From assembly GCA_022844565.1 (NCBI GenBank), contig JALHLK010000036.1, forward strand, positions 10,289 to 54,387: a stretch of DNA of 44,099 nucleotides. Reading direction: 5' to 3'. This document shows, piece by piece, positions 1-44,099 of the stretch. The position numbers and the translations under genes were made by a program. Numbering within the stretch: the stretch's first letter is position 1; each line of letters opens with the position of its first letter. The stretch is from Saprospiraceae bacterium (lineage in GTDB: Bacteria; Bacteroidota; Bacteroidia; Chitinophagales; Saprospiraceae). The notes under the pieces were generated by a model. That model did no database searches and was not told the origin of the DNA. It saw only the letters and a program-made list of their open reading frames with translations.

Positions 1-360
1 AAAGCATCGAAGCTAGGAACTGGAATAAGTTTATAAAAAAGCTAAAGACCAAAGACCAACAGCCAAAGACCAACAGCCAAAGACCAACTCGCCAAAGACT
101 TTTCGTTTTACCCCACCCCTAAAGGGAGCCAAAAAGCATCGAAGCTAGGAACTGGAATAAGTTTATAAAAAAGCTAAAGACCAAAGACCAACAGCCAAAG
201 ACCAACAGCCAAAGACCAACTCGCCAAAGACTTTTCGTTTTACCCCACCCCCAAAGGGAGCCAAAAAGCATCGAAGCTAGGAACTGAAATAAGTTCATAA
301 AAAAGCTAAAGACCAAAGACCAACAGCCAAAGACCAACTCGCTAAAGACTTTTCGTTTTA
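1..360. repeat. 132-bp tandem repeat, about 2.7 copies
   Basis: The phrase AAAGCATCGAAGCTAGGAAC recurs at 1, 133 and 265, giving an exact 132-bp period. Each unit contains an inner 14-bp word (GCCAAAGACCAACA type) repeated two or three times; the third unit has one word fewer. The window starts inside the array, so the true copy number is unknown. The apparent minus-strand reading frame across it is a by-product of the repetition and is not called as a gene. Confidence 0.93.
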
Positions 361-953
361 AACCCAACCCTAGCCAATAAAGGCCCTCCAAATTTATTTG
401 GAAAACAACAATGCCATGAACTTACTTCGGGTATTAGCTGCGAAGCGCCAAGAAATCAAGTATAATGCATTTTTTTATGCCCTCTGCTATCTGTGCCATC
501 TGCCCTCTGCCACCCCTCTAAAGCCTACCCCCTAATCCCTAAACCCTACTTGCTATTAGTCTTTAGCTGTTAGTCTTTGGCTAATGGGGACCCTCTAAAA
601 CCTACCCACTAATTCCTAAAACCTACCTGCTTGCGAGAATGCAAGAATACGAAGATCCAAGATCCAAGAAATCAAGAACCTAACATTTTTTCTATGCCCT
701 CTGCCATCTATGCCCTCTGCCACCCCTCTAAAGCCTACCCCCTAATCCCTAAAATCTACTTGCTATTAGTCTTTAGCTATTAGTCTTTGGCTAATGGGGA
801 CCCTTGAGACCTCATGAAATACCTTGACAGGCTGATCACCCAAAGACTAAATAAGCGTAGACTGCTCAAAAACCTAATCTCAAATGAAACTATTTTAACT
901 TAATTGCCATTATAAAGGTCAAGTTAAGTTTCTTTTTTAAAAAAAATACATTC
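361..953. repeat. Gene-free zone of dispersed low-complexity repeats
   Basis: No gene is seen. At 382-401 lies GGCCCTCCAAATTTATTTGG, a fragment of the REP-like element that forms an array at 41701-42217. Two copies of a roughly 120-bp block (TATGCCCTCTGCC words, then CTAATCCCTAAA, then TAGTCTTTAGCTRTTAGTC, ending CTAATGGGGACCCT) lie at about 471-594 and 684-804, separated by a 55-bp block (630-684) starting CTTGCGAGAATGCAAGAATA. The last 100 bp before the antitoxin gene are ordinary AT-rich sequence and probably hold its promoter, but I see no clear TAnnTTTG box. Confidence 0.8.
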
Positions 954-1160
954 ATGAAAGAGACAATTGATATACCAGAGGATTTGTTACAAGAAGTAAT
1001 GAATATACTTAATTCTAAATCTAAGTCTGAAACAATAATAAAAGCTTTATCAAAAATAAAGATTTTAAATGAAAGACAAAAAATTCATAAGTATAAAGGC
1101 AAGCTCAATTTGGATGTTGATTTAGATACTTTAAGGTCAAGAAATGAAAATTTTTGTTGA
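954..1160 (+). CDS. VapB-like antitoxin of a type II toxin-antitoxin pair
   Basis: A 68-aa acidic and basic mixed protein. The N-terminus (TIDIPEDLLQEVMNIL, then a helix with KSKSETIIKAL) has the strand-helix-helix pattern of a ribbon-helix-helix DNA-binding domain, as in VapB antitoxins of Bacteroidota. The C-terminal half would wrap the toxin. It overlaps the following PIN toxin by 17 bp, the usual antitoxin-first arrangement with translational coupling. By family knowledge it neutralises the toxin and represses its own promoter. The family assignment comes from the fold pattern and the partner, not from strong sequence identity. Confidence 0.75.
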   Translation: MKETIDIPEDLLQEVMNILNSKSKSETIIKALSKIKILNERQKIHKYKGKLNLDVDLDTLRSRNENFC

Positions 1161-1530
1161 TACTTCTATTTGGATCGGGTATTTTAACAATGGTCTCTAT
1201 GACAAGTTGGAATTACTTATTGAAAATGATCTTATCGTGATCAACGACATTATACTCACAGAAATGATTCCTTTTTTACACAATATTAAAGCAATTGCCA
1301 TCATCGACATTATGACATCATTGCCCAAAAATAAAATGAATATTAATTGGAAATCATTAATAGAACTTCAAAAAACAAATCTTGCAAATGGTGTAAATAA
1401 AGTTGGTATTCCAGATTTAATTATCTGCCAAAACGTAATGCAAAATAATCAGTTACTTTGGACAAATGATAAACATTTTTCTTTAATGCAAAATTATTCT
1501 GATCTGGAGTTATTTGAACAAATGCCCTAA
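1144..1530 (+). CDS. vapC: VapC-like PIN-domain ribonuclease toxin
   Basis: A 128-aa PIN-domain protein, the normal length for VapC. The four acidic residues expected of the metal-binding active site are visible: D6 (FVDTSIWI), E40 (LTEMIPF), D91 (GIPDLIIC) and D109 (WTNDKHF). VapC toxins cut tRNA or rRNA when released from their antitoxin. The ATG lies inside the antitoxin gene, 17 bp before its stop, so the two are co-translated. The gene appears intact, unlike the second PIN gene at 5761. A 77-bp tandem repeat begins 11 bp after the stop codon. Confidence 0.88.
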   Translation: MKIFVDTSIWIGYFNNGLYDKLELLIENDLIVINDIILTEMIPFLHNIKAIAIIDIMTSLPKNKMNINWKSLIELQKTNLANGVNKVGIPDLIICQNVMQNNQLLWTNDKHFSLMQNYSDLELFEQMP

Positions 1531-1540
1531 AACCGACCTG

Positions 1541-1750
1541 CTATTAGTCTTTAGCTGTTAGTCTTTGGCTAATGGGGACCCTCTAAAACCTACCCCCTAA
1601 TCCCTAAACCCTACTTGCTATTAGTCTTTAGCTGTTAGTCTTTGGCTAATGGGGACCCTCTAAAACCTACCCCCTAATCCCTAAACCCTACTTGCTATTA
1701 GTCTTTAGCTGTTAGTCTTTGGCTAATGGGGACCCTCTAAAACCTACCTT
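1541..1750. repeat. 77-bp tandem repeat, about 2.7 copies
   Basis: CTATTAGTCTTTAGCTGTTA recurs at 1541, 1618 and 1695, an exact 77-bp period, with the intervening text (CTAATGGGGACCCTCTAAAA, CCTACCCCCTAATCCCTAAA) almost identical. The third unit diverges at about 1749 into the 55-bp CTTGCGAGAATG block. The unit is built from the same words as the dispersed repeats at 471-804. Confidence 0.93.
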
Positions 1751-2176
1751 CTTGCGAGAATGCAAGAATACGAAGATCCAAGATCCAAGAAATCAAGAAC
1801 CTAACGTTTTTTCTATGCCCTATGCCATCTATGCTCTATGCCCTCTGCCACCCCTCTAATCCCTACCACCTAATCCCTAAACCCTACTTGCTATTAGTCT
1901 TTAGCTTTTAGTCTTTGGCTAATGGGGACCCTCTAAAACCTACCCCCTAATTCCTAAAACCTACCTTCTTGCGAGAATGCAAGAATACGAAGATCCAAGA
2001 TCCAAGAAATCAAGAACCTAACATTTTTTCTATGCCCCATGCCACCTATGCCCTATGCCACCTATGCCACCTATGCCCTCTGCCACTTACACCCCTCTAA
2101 TCCCTACCACCTAATCCCTAAAACCTATTAATAACTTCGCTAACAGCTCACAGCTAATAGCTCACCGCTTAAAAAA
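1751..2176. repeat. Dispersed repeat blocks upstream of the dehydrogenase gene
   Basis: The 55-bp block beginning CTTGCGAGAATGCAAGAATA (first seen at 630-684) occurs again at 1751-1805 and 1968-2022, each followed by a TATGCCCTATGCCACC-type run and a CTAATCCCTAA run. The last 40 bp before the ATG at 2177 are AGCTAAYAGCTCA words. No gene is seen. The promoter of the dehydrogenase must lie in or across this repetitive DNA. Confidence 0.85.
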
Positions 2177-3463
2177 ATGATTCAAGAATTAAAAAACAAA
2201 ACCAAAGCCATCTCCGTCACCGGACTCGGATACGTCGGTCTACCCCTCGCGCTCGAATTTGCCAAAAAGTACAAAGTCATCGGCTTTGATATCAACAGTG
2301 AGCGCATAGCCCTCATGAGGCAACATATCGATCCAAGTAAAGAACTCGATAGCAGCGCCTTCGAAGGATGCGATATCTCATTTACAGATAAAGCAGAAGA
2401 TCTACAAAAAGCACACTTCCACATCATCGGAGTGCCTACAGATATCGACGAGCACAAAGTACCCAATCTCAGACCCCTCTTAGGTGCAAGTGCCAGTGTA
2501 GGTAAGTCTGTAAAACCAGGCGATATCGTCGTCTATGAAAGTACGGTATATCCAGGATGTACAGAAGAAGATTGTTTGCCCATTTTGGAGAAGGAAAGTG
2601 GGCTAAAGGCAGGAATTGATTTTACATACGGGTACAGCCCAGAGAGGATAAATCCAGGTGATAAAGAACGTACATTGACAAAAATATTAAAAATTGTATC
2701 CGGTAGCGATAGAGAAACATTGGATACAATTGCAGAAGTGTATGGCTCAATCATTACGGCAGGCATATACAAAGCCGCTTCTGTCAAAGTAGCGGAAGCC
2801 GCTAAAGTAATAGAAAATACCCAACGAGATATCAATATAGCGCTCATGAACGAATTATCCATGATTTTTGATAAAATGGATATTGATACCAAGGAGGTAT
2901 TAGAGGCCGCAGGTACTAAATGGAATTTCTTGAAATTTTTCCCAGGACTAGTAGGAGGTCATTGTATTGGTGTTGACCCATACTATTTGACTTACAAAGC
3001 GCAAAAACTAGGGCATGTACCCCAAATGATACTCAGTGGCAGAAAAACAAATGAAGATGTACCTGGTTTTGTTGCCAAAAGATTGACGCAATACCTCATT
3101 AAAGCTGGTAAAAACCCAGGTGATTGTAAGGTATTGGTTATGGGCCTTACATTTAAAGAAGACGTGGCCGACATTCGTAACACCAAAGTAATTGATGTAA
3201 TCAAAGAACTACAAGCCTACTCTATAAAAGTAGACCTAGTAGACTATTGGGCGGATAAATCGGAGGTTGCACATGAATATAACATCGACTTAAAAGCACA
3301 ACCAGACTCAGATTATGACGCGGTTATTGTAGCCGTCGCTCATGAAAAATATAAGGTATTAAATAGTGAGTATTTTGTTTCCATCCAGAAGGAAAAGCCT
3401 ATACTTTTTGACCTAAAAGGCTTGTATCAGGAGACAGATCAAATGGCTTATTGGAGATTGTAA
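2177..3463 (+). CDS. tviB: UDP-HexNAc 6-dehydrogenase (TviB/WbpA type)
   Basis: A 428-aa cytosolic nucleotide-sugar dehydrogenase of the UDP-Glc/GDP-Man dehydrogenase family. It shows the N-terminal NAD-binding GLGYVG (16-21), the central helix with the conserved Lys and Asn (VAEAAKVIENTQRDINIALMNE, from 205), the catalytic Cys263 in GGHCIGVDPYYLTYKAQ, and the C-terminal UDP-binding domain (GLTFKEDVADIRNTKV, 323-338). These enzymes oxidise C6 of UDP-GlcNAc or UDP-GalNAc (or UDP-ManNAc) to the uronic acid. VGLPLALEFAKK and the length fit TviB/WbpA rather than UDP-glucose dehydrogenase. Its likely partner is the epimerase at 6382. The first 370 bp use many C-ending codons, unlike the rest of the gene. 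The exact substrate epimer cannot be told from sequence. Confidence 0.9.
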   Translation: MIQELKNKTKAISVTGLGYVGLPLALEFAKKYKVIGFDINSERIALMRQHIDPSKELDSSAFEGCDISFTDKAEDLQKAHFHIIGVPTDIDEHKVPNLRPLLGASASVGKSVKPGDIVVYESTVYPGCTEEDCLPILEKESGLKAGIDFTYGYSPERINPGDKERTLTKILKIVSGSDRETLDTIAEVYGSIITAGIYKAASVKVAEAAKVIENTQRDINIALMNELSMIFDKMDIDTKEVLEAAGTKWNFLKFFPGLVGGHCIGVDPYYLTYKAQKLGHVPQMILSGRKTNEDVPGFVAKRLTQYLIKAGKNPGDCKVLVMGLTFKEDVADIRNTKVIDVIKELQAYSIKVDLVDYWADKSEVAHEYNIDLKAQPDSDYDAVIVAVAHEKYKVLNSEYFVSIQKEKPILFDLKGLYQETDQMAYWRL

Positions 3464-3650
3464 AGCGCTGATAGCTACTAGTCTTTGACAGTAAGTCTTT
3501 GGTGAAAAATGCAAAAACTACTTAGGCTTTAGCTTATTTGGACCTTCTAAAACCTAACCTTTAATCCCTAAAATATTCTACAGCTTTTATCAGTTAGCTG
3601 ATAGACTTTGGATCGTTTCAGAAAACACGTAGACCAAACAAAAAAATAAA

Positions 3651-5160
3651 TTGGAAAAGCTTAATGCTTTAATAGAACAAGGAGAGGGTGAAACCCTAGA
3701 ATTCAAAACGGCTTTTGGCAACGAAACTATAGAAACCTTAGTTGCATTTGCCAACCAAAAAGGTGGAAAAGTACTTATTGGCGTTGCCGACAATGGAAGA
3801 ATTGTTGGAGTTTCAATATCTCAAGAAACGGTTCAAAATTGGGTAAATGAAGTAAAAACAAAAACAATTCCTGTACTTATTCCAGATGTAGAGATTGCCA
3901 ATATGGAAGGTTCGAAACAGATTGTAGTTTTTACTATACAAGAATATCCAATTAAACCCAAATTGGTCATTAGAACTTTGTCATGAGGGGTTAAAGTGCA
4001 ATAAAATAAGTCATTTTACCGACTGCGGCATAGCATCGCTATACCAAAGGAGGAAAATGAAGTGCAACGCCTTATTTTGAAGCAATTTAACTCCGTAATA
4101 AATTTTCTAATGACTAATTTGGGTTAAACCCGCATCTATTCGAGGGAGGTATCTAAAGCGAAATCACAACTCCAATGTACTTCTATCTGTTAACGAAGTG
4201 GTCGACATACACTTAAAAACCTTTAACTCAAGCTGGGATTATCATACAAATAATGATTTTAAAACGGACAATATATCTTTAGAAAAAGTACAAACAGCGA
4301 TTGATAGAATCAATATCTCAAGAAAAAACATAGTTGAAGATCCCTTATCTTTTCTTTTTAAAAAAGACCTAATCAGAGAAGGTCTTATTACCAATGCAGC
4401 TTATTTATTATTTACTTCTAAAGAATCCATTTTTACTACTATTGAGTTAGGTCGATTCCAGTCAGACATTATTATCAAAGACAGTGCTCGCACGAAAAAT
4501 GATATAATATCACAAGTTGAAGAAGTTATTGATTTTGTAAAGAAACATATCAATAAAGAAATCGTAATCACATCTTCACCACAAAATTTTGAAAAATGGC
4601 AATACCCACTGGAAGCTATTCGTGAAATTGTTATGAACATGATCGTACATCGGGATTATCGTGACACATCTGATTCTATCGTCAAGATATATGATCATAA
4701 AATTGAATTTTTTAATCCAGGAAGACTTCCAGATAACATTACAGAGCAAGATCTTTTAGATAATAAATATAAATCTACCCCAAGGAATAAATTAATTGCA
4801 GATATATTCAAAGAAATAGGATTCATCGAAAAGTATGGCTCTGGAATTCATAGAATCATGAATTACTTCTCAGCCGCAGGACTTCCTAAACCCTCTTTTC
4901 AAAATCAATCCAATGGCTTTTTAGTCACCGTTTTTACCAATGTTACAGAAAATGTTACAGAAAATGTTACAGAAAAAAGACTTAAACAAATTATTGAGTT
5001 AATTAGATTTGAGCCCAATATAACCACAAAGGATTTGGCAAAACGCCTAGAAATCACCAGGATGACCTTACATCGCGATTTAGAGAAACTCAAAGAACTG
5101 ACGATTCTTGAGAGAATTGGGCCCGACAGAGGTGGATATTGGAAAATAAACCAAATTTAG
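3651..5160 (+). pseudogene. AlbA_2/Schlafen-type transcriptional regulator, disrupted by a miniature element
   Basis: Two frames of one gene. The first part (TTG start, 3651) carries the AlbA_2 domain: GETLEFKTAF, then AFANQKGGKVLIGVADNG. It reaches EYPIKP and is then broken by an inserted 167-bp element plus a 5-bp target duplication (172 bp, shifting the frame by one). Removing 3957-4128 restores EYPIKPASIRGRYLKRNHNS and a continuous 445-aa protein. The second part has the HATPase-like region (REIVMNMIVHRDY, FNPGRLP), a short NVTENVTENVTEK linker repeat and a C-terminal winged helix-turn-helix (ITTKDLAKRLEITRMTLHRD). Intact relatives are often annotated as RecG-like ATP-binding DNA-binding regulators. 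Each half still has an open frame, but the joined protein cannot be made. Confidence 0.9.
3957..4123. mobile_element. 167-bp MITE with long terminal inverted repeats, TTAAA target duplication
   Basis: The left end CCCAAATTGGTCATTAGAA (3957-3975) is the reverse complement, with one mismatch, of the right end TTCTAATGACTAATTTGGG (4105-4123). The symmetry continues inward for about 55 bp with mismatches (left part ends ATAAAATAAG at 4010; right part starts CTTATTTT at 4071), so the whole element folds back on itself. It is bounded by TTAAA at 3952-3956 and 4124-4128. Taking out the element and one TTAAA restores the host reading frame exactly, which proves an insertion. It has no transposase gene, so it is a non-autonomous element. 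Confidence 0.93.
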
Positions 5161-5549
5161 CTTTAGGAAGTTAGCTAATAACTAAAAAGAGCGCTCAAAA
5201 AAAGCTATTAGTCTTTGGCTGTTGGTCTTTGGTTGTTAGCTAAAAACTAAAAACACTTACATAAAGACCATAAGCTCAAACCCTAGCAAATAATGGCTCT
5301 CCAAATTTAGACAAGACACAAGAAACCAAGATTCAAGATACCAAGATTCAAGAAGCCAAGAGAGGCTAAGAGGCAAAATTTTTTAGACCAAAACAAGTAT
5401 GTCATATATTGGAAAAGCTTAATGCTTTAATAGAATAGTCTTTCTAAAACCTTATCCAAAGTTTTTTCAGAAAGCGGAACTTTAAGTTTTAATTTTTCAT
5501 TAAAATAAAAAGGATTTGTCTAATTGATTTATTTTTAAAATTTTAAAAA
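5161..5549. repeat. Gene-free stretch with word repeats and a 28-bp copy of an upstream gene start
   Basis: No gene is seen. From 5205 to 5250 it carries TTAGTCTTTGGCTGTTGGTC-type words, then AAGATTCAAGA words (5320-5370). At 5408-5435 lies an exact 28-bp copy of the first bases of the AlbA_2 gene (3650-3677: start codon TTG followed by GAAAAGCTTAATGC). The copy stops after nine codons and leads into unrelated sequence. The last 60 bp, very AT-rich, precede the antitoxin gene. Confidence 0.8.
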
Positions 5550-5777
5550 ATGGAAATGATAAATATTCCAGAAAAATCGAAAGTATTTAGCCCAATTCAG
5601 TTGGAGTTGCTAAAATTATTTGCACATAATCCATCAGACGAAGAATTGATAGAAATAAAAACTCTAATTGGACAATATTATTCTAATAAATTAAGGCAAT
5701 TAGCAAATAAATTTTCTAAAGAAAATAATTGGACAGAAGAATATATTGAAACAATTCTAAATGACCCTAAACAATAA
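5550..5777 (+). CDS. Small antitoxin-like protein paired with a PIN toxin
   Basis: A 75-aa helical protein of a family I cannot name. Key text: SPIQLELLKLFAHNPSDEEL, EIKTLIGQYYSNKL, and ENNWTEEYIETILNDP. It is clearly related to the 73-aa protein at 43706 (LTNLQMQLLKSFNFDVPEEQ, EIKTLLGNYFASKA, ENNWSQDTMNKW). It overlaps the downstream PIN-domain gene by 17 bp, the same spacing as the VapBC pair at 954-1530, so the antitoxin role is inferred from position. Similar small proteins precede PIN genes in other Bacteroidota. Confidence 0.7.
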   Translation: MEMINIPEKSKVFSPIQLELLKLFAHNPSDEELIEIKTLIGQYYSNKLRQLANKFSKENNWTEEYIETILNDPKQ

Positions 5778-6190
5778 TAAGTTAAAGGTTGTAATCGATA
5801 CAAATGTGCTTTTAGTAAGTATTCTCGAAAATTTTAAATACTTTAGGATATTCGAAGATGTACAATCTAACAAAGTCGATCTATTTGTAAGTAATGAAAT
5901 TTTAACTGAATATACAGAAATTTTTTCTAAACGGTTATTCTCATGAAATAACTGATTCTTTGATTAGGTTTTTAATTAATTTACCAAATATTCATTTAAT
6001 TGACCCAACGTATCGGTGGAAACTAATAGATTCTGATCCTGATGATGATAAATTTGTAGATTGTGCAATCGCCTCAGGGGCTGACTATATAATCACAAAT
6101 GATAAACACTTTGAAATCCTAAAATCAATACCCTTCCCCAAAGTTGCAATTTTAAATGCTGATGAATATATTAAAAAGTTTCAAGCGTAA
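5761..6190 (+). pseudogene. PIN-family toxin, frameshifted
   Basis: A PIN-domain toxin of about 142 aa split into two frames. The first part has the N-terminal VVIDTNVLLVSI and NEILTEYTEIFSKR; the second has DPDDDKFVDCAIASGADYII and TNDKHFEIL with the remaining acidic site residues. The break is near 5936-5940: reading CGGTTATTCTCATGA gives a stop, whereas losing one T gives SKRYSHEITDSLIRF and joins both frames (430 bp, one base over a multiple of three). Either the toxin is inactivated in the cell or this is an assembly error. It follows its putative antitoxin gene with a 17-bp overlap. Confidence 0.88.
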
Positions 6191-6381
6191 AGATTCACGT
6201 CTTATCCAAGGTTTTCCGAAGCTTATTTATTAGTCATAAGCCTTAATTAATGAGCTAAGAAATCAAGAACCAAGAAACCAAGATCAAAAAACGAGGAAAA
6301 ATTTATAATCCCTAAAACCTAATTCCATTACCTCTAAAAAGCTAACAGCCAACCGCTAATAGCTAACAGCCAAATAAAACA

Positions 6382-7338
6382 ATGCAAAAAAAATCAATCC
6401 TAGTCACAGGAGGAGCCGGCTTCATCGGCTCTAACATCGTAGAAGCATTATTAAAAGATGACCGTGTTGGAAAGGTGCGTGTCCTAGATAACCTCGCTAC
6501 TGGTTTTCTAAAAAACATACAAGAATTCAATTCAAATCCCAATTTTGAATTTATCCAAGGTGATATAAGAGACTTCCAAACTTGTCTGAAAGCTAGTGAA
6601 GGTATAGATTTAATTTGCCACCAAGCTGCATTGGGGTCTGTACCTCGAAGTATTAAAGATCCTTTGACCACGCATGAAGTCAATATAACAGGAACCCTTC
6701 ATATTTTTCAAGCAGCTGTCGTGCAAAAGATCAAAAGAGTGGTATTTGCAGCTTCTTCCTCTACCTACGGCGATAGCCAAGAATTACCCAAAGTGGAAGA
6801 TAAAATTGGCAAACCGCTCTCTCCATATGCCGTAACCAAATATGTCAATGAACTCTATGCCGATGTCTATGCAAAGTCATATGGAGTAGAATATATAGGT
6901 CTACGCTATTTTAATGTTTTTGGACCTAATCAAGACCCAAATGGAGCCTATGCAGCCGTTATACCCCTTTTTTTTAAAGCAGCTCTAGAATCCAAAGCAC
7001 CTACCATCAATGGAGACGGCACTAATAGCCGCGACTTTACATACGTAGATAATGCTGTAGAAGCTAATATTTTAGCCCTCTTTACCGAAAATCAAGAAGC
7101 CGTTAATGAAGTATACAATGTAGCTTGTGGAGAAAGGACAAATTTGAATGAACTTTGGGACATGATTTGTGAAGTTACTGGATGCAAGTTGGCGGCTGTA
7201 CATGGGCATAATAGGGATGGAGATATACCGCATAGTTTGGCAAGTATTGACAAAGCAAAAAACCGTATAAATTACCTAGGAAAAATTAAGTTAAAAGAAG
7301 GTTTAGAAAAAACTTTGTACTGGTTCAAATATAATTAA
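6382..7338 (+). CDS. UDP-HexNAc 4-epimerase-like extended SDR (WbpP/TviC type)
   Basis: A 318-aa extended short-chain dehydrogenase/reductase. It has the NAD-binding GGAGFIG (10-16), the SSSTYG stretch (125-130) and the catalytic YxxxK pair Y149/K153 (SPYAVTKY), followed by RYFNVFGPNQDPNGAYAAVI, a typical WbpP/TviC signature. These enzymes interconvert UDP-GlcNAc and UDP-GalNAc or their uronic acids. With the dehydrogenase at 2177 the expected product is UDP-GalNAcA or a related uronate. The two genes are separated by 2.9 kb of pseudogenes and toxin-antitoxin DNA. AGCTAACAGCC words reach to within 15 bp of the start codon. Confidence 0.86.
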   Translation: MQKKSILVTGGAGFIGSNIVEALLKDDRVGKVRVLDNLATGFLKNIQEFNSNPNFEFIQGDIRDFQTCLKASEGIDLICHQAALGSVPRSIKDPLTTHEVNITGTLHIFQAAVVQKIKRVVFAASSSTYGDSQELPKVEDKIGKPLSPYAVTKYVNELYADVYAKSYGVEYIGLRYFNVFGPNQDPNGAYAAVIPLFFKAALESKAPTINGDGTNSRDFTYVDNAVEANILALFTENQEAVNEVYNVACGERTNLNELWDMICEVTGCKLAAVHGHNRDGDIPHSLASIDKAKNRINYLGKIKLKEGLEKTLYWFKYN

Positions 7339-7639
7339 CCTTACTTGAATCCCGATAAAATAAAAATACAAGAAATAGTTTGGCAAATCCAAGCCAAAGA
7401 CCAGAACCGTTTTTAGGTAATGGTCTTTAGGCTTTAAGTGATCAACTTTTAAACGTTTTTCATAAGGTACCACTTATAAATATTAGCATGTTCCAAACTA
7501 TCAATTTTTGATTAAATAGATACCGATTTCTTTAAATGCTCGGTTGATTAGTAGGAAATTTAAGTATAATAAAGTCGAACATAGATTGTGTGTGAAAAAG
7601 TATTAAAGGATTGAAAAAGAATAATCATCAAAATAAATA
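7339..7639. other. 301-bp intergenic region before the nonulosonate operon
   Basis: No gene is seen. A hairpin at 7393-7432 (entered separately) lies in its first third. The rest is AT-rich and presumably carries the promoter of the long overlapping run that begins at 7640, since there is no good gap for another one until 15695. I could not place a convincing TAnnTTTG box. Confidence 0.5.
7393..7432 (+). terminator. Possible hairpin terminator made of two opposed repeat words
   Basis: GCCAAAGACCA (7393-7403) can pair with TGGTCTTTAGGC (7421-7432) with one bulged base, leaving a 17-nt loop. The two arms are the common GTCTTTGGC word of this region in opposite directions. It is 55 bp after the epimerase stop and is followed only by TTTAAG, so it is a weak terminator candidate. 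Confidence 0.35.
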
Positions 7640-8674
7640 TTGAACATATTGCCTAATCAAAAATGTATAATTATTGCCGAAGCTGGTGTAAACCATAATG
7701 GCGATATCAATATAGCAAAGAAGCTTATTGATGCGGCTAGGTATGCTGGTGCAGACTATGTGAAATTTCAAACTTTTAAAGCAGATAAACTCGTAAGTAA
7801 AGAAGCGCAAAAAGCGGATTACCAAATAAAAAATACTGGTGGCAAAATTGAATCACAATTTGAAATGCTTTCAAGACTAGAACTCAGTGTAGAAGATCAT
7901 TATGAGTTGATAGATTATTGTAAAGATCAAGATATCAAATTTTTTTCGACAGCTTTTGATCTTGAAAGTTTAGAGTTTTTAAATACCATAGGATTACCAA
8001 TATTTAAAGTTCCTTCTGGTGAGATCACAAATTTGCCATATTTAAAGAAAATGGCTGGTTTTGGTAAACCTATAATTCTATCAACGGGAATGTCGTATCT
8101 TTCAGAGGTAGGTGAAGCTTTAGATGTTTTATTAAATGTAGGTTTGAAGAAATCTGACATTATTATTCTACATTGCAATACGGAATATCCCACACCGATG
8201 GAAGATGTCAATCTTAATGCTATGGAGACCATAGCAAAAGAATTTGATGTTGCAGTAGGATATTCGGATCATACTGAAGGTATAGATGTGGCTATAGCGG
8301 CTGTCGCAAAAGGAGCAGTTTGCATCGAAAAACACTTTACTTTAGATAGAAATATGGAAGGTCCGGATCACAAAGCTTCTTTGGAACCAAACGAATTAGA
8401 ACAATTGGTAAAATCCATAAGAAATATAGAAAAAGCTCTTGGTGATGGGATTAAAAAACCTTCAAAGTCCGAGACTAAAAATATTAAAATAGCAAGAAAA
8501 AGTATTTTTATAGCCAGGGATCTTCCAATAAATCATAAACTCACTGAGGCAGATCTAACTATGATGAGACCGGGTAACGGGATCTCACCAATGGAATTAA
8601 ACAATATTATTGGAAGAACTTTAGCCACTGATGTTAAAATGTACGAAATGTTAAACATCAAACATTTAATATGA
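7640..8674 (+). CDS. neuB: Nonulosonic acid synthase (NeuB/LegI family)
   Basis: A 344-aa cytosolic enzyme that condenses phosphoenolpyruvate with an N-acetyl-mannosamine-type sugar to make a nine-carbon sialic-acid-like sugar. Seen: AEAGVNHNGD (13-22), KFQTFKADKLV (42-52), KVPSGEITN (123-131), STGMS (148-152), HCNTEYPTP (178-186), GYSDHTEG (207-214), EKHFTLDR (230-237), GPDHKASLEP (241-250) and a C-terminal antifreeze-like SAF domain starting near RKSIFIARDL (286-295). The start is TTG. It opens a run of eight genes with overlapping ends. Sequence alone does not separate sialic from legionaminic acid, but the aminotransferase and dehydratase further down favour a legionaminic-type product. 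Confidence 0.93.
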   Translation: MNILPNQKCIIIAEAGVNHNGDINIAKKLIDAARYAGADYVKFQTFKADKLVSKEAQKADYQIKNTGGKIESQFEMLSRLELSVEDHYELIDYCKDQDIKFFSTAFDLESLEFLNTIGLPIFKVPSGEITNLPYLKKMAGFGKPIILSTGMSYLSEVGEALDVLLNVGLKKSDIIILHCNTEYPTPMEDVNLNAMETIAKEFDVAVGYSDHTEGIDVAIAAVAKGAVCIEKHFTLDRNMEGPDHKASLEPNELEQLVKSIRNIEKALGDGIKKPSKSETKNIKIARKSIFIARDLPINHKLTEADLTMMRPGNGISPMELNNIIGRTLATDVKMYEMLNIKHLI

Positions 8675-9783
8675 AAGTTTGGGTGTTGACAAGTTCAAGG
8701 GCAGATTATGGAATTTATTATCCTTTGCTCAGAAGAATACAATCCGATTCTTATTTTAGTCTAAAAATCATTGCTTTTGGAACCCATTGTTCAGATAAAT
8801 ATGGGCATACTATAGATCAGATTATTGCAGATGGCTTTGATGTTTATCGTGCTTTTAAGTGTAGCTTGAAAGGAGATTCAAAACAAGATATAGCTGAATC
8901 CATGGCAATTACGACATCCCAATTTGCCACATTATGGAATGAATTTGACGGGGATTTAGCTTTTGCCCTTGGGGATAGATTTGAGATGTTTGCAGCTGTG
9001 GTTGCTTCGGTACCCTTTATGATCCCTATAGCTCATATTCATGGAGGCGAAACAACTTTGGGTGCAATAGATAATATCTTTAGACATTCAATAACTTTGA
9101 TAAGTAGCGTTCACTTTACCGCGAATGATGTTTTTTCAGAAAGAGTAATTGAATTAACACAAGATGGCAAAAAGGTATTTAATGTAGGTTCATTAAGCCT
9201 TGAAAATATTCATGAACTCCAATTATTTAGTGTCGAAGAATTTTATTCAAAATATAAAATTGACCTTGTAAAGCCAACGATTCTTATGACTTTCCATCCT
9301 GAAACACTTCAGGTAGAAAAAAATAAGTTTTATATCAAAGAAATAATTGAAGTACTAAACCTATTAATAAAAGATTATCAAATAGTGATTACACTGCCAA
9401 ATGCAGATACCGAAAATCTAAGTGTCCGAGAATCGTTTGAATCATTTGGTACACGGAATGAAAATGTTTATTTAATAGAAAGTTTTGGCTCCAAGGGATA
9501 CTTTTCATGTATGAAATATTGTTCATTTGTTTTGGGTAACTCATCAAGCGGAATTATTGAATCAGCATCCTTGAAAAAGTTTAATATCAATTTAGGTGAC
9601 AGACAGAAGGGTAGACTTTCAAGTGCTAATACTATACATTGCCAAATAGATAGAAATGAAATTTTGGATGCAGTAAAGCATGTAGAAAATATCGGTGAGT
9701 ATCTCGGGTATAATATATATTACAAAACGGAGCCTTCTAAAGCAATAGTTGAAATACTGAAAAAAATGGATAATTTTGAATAA
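8671..9783 (+). CDS. neuC: Hydrolysing UDP-N-acetylhexosamine 2-epimerase (NeuC/LegG family)
   Basis: A 370-aa GT-B-fold enzyme that removes UDP and inverts C2 to release the free mannosamine-type sugar used by NeuB. Seen: the N-terminal TSSRADYGIYYPLL (7-20), ALGDRFEMFA (99-108), the active-site AHIHGGETTLGAIDN (121-135) and the nucleotide-binding GNSSSGIIESAS (289-300), all typical of the hydrolysing branch rather than WecB. It overlaps the synthase gene by 4 bp (ATGA). If the pathway is legionaminic, the substrate would be the 2,4-diacetamido-6-deoxy sugar rather than plain UDP-GlcNAc. A WecB-type relative in the same window (20769) has a different role. Confidence 0.92.
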   Translation: MKVWVLTSSRADYGIYYPLLRRIQSDSYFSLKIIAFGTHCSDKYGHTIDQIIADGFDVYRAFKCSLKGDSKQDIAESMAITTSQFATLWNEFDGDLAFALGDRFEMFAAVVASVPFMIPIAHIHGGETTLGAIDNIFRHSITLISSVHFTANDVFSERVIELTQDGKKVFNVGSLSLENIHELQLFSVEEFYSKYKIDLVKPTILMTFHPETLQVEKNKFYIKEIIEVLNLLIKDYQIVITLPNADTENLSVRESFESFGTRNENVYLIESFGSKGYFSCMKYCSFVLGNSSSGIIESASLKKFNINLGDRQKGRLSSANTIHCQIDRNEILDAVKHVENIGEYLGYNIYYKTEPSKAIVEILKKMDNFE

Positions 9784-10402
9784 AGAAGTTTTTCTTTTTG
9801 GATACTCTGGTCATGCTTATGTGGTTTGTGACATCCTATTATCAAGCGGGTTCGCTCCATCTGGGTATTTAACAAAAGAACCAACGAAAACCAATCCTTA
9901 TGGTCTTGTATATGCTGGTTTCGAGGAAGATCATGATTCTTTAAAAAAGTTAATTGATAAGCATTATTTTGTCGCAATTGGCAACAATGCTGTCAGGATG
10001 AACATAGTTCAAAATGTAATATCTGTAATTAATCACCCTCCATGTAATGCTATTGCCAAATCTTCAGAAGTTTCTTCTCGTACTAAGATTGGAAATGGTG
10101 TCATGATTGGTGTAGGAAGTATAATTAATGCAATGGCTACCATCGGAGATGGAGTGATTTGTAATACTGGCAGCATTGTAGAACATGAATGTGTATTAGA
10201 AGACTTTTGCCATATAGCTCCTGGAGCAATATTATGTGGAAATGTAACTATAGGACAAGGTAGTTTTATTGGTGCTAGATCGATTGTCAAAGAAGGAATC
10301 ACGATTGGAAGAAATGTAATAATTGGTGCTGGAACAGTAGTTGTGAGAAATATAGAAGATGGACGAACAGTTGTAGGCAATCCACAAAGAATCATCAAAT
10401 GA
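9776..10402 (+). CDS. Left-handed beta-helix acyltransferase (NeuD/PglD family)
   Basis: A 208-aa sugar O- or N-acyltransferase. The N-terminal small Rossmann part binds the nucleotide sugar (LFGYSGHAYVV, 7-17); the C-terminal half is a hexapeptide-repeat beta-helix. The catalytic pattern EHECVLEDFCHIAPGAILCG, with H137 and H146, is the PglD/NeuD signature. In PglD and LegH it acetylates the 4-amino group of a UDP-6-deoxy-amino sugar with acetyl-CoA. In NeuD it O-acetylates sialic acid. Given the LegC-like aminotransferase in this locus the N-acetyltransferase role is plausible. TTG start, overlapping the upstream gene by 8 bp. Confidence 0.88.
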   Translation: MNKEVFLFGYSGHAYVVCDILLSSGFAPSGYLTKEPTKTNPYGLVYAGFEEDHDSLKKLIDKHYFVAIGNNAVRMNIVQNVISVINHPPCNAIAKSSEVSSRTKIGNGVMIGVGSIINAMATIGDGVICNTGSIVEHECVLEDFCHIAPGAILCGNVTIGQGSFIGARSIVKEGITIGRNVIIGAGTVVVRNIEDGRTVVGNPQRIIK

Positions 10403-11445
10403 ATATTGTTGAGAGACATATTATTTCGCAAAACACGTTAGTACTTGGGGCACTAGAAAGGATGGATGCCTTAGCTTCTGATGCTACTTTATTTGTAGTG
10501 GACGATTTATTTAGACTTGTAGGATCTCTTACAGATGGAGATATAAGGAGAGGATTGATGAAAGGGTTTACAGTAGATATGCCAATCTCAATTTTTTCAA
10601 AGTCCCAACCCAAATATTTAAGACGAGGATCTGTCAATATTCAAGATGTCAAAACATGGAGAGATAGAAATATTAAAATAATTCCCATCATCGACCATGA
10701 TGATCAGATTGTTGATGTCATAAATTTCGGTAAACAAATTTCATATTTACCTATCGATGCAGTCATTATGGCGGGTGGTTTAGGAAGCAGATTACTTCCA
10801 CTAACTCTTGAAACACCCAAACCACTTCTAATAGTGGGTAAAAAGCCAATAATTGAATACAATATTGATCGTTTGATTGCCCATGGTATTAAAAAGATTA
10901 ATATTACTGTAAAGTATTTGGGTGAGAAGATAGTAGATAAATTTGGGGACGGAAGTGACAAAAATGCAAATATTCAATACGTTTTTGAGGAAGAGCCACT
11001 TGGGACCATCGGAGCAGTTAGTAAAATTTTTGATTTTACAAATGAATACATTTTAGTGATGAATTCTGACTTGCTCACTAATATTGACCTAGAAGATATG
11101 TTTACCACTATGGTGGCCAATGATGGTGACATGATCGTTGCAACAACACCATATCAAGTAAAAGTCCCCTATGGAATTGTAGAAAGTACGAATGGGTTAA
11201 TTACAGAATTAAGAGAAAAGCCAACATATACATATTATTCTAATGCAGGTATCTATATTTTCAAAAAGGAAGTGCTTAATTACATACCAAAAGAATGTTA
11301 TTTTAATGCAACTGATTTGATGCAAGCTCTTATGAATGATAAGAAAAAAGTTTTACAATTTCCTATTCTTGGATATTGGCTTGATATAGGGCGACACGAA
11401 GATTATGCAAAAGCCCAAGTTGATATAAATCATATTCGATTTTGA
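10399..11445 (+). CDS. CBS-domain sugar nucleotidyltransferase (PtmE/LegX-like)
   Basis: A 348-aa fusion of an N-terminal CBS pair (about 1-118; LFVVDDLFRLVGSLTDGDIRRGL is a classic CBS strand) and a nucleotidyltransferase (from 122) with MAGGLGSRLLPLTLETPKPL (124-143), LVMNSDLLTN and the C-terminal YWLDIGRHEDYAKAQVD. This architecture is that of Campylobacter PtmE, a glucosamine-1-phosphate guanylyltransferase feeding GDP-linked legionaminic acid synthesis. Its place between NeuD and NeuA supports that assignment. Whether the nucleotide is GTP, CTP or UTP cannot be read from the sequence. It overlaps neighbours by 4 bp on both sides. Confidence 0.88.
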   Translation: MNIVERHIISQNTLVLGALERMDALASDATLFVVDDLFRLVGSLTDGDIRRGLMKGFTVDMPISIFSKSQPKYLRRGSVNIQDVKTWRDRNIKIIPIIDHDDQIVDVINFGKQISYLPIDAVIMAGGLGSRLLPLTLETPKPLLIVGKKPIIEYNIDRLIAHGIKKINITVKYLGEKIVDKFGDGSDKNANIQYVFEEEPLGTIGAVSKIFDFTNEYILVMNSDLLTNIDLEDMFTTMVANDGDMIVATTPYQVKVPYGIVESTNGLITELREKPTYTYYSNAGIYIFKKEVLNYIPKECYFNATDLMQALMNDKKKVLQFPILGYWLDIGRHEDYAKAQVDINHIRF

Positions 11446-12137
11446 AAGAAAGTCTAGTAATTATACCTGCTAGAGCAGGCTCTAAGGGAGTTCCAAATAA
11501 AAACAGAAAATTATTGGGAGGCATACCTTTGATTGGTCATACAGTTTTACAAGCCTTAGAAGTTTTTGACAAGGAACAAATATGTATAAGTACTGATGAT
11601 TTAGAAATTATTAAATATGTTGAATTAATCGGCATTCAAGTTCATTTCGATAGACCAAGTTTTCTGTCCGATGATAAAGCATCAACTTATGATGTTATAA
11701 TTCATGCAATGGACTTTTATAGAAACAGGGGCTTTAATCCAAAGAATATTGTCCTGCTTCAACCTACTTCTCCTTTTAGAAATGCCAAACATATAAGAGA
11801 AGCATTGGCACTATATGATGATAATTTGGAGATGATTGTTTCAGTATCACAGACGAAAGCAAACCCATATTTTGTATTATTTGAAGAAGATGAATTTGGG
11901 TATTTACAAAAGTCTAAGAATGGTAATTTTAACAGCAGACAGGAAGCCCCAAAAGTTTGGGAATATAATGGAGCAATCTATGTTATCAATCCAAACGCAT
12001 TAAGGCTCAGAAAATTAAATGAGTTTAAAAAAGTTAAAAAATATGTAATGGATGAAGTAAGTTCGCATGATATTGATACTATGTTAGATTGGCTCATTGC
12101 GGAGGCCATAATAGAAAGGGCCATACTTAAACATTGA
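11442..12137 (+). CDS. neuA: CMP-nonulosonic acid cytidylyltransferase (NeuA/LegF family)
   Basis: A 231-aa cytidylyltransferase that activates the nine-carbon sugar with CTP. Seen: the nucleotide-binding PARAGSKGVPNKNRKLLGG (9-27), STDD (50-53), LLQPTSPFR (105-113), SVSQTKANPYF and the C-terminal SSHDIDTMLDW, all standard for the CMP-NeuAc/CMP-Leg synthetase family. The start is TTG, overlapping the upstream stop by 4 bp (TTGA). Its product would be the donor for the sialyltransferase-like protein at 13405. Confidence 0.92.
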   Translation: MKESLVIIPARAGSKGVPNKNRKLLGGIPLIGHTVLQALEVFDKEQICISTDDLEIIKYVELIGIQVHFDRPSFLSDDKASTYDVIIHAMDFYRNRGFNPKNIVLLQPTSPFRNAKHIREALALYDDNLEMIVSVSQTKANPYFVLFEEDEFGYLQKSKNGNFNSRQEAPKVWEYNGAIYVINPNALRLRKLNEFKKVKKYVMDEVSSHDIDTMLDWLIAEAIIERAILKH

Positions 12138-13408
12138 ATAAAGTTTTCCATTTTTTTTCTAATAAATCAACGCTAAGAGTTGGTGGTATTTATACTGCTA
12201 TTTCCTTTTGGGACAGCTTTGTTTCTATGGCTGCGGGAATATTGATGATAAGATGGATAGTTCCAAGTGAATTAGGGATTTGGCAAAGTTTAACAATTGC
12301 ACAATTGTATATTGGGGTTTTTGAGTTTGGTATTACTTCAGGCTTAAATCGAGAATTGCCATATTCATTTGGAAAAGGAAATAAAGAATATGGTTTTCTA
12401 TTGGCACAGACTACCCAGTTTTATATGAAACTACTAAGTTTCATTATGTTCTTTTTGACAGTTGTAGCATGTTTTGTTCTGTACTACTTATCTTATGATC
12501 TAAAAATTGTTGCGGGTTCATTTGTGGTAGGAAGTCTGGCATCAATAAATTTTTACGATAGGTACCTTACCGTTACTTATAGGTCAAATGAAGCCTTTTT
12601 ATCTTTGTCAAAAGTGACCTTTATTAAGACTTTATTTCAAATTATTTTGTTACCAGTTGTTTTTTATGTAGATTATTATGGGCTTATTTTATATTCATTA
12701 CTAATAGTTATAATTTTTGTTTTATTTAAACATTATAATCGTCCCTTAAAAGTTCTATCACTTTTTCAAAAAGAACACTTTATGTCATTACTTAAAACTG
12801 GACTTCCGGTATTTGTAATGAATTATTTGAGAAGTATTACGACTACATTTAATAGAATTATTATTTTAAGTTTTGGCGGGGTTTTACAAGTTGGTTTATT
12901 CACCCCGGTTGCAGCTATAGGCACTATGATTGATATTTTGCCTTCCATATTGGGCAATTTTTTTTTCCCAAAAATGAATATAATGCTTGGTAAAACAGAC
13001 GACCCCAAAGTACTTTGGCCTATGGCAATTAAGTTAAATAGCTTTATGATAGTATTAGCAGTGCCGTTTATTCTAATAGGATGGTTTGTAATCCCTTTAG
13101 TTATGACGAAATATTTTCCTAACTATAGTGAATCCTCTAATGCTATGCAACTTTTTACAATTAATATGTTATTTGCAGGTACGTTGGTATCGCATAATGT
13201 ATTGTATGCTATAAAAAGTTATAAAGTAAGTTCCATGTTTAACATTTCAGAGATTGTTGCAAGGTTTGGATTCCCTGCTTTATTTGTTTATTTTTTATCT
13301 GGCAATCTCTTGACCTTAGTTGTATTGGGTTACCTATGTTCAAGTTTATTTCTATTTCTTTTAAATCTTTATTTAATAAGAACGACTTTATTTAAGAAGC
13401 TCTCATGA
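12134..13408 (+). CDS. wzx: Wzx-type polysaccharide flippase
   Basis: A 424-aa integral membrane protein with about 12 hydrophobic helices, of the MOP (RfbX/Wzx, polysaccharide synthesis transporter) superfamily. The N-terminus has AISFWDSFVSMAAGILMIRW followed by ELGIWQSLTIAQLYIGVFEFG, matching the first two helices of Wzx proteins. It would move lipid-linked repeat units across the inner membrane. TTG start overlapping the upstream stop (TTGA) and ATGA overlap with the next gene. The base composition is markedly AT-rich, as is usual for flippase and polymerase genes. Confidence 0.85.
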   Translation: MNKVFHFFSNKSTLRVGGIYTAISFWDSFVSMAAGILMIRWIVPSELGIWQSLTIAQLYIGVFEFGITSGLNRELPYSFGKGNKEYGFLLAQTTQFYMKLLSFIMFFLTVVACFVLYYLSYDLKIVAGSFVVGSLASINFYDRYLTVTYRSNEAFLSLSKVTFIKTLFQIILLPVVFYVDYYGLILYSLLIVIIFVLFKHYNRPLKVLSLFQKEHFMSLLKTGLPVFVMNYLRSITTTFNRIIILSFGGVLQVGLFTPVAAIGTMIDILPSILGNFFFPKMNIMLGKTDDPKVLWPMAIKLNSFMIVLAVPFILIGWFVIPLVMTKYFPNYSESSNAMQLFTINMLFAGTLVSHNVLYAIKSYKVSSMFNISEIVARFGFPALFVYFLSGNLLTLVVLGYLCSSLFLFLLNLYLIRTTLFKKLS

Positions 13409-14454
13409 ATAGAATCTTATTTATTGTCCATACTGAATACCACTTACTTATAACCACAAAAATTATTTTTGATAATTTTAATGATAATAAATATGAGATA
13501 GAAATAATCTTAGGTAAAGAGCCAGGAAAAACTAGGTTGAAAGAATCTTATGACTTTTCAATCCTGAAAAACGTTTCGGTCACATTAGCATTTTATGATG
13601 AATTTGATCGAGTACCCAACCAACCATTAAAACTTTTGGTACGACGGATATTAAATACAAGATATCATAAGCTTTTTTTCTTTCAAGAACATCACCCGCT
13701 AAACGTATATCTTGCGTATCAATTTCATAAAAGAGGTGTTACTGTTTGTCTATGCCCTGATGGTGCAAAAGCCTACAGCAGAATAACCAGGATTGCACCA
13801 CGATGGAGTACACTGGCCTTCATTTGGTACCATCGTTTTCTGATAGCGAATGGTTTTTACTTTTGGAAAATGCCATGGCCAAATCTTAGATACGCTTCCT
13901 TTAATTTTGTAGATGAAGTGTGGTTAACCTACACAGAAAAGTATCTAAATTGGAATAATAAATATCTTGTTAAAATAGATAATGAATTTAATAATGAAGC
14001 CCTTGATATAATTCGGGGTGTTTTCAGTTTTTCAAATGAAGGGTTGTTAGTTCGGGATAATATTATTTTTTTTATAAATCAAAATTTTGGCCTAGAACAG
14101 ATGAACCAGTTTGAAATTTATTTTTTAAATGAACTTAGAATTCAGCACCCAGATAAAAGTATCATAATAAAGAGGCATCCAAATACTGCCGAAAGTCACA
14201 TTAAGAATTTAAGTAAAATTCCTAATGTGGTAATTTTAGATAGCAATGTACCGGCAGAATTATATATTTTAAATTTGAATAATTCTTTAATTGTAAGTTT
14301 CTGGTCAACTTCTAATTTGACTTATAATTCATCTTGTCGATATTATTGGGCATATCCCATGATTATAGATCGAGGTATAATGTACAAGCATTTTCAGCTA
14401 TCAGACCCCACAGATTTTATCATCCATGTTAATTCCGTAGAAGAGATCAAATGA
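13405..14454 (+). CDS. GT52/polysialyltransferase-like glycosyltransferase
   Basis: A 349-aa protein with no N-terminal membrane segment. The opening ILFIVHTEYHLLITTKI resembles GT52 and polysialyltransferase-like enzymes. Three short motifs reported for bacterial sialyltransferases can be matched: PDG at 118-120 (the D/E-D/E-G motif), KRHPNT with H258-P259 (HP motif), and SFWSTSN with S298 and S301-T302 (Ser/Thr motif). It directly follows the CMP-sugar synthetase and flippase. I infer that it transfers the nonulosonic acid to the repeat unit. Overall similarity is distant, so the donor is a prediction. Confidence 0.68.
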   Translation: MNRILFIVHTEYHLLITTKIIFDNFNDNKYEIEIILGKEPGKTRLKESYDFSILKNVSVTLAFYDEFDRVPNQPLKLLVRRILNTRYHKLFFFQEHHPLNVYLAYQFHKRGVTVCLCPDGAKAYSRITRIAPRWSTLAFIWYHRFLIANGFYFWKMPWPNLRYASFNFVDEVWLTYTEKYLNWNNKYLVKIDNEFNNEALDIIRGVFSFSNEGLLVRDNIIFFINQNFGLEQMNQFEIYFLNELRIQHPDKSIIIKRHPNTAESHIKNLSKIPNVVILDSNVPAELYILNLNNSLIVSFWSTSNLTYNSSCRYYWAYPMIIDRGIMYKHFQLSDPTDFIIHVNSVEEIK

Positions 14455-15695
14455 GAGTTAGTTCTGAACGAACTTTGTCTAAGTTTTTGTATTTGCTTTT
14501 TTTTTTATGGCCCATAGCTGGTATTTATTATGCATTTAAGTATATACACACCTTTTCAGGAAAACTTTTTTATGTATTCTTTTTCGCATTAATAGGATTT
14601 ACCTACACAATTGGTAATACAGCATATGATACCTATGCCTATTATACATGGTTTCAAGAACAGTCACTGTTATCGTATGGCGACTATTGGGCTGAAATAT
14701 TTAAGAGGTTTTCTATAAAGAGCTTAAAGCCAGAAATTTTTCAATATTCTCTTGAATTTTGGATTTCTAGAGTAACAGATAATGCCAGTGTGTACTTTTG
14801 TACATTAAGTACTTTACTTGGAATCGGTATTGTTAAGAATCTAAACATTATAACAGATTTGTACAATAAAAATAAGACATTTTATGCCCTTATTTTTATT
14901 GTATTTTTCATAGTTTTACTTTCTCCATTACGAATAGCATCTTTTCGGCATTATTTTGCAGGCTTAGTTTTTATTTATAGTGCTTATCAAGTTGTTGTTA
15001 ATAAGGATAAACGATATTTGTTGGGAATTTTTTCTACTGTTTTAATTCATATAGGATTTGCAATTAGTATTGTACTATTTTTTATGTATTTTATTATAGG
15101 AAATAGATTCTGGATATATGTGCTCTTAGTTATTTTGAGTTTTATTTTTTCTGAATCATTTATTAACTTGATGATAGAGAATACCGATGTATTTTCAGGT
15201 GATTTTAAAACTAAGGCGGCAGCATATTCATATGAAGGATTTATAAAAGAGACACAAAAGTCACAACAGGAAGGTTTGTTTCTTTTGAGAATATTTGTTG
15301 AATGGACACGCTACTATTTTTTTATTTTTACAACATTTTGGTTCTTAAAGATAAAAAAGCTAGATAGAGGGAGTAGAGGGTTGTTTTTTCTCAGTACAAT
15401 ATTCTTTTCATTTACAATATTGACTCAAGAGATACTGGCAATATCCAATCGCTTTTCTGTTATTTATTTTTTAATATGTTGTGTGTTTTTCGGGAGAATT
15501 TTTTCTCTTTATAGACAAAAGGTTGGTTTTATTTTTACTTCTAGTTCATTAATAATTTTGGGACTAAATATTTTAGTCATATTTAGGCAAACTGCTGAGT
15601 TCATAAATGCAAGCATTCTTCTACCTTTATTGCCTATCCAACTTTTTATAGAAAGTGAATTACTGCTCATAGATGTCATTGATTTTTTCAGATAG
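14451..15695 (+). CDS. wzy: EpsG-like O-antigen/capsule polymerase (Wzy role)
   Basis: A 414-aa protein with about ten or more hydrophobic segments and a polar loop after the second one (IGNTAYDTYAYYTWFQEQ), the pattern of EpsG-family polymerases. Helices such as YALIFIVFFIVLLSP, followed by LRIASFRHYFAGLVFIYSAY with a conserved Arg-His pair, fit the family. It would join repeat units at the periplasmic face. It overlaps the glycosyltransferase gene by 4 bp and is the last member of the tightly overlapping run. Polymerases vary greatly in sequence, so the call rests on topology and context. Confidence 0.75.
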   Translation: MRVSSERTLSKFLYLLFFLWPIAGIYYAFKYIHTFSGKLFYVFFFALIGFTYTIGNTAYDTYAYYTWFQEQSLLSYGDYWAEIFKRFSIKSLKPEIFQYSLEFWISRVTDNASVYFCTLSTLLGIGIVKNLNIITDLYNKNKTFYALIFIVFFIVLLSPLRIASFRHYFAGLVFIYSAYQVVVNKDKRYLLGIFSTVLIHIGFAISIVLFFMYFIIGNRFWIYVLLVILSFIFSESFINLMIENTDVFSGDFKTKAAAYSYEGFIKETQKSQQEGLFLLRIFVEWTRYYFFIFTTFWFLKIKKLDRGSRGLFFLSTIFFSFTILTQEILAISNRFSVIYFLICCVFFGRIFSLYRQKVGFIFTSSSLIILGLNILVIFRQTAEFINASILLPLLPIQLFIESELLLIDVIDFFR

Positions 15696-15743
15696 AAATT
15701 GTATTATTGTTGGAATCATTTTTTCAAGATCAAAAAATAATTA

Positions 15744-18185
15744 TTGAATATCATATTAAAATTATCCCTTTTATTTATTGGAATTTTGATTTTGTCTTGT
15801 ACAAAAAAAAGATATCTAACAAATGAAATACCTAATACTATAGAATTGTTAAGTAATAAGGATTCTGTTTTAATCAAAAGTAGCGATACATACGATCTAA
15901 AAGGAAAGTCTTTAATTGTACAAGGAACTTTGAAATTCCAAAACGGTGGGAAAATTATAAATGGTACACTTATCGGTATGAATGCTAAAATTAAAGCAGA
16001 TAAGACAAGTCATATTTTTCAAAATATAAAGATAGAAGGTACTTGGGATGTCCAAGAAGGGTATATTAACTGGTTTAGTGATGGTTTTGATCCCATATTA
16101 AATTTTAGAGCCTTATGTTGCATCATTGAAATGGAAGCAATATGTGTGCTAGATAAATTGTATGCTATAGCAACACCTATTCCTAATGAATATTACAATA
16201 CAAAAAAATCTATCAAAATTAGAGGTACAGAAAGACATAAAACAGGTTTAATTTTGAATACCAAACATAGTTTGTCAAATGCATATTTCAGAAGTGTGTC
16301 TGGAAATAACATATCTCTTCAGAATATGACATTAATGACGGAAGATTATTCCAAAAAAATTCCACCTAAGGGTTATGATTATTATTTTGCTTGGTCTTAT
16401 TATTCTTCAGTAGATCGTGAGTCTAAACCAAATATGGAATACTTTAAAATCGAATCCTGTAATATACTGGGAGCCATTACCTTTAGATATTCTGCAAGTA
16501 CTCAGAATACTACACCTTCGGAAATGCTCAAAACGGGCATTGATACCATCATAGTTGTAGACAGCAAAATTGATCAATCAGTATCACTAATTGAACTATC
16601 TAATGGAAGATATGATTTGACTCTTGTCAAAAATAATGAAATAAAAAATATTTACGGTCCTATATTCTATTTTCCTTTGGGTGATTTGCCTAGTCCATTT
16701 TCACCGACTGAATTGTCAAGTCTTAGAAAATCTTTTATATTTGAAAACAATCGAGTGTATAATGATGATCTTGTATTTAGTTACGGAGAAGGGTACATGA
16801 GTTCATTTGTTGTGAAAGGTGCTGAAATCACTATTGAAGATAATGTTTTTGAAAACTTATTAAACGACAATGATAAAATCGAAACGGTACCTTTTTACAC
16901 ATCAGCACTTTCTAGAACAGATATATTAAATAATAAAGTAACCAATTGTTTGGGAAGAGGATATTCTGAAGATGTTGGTGGTTCGAATTGTTTTTTAAGA
17001 ATAAGGGGCTCAAAAAATGTATATGTAAAGGGTAATAAATTTGAATTAAATAACAAAGGTCTTGTTAAATTAGGATTGTTAAAAAGTGAAAAAAGTAACA
17101 TTTTAGAGGTAGATAAGACTAGGTTTAGATTTAGCTTATGGAGTGCAAATCTTAATGACAATGATTTTGAAGCTGAATATGTTTTTGAAAACAATGTCTT
17201 TTCAACTTCTTTTTTGAACGAGCATAGTATAATGTCAAGATCAAAAATTCTCTTTACTAACAATAGAATTGATATAAATTACCTAGCTGATTTGTACAAA
17301 GAGAACTGGATAAATTCTCAATCCATTTACAATGGAAGCTTAATTTTATTTAGAGACAAGACATTTAAGGGCAATCTTCAGTTTAATGATAATATTATCT
17401 CAGTTCTACAATCAGATAGTCCTGTTTTATCATTTACTAAGGATGTTAATGATAATAAAGACTACGATTATATAAGCTATAAGAATAATAAATTTATTTT
17501 TAATGGAGATGTCAGTTTGGCCTTGCCAAGATCTAAATCAATTGAAAGTGTAAATAGGCTAAATGGGAAGGGTTCGATTTCTTATAATGAAACAACTACG
17601 AATAATCCCCAAAGGACTATAAACAATTTAAATTCAACCTTAGTAACAGAACTTTACAATGCTTCGTTAAACGCACTAATCCACCCAAAATTTACAGGAA
17701 CAACTACTATAATTGCAGAAAACAATGCAGACACTATCATCAATGTAATGAATATTAGATTTCAAGATGTGTATAGCAATGTAGATTTGAAAAGTGGGCC
17801 AATATTAATTGATATTGATGCATTATATACACTTAAAGATAAATCAAAAGTAAATGAAAGTTACCAGCTAGTTATTGGTGATTTCTCAAATCTTTACTTT
17901 ATTAATAAGTCGGATAAAATTGATCAGACATTTCCATTTTGGACAATAAGAATGCCGAAGTATAGATATATTACTTCCCAATCTGATGGTCGACTATCAA
18001 AATTTCCATTAGTAATCACATCGACATTTAGAGACCAATCAATAGACAACAATAGTTTTTTAATAATTTCCAATACAAAAGATATTGCCTCATTTAACAT
18101 CAAAGTAAAGATTGCTGATAATAAAGCAAGTCAAAGATCTACTTCACGTTTATTGGAGCATGCAGTCAGTAAAAGGAGGAATTAA
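15744..18185 (+). CDS. Large lipoprotein with a right-handed beta-helix, function unknown
   Basis: An 813-aa protein with a lipoprotein signal: hydrophobic LLFIGILILSC ending at Cys19, so it is probably anchored in the outer membrane. The TTG start places the signal correctly. After residue 60 there are many short Gly/Asn-rich strands (GGKIINGTLIGMNAKI, NNRVYNDDLVF, NNKVTNCLGRGYS, NNVFSTSFL), typical of pectate-lyase-like parallel beta-helices. Such proteins in polysaccharide loci may be lyases, hydrolases or epimerases acting on the polymer, or binding proteins. I see no recognisable catalytic motif. It follows the polymerase by 48 bp and precedes the CapE-like gene by 18 bp. Confidence 0.7.
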   Translation: MNIILKLSLLFIGILILSCTKKRYLTNEIPNTIELLSNKDSVLIKSSDTYDLKGKSLIVQGTLKFQNGGKIINGTLIGMNAKIKADKTSHIFQNIKIEGTWDVQEGYINWFSDGFDPILNFRALCCIIEMEAICVLDKLYAIATPIPNEYYNTKKSIKIRGTERHKTGLILNTKHSLSNAYFRSVSGNNISLQNMTLMTEDYSKKIPPKGYDYYFAWSYYSSVDRESKPNMEYFKIESCNILGAITFRYSASTQNTTPSEMLKTGIDTIIVVDSKIDQSVSLIELSNGRYDLTLVKNNEIKNIYGPIFYFPLGDLPSPFSPTELSSLRKSFIFENNRVYNDDLVFSYGEGYMSSFVVKGAEITIEDNVFENLLNDNDKIETVPFYTSALSRTDILNNKVTNCLGRGYSEDVGGSNCFLRIRGSKNVYVKGNKFELNNKGLVKLGLLKSEKSNILEVDKTRFRFSLWSANLNDNDFEAEYVFENNVFSTSFLNEHSIMSRSKILFTNNRIDINYLADLYKENWINSQSIYNGSLILFRDKTFKGNLQFNDNIISVLQSDSPVLSFTKDVNDNKDYDYISYKNNKFIFNGDVSLALPRSKSIESVNRLNGKGSISYNETTTNNPQRTINNLNSTLVTELYNASLNALIHPKFTGTTTIIAENNADTIINVMNIRFQDVYSNVDLKSGPILIDIDALYTLKDKSKVNESYQLVIGDFSNLYFINKSDKIDQTFPFWTIRMPKYRYITSQSDGRLSKFPLVITSTFRDQSIDNNSFLIISNTKDIASFNIKVKIADNKASQRSTSRLLEHAVSKRRN

Positions 18186-18203
18186 TTAATATAGAAAAAC
18201 AGA

Positions 18204-19220
18204 ATGCAAAATAAAATTTTACTAATAACAGGCGGCACCGGCTCTTTTGGTAATGCGGTGCTACAACGGTTTTTACATACCGACCATTTTAGCGAGATAA
18301 GAATATTTAGCAGGGACGAAAAAAAGCAAGACGATATGCGTCAGCTACTCAATAATCCCAAGGTCAAATTTTACATTGGCGATGTACGTGATTACCGTAG
18401 CATAGAGCCAGCAGTAGTGGGTGTAGATTACATTTTTCATGCTGCTGCTTTAAAACAAGTCCCTTCTTGTGAATTCTTTCCCTTAGAAGCCGTAAAAACC
18501 AATGTATTGGGTACAGAAAATGTATTAGATGTAGCCATAAAAAATATGGTTAAAAAAGTGGTTGTCTTAAGTACCGATAAGGCAGTATACCCTATCAATG
18601 CCATGGGTATTTCCAAGGCAATGATGGAAAAAGTAATGGTGGCCAAATCACGACTTTCATCCGACACGATACTTTGTGGCACGCGTTATGGCAATGTCAT
18701 GGCAAGTCGAGGGTCTGTGATTCCCTTATTTACAGACCAAATTAAGAAGGGACTACCAATTACCATTACAGATCCATCTATGACTAGGTTTATGATGACG
18801 CTGGAGGATGCGGTAGATCTAGTACTATTTGCCTTTGAACATGGCCAAGCAGGTGACATCTTTGTTCAAAAGTCTCCTGCCGCAACGATTGCTATTCTTG
18901 CAGAAGCACTCACGGAATTGTATAAAGCAAGCAATGAAATTGTAAACATAGGAACCCGTCATGGAGAAAAGCTCTATGAAACCCTTGTAAACCGAGAGGA
19001 AATGGCAAAAGCAGATAATTTAGAAAATTATTATAGGATACCAGCAGATAATAGGGACCTCAACTATGCAAGATATTTCTCAGAAGGTGAACCTGATATG
19101 GAGAAAATGGAAGAATACCACTCTCACAATACACATAGGCTTGATGTCCAAGGCACCAAAGATTTGTTAATGAAGTTGGCGTTTATCAAAAAAGATCTTT
19201 TATCATTGGTACATGAATAG
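18204..19220 (+). CDS. wbjB: UDP-GlcNAc 4,6-dehydratase/5-epimerase (WbjB/CapE)
   Basis: A 338-aa SDR of the FlaA1/CapE branch, first enzyme of UDP-N-acetyl-L-fucosamine synthesis. Seen: ITGGTGSFGNAVLQRF (8-23), the family mark FSRDEKKQDDMRQ (35-47), AALKQVPSCEFFPLEAVKTN (81-100) and STDKAVYPINAMGISK (123-138), where Met134 stands in the usual SDR Tyr place ahead of Lys138. It is followed by a cupin gene (8-bp overlap), then WbjC and WbjD. C-richer codons than the upstream polymerase and lipoprotein genes suggest a different origin. A more distant relative is at 39413. Confidence 0.93.
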   Translation: MQNKILLITGGTGSFGNAVLQRFLHTDHFSEIRIFSRDEKKQDDMRQLLNNPKVKFYIGDVRDYRSIEPAVVGVDYIFHAAALKQVPSCEFFPLEAVKTNVLGTENVLDVAIKNMVKKVVVLSTDKAVYPINAMGISKAMMEKVMVAKSRLSSDTILCGTRYGNVMASRGSVIPLFTDQIKKGLPITITDPSMTRFMMTLEDAVDLVLFAFEHGQAGDIFVQKSPAATIAILAEALTELYKASNEIVNIGTRHGEKLYETLVNREEMAKADNLENYYRIPADNRDLNYARYFSEGEPDMEKMEEYHSHNTHRLDVQGTKDLLMKLAFIKKDLLSLVHE

Positions 19221-19650
19221 CTATTTTATTATACAAGGAGAGAGACATACGGATGTAAGAGGTAGCATGTCATTTGCCAATCGTTTTGATATGTCTGCTG
19301 TACGTAGACATTATATCATTACAAGTTATGACAGTCACACTATAAGGGCTTGGCAAGGGCATTCACTAGAATGTAAGTGGATGAAGTGTATAGAAGGCAG
19401 TTTTACCATCAATTTAGTAAAACCAGTAGTTATTCATGATCCTTTAGGTACTGAAATGATTGATGTCATAAAATTAAACGCCCATAAGGGAGATGTTTTA
19501 TTTATACCTGGTGGATATTTTACGGGCATTAAATCAGATGAAGATAAAGGATCGTTACTTGTTTTTTCTAATCTGTTATTGGAGGAATCTAAACATGACG
19601 ACTTCAGAAAAGAATCTGATTTTTGGATATTCAAAACTGCTGAGATATGA
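19213..19650 (+). CDS. RmlC/WxcM-like cupin protein within the FucNAc gene set
   Basis: A 145-aa single cupin domain. Seen: GERHTDVRGSMSFAN, TIRAWQGHSLECKWMKCIEG (about 44-63) and GDVLFIPGGYFTGI, which match RmlC-like and WxcM/FdtA-like sugar epimerases or ketoisomerases. It lies between the CapE-type and CapF-type genes and overlaps both (8 bp and 4 bp), so it probably acts on the same 4-keto-6-deoxy sugar or a derivative. The classical CapEFG route does not need such an enzyme since CapF has its own cupin domain, so its exact role is unclear. Confidence 0.75.
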   Translation: MNSYFIIQGERHTDVRGSMSFANRFDMSAVRRHYIITSYDSHTIRAWQGHSLECKWMKCIEGSFTINLVKPVVIHDPLGTEMIDVIKLNAHKGDVLFIPGGYFTGIKSDEDKGSLLVFSNLLLEESKHDDFRKESDFWIFKTAEI

Positions 19651-20753
19651 AAATCGGGATTACTGGTTCCAATGGTTTTGTAGGCTTACATTTAACCAAT
19701 TATCTGAATCTTAAAGAGGATTTAGAAATTATCCCATTCGATAGAAGTTTTTTTAATGATGAAAGTAGCATGGATAATTTTGTGCGTGCTACGGACACAA
19801 TTGTGCACTTAGCAGGGCTCAATCGGCATGCTTCACCTGAAGTAATGTATGATACCAATGTGGGCTTATGTACCAAACTGACAGAAGCTTGTATCAGGTC
19901 AAATGTTACACCTCATATTATTTTTTCATCTTCCACACAAGAAGAAGAAAATACCATTTATGGCAACTCCAAAAAGGATGGAAGAAAAGTGCTTGAAGAA
20001 TGGGCATTAGAATATAATGCAAAAGTGACGGGAGCAATTATTCCCAATGTTTTTGGTCCATTCGGAGTACCGTTTTATAATTCAGTGGTTGCTACATTCT
20101 GTCACCAAATAGCCCATGGAGAAACCCCCTCTATCATACAAGATAAACCGTTGAAAATCATTTATATTAATGATTTGATACGAAGAATGTTCGACCTAAT
20201 TTGTAATCCCCAAGCAGGTAGAATAGAGATACCTCACCAATACAATATCGCTGTCTCGGAAATTTTATCGAAGTTACTTTCATACCAACACGATTACTTA
20301 GTAAAAGGTATAATTCCTAAACTTTCTGATCCATTGGAATTAGATTTGTTTAATACATTCAGATGTTATATCCCGTTCGATCATTACCCAGTTCCTTTTA
20401 AATTAAACACAGATGATCGAGGCACTTTTGTAGAGATTACCAGATCGAATACGTCAGGCCAGTTTTCTTTTTCTACCACCAATCCAGGTATTACTCGTGG
20501 CAATCATTTTCATACGCGAAAAGCAGAAAGATTTGCAGTCATCAAAGGGAAAGCAAAAATATCGCTGAGGCGAATAGGTACTATCGAAGTTATAGACTAT
20601 TTTGTGGATGGTAGTGCGCCTGCTTATGTCGATATGCCTATATGGCACACACACAATATTACCAATATAGGAGAAGATGAGTTAGTTACTTTGTTTTGGA
20701 TAAATGAGCCATTTAATGCTGAAGATCCAGATACCTATTTTGTAAATGTTTAA
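19647..20753 (+). CDS. wbjC: Bifunctional SDR-cupin reductase/epimerase (WbjC/CapF)
   Basis: A 368-aa two-domain enzyme. The N-terminal SDR has GITGSNGFVG (4-13), FSSSTQ (93-98) and Y105/K109 (TIYGNSKKDGRKVLEEW). The C-terminal cupin (about 250-368) has TRGNHFHTRKAERFAVIKGK and MPIWHTHNITNIGEDELVT. In CapF the cupin performs C3 epimerisation and the SDR reduces the 4-ketone to give UDP-6-deoxy-L-talose-type amino sugar. It overlaps the cupin gene by 4 bp and is 15 bp upstream of WbjD. Confidence 0.93.
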   Translation: MKIGITGSNGFVGLHLTNYLNLKEDLEIIPFDRSFFNDESSMDNFVRATDTIVHLAGLNRHASPEVMYDTNVGLCTKLTEACIRSNVTPHIIFSSSTQEEENTIYGNSKKDGRKVLEEWALEYNAKVTGAIIPNVFGPFGVPFYNSVVATFCHQIAHGETPSIIQDKPLKIIYINDLIRRMFDLICNPQAGRIEIPHQYNIAVSEILSKLLSYQHDYLVKGIIPKLSDPLELDLFNTFRCYIPFDHYPVPFKLNTDDRGTFVEITRSNTSGQFSFSTTNPGITRGNHFHTRKAERFAVIKGKAKISLRRIGTIEVIDYFVDGSAPAYVDMPIWHTHNITNIGEDELVTLFWINEPFNAEDPDTYFVNV

Positions 20754-20768
20754 TATTATTTAAAATAC

Positions 20769-21917
20769 ATGAAGAAGCTAAAGGTATTAACAGTTGTAGG
20801 TACAAGACCTGAGATTATCAGACTATCTCGAGTTATGGCCAAACTGGAAGAAAGTCCTACCATAGACCATATCACAGTCCACACGGGTCAGAATTATGAT
20901 TATGAGTTAAATGAAGTATTTTATGAAGACTTAGGTATTCGTAAACCTGATTATTTTCTCAATGCAGCTGGTGCGACAGCAACAGCTACCATTGGTCAGA
21001 TATTGATAAATATCGATCCCATATTGGAAGAAGTTAAACCAGATGCATTTTTAGTGCTTGGAGATACCAATAGTTGTTTGTGTGCCATTCCTGCAAAGAA
21101 GAGACACATACCTATTTTCCATATGGAAGCGGGTAACAGATGTTTTGATCAGCGAGTACCAGAAGAAACCAACCGTAAGATTGTAGATCATATCTCAGAT
21201 ATCAATTTGACTTACTCAGACATAGCTAGAGAATATCTATTGCGCGAGGGGCTCAACCCGGACAGAGTCATCAAGACAGGCTCGCCTATGATGGAGGTAT
21301 TACACCATTATGAAGCCAAAATCTCCGATTCTGACATTGTATCAAAATTGGATCTGACATCACAACAATATTTTGTCGTTTCTGCCCATAGAGAAGAAAA
21401 TATCAGCAGCGACAAAAACTTTTTTGGCTTATTGAATGCCTTATATGAAATAGGAGAAAAATATGGCCATCCAATCATTGTCAGCACCCATCCGCGCACA
21501 AGGAAAAGACTAGAACAAATGGAAGGCAAGCCAGGATCACCCAAACTTCACCCATTGATACAATGGCAAAAACCAATGGGGTTTAGTGATTATAACGCAC
21601 TACAAGTTCATGCTTTTGCAGTGCTTTCGGATAGTGGTACGATTAGTGAAGAGTCTTCTATTTTAAATTTTAGAGCGCTCAATATACGTGAGGCCCACGA
21701 AAGACCAGAGGCGATGGAAGAAGCATCTGTGATGATGACTGGATTGAATACGGATCGAATCCTCCAAGGCCTAGAGCAATTGCAATATCAAAAAATAGGG
21801 AAAGATAGAACATTTAGACAGGTTGCAGACTATAGTATACCCAATGTAAGTGATAAAGTAGTAAGGATCATTCTGAGTTACACAGATTATATCAAAAGAG
21901 TTGTGTGGCATGAATGA
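20769..21917 (+). CDS. wbjD: UDP-N-acetyl-L-fucosamine synthase, 2-epimerase (WbjD/CapG/FnlC)
   Basis: A 382-aa non-hydrolysing UDP-GlcNAc 2-epimerase-family enzyme. Seen: TVVGTRPEIIRLSRVMAKL (9-27), HTGQNYDYELNEVFYEDL, VLGDTNSCL, HMEAGNRCFDQRVPEETNRK, SAHREENIS and DSGTISEESSIL. The ELNEVFYEDLGIRKPDYFLN and MEAGNRCFDQRVPEE text is that of WbjD/FnlC rather than WecB. It finishes UDP-L-FucNAc from the CapF product by C2 epimerisation. The stop overlaps the following deacetylase start (ATG at 21910). Confidence 0.93.
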   Translation: MKKLKVLTVVGTRPEIIRLSRVMAKLEESPTIDHITVHTGQNYDYELNEVFYEDLGIRKPDYFLNAAGATATATIGQILINIDPILEEVKPDAFLVLGDTNSCLCAIPAKKRHIPIFHMEAGNRCFDQRVPEETNRKIVDHISDINLTYSDIAREYLLREGLNPDRVIKTGSPMMEVLHHYEAKISDSDIVSKLDLTSQQYFVVSAHREENISSDKNFFGLLNALYEIGEKYGHPIIVSTHPRTRKRLEQMEGKPGSPKLHPLIQWQKPMGFSDYNALQVHAFAVLSDSGTISEESSILNFRALNIREAHERPEAMEEASVMMTGLNTDRILQGLEQLQYQKIGKDRTFRQVADYSIPNVSDKVVRIILSYTDYIKRVVWHE

Positions 21918-23031
21918 ATTCATAGAAAAAGTAAAATATCAAATCGCAAATCTACCTGGATGGCGTACCAAGAGGAAATTAGTGGTCATTGAAAGCGATG
22001 ATTGGGGGAGCATCAGAATGCCTTCAAGAGAAGTATATGAAACATTGTTGAAAAAAGGTTTTCCATTAAATAAGACAAGCTATAATAGATTTGATTCTCT
22101 TGCAAGTGAAGATGATTTAGCAGCCTTATTTGAAGTGCTTTATTCAATCAAAGACATGAATGGTAATTCTGTCAAAATAACTGCAAATACTATAGTTGCT
22201 AATCCAGATTTTGACAAAATTGAACAAAGTGGGTTTACTGAATATCATTATGAACCTTTCACGGAAACTTTAAAAAAATATCCAAATCACTCAAATTCAT
22301 TTTCGATATGGCAGGAAGGCATTAATGCAGGTATTTTTAGGCCGCAATTCCATGGTCGAGAGCATATTAATGTACAAAGGTGGATGAGAGCTTTAAGTGA
22401 TGAAAATTCGATAGCAAGGGAAATTTTTAAATACAAAATGTATGACTTAAGTATTGGATTAGCAAGGTCAAAAGATGCTTTTATGGAGGCCCTTCAAATC
22501 GATTCAGAGGATGATTTTGGTTTTCAATCAGCTTATATAAATGAAGGTTTAGCACTTTTCAAAAAAATATTTAATTATAGTTCCAAGACTTTTATAGCTC
22601 CATGTTATGTATGGCACAGTAATCTCAATAATTCACTTAAGTCTAATGGTGTTGAAGCTTTTCAGGGATCCTGGTATCAACTTGAACCAAATGTTAGTGA
22701 CAACAGTCTGAAGAAAATCTTTCATTATACAGGTCAAAAAAATGATCTTGATCAAATCTATTTGGCCAGAAATGTATTTTTTGAGCCTTCAGAAATAAAG
22801 ATAAAAGATTGGAATAAGGAAGTCATTAATAAAATGAAACTAGCCTTCAGAACTGGTAAGCCTGCAATAATTCAATCTCATAGAATGAATTTTATAGGTA
22901 GTATTGACAAAGAAAATCGTGATAAAAATCTGACTATGTTTTCAGAATTACTAAACTTAATAATTAAAACCTGGCCAGATGTTGAATTTGTTGCTAGTGA
23001 TGAATTGGCTGATTTGATTCTGAGTTACTAA
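21910..23031 (+). CDS. Polysaccharide deacetylase-like (NodB-type) protein, copy 1
   Basis: About 373 aa from the ATG at 21910, preferred over the TTG at 21901 because ATG overlaps the upstream stop in the usual way. Seen: VVIESDDWGSIRMPS with the Asp pair of the NodB metal motif (D30/D31) and QFHGREHINV with an HxxxH pair (H148/H152). No signal peptide is present, so it would act in the cytosol, perhaps on a nucleotide sugar or lipid-linked sugar. It shares most of its length with a second copy at 31646 (AGWKT, ESDDWGSVRMPS, NPDFDKI, EYHYEPFT, SREHLNV). Substrate unknown. Confidence 0.8.
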   Translation: MNEFIEKVKYQIANLPGWRTKRKLVVIESDDWGSIRMPSREVYETLLKKGFPLNKTSYNRFDSLASEDDLAALFEVLYSIKDMNGNSVKITANTIVANPDFDKIEQSGFTEYHYEPFTETLKKYPNHSNSFSIWQEGINAGIFRPQFHGREHINVQRWMRALSDENSIAREIFKYKMYDLSIGLARSKDAFMEALQIDSEDDFGFQSAYINEGLALFKKIFNYSSKTFIAPCYVWHSNLNNSLKSNGVEAFQGSWYQLEPNVSDNSLKKIFHYTGQKNDLDQIYLARNVFFEPSEIKIKDWNKEVINKMKLAFRTGKPAIIQSHRMNFIGSIDKENRDKNLTMFSELLNLIIKTWPDVEFVASDELADLILSY

Positions 23032-23164
23032 TTCTTTTGTAAAAGATGATAACTGATTTAAGGTTAATTAATATACAAAAAATTGTAACGCCTGATAGCG
23101 TCACATTTATCCCTAGTCTATTATTTAGCATTGCTTTTAATAAATTTAAATCAAGAATTCTAAA

Positions 23165-24493
23165 GTGAGTACGGACTTTGTACATATTAATACGCTTTTT
23201 CCAGAAATACCTAGAGATTTGGCACATTTGTCAGAGGTGTATGATGATGAAGAGATGCTGTACGAACAAATAAAAAAGATTACAGCAGTTCATTTTACTA
23301 ATAGTTTTATTAGTGCAAAAAAAATTCTCTTAAAACCTAACTGGGTAAAACATAATCGAAACACTAATGACGAGCTTTGTCTTACAACTAATTTTAATTT
23401 TATTTTGGCTTTAGTAAAATTAATTTCTGAACTTTGCCCTTTAAAAATAACCATTGGAGATGCACCTATTCAAGGTTGTGATTGGAATCAATTGCTTCCA
23501 GAAAATTTTCTTGAAAAAATAAATATCATTTCAAAGGCTAGTAATATTCCAATATTTATAAAAGATTTCAGAAGAGTTAAATATGATCCTAGTAAAAATT
23601 TAGTTCAAAACAATTTAATAGAGCTTGATGATTTTGTAATTTTTGATTTAGCGCAAAATAGTTATTTAGAGCCAATTACAGATGATGGCATAAATAAATT
23701 CAGAGTTACTCAGTATGATCCTGATAGATTTATGGAATCTCATAGACCAGGCATGCATAAGTATTGCATTACAAAAGAAATATTTGATGCGGATATTATT
23801 ATTTCCTTACCAAAATTAAAAACTCATCAAAAAGCTGGTATTACTGCGGCCTTAAAAAATATTGTTGGTATAAATGGTGATAAGGATTTTCTACCACACC
23901 ATAGGGTTGGTGGCACTGAAGCGGGAGGTGACAGCTACCCAGGAAAAAATGCAATACGACGACTTGCCGAGTATTTTTACGATAAGTCATATAAAACTCA
24001 GGGGAGTAAATGGTTTAAATTCTGGACTCGGTTAGGTAGTCTAGCATGGATTCTTTCTTTTCCTGGCCAGGATGATCAACACGGGGCTGCATGGCACGGT
24101 AATGATACAGTTTGGAGAATGGTAATGGATTTGAATAAAATAATAACTTTCGGTAAATTTGATGGCACAATACATAATAATCCTGTTCGCGTTCTTTATA
24201 GTTTGGGAGATGGAATAATTGGAGGCCAAGGAGATGGCCCCTTAAATCCAGATCCCTTACCTTTGGGCGTTATTACTTTCACAAATAATTCGGCATGGCA
24301 TGATATATGTGTTTCCGAATTAATGCAATTTGAGCACGAAAAGATTGCATTACTTCGTGCAGGAAAAGAATTTACAAGATCTTTGCAAGTTAACATTGTA
24401 TTAAATAATAGACCAATCCCAATTAGCTATTTAAAACCAGTTTCAATCAAAACGATCCCACCTCCGGGATGGATAAATTTTTTTAACTCATAA
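23165..24493 (+). CDS. DUF362 family protein
   Basis: A 442-aa protein with a GTG start. Diagnostic text: ILLKPNWVKHN, ITIGDAPIQGCDWNQLL, IISLPKLKTHQKAGITAALK and NIVGINGDKDFLPHHRVGG, the core of the DUF362 family. The family is of unknown function; members with a C-terminal ferredoxin part exist, but no CxxCxxC motif is visible here. It stands between a deacetylase-like gene and an ATP-grasp gene, 10 bp from the latter, in a cassette likely to modify a sugar. The 133-bp gap upstream could contain a promoter. Confidence 0.82.
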   Translation: MSTDFVHINTLFPEIPRDLAHLSEVYDDEEMLYEQIKKITAVHFTNSFISAKKILLKPNWVKHNRNTNDELCLTTNFNFILALVKLISELCPLKITIGDAPIQGCDWNQLLPENFLEKINIISKASNIPIFIKDFRRVKYDPSKNLVQNNLIELDDFVIFDLAQNSYLEPITDDGINKFRVTQYDPDRFMESHRPGMHKYCITKEIFDADIIISLPKLKTHQKAGITAALKNIVGINGDKDFLPHHRVGGTEAGGDSYPGKNAIRRLAEYFYDKSYKTQGSKWFKFWTRLGSLAWILSFPGQDDQHGAAWHGNDTVWRMVMDLNKIITFGKFDGTIHNNPVRVLYSLGDGIIGGQGDGPLNPDPLPLGVITFTNNSAWHDICVSELMQFEHEKIALLRAGKEFTRSLQVNIVLNNRPIPISYLKPVSIKTIPPPGWINFFNS

Positions 24494-24503
24494 ATAGACC
24501 AGA

Positions 24504-25526
24504 ATGATAGCCATACACAATGGAAAAGATGGATTTCACCCTGAATGGGTAAAATATTCCAAAGAAAATAACATTCCGCATAAAATTGTTGATTGTTATT
24601 CAAATAATCTAATTCAACAATTAGAAGATTGTCATGCACTTATGTGGCATTTTTCTCAGAACAATCCCAAAGATATTCTTATTAGTAAACAAATACTTTT
24701 TTCGTTACAGCAATCAGGAATGAAAGTGTTTCCGGACTTCAACACCATGTGGCATTTTGATGATAAATTAGGTCAAAAATATTTGTTGGAAAGTTTAAAA
24801 TTGCCTTTTGTTCAGTCTTATGCTTTTTACACTGCTGAAACAGCGATATCCTGGGCTGAAAAAACTACTTATCCAAAAGTTTTTAAATTGCGTGGTGGAG
24901 CCGGCTCAACCAATGTGAGATTGGTTGAAAATAAGAAAAGTGCAATTTATATTATTAATACAGCTTTTGGGCCCGGTTTTTCTAACTACGATCGTTTAGG
25001 ATCATTTAAAGAATCATGGAGATTATATAAACTGTCTAAAATTTCTATAATTACGCTTTTAAAGTCTGCTCTCCGAATGATTATACAACCTAAATTCTCA
25101 GAAATAATGGGTATGGAAAGAGGCTATGTATATTTTCAGGATTATATCCCAGGAAATGACAGCGACATAAGAGTGGTTGTCATAGCGGACAAAGCTTTTG
25201 CTATTAAAAGACTTGTCAGAAAGGGTGATTTCAGAGCATCAGGAAGTGGTCATATTCTTTATGAAAAAGCGCTTTTTGATGAAGTTATCATAAAATTAGC
25301 ATTTAATGCATCACAAAAGTTGAAAAGCCAATGTATTGCCTTTGATTTTGTTTATCAGGATGGAAATCCGCTGATAATTGAAATAAGTTATGGGTTTGCA
25401 CCACATGGTTACAGAGAATGTGTTGGATATTGGGATTCAGATATGAATTGGTTCGAAGGGAAGTTTGACCCTTATTCTTGGATGTTGGATTTGATGTTAG
25501 ATGAGAAATACATTGACACAAAATAA
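24504..25526 (+). CDS. ATP-grasp ligase, RimK-like
   Basis: A 340-aa protein. Seen: a lysine/glycine loop PKVFKLRGGAGSTNVRLVE, the ATP-grasp central part YVYFQDYIPGNDSDIRVVVI, RKGDFRASGSGHILYEK, and the metal-binding end CIAFDFVYQDGNPLIIEISY. ATP-grasp enzymes join a carboxylate to an amine through an acyl-phosphate. Here it may attach an amino acid or another acyl group to a sugar amine exposed by the nearby deacetylase; that is inference. It overlaps the next glycosyltransferase gene by 26 bp. A long insert (LYKLSKISIITLLKSALRM) lies in the middle. Confidence 0.82.
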   Translation: MIAIHNGKDGFHPEWVKYSKENNIPHKIVDCYSNNLIQQLEDCHALMWHFSQNNPKDILISKQILFSLQQSGMKVFPDFNTMWHFDDKLGQKYLLESLKLPFVQSYAFYTAETAISWAEKTTYPKVFKLRGGAGSTNVRLVENKKSAIYIINTAFGPGFSNYDRLGSFKESWRLYKLSKISIITLLKSALRMIIQPKFSEIMGMERGYVYFQDYIPGNDSDIRVVVIADKAFAIKRLVRKGDFRASGSGHILYEKALFDEVIIKLAFNASQKLKSQCIAFDFVYQDGNPLIIEISYGFAPHGYRECVGYWDSDMNWFEGKFDPYSWMLDLMLDEKYIDTK

Positions 25527-26607
25527 TCATATATGTTTTATTTCAGCTGGGTTAGCTGGAGGAGGAATGGAACGATCCTTAACAAATATAGCCAATTATG
25601 CGGCATCGAATGGGCACAAAGTGACCATTTTAAATCTTTTCACTACAGAGATCTTTTTTGACCTTCATCCGGATATAGTAGTAATATGGCCAACACTCGA
25701 CAGGAACAAAATGCATAGGTTGGTATATGCTATAAGATTGTTGCCATTTATTAGAAAGATTATAAAGGGCATTAAACCGACCACAATTTTAAGTTTCGGA
25801 GAGTGGTTTAATGGCTATGTTCTATTGGCAACCAGATTTTTAAATATACCTGTCTTTATTACAGATAGAATGGGTCCTCTTTTGAACCTAGGCTTTTTAC
25901 TAGAAACAGCTAGAAAAATCATGTATAAATATGCGACAGGGATTATTGCCCAGACGTCCATAGCTGCAAATATATTATATCAAAACACTAAAAATAAAAA
26001 TATTCGGGTCATTCCCAATGCATTAATTGCGATTGATTCAAACGTGTCAGTTAAAAAAAATCAAATTGTAACTGTTGGGCGATTGACCAGAGAAAAAGGG
26101 CATGATGTACTAATTAACGCCTTTGCATTGCTTCCTAAAAATGACTGGACTTTACATATTGTGGGTGATGGGAACAGAAGAAAATTTCTCAATGATTTAG
26201 TTGCACACCACAATATCAAAGGAAAGGTAATTTTTTATGGACACCTTAAGGAGTTTAGTGCAATCCTAGGCAAATCTGATATTTTTGTATTACCCTCTTT
26301 TTACGAAGGATTTCCCAATGCTCTGATTGAAGCCATGTCTGTACCTTTAGCTTGTATCAGTAGCAATTGTGTTGCTGGGCCATCTGACATCATCGAACAT
26401 GGTGAAAATGGATTATTATTTGAAACAGGGAATATAGGTGAATTAGCAAAATGTCTAGAAAGATTAATAAATGACCATGACGAAAGACAAAGACTGGCCA
26501 CAAAAGCGATAAAAATACGAGAGCAATTAGATTTCAATACGATAGCAAGTCAGTATATAAAGTTTATTCTTTCGGAATTTTCAGACAAAGATAAAATTAA
26601 AGCATGA
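25501..26607 (+). CDS. GT4 glycosyltransferase A
   Basis: A 368-aa GT-B fold, family GT4. N-terminal acceptor loop GLAGGGMERSLTNIANYAA, linker VTVGRLTREKGHDVLINAF and the EX7E motif in SFYEGFPNALIEAMSVP followed by AGPSDIIEHGENGLLF. The text is closest to enzymes adding N-acetyl-galactosamine or glucosamine units, but donor and linkage cannot be read. Its start lies 26 bp inside the ATP-grasp gene and its end overlaps the next gene by 4 bp. Confidence 0.88.
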   Translation: MRNTLTQNNHICFISAGLAGGGMERSLTNIANYAASNGHKVTILNLFTTEIFFDLHPDIVVIWPTLDRNKMHRLVYAIRLLPFIRKIIKGIKPTTILSFGEWFNGYVLLATRFLNIPVFITDRMGPLLNLGFLLETARKIMYKYATGIIAQTSIAANILYQNTKNKNIRVIPNALIAIDSNVSVKKNQIVTVGRLTREKGHDVLINAFALLPKNDWTLHIVGDGNRRKFLNDLVAHHNIKGKVIFYGHLKEFSAILGKSDIFVLPSFYEGFPNALIEAMSVPLACISSNCVAGPSDIIEHGENGLLFETGNIGELAKCLERLINDHDERQRLATKAIKIREQLDFNTIASQYIKFILSEFSDKDKIKA

Positions 26608-27821
26608 AAGTATTACAGATAGATGTTGCTGCAAATGTGGGTAGTACTGGGAAAATTACCGAGCAAATTGGAGTTAAAGTAATTAAAAATAATGGAGAAA
26701 GTACGATTGCTTTTGGACGTTATGAAAATATAAGCCAATCGAGCAAAATAAAGATAGGCAACGAGATAGAACAGGCACAGCATTTATTATTAACTCGATT
26801 TTTTGATAAACATGGATTAGGGTCAATAAATGGAACTAAAATATTTGTAGAAAAAATTAAATTGCTTAATCCTGATATTATTCATCTGCACCAAATCCAT
26901 GGCTACTTCATTAATATTGAAATTCTTTTTAAGTTTTTAGCACAAATCAAAAAACCGGTAATATGGACTTTACATGATTGTTGGCCTTTTACAGGTCATT
27001 GCTGTCATTATGCCAGAGTCGAATGTGTTAAATGGCAAACAGGATGCTACTCATGTCCTTTAACAAAGTATTACCCTCAAAGCTTGTTTTATGATAATTC
27101 TAAAGAAAACTATGCTATTAAAAAGGAGCTATTTAATGGAGTTAAAGATATAACATTAGTGCCTGTCTCAGATTGGTTGGCAGGAGAAGTTACCAAATCT
27201 TTTCTTAAAGAACTTCCTATTCACACAATTCACAATGGAGTGGATATTCATAAATTTCAATTCACTGACCCAAGTTCTTTAGTCGAAAAATATCTTTTGA
27301 CGAATAAAAAAGTTATTTTAGGTGTTGCCAGTCCATGGAGTGATTTAAAAGGCTTATCTGCCTTCGTTGCGTTATCAAGTATGATGGAGAGCCATATTAA
27401 AATAATTTTAATAGGATTAACTGAAAGTCAAATTAAAGGATTACCTCCAAACATCATTGGTATTACCAGACTAAACAATCCGAATGACTTGGCTATGTAT
27501 TATTCATTAGCAGATGTTTTTGTAAATCCCTCTATTGCAGAATCCTTTGGATTAGTAACCGTTGAAGCAATGGCCTGCGGAACACCTGTGGTAGGTTATA
27601 ATGTGACAGCTACTCCAGAACTGGTTCAGAAGGGCACTGGATATATTGTGGAAAAGGGAGATGTTAATGGATTATTTCAAATGATAAATATCATCTTGAA
27701 AAATGGTAAAGACTTATATAGTGAAGCATGCAGAAATCTTGTTCTGGAGAAATATAATCAAGAAATACAATACGAAAAATACATTACTTTATACAACAGC
27801 AAAATAAAAAAAGTGAGCTAA
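26604..27821 (+). CDS. GT4 glycosyltransferase B
   Basis: A 405-aa GT4 enzyme. The N-terminus (LQIDVAANVGSTGKITEQIG) and DIIHLHQIHGYFINIEIL followed by TLHDCWPFTGHCCHYARVEC are typical of WcaC/WbgY-like transferases, which often carry this Cys-rich stretch. The C-terminal EX7E motif is SIAESFGLVTVEAMACGTPVVGYN. It would add one sugar of the repeat unit. It overlaps GT4 A by 4 bp (ATGA) and is followed after 32 bp, which include short TCAAAAA repeats, by the amidotransferase gene. Confidence 0.87.
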   Translation: MKVLQIDVAANVGSTGKITEQIGVKVIKNNGESTIAFGRYENISQSSKIKIGNEIEQAQHLLLTRFFDKHGLGSINGTKIFVEKIKLLNPDIIHLHQIHGYFINIEILFKFLAQIKKPVIWTLHDCWPFTGHCCHYARVECVKWQTGCYSCPLTKYYPQSLFYDNSKENYAIKKELFNGVKDITLVPVSDWLAGEVTKSFLKELPIHTIHNGVDIHKFQFTDPSSLVEKYLLTNKKVILGVASPWSDLKGLSAFVALSSMMESHIKIILIGLTESQIKGLPPNIIGITRLNNPNDLAMYYSLADVFVNPSIAESFGLVTVEAMACGTPVVGYNVTATPELVQKGTGYIVEKGDVNGLFQMINIILKNGKDLYSEACRNLVLEKYNQEIQYEKYITLYNSKIKKVS

Positions 27822-27853
27822 AATTCTTTAGAGTCAAAAATCAAAAATCAAAA

Positions 27854-28986
27854 ATGTCATATCAAATTTGTATAAAAACCATTATGGACACATCAGACCC
27901 GAATATTGTGTTCGACGAAGAAGGTATCAGTGATTACTATCATAACTTTCAAAAAAACATATTGCCGTTATGGCATACTGATGAGAGAGGCCACACCGAA
28001 CTTATGAAGTGTGCAGAAAAGATAAAAGCTGAAGGAAAAGGCAAAGATTTTGACTGCATAATAGGAATTAGTGGGGGTTGGATAGTTCTTATCTCACCTA
28101 TGTAGCTAAAGAAATCATGGGTATCCGACCACTTTTGTTTCATGTCGATGCGGGATGGAATACCGATAAGGCAGTAGGTAATATTGAAAAGCTTTGTAAT
28201 GGCTTAGGTCTGGAGTTGTTTACTGAAGTAATCAACTGGGAAGAAATGAAAGATCTGCAGGTTGCCTTCCTTAAGGCACAAACACCTGGTCAGGACGGAC
28301 CTCAGGATATTGCCTTTTTTTCAGCTATGTATAAATTTGCAAGAAAGCATAAAATTAAATATGTTCTTACAGGAGCCAATTATTCTACCGAATGCTGTAA
28401 AGAACCGGAGGAATGGGGTGCTTATCCTGGAATAGATAAGATATTTGTTATGGATATCTATAATAAATTTGGGAAAGGTAAATTAAAAACATTCCCGATT
28501 CTGGATATTCTTGAATACAAGGTGTGGTATCAGGTATTTTTGGGTATGAAGGTTTTAAAACCCCTCAACTTAGTGCCTTACATTAAAAAGGATGCTGAAA
28601 ATTTGCTATTTGAAAAATTTGGGTGGGAAAAATTTCAACACAAACATCATGAATCGAGATTTACAAGGTTTTATGAAGACTATTGGTTACCCAGGAAATT
28701 TGGATTTGAAAAAAGAAGAGCTCATTTTTCTAGTCTTATTTTGACTGGTCAAATGACAAGAGAAGAAGCCCTAGATAGAATATCAAGGCCAGAATTAGAC
28801 GAGCAAACCCTTACAAACGAGTTTGAGTATGTGGCTCATAAACTCGATCTTTCAGTAGATCAATTACAGAAATTATTTGAAGGAGAAAATAAAACCTTTA
28901 AGGACTATCGAAATAAAAGACATATTATCAATTTGGGGGGAAAGGTATTGACTATGTTAAAACTCGAAAAGCGATTAATAAGATGA
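27854..28986 (+). pseudogene. N-acetyl sugar amidotransferase (WbpG/PseA type), frameshifted in its PP-loop
   Basis: Two frames form one protein of about 377 aa, the normal length. The first ends DFDCIIGISGG then WIVLISPM; the second begins DSSYLTYVAKEIMGIRPLLFHVDAGWN and runs to the C-terminus. Adding one T near 28078 (GGGGGTTGGATAG to GGGGGTTTGGATAG) restores GISGGLDSSYL, the PP-loop ATP-binding motif. These enzymes use ammonia delivered by HisH/HisF-like partners to make an acetamidino group on a sugar, as in Pseudomonas WbpG and Campylobacter PseA/PtmG. Both partners follow at once. The error next to a run of five G may be a sequencing mistake, and the true gene may be intact. Confidence 0.9.
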
Positions 28987-29597
28987 TAGGTATCATTGAT
29001 TACGGTTTGGGAAATATCAAAGCTTTTGAGAACATATTTAAAAGACTTCATATTCCTGTAAGGATTTTACGCAATCAAGATGACTTCAATATGATTGACA
29101 AACTGATTCTTCCTGGTGTCGGAGCTTTTGATCATGCTATGTTGACTTTCAATAATTCAGGTATGCGGGAGATCACAGAAAAAATGGTACTGGAACAAAA
29201 AATGCCAGTCATTGGTATTTGTGTCGGTATGCAGATGTTGGCAAGAAAAAGTGATGAAGGTTTATTGCCTGGGTTGGGTTGGTTAGATGGAGTCGTTAAT
29301 AAATTTGACGAATCCAAGATTAAATTTGACACACACCTTCCCCACATGGGCTGGAATGATGTGGAAGTAAATAGAAACCACCCACTTTTTATAAATTTTC
29401 CTGAAAATCCAAAATTTTATTTCCTTCATTCTTATTATTTTGAATGTATAGATTCATCAAATATAATCGGAGAAACATACTATGGTGGAAAATTCACTTG
29501 TGCTGTAGCGCGTGATAGTATATTTGGGGTTCAGTTTCATCCAGAAAAAAGTCATAATTATGGGGTCAAATTATTAGAAAATTTTTCAAAGTTATAA
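28983..29597 (+). CDS. hisH: HisH-like glutamine amidotransferase for sugar amidination
   Basis: A 204-aa class I glutamine amidotransferase. The triad is present: C80 (VIGICVGMQML), H186 and E188 (GVQFHPEKS), with N-terminal IGIIDYGLGNIKAFENIF and LPGVGAFDHAM. It releases ammonia from glutamine for the sugar amidotransferase upstream, through the HisF-like partner. Not likely to serve histidine synthesis, because no other his genes are nearby and its partner lacks a key residue. It overlaps the upstream gene by 4 bp and abuts the next with no gap. Confidence 0.9.
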   Translation: MIGIIDYGLGNIKAFENIFKRLHIPVRILRNQDDFNMIDKLILPGVGAFDHAMLTFNNSGMREITEKMVLEQKMPVIGICVGMQMLARKSDEGLLPGLGWLDGVVNKFDESKIKFDTHLPHMGWNDVEVNRNHPLFINFPENPKFYFLHSYYFECIDSSNIIGETYYGGKFTCAVARDSIFGVQFHPEKSHNYGVKLLENFSKL

Positions 29598-30392
29598 ATG
29601 TTACGACCAAGAATAATTCCTTGTTTACTCATTCATGATAAAGGATTAGTTAAAACTGTACGATTCAAAGATCCGAAGTATGTAGGGGATCCCATTAATG
29701 CCGTTAGAATTTTTAATGAAAAACAGGCCGATGAATTGATGGTACTTGATATTGATGCAACAGTTCAAGCATATGAACCTGATTATGTATTAATTGAAAA
29801 ACTGGCTTCGGAATGCAGAATGCCGTTATGCTATGGAGGGGGGATTAAGACAGTAGAGCAGGCACAAAAAATATTTTCACTAGGGGTAGAAAAGGTGGCT
29901 TTAAGCTCTTCTGCAATTGAAAATCCTGAACTAATATCTAAGATAGCAGAAAGGGTAGGAACACAAAGTGTAGTTGTGGTACTTGATGTTAAGAAGAAAT
30001 TTTTAGGGGGATATGAAGTGGTAATTCATAATGGAAAAAAATCAACTGCAAAGAATCCGATTGAAATGGCAACTCTGTTTCAAAAGTTGGGAGCTGGAGA
30101 AATAGTTATAAATTCAGTAGATCATGACGGCGATATGAAAGGATATGATCTGGAGTTGGCTGGAAAAGTGCGGAAACAAATTACCGTTCCTCTCACCATA
30201 TTAGGCGGTGCAGGAAGTATGGATGATATAGGAAAATTGATTTCAAATTTTGGCATTGTAGGTGCATCTGCGGGGAGTATATTTGTATTCAGAGGCGTTT
30301 ACAAAGCAGTATTAATAAGTTATCCAGAACCGGAAGTAAAAGATGAATTATTGAAAAGATATTATGTAGATTTTTACAAACAAATGGGTTAA
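29598..30392 (+). CDS. hisF: HisF-like partner protein for sugar amidination
   Basis: A 264-aa (beta-alpha)8 barrel of the HisF family. It begins MLRPRIIPCLLIHDKG, where histidine-type HisF has CLDV: the catalytic Asp11 is Leu here. Asp130 (VVLDVK) and the DHDGDMKGYDLEL, GGAGSMDDI stretches remain. Loss of Asp11 should abolish imidazoleglycerol-phosphate cyclase activity but keep the ammonia channel, as in HisF2 proteins of LPS loci such as that of Pseudomonas. So it should channel ammonia to the amidotransferase. Starts one base after the HisH-like stop. Confidence 0.9.
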   Translation: MLRPRIIPCLLIHDKGLVKTVRFKDPKYVGDPINAVRIFNEKQADELMVLDIDATVQAYEPDYVLIEKLASECRMPLCYGGGIKTVEQAQKIFSLGVEKVALSSSAIENPELISKIAERVGTQSVVVVLDVKKKFLGGYEVVIHNGKKSTAKNPIEMATLFQKLGAGEIVINSVDHDGDMKGYDLELAGKVRKQITVPLTILGGAGSMDDIGKLISNFGIVGASAGSIFVFRGVYKAVLISYPEPEVKDELLKRYYVDFYKQMG

Positions 30393-30423
30393 ACCAAATT
30401 TTTGCAATAAAAGTAGTATTGAT

Positions 30424-31656
30424 TTGAGCGACAAAAAATTAAATATTTTATTCATTTCGTTGGTGATCATAAAAAATTTGGAGAAACGGGGTATTTATCC
30501 AGATTTGATAAATTATTTTATCAGTCAAGGCCATCATGTCACCATACTCTCTCCAGTGGAAAGAAGAGAGAAAAACTCTGGCGAAATTATTGAAGGAGAA
30601 GGGTATACTAATATAAGATATAAAACCTTAAACAACACAAAAACTAATTATGTTGAAAAACTACTTTCTACTTTTGTAATTGATTACTTACTCAAACGAG
30701 CCGTTGAAAAATCAGTTAAAAGGCCTATCGATATTGCAGTATATGCCACACCTCCTATTAGCTTGACTCGAACAGTTTCTTTTATAAAACATCGTTTTAA
30801 TATTCCTTGTTATTTATTATTAAAGGATATTTTCCCCGATAATATTGCTGATTTAGGTTTATTATCCAAAAGCTCTATATTTTACAAATACTTTAGGAAA
30901 AAGGAAAAACACCTCTATGCACTTTCAGATTATATAGGTTGTATGTCACCGGCCAATGTGGATTATTTACTTTCAAATAATCCAGAATTGGATCCACAGA
31001 AAGTAGAAGTTAATCCAAACACCATTATGCCCATTGAGCCAATGAAAGACGGTCAAATTATAGCTCAATTAAAATCAAAATATAAGATAAACCCTCAGGC
31101 AAAAGTCTTTTTTTATGGAGGTAATTTGGGCAAACCACAAATGATAGACTTTCTTATAGAAGTCATGAATGCTCATTTAGAGAATAAAGATGTTCATTTT
31201 TTAATTGTTGGTAATGGCACTGAATACAATAAGTTGAATAAGTGGATAAGTAAAAAAAAACCAAGTAATGTTACCTTATTATCTTTTGTGCCAAAAGCTG
31301 AATATGACATCTTGGTAAGTTTGGGCGATGTTGGCCTAGTGCTTCTTGACAATAGATTTAAAATACCAAACTTCCCCAATAGGATTTTATCTTACATGGA
31401 AAATTATATGCCTGTTTTATCCGCGACTGACATTCATACGGACATTGGCACCATAGCCCAAAACAATGGGTTTGGATTTTGGTGTGAGTCAGGAAACTTG
31501 GCAGCCATGAACGGGTTAATAAATACTTTTGTCCGTATGGATGATGATACTTTTACAGCTATGGGTGAAACAGGAAATAAATTTCTAAAAGACCATTATT
31601 TAATTGACAGATCATATGCTGCAATTGTAAGTAAGATACCTGGTTTTGCTCAATAA
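30424..31656 (+). CDS. wbuB: WbuB-like GT4 glycosyltransferase (probable FucNAc transferase)
   Basis: A 410-aa GT4 enzyme. Seen: ATPPISLTRTVSFIKHRFNI, LLLKDIFPDNIADLGLL, YIGCMSPANVDYLL and FFYGGNLGKPQ, hallmarks of WbuB proteins, which in E. coli O26 transfer N-acetyl-L-fucosamine. That fits the CapEFG genes at 18204-21917. The TTG start is assigned from the longest conserved N-terminus; the stop is overlapped by 11 bp by the next gene. Donor specificity is by family and context only. Confidence 0.85.
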   Translation: MSDKKLNILFISLVIIKNLEKRGIYPDLINYFISQGHHVTILSPVERREKNSGEIIEGEGYTNIRYKTLNNTKTNYVEKLLSTFVIDYLLKRAVEKSVKRPIDIAVYATPPISLTRTVSFIKHRFNIPCYLLLKDIFPDNIADLGLLSKSSIFYKYFRKKEKHLYALSDYIGCMSPANVDYLLSNNPELDPQKVEVNPNTIMPIEPMKDGQIIAQLKSKYKINPQAKVFFYGGNLGKPQMIDFLIEVMNAHLENKDVHFLIVGNGTEYNKLNKWISKKKPSNVTLLSFVPKAEYDILVSLGDVGLVLLDNRFKIPNFPNRILSYMENYMPVLSATDIHTDIGTIAQNNGFGFWCESGNLAAMNGLINTFVRMDDDTFTAMGETGNKFLKDHYLIDRSYAAIVSKIPGFAQ

Positions 31657-32758
31657 TTTAAAAACAAAATTTGCCACTTGGGTCAAGGGATCAATAGGTT
31701 GGAAGACAGATCGAAAAATAGTTGTTTTTGAGTCTGATGACTGGGGCAGTGTAAGGATGCCTTCTCAAAAAGCATATGATTCTTTAGTGTCAAAAGGTAT
31801 AAAATTAGATAGTGCGGGTGGTTGTTTATTCAATAAGTATGATACATTAGCCAACGAAGACGACCTAACTGCCTTGTTCGATGTTTTAAATTCTGTACGC
31901 GACAAAAATAATAATCCGGCGGTTTTTACAGCCGTAAGTGTGGTTGCAAATCCTGATTTTGACAAAATAGCATCATCAGGATTCCAAGAATATCATTACG
32001 AACCATTCACAAGAACTTTAGAAAAATACCAAAGTCATAATCGCACCTTTGATCTATGGAAGGAAGGGATAACAAAAAAGCTATTTATACCTCAATCACA
32101 CAGTCGTGAACATCTGAATGTATTGCTTTGGATGGAAAACCTAAGAAAAGGTGACAATCAAACTAGAGTTGCTTTTGAACACGGAATGTGGGGATTTGAT
32201 AGAACTGACAATAAACCATCATATCAAGTAGCCTATAGTATTAAATCAATGGACGATGTCCATCAACAAGCGTTAATCATAAAAGATGGTTTAGACCTTT
32301 TTGAAAAGCTATTTGGGTTTAAGTCATCCTTTTTTGTACCTCCCAACGGTTTACTCCACCCATCCTTGGAAAAAGTTACTTATGAAATGGGCGTTTCATC
32401 ATTGTATGGTTCTATTATTTGTAATGTACCTACACCAGAATATAGATCAAAAAAGACAATAAGGTATCTTGGACAATCGAATAGGTATGGGCAAAAATAT
32501 GTTTTAAGAAACTGTTTATTCGAGCCTAATGATCCTTCCAATGATTGGTTGAATGTGGCCTTAAAAGATATTCAAACAGCATTTAAATACAACAAACCAG
32601 CAATACTTGGGCCCCATAGGAAAAATTTTATAGGAGGAATAAATGAAAGCAACAGAACAAACAGTTTGCTTGTGTTGAAAAATCTATTGAAAGAAATTCT
32701 AAAAAAATGGCCAGATGTAGAATTTATGTCAACCAACGAATTGTTTAAATTAATGTAA
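31646..32758 (+). CDS. Polysaccharide deacetylase-like (NodB-type) protein, copy 2
   Basis: A 370-aa paralogue of the protein at 21910. The metal site text VVFESDDWGSVRMPS (D31/D32) and QSHSREHLNV (H152/H156) is preserved, as are VVANPDFDKIASSGFQEY and HYEPFTRTLEKY. TTG start overlapping the WbuB-like stop by 11 bp. No signal peptide. It is followed 6 bp later by an ATP-grasp gene, echoing the deacetylase-ATP-grasp order at 21910-25526, but here without DUF362 between. Substrate unknown; N-deacetylation of a HexNAc residue is the expected reaction type. Confidence 0.8.
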   Translation: MLNNLKTKFATWVKGSIGWKTDRKIVVFESDDWGSVRMPSQKAYDSLVSKGIKLDSAGGCLFNKYDTLANEDDLTALFDVLNSVRDKNNNPAVFTAVSVVANPDFDKIASSGFQEYHYEPFTRTLEKYQSHNRTFDLWKEGITKKLFIPQSHSREHLNVLLWMENLRKGDNQTRVAFEHGMWGFDRTDNKPSYQVAYSIKSMDDVHQQALIIKDGLDLFEKLFGFKSSFFVPPNGLLHPSLEKVTYEMGVSSLYGSIICNVPTPEYRSKKTIRYLGQSNRYGQKYVLRNCLFEPNDPSNDWLNVALKDIQTAFKYNKPAILGPHRKNFIGGINESNRTNSLLVLKNLLKEILKKWPDVEFMSTNELFKLM

Positions 32759-32764
32759 CGACTT

Positions 32765-33790
32765 ATGTACTTAAAAAGGATTATTTATCTTATATATTAT
32801 TTTAAAAAATTAGATTGGGAGTTACTTAATAAATTTTTAAAATACGTGAATGAAGCCAGTAATATTCCAATTTGGAAATTATGGTATAAATCAATTTCAA
32901 ATTCTTTGAAGTATAATATTTCATTACTTGAATATTATCAATTCCAGTTTTGGGAGAAAAATGAAAGTCAAAAGTCAGAATGGGCAGGGACAGGATATAT
33001 GTACGAATATCAATTATACATGAACCCTATTAAAGAAAGGGTAATTCTTGATGACAAAACAAAGTTTAAAGAGTATTACAAAGACTTTATTATTCATTTA
33101 TGTTTTGATTTAAATGATCTTGAAAATAAAGAAAATGCTGTTAAACTTTTAAATAATACTTCAAGAAAACTTGTTTTTAAAGTGGCTAATGGAAAATGTG
33201 GTAAGCAAGTAATAATTAAAGATGCATCACAGTTTAACCCTGAATCCCTTGTTGCATTCATGAAGACAGAAAAGTTTGATTTAGTGGAAGAATTTATAAT
33301 CCAACACCCTTTACTATCAGAATTATCACCTTCAGCAGTCAATACTATCAGAATTTTTACTCAGCTTGATTCTAATAATAATGTCCATCTTTTGGGAAGT
33401 AGGCTCAGAATATCTGTAAATTCACTTGTTGACAATATGGCTGCTGGCAATATGGCAGCACTTATTGACGAAAAAACAGGTGTGATTTCTGGTAAAGCTG
33501 TCTATAGCGATATTACAAAACCTAATGTAGATTTTCACCCAATAACGAATATTAGAATTAATGGCTTTATTATACCATTTTGGCAAGAATGTCTGGATCT
33601 TGTAACAAAGGCAGCATTGAAACATCCAAAAAATAAATCAATTGGATGGGATATTGCTGTAACTCCTGTGGGTCCAGAACTCATTGAAGGAAATCATGAT
33701 TGGTGTAAACTTTTATGGCAATTACCAGCAAAAAGAGGATTAAAATCTATGTTAGATAAATTTTACTTAGAGGCAAAAAAGATAAATTAA
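32765..33790 (+). CDS. Sugar-transfer-associated ATP-grasp protein
   Basis: A 341-aa protein of the ATPgrasp_ST group often found in capsule loci. Seen: LVFKVANGKCGKQVIIKDA, VEEFIIQHPLLSELSPSAVN, TIRIFTQLD, GSRLRISVNSLVDNMAAGNM, AALIDEKTGVI and the metal-binding end GWDIAVTPVGPELIEGNHDW. The reaction is not known; ligation of an amino acid or hydroxy acid to a sugar is the usual guess. It begins 6 bp after the deacetylase copy 2 and ends 7 bp before the membrane protein gene. Confidence 0.85.
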   Translation: MYLKRIIYLIYYFKKLDWELLNKFLKYVNEASNIPIWKLWYKSISNSLKYNISLLEYYQFQFWEKNESQKSEWAGTGYMYEYQLYMNPIKERVILDDKTKFKEYYKDFIIHLCFDLNDLENKENAVKLLNNTSRKLVFKVANGKCGKQVIIKDASQFNPESLVAFMKTEKFDLVEEFIIQHPLLSELSPSAVNTIRIFTQLDSNNNVHLLGSRLRISVNSLVDNMAAGNMAALIDEKTGVISGKAVYSDITKPNVDFHPITNIRINGFIIPFWQECLDLVTKAALKHPKNKSIGWDIAVTPVGPELIEGNHDWCKLLWQLPAKRGLKSMLDKFYLEAKKIN

Positions 33791-33797
33791 TCAAAAT

Positions 33798-34337
33798 ATG
33801 ATACAAAATATTAAATCGCTTATTGAAGCCAATAATAAACTTTACCACCTTATTTTCATTTTGGCAGTTACCATTGGTTTTCCTTTTATAATACACATGA
33901 TTCCTCCAGTGAATGGTACGCCTACAGGGGCAATTTTATTACCCATGTTTTATATTTCCATACCAGCAATTTACTTATTTAAAGATTATAAGTTGGTTGC
34001 TTTGGGCGTTGGTCTTGCACCTATAGTAAACCATATTTTTACTGGCAGGCCTGATATAAGTTTAATGACTATTCTGACTTTTGAGTTAGTAGTTTATACG
34101 GTGATGGTCAATTGGCTTTTAAAAAGGGAAAGTAAATGGATTAAAATGAATGTAGGAGGTTTGGGATATGTATTGACAAAGGTGATTTCTTCTTTAGTAC
34201 TGTTTTTACCATTTAAAATGTTGAACATGGAGTCCGGATCCTTTTTTCTGGGTTCTCTCTCGCGTGCTATTCCAGGGATTATAATATTATGCATTATTTC
34301 TCAAATCTGTTATTACAAATTTAATAGCGATGACTAA
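33798..34337 (+). CDS. ECF-transporter S-component-like membrane protein
   Basis: A 179-aa protein with about five or six hydrophobic segments. The order of text (GAILLPMFYISIPAIYLF, then VALGVGLAPIVNHIFTGRPD) recalls ECF S-components of Bacteroidota, where a similar PMFY... PxxN...GxP run is found. No energising module (ATPases or EcfT) is in the window. It overlaps the phosphoribosyltransferase gene by 8 bp, so the two are likely to work together. This call is a resemblance by eye and could be wrong. Confidence 0.5.
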   Translation: MIQNIKSLIEANNKLYHLIFILAVTIGFPFIIHMIPPVNGTPTGAILLPMFYISIPAIYLFKDYKLVALGVGLAPIVNHIFTGRPDISLMTILTFELVVYTVMVNWLLKRESKWIKMNVGGLGYVLTKVISSLVLFLPFKMLNMESGSFFLGSLSRAIPGIIILCIISQICYYKFNSDD

Positions 34338-34734
34338 TTTAAGCTTTACAGAAATAAGTGAAAGATTAGGTAAAACACATTTTCCAGAAATAGATGTTGT
34401 GATAGGAATAGGCACAGGTGGAATAGTAGTTTCTTCACTCATAGCACATCAATTGTCAAAACCACTCCATTTGATTAAAGTTAACTATAGGAATATGGAT
34501 AACAGTATCAAGTATGACGAGCCTCAATTGTTAAAAGAAAACACATTTTTAGGAAATGATGATATAAAAGTTTTATTAGTGGACGATGTAAGTGTGTCTG
34601 GAAAAACCTTAGTCTTTGCTAAACAAATTCTCAATTTTAAAGACGTTACCACCTTTGTTTTAAAAGGCAAAAATGCAGATATTGTCCTTTTTCCTGAAAT
34701 AAAAGAATGTGTGAATTGGCCGTGGAATATTTAA
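34330..34734 (+). CDS. Type I phosphoribosyltransferase-like protein
   Basis: A 134-aa protein. The PRPP-binding loop is plain: VLLVDDVSVSGKTLVFA, preceded by the strand-loop VVIGIGTGGIVVSSLIA. Short relative to HGPRT or OPRT, but enough for a type I PRTase core. It may salvage a base, or act as a regulatory PRTase. It overlaps the ECF-S-like gene by 8 bp. No other nucleotide metabolism genes are near. Its presence in a polysaccharide operon is unusual. Confidence 0.8.
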   Translation: MTNLSFTEISERLGKTHFPEIDVVIGIGTGGIVVSSLIAHQLSKPLHLIKVNYRNMDNSIKYDEPQLLKENTFLGNDDIKVLLVDDVSVSGKTLVFAKQILNFKDVTTFVLKGKNADIVLFPEIKECVNWPWNI

Positions 34735-34787
34735 AGCCGCAACCGAATTTTTTGCTTTAACTAAACGGAAATCCACCAATATTAAAT

Positions 34788-35861
34788 ATGAATCAAAAAC
34801 TAAACATCTTAATCACAGGCGTTGGTGGTCCTACCCCAAGGTCCTTTGCCAGAGCCATCAAGGAAATTGGTAATTATAAAAAGTATAGCATTATTGCTAC
34901 CGATATCCATCCGCACGCTATTGGATTATACCAAAAAGAAATGTTTGACATCAGCGTCATAACTCCTAAATCCAATGCTCGTGACTATTGGCCTTTTATG
35001 GAAGAGGTCATTGCAAAATATAAGATTGACATAGCGGTTATATTACCAGAGCAGGAAGTATTAGCATGGAGTGAAAGACAAGCTTATGGTGTATTACCCT
35101 GCAAAGCATTGATACCACCAAAAGCAGCCGTAGATAAAATGTTGGATAAAGGTATTCTTACATCTGCATTGAAAGAATCAGGATTGGTGCCAAAATCTGT
35201 CCTCATTGATACAAAATCTGAAGACTTAAAAAGCCAAACGGAATCAGTATTGAGCTATCCTTATTGGATAAGGTCTGCTACAGGTTCGTCAGGACTTGGG
35301 TCGTATAAAGTTGAATCTTTTGATGATCTCATAAAATGGACCACTATCAATAAGGGTATAGATAACTTTATAGCTAGTGCCTATTTACCCGGTAGAAACT
35401 TGGCTTGTAAAATGTTATACTACGATGGAAAATTGGTGAGAGCTGCTTGTGCAGAGCGAGTAAATTATATCATGGCCAAGGTGGCTCCTTCTGGTATAAC
35501 AGGCAATACATCTTTTGGTCGCTTAATCAACGATGAAAAGATTTTTAACGTCGCGAATGAGGCAATGAATATCATGTTTGAAATTACAGGGGCTGATAAA
35601 CATGGATTTTTTACTGTAGATTTAAAAGAAGATCAGGATGGTACACCGATGATCACAGAAATAAATGTTAGACATGTAGCATTTACCCAATGTTTTGCTA
35701 AAGGAGGAGCTAACTTGTGTGAAGATACGATTAGATTATTAGATAATGATAATACGTTTAACCATGATTTTCACCATTATCAATTTGAAGAAGATTTAAT
35801 ATTTTTGAGGGATGTGGATGAAAGACCGATTTTAATGAAAGAAAGTGATTTATTAAAGTAA
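34788..35861 (+). CDS. Carbamoyl-phosphate-synthase-like ATP-grasp protein
   Basis: A 357-aa ATP-grasp protein. N-terminal Rossmann part ILITGVGGPTPRSFARAIKE and IIATDIHPHAIGLYQ; ATP-grasp part YPYWIRSATGSSGLGSYKVE, FIASAYLPGRNLACKMLYYD and metal-binding DGTPMITEINVRHVAFTQ. This is the third ATP-grasp gene in the locus and is different in type from the other two. It could form an amide between an amino acid and a uronic acid, which would fit the dehydrogenase at 2177; that is inference. Confidence 0.85.
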   Translation: MNQKLNILITGVGGPTPRSFARAIKEIGNYKKYSIIATDIHPHAIGLYQKEMFDISVITPKSNARDYWPFMEEVIAKYKIDIAVILPEQEVLAWSERQAYGVLPCKALIPPKAAVDKMLDKGILTSALKESGLVPKSVLIDTKSEDLKSQTESVLSYPYWIRSATGSSGLGSYKVESFDDLIKWTTINKGIDNFIASAYLPGRNLACKMLYYDGKLVRAACAERVNYIMAKVAPSGITGNTSFGRLINDEKIFNVANEAMNIMFEITGADKHGFFTVDLKEDQDGTPMITEINVRHVAFTQCFAKGGANLCEDTIRLLDNDNTFNHDFHHYQFEEDLIFLRDVDERPILMKESDLLK

Positions 35862-35936
35862 TAATGACATGTAATGAGAAGGAGCTAAAAGCCTAGATAT
35901 GTTTAAACTACTTTATCATTTATTAAGTTAATTTTC

Positions 35937-36647
35937 TTGTATTCAACATTTATAAAACCAGTCTTTGACATTGTACCTGCATTCATAGCGACTGTACTTT
36001 TACTCCCTTTTATACTAATTATTGTTTTGGTATTAAAGTTTACCGGAGAAGGGGAAATATTTTATGTGCAAGAAAGAGTAGGTCATAAAAACAAACCATT
36101 CGGCATTCTAAAATTTGCCACCATGCTTAAAAACAGCCTCAACATAGGCAGTAAAACCATTACAGTGAGGAATGATCCAAGAATCACCCCCATGGGTAAA
36201 TGGCTACGCATCACCAAACTTAATGAATTGCCTCAGATCATCAATGTACTCAAAGGAGATATGTCGATCGTGGGCCCAAGACCTTTATTGGTAACCAGTT
36301 TTCAAAAATATGTTCCTGAAGTACGAGAAGTGATTTATCAAAACAGACCAGGTATCACAGGTATCGGCTCTTTAGTATTCCGTGATGAAGAAAAACTGGT
36401 CAGTATGGTAAAACAAAAAGGCAGAGACCCCATGGAATATTACAAGCAACATATCTACCCCTATAAAGGTGCTCTCGAATTATGGTATCACCAAAATATT
36501 TCTTTTAAAACTGATTTTATTATATTGATGCTTACCTTCTGGTCTATTATAAATAAAAACTCGAACGTAGTTTTTAAACTTTTCAAAACCTTACCTCCCA
36601 AACCAACCGAACTTACCATTAAAGGGATTCAAAACCCTTCTTTCTAG
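35937..36647 (+). CDS. Initiating sugar-phosphate transferase A (PglC/WcaJ family, short form)
   Basis: A 236-aa monotopic membrane transferase. One N-terminal re-entrant helix (VFDIVPAFIATVLLLPFILI), then GEIFYVQERVGHKNKPFGIL, TKLNELPQIINVLKGDMSIV, GPRPLL, and the catalytic Asp-Glu pair in FRDEEKL. It loads a sugar-1-phosphate onto undecaprenyl phosphate at the start of the repeat unit. The length matches the PglC short form that lacks the five-helix domain of WcaJ. TTG start. A close paralogue lies at 40744, so this locus has two initiating enzymes. Confidence 0.9.
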   Translation: MYSTFIKPVFDIVPAFIATVLLLPFILIIVLVLKFTGEGEIFYVQERVGHKNKPFGILKFATMLKNSLNIGSKTITVRNDPRITPMGKWLRITKLNELPQIINVLKGDMSIVGPRPLLVTSFQKYVPEVREVIYQNRPGITGIGSLVFRDEEKLVSMVKQKGRDPMEYYKQHIYPYKGALELWYHQNISFKTDFIILMLTFWSIINKNSNVVFKLFKTLPPKPTELTIKGIQNPSF

Positions 36648-36658
36648 GATTTCTACCC

Positions 36659-37435
36659 ATGATTGACTTAACAAAATTAGTAGTCAATTTTCTCACGCAG
36701 CCGTGGTATGTCTTTTGGGCATTATTAGTTATTCATTTTTACGGAGTCTTCGTAAAGAAAAAGCAAACGCAGCGATGGTTGTATTTGGCTTTGGGATGGT
36801 TACTGATTACGGGTACCAAATTTCTACCTGATCTCTTGGTATACGGCTTGGAATCCCAATATTCTGTTATCGATGTGCAAAAGACAGACAGGTCTAAAAC
36901 CTATTATATCCATGTATTAGGTGGAGGTAGTTATCATGATACTCAGCTTCCCTCCCACGAGCAATTATCGACTCCTAGCCTCAGCAGGGTCATGGAAGGG
37001 GTTCGTTTGTACCATGCCTTATCAGGAAGTAAGATGATATTTTCAGGGTATTCTGCAAGTGGAGAAATCAGTCAAGCAAAGATAGGTGCGAACGCAGCAA
37101 TAACTTTTGGAGTTGATAGTTCCGACATAATACTGTTGGAATCATCAAAAACAACAGAAGAAGAAGCTATAGACAATGCATCGTTAAAGCTACCATCAAC
37201 AACCCGTTTACTCCTAGTCACCAGTGACATTCATATGCCTCGAGCTATGTTTATATTTAACCAAAACAACCTTAATCCAATACCTGCACCTGGCGGTCAC
37301 ATTCTTAAAAAGCACTATATTAAAAACAAAACTAGTTGGTGGTGGTCTTCTAGTGAAGATAATTTTGGAAAATTTAACGCGTCTTTGCATGAATATGTCG
37401 GTCTATTGTGGGCCAATTTAAGATTTAATAAATAA
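36659..37435 (+). CDS. DUF218 (YdcF/ElyC/SanA-like) membrane protein
   Basis: A 258-aa protein with two N-terminal hydrophobic segments (PWYVFWALLVIHFYGVFV and WLYLALGWLLITGTKFLP) and a periplasmic DUF218 domain: IHVLGGGSYHD, SRVMEGVRLYHAL, SGYSASGEISQ and LLLVTSDIHMPRAMFIF. ElyC of E. coli is linked to undecaprenyl-phosphate lipid carrier use. That fits a polysaccharide operon. It starts 11 bp after transferase A and ends 11 bp before the aminotransferase. Confidence 0.85.
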   Translation: MIDLTKLVVNFLTQPWYVFWALLVIHFYGVFVKKKQTQRWLYLALGWLLITGTKFLPDLLVYGLESQYSVIDVQKTDRSKTYYIHVLGGGSYHDTQLPSHEQLSTPSLSRVMEGVRLYHALSGSKMIFSGYSASGEISQAKIGANAAITFGVDSSDIILLESSKTTEEEAIDNASLKLPSTTRLLLVTSDIHMPRAMFIFNQNNLNPIPAPGGHILKKHYIKNKTSWWWSSSEDNFGKFNASLHEYVGLLWANLRFNK

Positions 37436-37446
37436 TAGTATAAACG

Positions 37447-38601
37447 ATGATACCACTATCCATACCCAATATCTCAGGCAACGAATGGCAATACGTAAAA
37501 GATTGTCTTGATACTGGATGGATTTCTTCAGTAGGCAGCTATGTCAATCAATTTGAAGAAAAAATTACAGAATTTACAGGAGCAAAATATGCTGTAGCCA
37601 CTATGAATGGTACGGCTGCTTTGCACATTGCGTTACAATTGGCAGGTGTAAGAGAAAAAGACTTAGTAATCGTGCCAAATATTACTTTCGTAGCCAGCTG
37701 TAATGCCATCAAATACGCAGGTGCTGATCCTATGCTCATCGATATTGATCCCCACACCTGGCAGATGGAATTGGATTTGCTAGAAGAACATTTGGAAAAA
37801 TATACCTACATTGTTGCTGAGGGCGACGGGGAGACAGAGGAGATCGTAAGGCCCTATAGCTTGTTATCTCATAGAAGAATAGGGGCTATAATGCCCGTAC
37901 ATGTGTTAGGCAATATGGTAGATATGGATAGGCTTCAGCGTATCTGCAAAAGATTTTATTTGCCGATGGTAGAAGATTCGACAGAGGCATTAGGCTCATA
38001 TTTTAATAAGCAACATGCTGGCACTTTTGGCCAATTTGGTACTTTTAGTTTTAATGGAAATAAAATCATCAGTACTGGAGGTGGAGGTGTGATTGTAACC
38101 AATGATGAGATCCTAGCAAAAAAAGCCAAACACATCACCACAACAGCTAAAAAAGATCCCTTTGAATACGATCATGACGAAGTTGGGTATAATTACCGAT
38201 TGGTAAATATCTTAGCGGCAGTGGGTGTAGCGCAAATGGAGCAGTTACCAGCTTTCCTTGAGCGCAAAAAAGCCATTGACAAATATTATAGAGAGCATTT
38301 AGAAAATGAAAATTTACAATTCCAAAAAGTTGGTGATCGCGTCATTCCTAATAATTGGTTACACACAATGAAGGTCAAAGACCAACGAGGCATGATCAAA
38401 CATTTATTGGATAACGGGGTACAATGTAGACCATTTTGGGTACCTATGAATCAGTTGAAAATGTACCAAAATTGTCGGTATATATCAAATAATGATATTT
38501 CGAATATGATTTATCGCTCTTGCATCTCCATCCCATCTTCTACCAATCTTACAGATGCTCAAGTGGAGGAAGTGGTGAGGGTGGTACAATCTTTCAAATA
38601 A
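37447..38601 (+). CDS. legC: LegC-family PLP aminotransferase (DegT/DnrJ/EryC1)
   Basis: A 384-aa sugar aminotransferase. The start IPLSIPNISGNEWQYVKDCL and DTGWISSVGSYVNQFEEKI are strongly like the LegC family; NGTAALHIAL, the PLP-binding Lys206 (FSFNGNKIISTGGGG) and D177 (VEDSTEALGS) are present. It transfers an amino group to the 4-keto-6-deoxy product of a UDP-GlcNAc 4,6-dehydratase. The dehydratase at 39413 and the acetyltransferase at 9776 are natural partners on the way to legionaminic acid or bacillosamine. The stop codon merges with the first palindrome of a RAYT unit. Confidence 0.9.
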   Translation: MIPLSIPNISGNEWQYVKDCLDTGWISSVGSYVNQFEEKITEFTGAKYAVATMNGTAALHIALQLAGVREKDLVIVPNITFVASCNAIKYAGADPMLIDIDPHTWQMELDLLEEHLEKYTYIVAEGDGETEEIVRPYSLLSHRRIGAIMPVHVLGNMVDMDRLQRICKRFYLPMVEDSTEALGSYFNKQHAGTFGQFGTFSFNGNKIISTGGGGVIVTNDEILAKKAKHITTTAKKDPFEYDHDEVGYNYRLVNILAAVGVAQMEQLPAFLERKKAIDKYYREHLENENLQFQKVGDRVIPNNWLHTMKVKDQRGMIKHLLDNGVQCRPFWVPMNQLKMYQNCRYISNNDISNMIYRSCISIPSSTNLTDAQVEEVVRVVQSFK

Positions 38602-38627
38602 TGGCAATTCAATCTGTGATTGAATTC
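38600..38627. repeat. REP-like palindrome upstream of RAYT 1
   Basis: AATTCAATC (38606-38614), loop TGT, GATTGAATT (38618-38626), preceded by TAATGGC that includes the stop codon of the aminotransferase. The same TAATGGC head precedes the palindromes after this RAYT gene (39304-39371) and those of the 41701 array. Confidence 0.75.
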
Positions 38628-38647
38628 AGAAGGGAGTTATAAAAGTC

Positions 38648-39304
38648 ATGAAAACATTCTATAGACAACGCCTACCCCACATCCAACCCATAGGAGCATC
38701 CTTCTTCGTCACATTCAGACTTTTTGGAAGTCTACCCAGATCCATAATCAAAGAATTAAAAGTTGAATACGAAGACAAGATACAAGACATTATTAAAAAA
38801 GATATCACCAGCCACCAAAAAAACTTAGAAATCTTCAATCTAAGAAAAGAATATTTAGTAGAATATGATTCCCTTTTACATAAAGTTAATACAGGTCCCA
38901 TTTATTTAGCCAACGATAATATCAGAGCAATTCTCCAAAAACAACTACATCGATTTGACAACATACTATACGATTTAATTTGCTACAGCATAATGTCAAA
39001 TCATGTACACATATTAATTAATACAAGTATCCAATTAGAGGCCATTAATGACGACACTGAACTTGAAATGAACTACAAGCCACTCGATGTAATCATGAAG
39101 AAAATAAAAGGACCATCAGCGTGGTATTCCAATAAAGAATTGAATAAAAATGGACAGTTTTGGGAAAGAGAAAGTTTTGACATATACATCAGAAATGAGA
39201 TTATGTATAGTAACGTGATTTCATACATATTGAATAATCCCATAAAAGCAAACATGGTAAAAAACTGGGAAGAATTCCCCGGCAACTACCTGAAACTATC
39301 CTAA
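38648..39304 (+). CDS. REP-associated tyrosine transposase (RAYT/Y1_Tnp), copy 1
   Basis: A 218-aa Y1-type (IS200-like) transposase of the RAYT class. N-terminus FYRQRLPHIQPIGASFFVTF, metal-binding HxH in MSNHVHILIN, catalytic Tyr in FWERESFDIYIRNE, and C-terminal NPIKANMVKNWEEFPGNY. RAYTs process single-stranded DNA at REP palindromes. Both sides carry palindromes of one kind (GATTGAATT; GATTGCAA/GATTACAG). It interrupts the aminotransferase-dehydratase pair without cutting either gene. It seems intact, whereas copy 2 at 42225 is broken. First codons are C-rich compared with neighbours. Confidence 0.9.
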   Translation: MKTFYRQRLPHIQPIGASFFVTFRLFGSLPRSIIKELKVEYEDKIQDIIKKDITSHQKNLEIFNLRKEYLVEYDSLLHKVNTGPIYLANDNIRAILQKQLHRFDNILYDLICYSIMSNHVHILINTSIQLEAINDDTELEMNYKPLDVIMKKIKGPSAWYSNKELNKNGQFWERESFDIYIRNEIMYSNVISYILNNPIKANMVKNWEEFPGNYLKLS

Positions 39305-39371
39305 TGGCCTAATAATGGCCTTGCAATCTTCGATTGCAAACTTCTGTAATCGAAGATTACAGTGCCATTAT
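39304..39371. repeat. Paired REP palindromes downstream of RAYT 1
   Basis: Two hairpins side by side: TTGCAATC-TTC-GATTGCAA (39321-39339) and CTGTAATC-GAA-GATTACAG (39344-39362), enclosed by ATAATGGC (39312-39319) and GCCATTAT (39364-39371), so the whole can form a three-way fold. The RAYT stop codon TAA lies in TCCTAATGGCC at the left edge. Confidence 0.9.
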
Positions 39372-39412
39372 GACCAATTAAGACCCATTAACACAAATAA
39401 AAAACACACCAC

Positions 39413-40624
39413 ATGCACATCATAGACATACCACAATTCATAAAATCTCATATCACCAAAAGAGATAAAAGCCTTTTTGAAGCAGATATTGCACAACACA
39501 AAGAACAGTTATCAGCTCATATAAAAGGCAAGTCTGTTATGGTCATCGGTGGAGCTGGTACAATAGGTTCTTCCTACATCAAAGCGATATTAAACTTTGA
39601 GCCTGCCAAACTTTATGTAGTGGATACCAATGAGAATGGACTAACTGAACTTACTCGAGATTTAAGATCAAATCATGGTCAGTACATTCCGGAAGACTAC
39701 AAAACCTATCCAATGAATTTTGGAGATACGGTATTCAAAAAGATGTTTGTCAATGAGGGCCCTTTTCATATAGTAGCCAATTTTGCAGCTCATAAACATG
39801 TACGCAGTGAAAAGGATCAATATTCCATTGAAGCCATGATTGATAATAATGTATTTAAAGCTAAAGATTTTTTGGATTTGCTTTCTACACATAAACCCGA
39901 ACACTTCTTTTGTGTATCTACCGACAAAGCTGCTAATCCCGTAAACGTCATGGGTGCGAGTAAGAAACTAATGGAAGAAGTCATTATGGCATATAGTAAG
40001 GATATCAAAATTACTACAGCTAGATTTGCAAATGTGGCTTTTAGTAATGGAAGTCTGTTGGATGGATATTTACAGAGGTTATTAAAAAAACAACCCATTT
40101 CATGTCCATCAGATGTCAAAAGATTTTTTGTGTCACCAGAAGAAAGTGGTCAGATTTGTATGTTGGCTTGTATTTTGGGGAATAGTGGTGAGATCTATTT
40201 CCCTAAACTAGATGAAGTTGAAATGGTCAACTTCAAGGCCATTACCATTGATTTTTTCAGAGAAATGAATATCTCAACCGTAGAATGTTTAAGTGAAAAG
40301 GAGGCAAGAAATATATCTTCTGTAATGTCTATAGAAGATCCTCATCCTATTTATTTTTTTGAATCGGATACATCGGGAGAAAAACTTTATGAAGAATTTT
40401 TTACCGAGAAAGATGAAGTAGATTTGGTCAACTACGAGGGTATAGGTGTCATTAAAAATGCTGTTAAACCCAGCATTAATCAAATAGAACATTGTATTGG
40501 TGAATTAAAAATGTTACTAAATTCAGAAACTTATGATAAATCTGACATCGTTAAATTAATGAAAAAACATTTACCCGATTTCGAACACATCGAAACAGGG
40601 AAGAGTTTGGATCAAAAGATGTAA
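39413..40624 (+). CDS. PglF-like UDP-GlcNAc 4,6-dehydratase without membrane domain
   Basis: A 403-aa SDR of the FlaA1/PglF/CapD branch with an unusual N-terminus of about 40 residues and no transmembrane helices. Seen: VMVIGGAGTIGSSYIKAIL, ANFAAHKHVRSEKDQYSIEA, and the active site STDKAANPVNVMGASKKLMEE, where Met replaces the usual Tyr of YxxxK. RFANVAFSNGSLL follows. With the LegC-like aminotransferase it would give a UDP-4-amino-6-deoxy sugar for bacillosamine or legionaminic acid. Substrate is by family inference. It is 120 bp upstream of sugar transferase B. Confidence 0.87.
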   Translation: MHIIDIPQFIKSHITKRDKSLFEADIAQHKEQLSAHIKGKSVMVIGGAGTIGSSYIKAILNFEPAKLYVVDTNENGLTELTRDLRSNHGQYIPEDYKTYPMNFGDTVFKKMFVNEGPFHIVANFAAHKHVRSEKDQYSIEAMIDNNVFKAKDFLDLLSTHKPEHFFCVSTDKAANPVNVMGASKKLMEEVIMAYSKDIKITTARFANVAFSNGSLLDGYLQRLLKKQPISCPSDVKRFFVSPEESGQICMLACILGNSGEIYFPKLDEVEMVNFKAITIDFFREMNISTVECLSEKEARNISSVMSIEDPHPIYFFESDTSGEKLYEEFFTEKDEVDLVNYEGIGVIKNAVKPSINQIEHCIGELKMLLNSETYDKSDIVKLMKKHLPDFEHIETGKSLDQKM

Positions 40625-40743
40625 TTCTTAAGTGCTAGTGATTCAATAAAATGATTGAGTTGGTAGCTACGATCTAACCCTTCTACGTTCTAATTCTTCT
40701 ATGAGCTACGATCTAGTCCCTACGACCTAAAACCATAAATCAC

Positions 40744-41415
40744 ATGTACAAATTTGTAAAACGTTTTTTCGACATACTTTCTTCTATGGTAGCATTAACG
40801 GTACTATCCCCATTGTTGATACCCATAGCGATAGGTTTGAAATTAACGGGTGAAGGCTATATATGGTATTTTCAAGAAAGAGTAGGTTTTAGAAACAAGC
40901 TATTTAATATTTATAAATTTGCCACTATGCTTAAAGATAGTCCAAATATGGCAGGAGGTCTTATTACTACCAAAAAAGACCCAAGACTCACCCCACTCGG
41001 TAGCTTTTTGAGAGGAACGAAAATAAATGAATTACCACAATTGATCAATATATTTAAAGGAGATATGAGTGTAGTTGGACCACGTCCTTTAATGCAAAAA
41101 AGCTTCAATGCTTATTCTGACAATGTCCAAAAAATTATCTATAATGTACAACCAGGTTTGACAGGAATAGGATCTATCATTTTTAGAGATGAAGAAACAT
41201 TGATCACAGAGGTACGTGATCGTGGCGGCGACGCTTGGGACTTTTATAAAAATACCATTTATCCACATAAAGGGGAGCTCGAAATTTGGTATCAAGCCCA
41301 CCAATCTTTTTGGACTGATCTCAAAATTATTTTTGCAACAGCTTGGGTGGTGATGAGCCCTAAAAGCGACATCGTCTATAAATGGTTTAAGGGATTGCCC
41401 AAGAGAAATTTTTAG
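40744..41415 (+). CDS. Initiating sugar-phosphate transferase B (PglC family, short form)
   Basis: A 223-aa paralogue of the protein at 35937. N-terminal helix FFDILSSMVALTVLSPLLIP, then YIWYFQERVGFRNKLFNIYK, TKINELPQLINIFKGDMSVV, GPRPLM and FRDEETL with the catalytic Asp-Glu pair. It transfers a sugar phosphate, perhaps diacetyl-bacillosamine-phosphate as PglC does, to the lipid carrier. It is the last gene before the strong terminator at 41470. The 120-bp gap before it carries GCTACGATCTA words twice. Confidence 0.9.
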   Translation: MYKFVKRFFDILSSMVALTVLSPLLIPIAIGLKLTGEGYIWYFQERVGFRNKLFNIYKFATMLKDSPNMAGGLITTKKDPRLTPLGSFLRGTKINELPQLINIFKGDMSVVGPRPLMQKSFNAYSDNVQKIIYNVQPGLTGIGSIIFRDEETLITEVRDRGGDAWDFYKNTIYPHKGELEIWYQAHQSFWTDLKIIFATAWVVMSPKSDIVYKWFKGLPKRNF

Positions 41416-41469
41416 TCATAGATTATCATAGTAGCAAAATAAAAAAGTAAGGTTCCGACTTTAAAAATC

Positions 41470-41518
41470 AAACCAAAAGGGGTTAAGAATTACACGTTCT
41501 TAGCCCTTTTTGGTTTTT
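41470..41518 (+). terminator. Strong intrinsic terminator at the end of the polysaccharide cluster
   Basis: The arm AACCAAAAGGGGTTAAGAA (41471-41489) pairs with TTCTTAGCCCTTTTTGGTT (41497-41515) with two imperfect pairs, around a 7-nt loop TTACACG, and runs into TTTTT. It begins 55 bp after the last cluster gene. This is the clearest transcription end in the window. Confidence 0.93.
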
Positions 41519-41544
41519 AATGCAAAAATGCAAGATGACAGACT

Positions 41545-41594
41545 GTTCCCGATAGGGAATCGATTGAAAGATTTCAATCGATAAGGAAGGGAAC
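41545..41594. repeat. Nested palindrome after the terminator
   Basis: ATCGATTGAAA (41559-41569) and TTTCAATCGAT (41572-41582) form a hairpin with a 2-nt centre; outside it GTTCCC (41545-41550) pairs with GGGAAC (41589-41594). Origin unknown; it may be a degenerate REP-type element. The remaining 100 bp up to 41700 show two AAAACTTTGYGAGGCT words and nothing else. Confidence 0.75.
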
Positions 41595-41700
41595 CGAGCA
41601 AAACTTTGCGAGGCTACTACAAATGTTATTAAGGTCCACTACAAAACTTTGTGAGGCTTATACAATGTTTGAATGCAGGGATCCGTGAATGTCCTGTCCG

Positions 41701-42217
41701 GGATGCCTAATGGCCCTCCAAATTTATTTGGAGGATAAGATTGCCAAATAAATTTGGCAAGCCATTAAGGGATTCACTTAAATAAATTTGAGGAGGCAAG
41801 AATGCGAGAATGCCCCGTTCTGAAAGAGATAGACTTTTACAAGTAACGGGATGCCTAATGGCCCACCAAATTTATTTGGGGATATGAGTTGCCAAATAAA
41901 TTTGGCAAGCCATTAAGGGATTCACTTAAATAAATGCGAGGAGGCAAGAATGCGAGAATGCCCCGTTCTGAAAGAGATAGACTTTTACAAGTAACGGGAT
42001 GCCTAATGGCCCACCAAATTTATTTGGGGATATGAGTTGCCAAATAAATTTGGCAAGCCATTAAGGGATTCACATAAATAAATGCGAGGAGGAAAGAATG
42101 TGAGAATGCCCCGTTCTGAAAGAGATAGACTTTTACAAGTAACGGGATGCCTAATGGCCCTCCAAATTTATTTGGGGATATGAGTTTGATAAATAAATTT
42201 GGTAAACCATGAAAAAA
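41701..42217. repeat. 148-bp REP-like tandem array, about 3.5 copies
   Basis: GGATGCCTAATGGCCC recurs at 41701, 41849, 41997 and 42145, an exact 148-bp period. Each unit carries two hairpins, CCAAATTTATTTGG and GCCAAATAAATTTGGC, followed by GCCATTAAGGGATTCAC and GCCCCGTTCTGAAAGAG. The last copy is cut where the second RAYT gene begins (42225). A further half unit lies just after that gene at 43043-43140. So the RAYT sits inside its own repeat array. Confidence 0.95.
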
Positions 42218-42224
42218 ATAATAG

Positions 42225-43048
42225 ATGAAAACATTTTATAGGCGTAATCTCCCACATATCCAACCAATAGGTGCTACCTTTTTTATAACATTTAGACTAG
42301 TGCTTTGTCTAGATAAAGAAACTAATTATTTGTGGCTCTTTTTGAATATCTTTTCGTTAAAAAGCCTCGCTGAACTATCCAGTTCATCTACGTTTTTCGC
42401 CTCAATCTATACAAAAATATCTCACAACTTAATTTAGATCTTTATTTAGACAGAGCACTAGCAAACAGTATCCCAAAAGTAATTCTGGATAAATTGAAAG
42501 AAGATCTTGAGCAGAAGGTCATCAAAGCTAAGTTAATTGAAGATTCAAATGAGAGAAATTTGCAAATCTTTAATTTGAGAAAGAAGTACTTGATTGAATA
42601 TGATAGTGTACTTAATAAAATCCAAAGTGGTCCACATTTTTTAAAAGACCCTCAAATTGTGCAAATTGTAGATAGAGAGATAAAAAGGCATGATGGGAAG
42701 TTATATAATTTAATCGCTTATTGCGTTATGTCAAATCATGTCCATTTAGTTATTGATACGGGTGTGCAATTAGAATACATTGAAACTGAAGAGGAGCTTT
42801 TTACTAAATATAAGACACTTGACAAAATCTTAAAGCAAATTAAAGGAGCGAGCTCCAGAAATATAAATTCTTTCCTTAAAAGAACAGGCCAGTTTTGGGA
42901 TAGAGAAAGTTATGATATTTATATTAGAAGTGATATAATGCTTACAAATGTAATTAACTATACGCTTCAAAATCCTGTAAAAGTAGGAATTGTTAGAAAC
43001 TGGGAAGATTTTGAAGGAAATTATTATGTTGGAGTAGACAATGCCTAA
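42225..43048 (+). pseudogene. RAYT transposase copy 2, broken by a miniature element
   Basis: Two frames of one RAYT related to copy 1. The first (MKTFYRRNLPHIQPIGATFF) ends soon after TFRL, where a 157-bp inverted-repeat element is inserted. Removing 42301-42461 gives TFRLANSIPKVILDKLKEDL, matching TFRLFGSLPRSIIKELKVEY of copy 1, and joins to the rest: IFNLRKKYLIEYDSVL, MSNHVHLVID (HxH), FWDRESYDIYIRSD (Tyr) and NPVKVGIVRNWEDFEGNYYV. The insertion of 161 bp shifts the frame by two. The stop codon comes from the ATGCCTAACGGCC head of the following REP unit. Confidence 0.92.
42301..42457. mobile_element. 157-bp MITE (CTAG target duplication) inside RAYT copy 2
   Basis: The left end TGCTTTGTCTAGATAAAG (42301-42318) is the reverse complement of the right end CTTTATTTAGACAGAGCA (42440-42457) with two mismatches. 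The flanking CTAG is present at 42297-42300 and 42458-42461. Inside, the two halves also pair imperfectly, with GAACT-ATCC-AGTTC at the centre. No transposase is encoded. It is unlike the element at 3957. Confidence 0.92.
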
Positions 43049-43140
43049 CGGCCCACCAAATTTATTTGGAGATAAAAATGCCAAATAAATTTGGCAAGCC
43101 ATTAAGGGATTCACTTTAAGAAATGCAAAAATGCAGGAAT
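43043..43140. repeat. Half unit of the REP-like array
   Basis: GCCTAACGGCCCACCAAATT, the GCCAAATAAATTTGGC hairpin and AAGCCATTAAGGGATTCACT repeat the 148-bp unit found at 41701-42217, then the text drifts to AATGCAAAAATGCAGGAATGC words. It overlaps the last codons of RAYT copy 2. Confidence 0.9.
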
Positions 43141-43247
43141 GCTTGAAGGAATAGACCCTTTTCCAGTTAAAAGCTAATCGCTTTTGGAAACTTATAAAAG
43201 TAAAATGTTGTTAACTGAAATATTAACCTATATAATAAAGTAACTAC

Positions 43248-43307
43248 ATGGAAAAAAAATTAGATAAAGATGAAGTGGTCAATTTTTTAAGAAAGAAGGC
43301 TTTTTAA
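43248..43307 (+). pseudogene. Possible remnant of a small gene cut by a MITE
   Basis: A 19-codon frame (MEKKLDKDEVVNFLRKKAF) starts with ATG and reads into the half copy of the miniature element at 43298. It may be the start of a lost gene. Too short to name. Confidence 0.3.
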
Positions 43308-43363
43308 CGAAGAGATATCCAAAAAGAGCCACAAATTATTTAATTTTTTAATTAGACGGAGCA
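43298..43363. mobile_element. Half copy of the CTAG-type MITE, opposite orientation
   Basis: GGCTTTTTAACGAAGAGATA (from 43298) onward through AAAAAGAGCCACAAATTATT to ATTAGACGGAGCA (43363) is the reverse complement of the left half of the element at 42301-42457, with some changes. CTAG follows at 43364-43367, as expected of its outer end. The other half is missing. Confidence 0.85.
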
Positions 43364-43367
43364 CTAG

Positions 43368-43705
43368 TTATTATAGACACCTATCGTACTTATTGAGGTA
43401 AAAGTAAATTTTTTAATTAATAAAACCTTGTGAGAGTACTCCAAATGCTCAAGAGAATTAAAATTAAACTTTACGAGACTACTCCAAATGCAAGAATGGT
43501 AGAATGCCTGAATCGAGAATGTTAATAAGGCTAAAAGCTAAAACTTTATACACTTCTAGGCACCACACCAAAAGCCAAAGAGCTAAGAACCAAGTTAATT
43601 ATTTAAAATTCCAAAAAAATACTTCGAGTTAAAAATCGGTTTACAATTATTTGTAGATCTTTTGGTAAATAAACATTGTTAATAAACTTAAATTTATCTT
43701 TTACA
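43368..43705. other. Gene-free AT-rich stretch
   Basis: No gene is seen. There are two relics of the AACTTTGYGAGRCT / ACTCCAAATGC words also present at 41600-41660, and AATGCAAGAATG words near 43490. The last part carries the presumed promoter of the small gene at 43706. Confidence 0.5.
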
Positions 43706-43927
43706 ATGAACACAGTTAAATCACTTACCAATCTTCAGATGCAACTGTTAAAATCATTTAATTTTGATGTTCCAGAAGAGCAACTTGAAGAAATAAAAAC
43801 ACTTCTGGGTAATTATTTTGCATCAAAAGCGACAGCTGAAATGGACAAGTTATGGATTGAAAACAACTGGTCTCAAGATACTATGAATAAATGGGCCAAC
43901 GAACATCTTCGAATTGAGAAGTACTAA
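43706..43927 (+). CDS. Orphan antitoxin-like small protein, paralogue of the one at 5550
   Basis: 73 aa from the ATG at 43706; a longer frame from 43676 starts with a TTG and an unlike N-terminus, so I prefer the ATG. LTNLQMQLLKSFNFDVPEEQ, EIKTLLGNYFASKATAEMDK and ENNWSQDTMNKWANEH parallel the protein at 5550. No PIN gene follows within the next 170 bp, so it is an orphan or its partner has been lost or lies further on. Function inferred from the paralogue's position only. Confidence 0.7.
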   Translation: MNTVKSLTNLQMQLLKSFNFDVPEEQLEEIKTLLGNYFASKATAEMDKLWIENNWSQDTMNKWANEHLRIEKY

Positions 43928-43985
43928 CAGCTAACAGCTTGCAAGCACAATTTCATCCAAAATGCTTAAATGCAAGAATGCGAGA

Positions 43986-44016
43986 TTGTTCAATAAAGTG
44001 TGTCTACATATCTTTG
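43986..44016 (+). promoter_or_regulatory. Bacteroidota-type promoter (TTG - 20 bp - TATCTTTG)
   Basis: TATCTTTG at 44009-44016 fits the TAnnTTTG -7 box of Bacteroidota, and TTG at 43986-43988 is 20 bp upstream, in the range for the -33 box. The next ATG is only 4 bp further on, so either the transcript is leaderless or translation starts later. Confidence 0.55.
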
Positions 44017-44020
44017 TAAA

Positions 44021-44099
44021 ATGAAAGAAGAAAGAACAAAAATTGAAACAGAAGAATTAATGCAAAGGATGCAAAAGCACCTTTATTCTAAAGAGCCCT
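44021..44099 (+). CDS. Start of an unidentified gene, cut by the window end
   Basis: An open frame from ATG 44021 (MKEERTKIETEELMQRMQKH) runs to the last base. It is rich in charged residues. Too short to identify. The promoter-like box just upstream supports that a gene starts here, though the true start may be one of the later ATGs. Confidence 0.45.
   Translation, partial: MKEERTKIETEELMQRMQKHLYSKEP

Follow-up and report, generated by a model that had tools for sequence, protein, structure and literature searches.

Among the closest described counterparts to the genes analysed here is the Wbp/Vim pathway, described for Porphyromonas gingivalis and Tannerella forsythia, which includes VimE, VimA and WbpS. 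In the account of that pathway (PMC7468200), a putative CE4 deacetylase is proposed to remove an N-acetyl group, Ser or Gly is then placed on the amine, and WbpS, an asparagine-synthase-type protein, makes a uronamide. The original prediction held that no system of the present make-up had been described. A literature search, judged largely by titles, brought up no recognised account of this exact gene make-up, but the logic of the pathway itself is not new because it was proposed earlier for VimE/VimA.

The window, by which we mean the whole 44,099-nucleotide stretch of Saprospiraceae DNA analysed, holds a surface-sugar gene cluster whose putative deacetylase pair recurs in many related bacteria. 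Its sugar genes include, all on the forward strand, an initiating sugar-phosphate transferase (Bac_transf, 35937..36647), a Wzy-like polymerase of the EpsG family (14451..15695) and a block at 18204..21917 whose genes we take to be of the fnlA, cupin, fnlB and fnlC types, probably for UDP-L-FucNAc synthesis. A WbuX-like gene lies near 28078. The Wzy-like cluster is present in 48 of 84 loci (duplicates left in), and a homologue lies directly upstream of 38 of the 172 DACs described below. GT4 glycosyltransferase genes adjoin the deacetylase and ATP-grasp genes as predicted, at 25501..26607, 26604..27821 and 30424..31656, the last directly upstream of DAC2.

The two putative N-deacetylases, DAC1 (21901..23031, starting at TTG 21901 or ATG 21910) and DAC2 (31646..32758), are encoded on the forward strand by open reading frames that lie where the original prediction had placed them. 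With 44% identity across 359 amino acids (E 3e-104), they are paralogues, as had been proposed, and ancient sister enzymes. No family in Pfam or NCBIfam names either protein, and a PDB sequence search with DAC1 returned two chance-level matches only (E 1.1 and 2.3). A hydropathy scan finds no transmembrane-like stretch in DAC1 or DAC2 (2 of 172 relatives have one), and both look cytosolic.

The AlphaFold2 model of DAC1 (pLDDT 88.3, pTM 0.89) is predicted to adopt a NodB-type barrel, its best PDB matches being HP0310 (E 1.0e-6) and then ArnD (1.6e-5). D33, D34, H151, H155 and H327, numbered from the start at 21901, are identical in every one of the 172 DAC sequences, of both clades, that has a letter at the position; we take these to be the catalytic Asp, the metal-binding Asp-His-His set and the catalytic His. 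The CE4 profile PF01522 matched none of 10 DAC members at E up to 10, classical NodB proteins are unmatched by the DAC profile, and motif 3 of the DACs is without the arginine that is usual in CE4. Because PF01522 and classical NodB are unmatched, we file the DACs only as NodB-fold proteins and not as CE4. GH57 enzymes are also among the fold matches, one of the 10 members weakly matches PF03065 (E 1.3e-4), and ArnD is a deformylase, all of which would suit a NodB-fold enzyme that cuts another bond, in a GH57-like or deformylase-like manner. We consider such an activity very unlikely, given that the best fold match is deacetylase-type and that the DD, HxxxH and His positions are invariant. The predicted fold and the invariant residues support N-deacetylation by the DACs.

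Each DAC gene precedes an ATP-grasp gene, in agreement with the original prediction, and all of these genes lie on the forward strand. DAC1 is followed by a DUF362 gene and then by AGA (24504..25526), a RimK/LysX/ArgX-like ligase matching RimK PF08443 (E 1.6e-7); DAC2 is followed by AGST (32765..33790), which belongs to the sugar-transfer associated ATP-grasp family PF14397 (E 2.5e-45, the match spanning positions 5-275 of 278). The predicted model of AGA has an ATP-grasp fold with ArgX (1.1e-14), LysX (4.5e-14) and RimK (2.2e-12) as leading PDB matches, a likeness that supports acylation. The third predicted ATP-grasp gene is likewise present at 34788..35861, encoding an ATP-grasp-like, carbamoyl-phosphate-synthase-like protein with an NCBIfam PRK12767-type match (E 3.4e-15) that falls under the cut-off and with no Pfam match; members of its cluster lie close to a DAC in 10 of the 84 loci (duplicates left in).

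The tree of 172 DACs separates into two clades, A with DAC1 and B with DAC2, the split having a support of 79 in this full tree; a 62-sequence tree was built from a subset comprising random two-DAC loci, the window and some exceptions. One A and one B member occur together in 57 of the 63 two-DAC loci, the other 6 having two copies of clade A; in 29 of 33 tandem pairs the genes stand -20 to +18 bases apart. Partners also differ by clade. AGA follows 33 of 102 scorable clade A DACs and 1 of 37 of clade B, while the PF14397 type follows 10 of 37 in clade B and none of 102 in clade A, DACs directly before another DAC (1 A, 32 B) being left unscored for partners. Clade A members can also be followed by asparagine synthase, by a CapA/MslH-like protein or by DUF362; the cultured environmental strain Chryseosolibacter histidini PWU4 (L031) has the complete module, in the order DAC, DAC, CapA-like, asparagine synthase, AGA. 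BLAST detects no significant similarity between AGA and AGST (best E 0.79), and the cassette is therefore not simply duplicated. Judged from these sequences, the locus is not one cassette used twice but a pair of old paralogues, each clade with its own partners. The original reading of N-deacetylation followed by amine acylation is thus upheld in part: the predicted DAC fold and residues and the predicted AGA fold favour the chemistry, but its being performed twice gives way to two different reactions by old paralogues with different ligases.

The surroundings of the DACs are beyond chance. Of 99 DAC units, 55 have an amide-former, meaning an ATP-grasp or an asparagine synthase, among the next three genes downstream and 20 have one on the upstream side, as compared with a mean downstream fraction of 0.26 and a maximum of 0.41 in 300 gene-order shuffles, the neighbour classes having been derived from the same loci on which enrichment was scored. 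PF14397 types within three genes (14 of 99 units) stay inside the shuffle range (maximum 0.17); as the very next gene they reach 15 of 127 units, above the shuffle maximum of 0.08. Hexapeptide/GNAT acyltransferases, at 18 of 99 units, show no enrichment over the shuffles (mean 0.16, maximum 0.26) and were dropped as general DAC partners. Among the 73 unclassified neighbours, 62 were scanned for families, and no FemAB-type family is among the best 25 of the 74 listed for them. A GT4 gene directly follows 30 of 172 DACs, and a GT4-type gene immediately follows 27 of 127 DAC units, including the tandem pair of locus L013. The latter count suits an arrangement in which the DACs leave free amines, yielding a charged polymer, with the ATP-grasp and other genes as merely frequent neighbours; we regard this as quite unlikely, since the ligase enrichment is directional, clade-specific and in excess of both the shuffles and the upstream side.

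Co-occurrence across genomes, which the original prediction had offered as its check, is strong. In a phylum sample of 395 genomes (the window's own included), DAC is found in 23, AGA in 19 and both in 16 (Fisher p 1.8e-20) at a strict AGA cut-off of E < 1e-140 that was chosen after the hit list was known; at 1e-40, AGA is found in 23 of the 395, 17 of them shared with DAC. Counted by hand over 171 genera, DAC occurs in 13, AGA in 10 and both in 8 (p 3.6e-9). Of the 22 other DAC genomes, 16 have an amide-former within three genes of a DAC, and the association is directional within loci. At the strict cut-off, 3 of the 395 genomes, of which one is 77% complete, have AGA but no DAC, and at 1e-40 there are 6 such genomes; in L184, an AGA locus of this kind, the neighbours are phosphofructokinase, prolyl oligopeptidase and desaturase genes. 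Among the window's relatives, AGA is missing from 5 of 7 DAC genomes. Spread by plasmids was sought with tblastn, with no match among 72,556 plasmid records.

The slot between DAC1 and AGA is taken in the window by the DUF362 protein (23165..24493, forward strand; PF04015, E 1.8e-21); the CapA/MslH-like protein that holds this slot elsewhere is absent from the window, and the two never share a locus (duplicate loci left in). Among solved structures, the CapA-like partner is closest to the lasso-peptide epimerase MslH, three entries of which are its only PDB sequence matches at E < 1e-10 (best 6.6e-29). According to PMC10406935, MslH is a C-alpha epimerase, and among the residues to which it assigns roles Glu44, Asn87, His88, Asp91, His259 and His295 have counterparts in the CapA-like protein in an alignment read by eye; His261 has none, and the alignment does not reach Asp11. 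A profile search with DUF362 found no PDB relative. Pfam clan CL0471 joins DUF362 to LarA, as given in PMC11770544, H221-x9-K231 is invariant in 10 aligned DUF362 sequences with the spacing of LarA His174/Lys184, and the nickel-pincer cofactor synthesis genes larC, larE and larB come after DUF362 in two Chlorobiaceae loci (L048 and L058). No LarB passes the cut-off in the window's own genome or in 7 of the 9 other DUF362 genomes; it does so in 2 of the 10, as against 9 of the 25 genomes that have no DUF362 in the DAC locus fetched. On these counts a role as nickel-pincer racemase is disfavoured, and it was rejected for the window protein.

Fold, invariant residues, the two clades, their specific neighbours and co-occurrence were computed; all of the reactions, the lipid-linked substrate, the kind of acid and the epimerase role are inferred. 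Cytosolic N-deacetylation followed by ATP-dependent acylation of the freed amine, separately for clades A and B, has in our estimate an even chance of being correct. Counting against it are the GT4 genes that directly follow 30 of 172 DACs, the 5 of 7 relatives with DAC but no AGA, and the genomes with AGA but no DAC. As two old and co-inherited enzymes, DAC1 and DAC2 would each N-deacetylate an acetamido sugar in the polymer repeat unit before export, perhaps on a lipid-linked intermediate. AGA would acylate the clade A amine with a small carboxylic acid, an amino or hydroxy acid being the most likely, and the slot protein, as a putative epimerase, may set the stereochemistry of that acid; in loci with an asparagine synthase, this enzyme may amidate a carboxylate. 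The clade B amine would be acylated by the PF14397 ATP-grasp where one is present. A broader proposal, to which we give a tentative place although we doubt it somewhat, is an undescribed, widespread surface-polysaccharide modification in which the co-inherited A/B pair of a new NodB-fold deacetylase family frees two different amines, each served by its own ATP-grasp, and interchangeable CapA/MslH-like or DUF362 epimerases lead to D-configured amino- or hydroxy-acyl sugars. If right, the reading as a whole would supply a gene-based rule predicting N-acylated amino sugars in the polymers of Bacteroidota, Chlorobiota and Ignavibacteria, and would suggest what the unnamed deacetylase family does, together with its neighbours of the PF14397, CapA-like and DUF362 types.

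The ATP-grasps could instead join the carboxylate of a polymer uronic acid to an outside amine in the manner of the TupA-like domain of Cj1438, the DACs acting separately. Such a scheme has a precedent in Cj1438C, which forms its amide on GlcA, at the C6 carboxylate (PMC11800379), and a UDP-sugar dehydrogenase occurs both in L185, which has AGA and no DAC, and in the window (2177-3463). We think it unlikely, as it does not account for the tie between AGA and clade A and as a homologue of the window's dehydrogenase occurs in the fetched stretch of just 1 of 46 DAC+AGA loci longer than 15 kb (the window itself; duplicates left in), although it may lie elsewhere in these genomes.

Set beside known enzymes, the DACs have in common with ArnD, HP0310 and other NodB-fold enzymes the fold and the invariant Asp/His set, but differ in that none of 10 members matches a polysaccharide-deacetylase family of Pfam and neither DAC1 nor DAC2 has an NCBIfam match. 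AGA resembles the LysX/ArgX/RimK ligases in predicted fold and in its RimK Pfam match, whereas its scores fall far under the NCBIfam cut-offs and its gene is located in sugar loci. The Cj1438C amidoligase of the Campylobacter capsule is alike in forming an amide by ATP-grasp chemistry within a capsule pathway; it differs in acting on a uronate carboxylate, and TupA-type genes stand beside DACs in few loci only, such as L016. In 30 Bacteroidales loci with a TIGR03019-type match (over cut-off in 1 of 149 genomes), a DAC lies within about 1.5 kb in none and a classical NodB match in 6 (3 strong, 3 weak). The Wbp/Vim pathway shares the proposed order of deacetylating first and then acylating the amine. 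It differs in that VimA is described as N-acetyltransferase/FemAB-like in PMC7468200, where the window has an ATP-grasp; the present loci further have two paralogous deacetylases, and 45 of the 46 DAC+AGA loci are without a uronate dehydrogenase in the fetched stretch.

The window, from a Bacteroidota genome, is a surface-polysaccharide locus, and every gene position in the original prediction was confirmed. It contains a NeuB block (7640–12137), a Wzy-like protein, an fnl-type block, a WbuX/HisH/HisF block, GT4 enzymes and initiating transferases. Its two putative N-deacetylases (DACs) lie in a two-module plan also seen in other loci. DAC1 (clade A, 21901/21910–23031) is followed by a DUF362 gene (23165–24493), the RimK/LysX/ArgX-like ATP-grasp AGA (24504–25526) and GT4; another GT4 gene precedes DAC2 (clade B, 31646–32758) and the PF14397 ATP-grasp AGST (32765–33790), and an initiating transferase lies beyond. 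The WbuX-like amidotransferase (TIGR03573, 27758–28986) occupies two frames split near the PP-loop, and at the syntenic place L019 and L020 each have one unbroken ORF of 377 aa; the split is either a natural frameshift or a sequencing error. An 813-aa protein without a Pfam match (15744–18185) has homologues of ~816 aa; counting the window, 5 of 84 loci have one near a DAC. Transposase-like ORFs lie at the downstream end, where 42494–43048 matches Y1_Tnp weakly; 38648–39304 is transposase-like by eye, with no Pfam match.

DAC1 and DAC2 share 44% identity. Polysaccharide-deacetylase Pfam models gave no matches to 10 aligned DAC members, even at E 10, while single members touch GH57 (E 1.3e-4) and DUF2334 (E 0.005). 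The AlphaFold2 model of DAC1 (pLDDT 88.3, pTM 0.89) finds HP0310 (E 1.0e-6, TM by query 0.46) and ArnD (1.6e-5) as its best PDB matches, followed by GH57 enzymes, with heparan sulfate N-deacetylase at rank 35 (E 4.3e-3). The sugar that ArnD modifies at the inner face is lipid-linked, and this analogy, the sole reason for the idea, suggests that the DAC substrate may also be lipid-linked. Since a TM-like stretch was found by hydropathy in just 2 of 172 DACs, the enzymes are probably cytosolic.

The pairing of two DAC clades is well supported. Among 84 loci (the window and L013–L095, duplicates left in), two DACs are present in 59, four in a single locus and one in 24, several of the latter truncated by a contig end. 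One branch of the 172-sequence tree places the two DACs on opposite sides in 57 of 63 two-DAC loci; in the other 6 both copies are clade A. This branch has a support of 79 in FastTree (172 sequences); IQ-TREE, run on 62 of these sequences, gives it an SH-aLRT value of 99 and groups together all 26 clade B members that were included. Tandem pairs (n = 33) are spaced by −83 to +192 bases, and by −20 to +18 in 29. Asp33, Asp34, His151, His155 and His327 (DAC1 numbering from 21901) are identical across both clades of the 172 non-redundant sequences, gaps set aside, so neither clade looks like a dead partner. Other residues differ, clade A having mostly Tyr236, Trp238 and Gln255 and clade B Asn at 269, which together with the shared catalytic set suggests two substrates or two positions rather than a redundant copy. 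In five cases (L054, L089, L161, L166, L177) the gene immediately before a clade B DAC encodes a classical NodB cluster protein, and L025, a member of that cluster, combines PF01522 with DUF3473.

Scanning genome_contigs (84,980 species) yielded 436 pattern matches, of which 423 were relatives and 80 were kept, giving 77 distinct loci. By record titles the kept loci are mostly from Bacteroidota, with Chlorobiota, Ignavibacteria, Balneolota and a few MAGs under other names; plasmid records gave no DAC match. L073 and L075 (BNTV01000068.1) are mirror-image matches of the same length and score at opposite ends of one contig, explained either by a large inverted repeat or by an artefact of assembly.

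Co-occurrence of deacetylase and ATP-grasp in other genomes, the check proposed with the original prediction, is well supported. In a phylum-wide sample of 395 genomes, DAC is present in 23 (own included), AGA in 19 (E < 1e-140) and both in 16 (Fisher p 1.8e-20); by genus (171, counted by hand) the numbers are 13, 10 and 8 (p 3.6e-9). This sample weighs more than synteny counts, because the latter use neighbour classes derived from the very loci being counted. Leaving the window's genome aside, 22 genomes have DAC, and in 16 of these an amide-former (ATP-grasp or asparagine synthase) lies within three genes of it. G283 and G287 have DUF362 within three genes and AGA four to six genes on; the third ATP-grasp type (34788–35861 in the window) is all that G254 has, four to six genes on; G296, G265 and G313 have no amide-former in the fetched stretch. 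Among 148 genomes of the window's relatives, DAC occurs in 7, the window's counted, one of them (G049) distant only. Since AGA occurs in just 2 of the 148, 5 of the 7 are without it: G003 and G020 have asparagine synthase among the DAC neighbours, G066 has a TupA ATP-grasp and a hexapeptide protein, and G059 has a tandem DAC pair and then GT4, with no amide-former adjacent.

Gene order was compared with 300 shuffles in 105 distinct loci, where 99 DAC units have three genes on either side. An amide-former lies within the next three genes in 55 of the 99 and within the previous three in 20; the shuffled downstream fraction had a mean of 0.26 and a maximum of 0.41. AGA (32 downstream, 4 upstream), asparagine synthase (23, 9), CapA-like proteins (19, 1) and DUF362 (8, 2) exceed the shuffle maximum, hexapeptide/GNAT proteins (18, 11) show no enrichment, and PF14397 types (14, 0) fall inside the shuffle range at three genes and are enriched as immediate next gene (15 of 127 units vs a maximum of 0.08). 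Partner choice tracks DAC clade: omitting DACs directly before another DAC (1/103 A, 32/69 B), AGA follows within three genes in 33/102 clade A and 1/37 clade B cases, and AGST in 0/102 and 10/37, the related AGSTb set following clade A in 7. L173 has a run of four PF14397-like ATP-grasp genes after DAC, and L179 has two, then AGA, then two more; such runs perhaps add several residues stepwise.

If AGA used uronic carboxylates instead of a freed amine, uronate genes might be expected nearby. In the fetched stretches, a homologue of the window's UDP-sugar dehydrogenase occurs in 1 of 46 DAC+AGA loci >15 kb, the window itself, and in 4 of 43 such loci with DAC and without AGA. Strict AGA genes without DAC point in no single direction: L185, a sugar locus with a UDP-sugar dehydrogenase, fits uronate use, while L184 lies among unrelated genes and the AGA of L186 comes after a CapA-like gene where the region is fragmentary. 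Searching L184–L187 in six frames revealed no DAC. The chemistry itself, deacetylation and amine acylation, is inferred.

Two gene types can fill the slot between clade A DAC and AGA: CapA-like genes occur in 33 loci, DUF362 in 14 and neither in 69 (duplicates left in), and no locus has both. Against the PDB, the CapA-like profile matches MslH entries alone at E < 1e-10 (best 6.6e-29). MslH is described as a calcium-dependent C-alpha epimerase with dyads His88/Asp91 and His295/Asp11 (PMC10406935). In an alignment read by eye, counterparts of Glu44, Asn87, His88, Asp91, His259 and His295 are kept, whereas His261 has none and Asp11 falls outside the aligned stretch. Because such residues are, by the same account, also common to phosphoesterases (PMC10406935), an epimerase role is at most a suggestion. 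DUF362 is placed in the same Pfam clan as LarA (PMC11770544). In two Chlorobiaceae polysaccharide loci, larC, larE and larB follow the DUF362 gene (L048, 11103–15409; L058, 11161–15458, the larE ORF of the latter spanning just the model's C-terminal half), and a nickel-pincer enzyme of polymer synthesis is possible there. For the window's DUF362 such a role is unsupported, because LarB over the cut-off is absent from its genome and from 7 of 9 other DUF362 genomes.

Among published systems, the Wbp/Vim pathway comes closest in its logic. TIGR03019 matches 60 of 149 Bacteroidales genomes, over the cut-off in just 1; among 30 fetched matched loci none has a DAC, and 6 have a classical NodB match nearby, 3 of them strong. 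The proposal in PMC7468200, repeated in PMC8003790, is that VimE, a putative deacetylase, frees the C-2 amine, that VimA attaches serine or glycine, and that the asparagine-synthase-type WbpS makes the uronamide. VimA differs from the ATP-grasp partners in being described as N-acetyltransferase/FemAB-like (PMC7468200).
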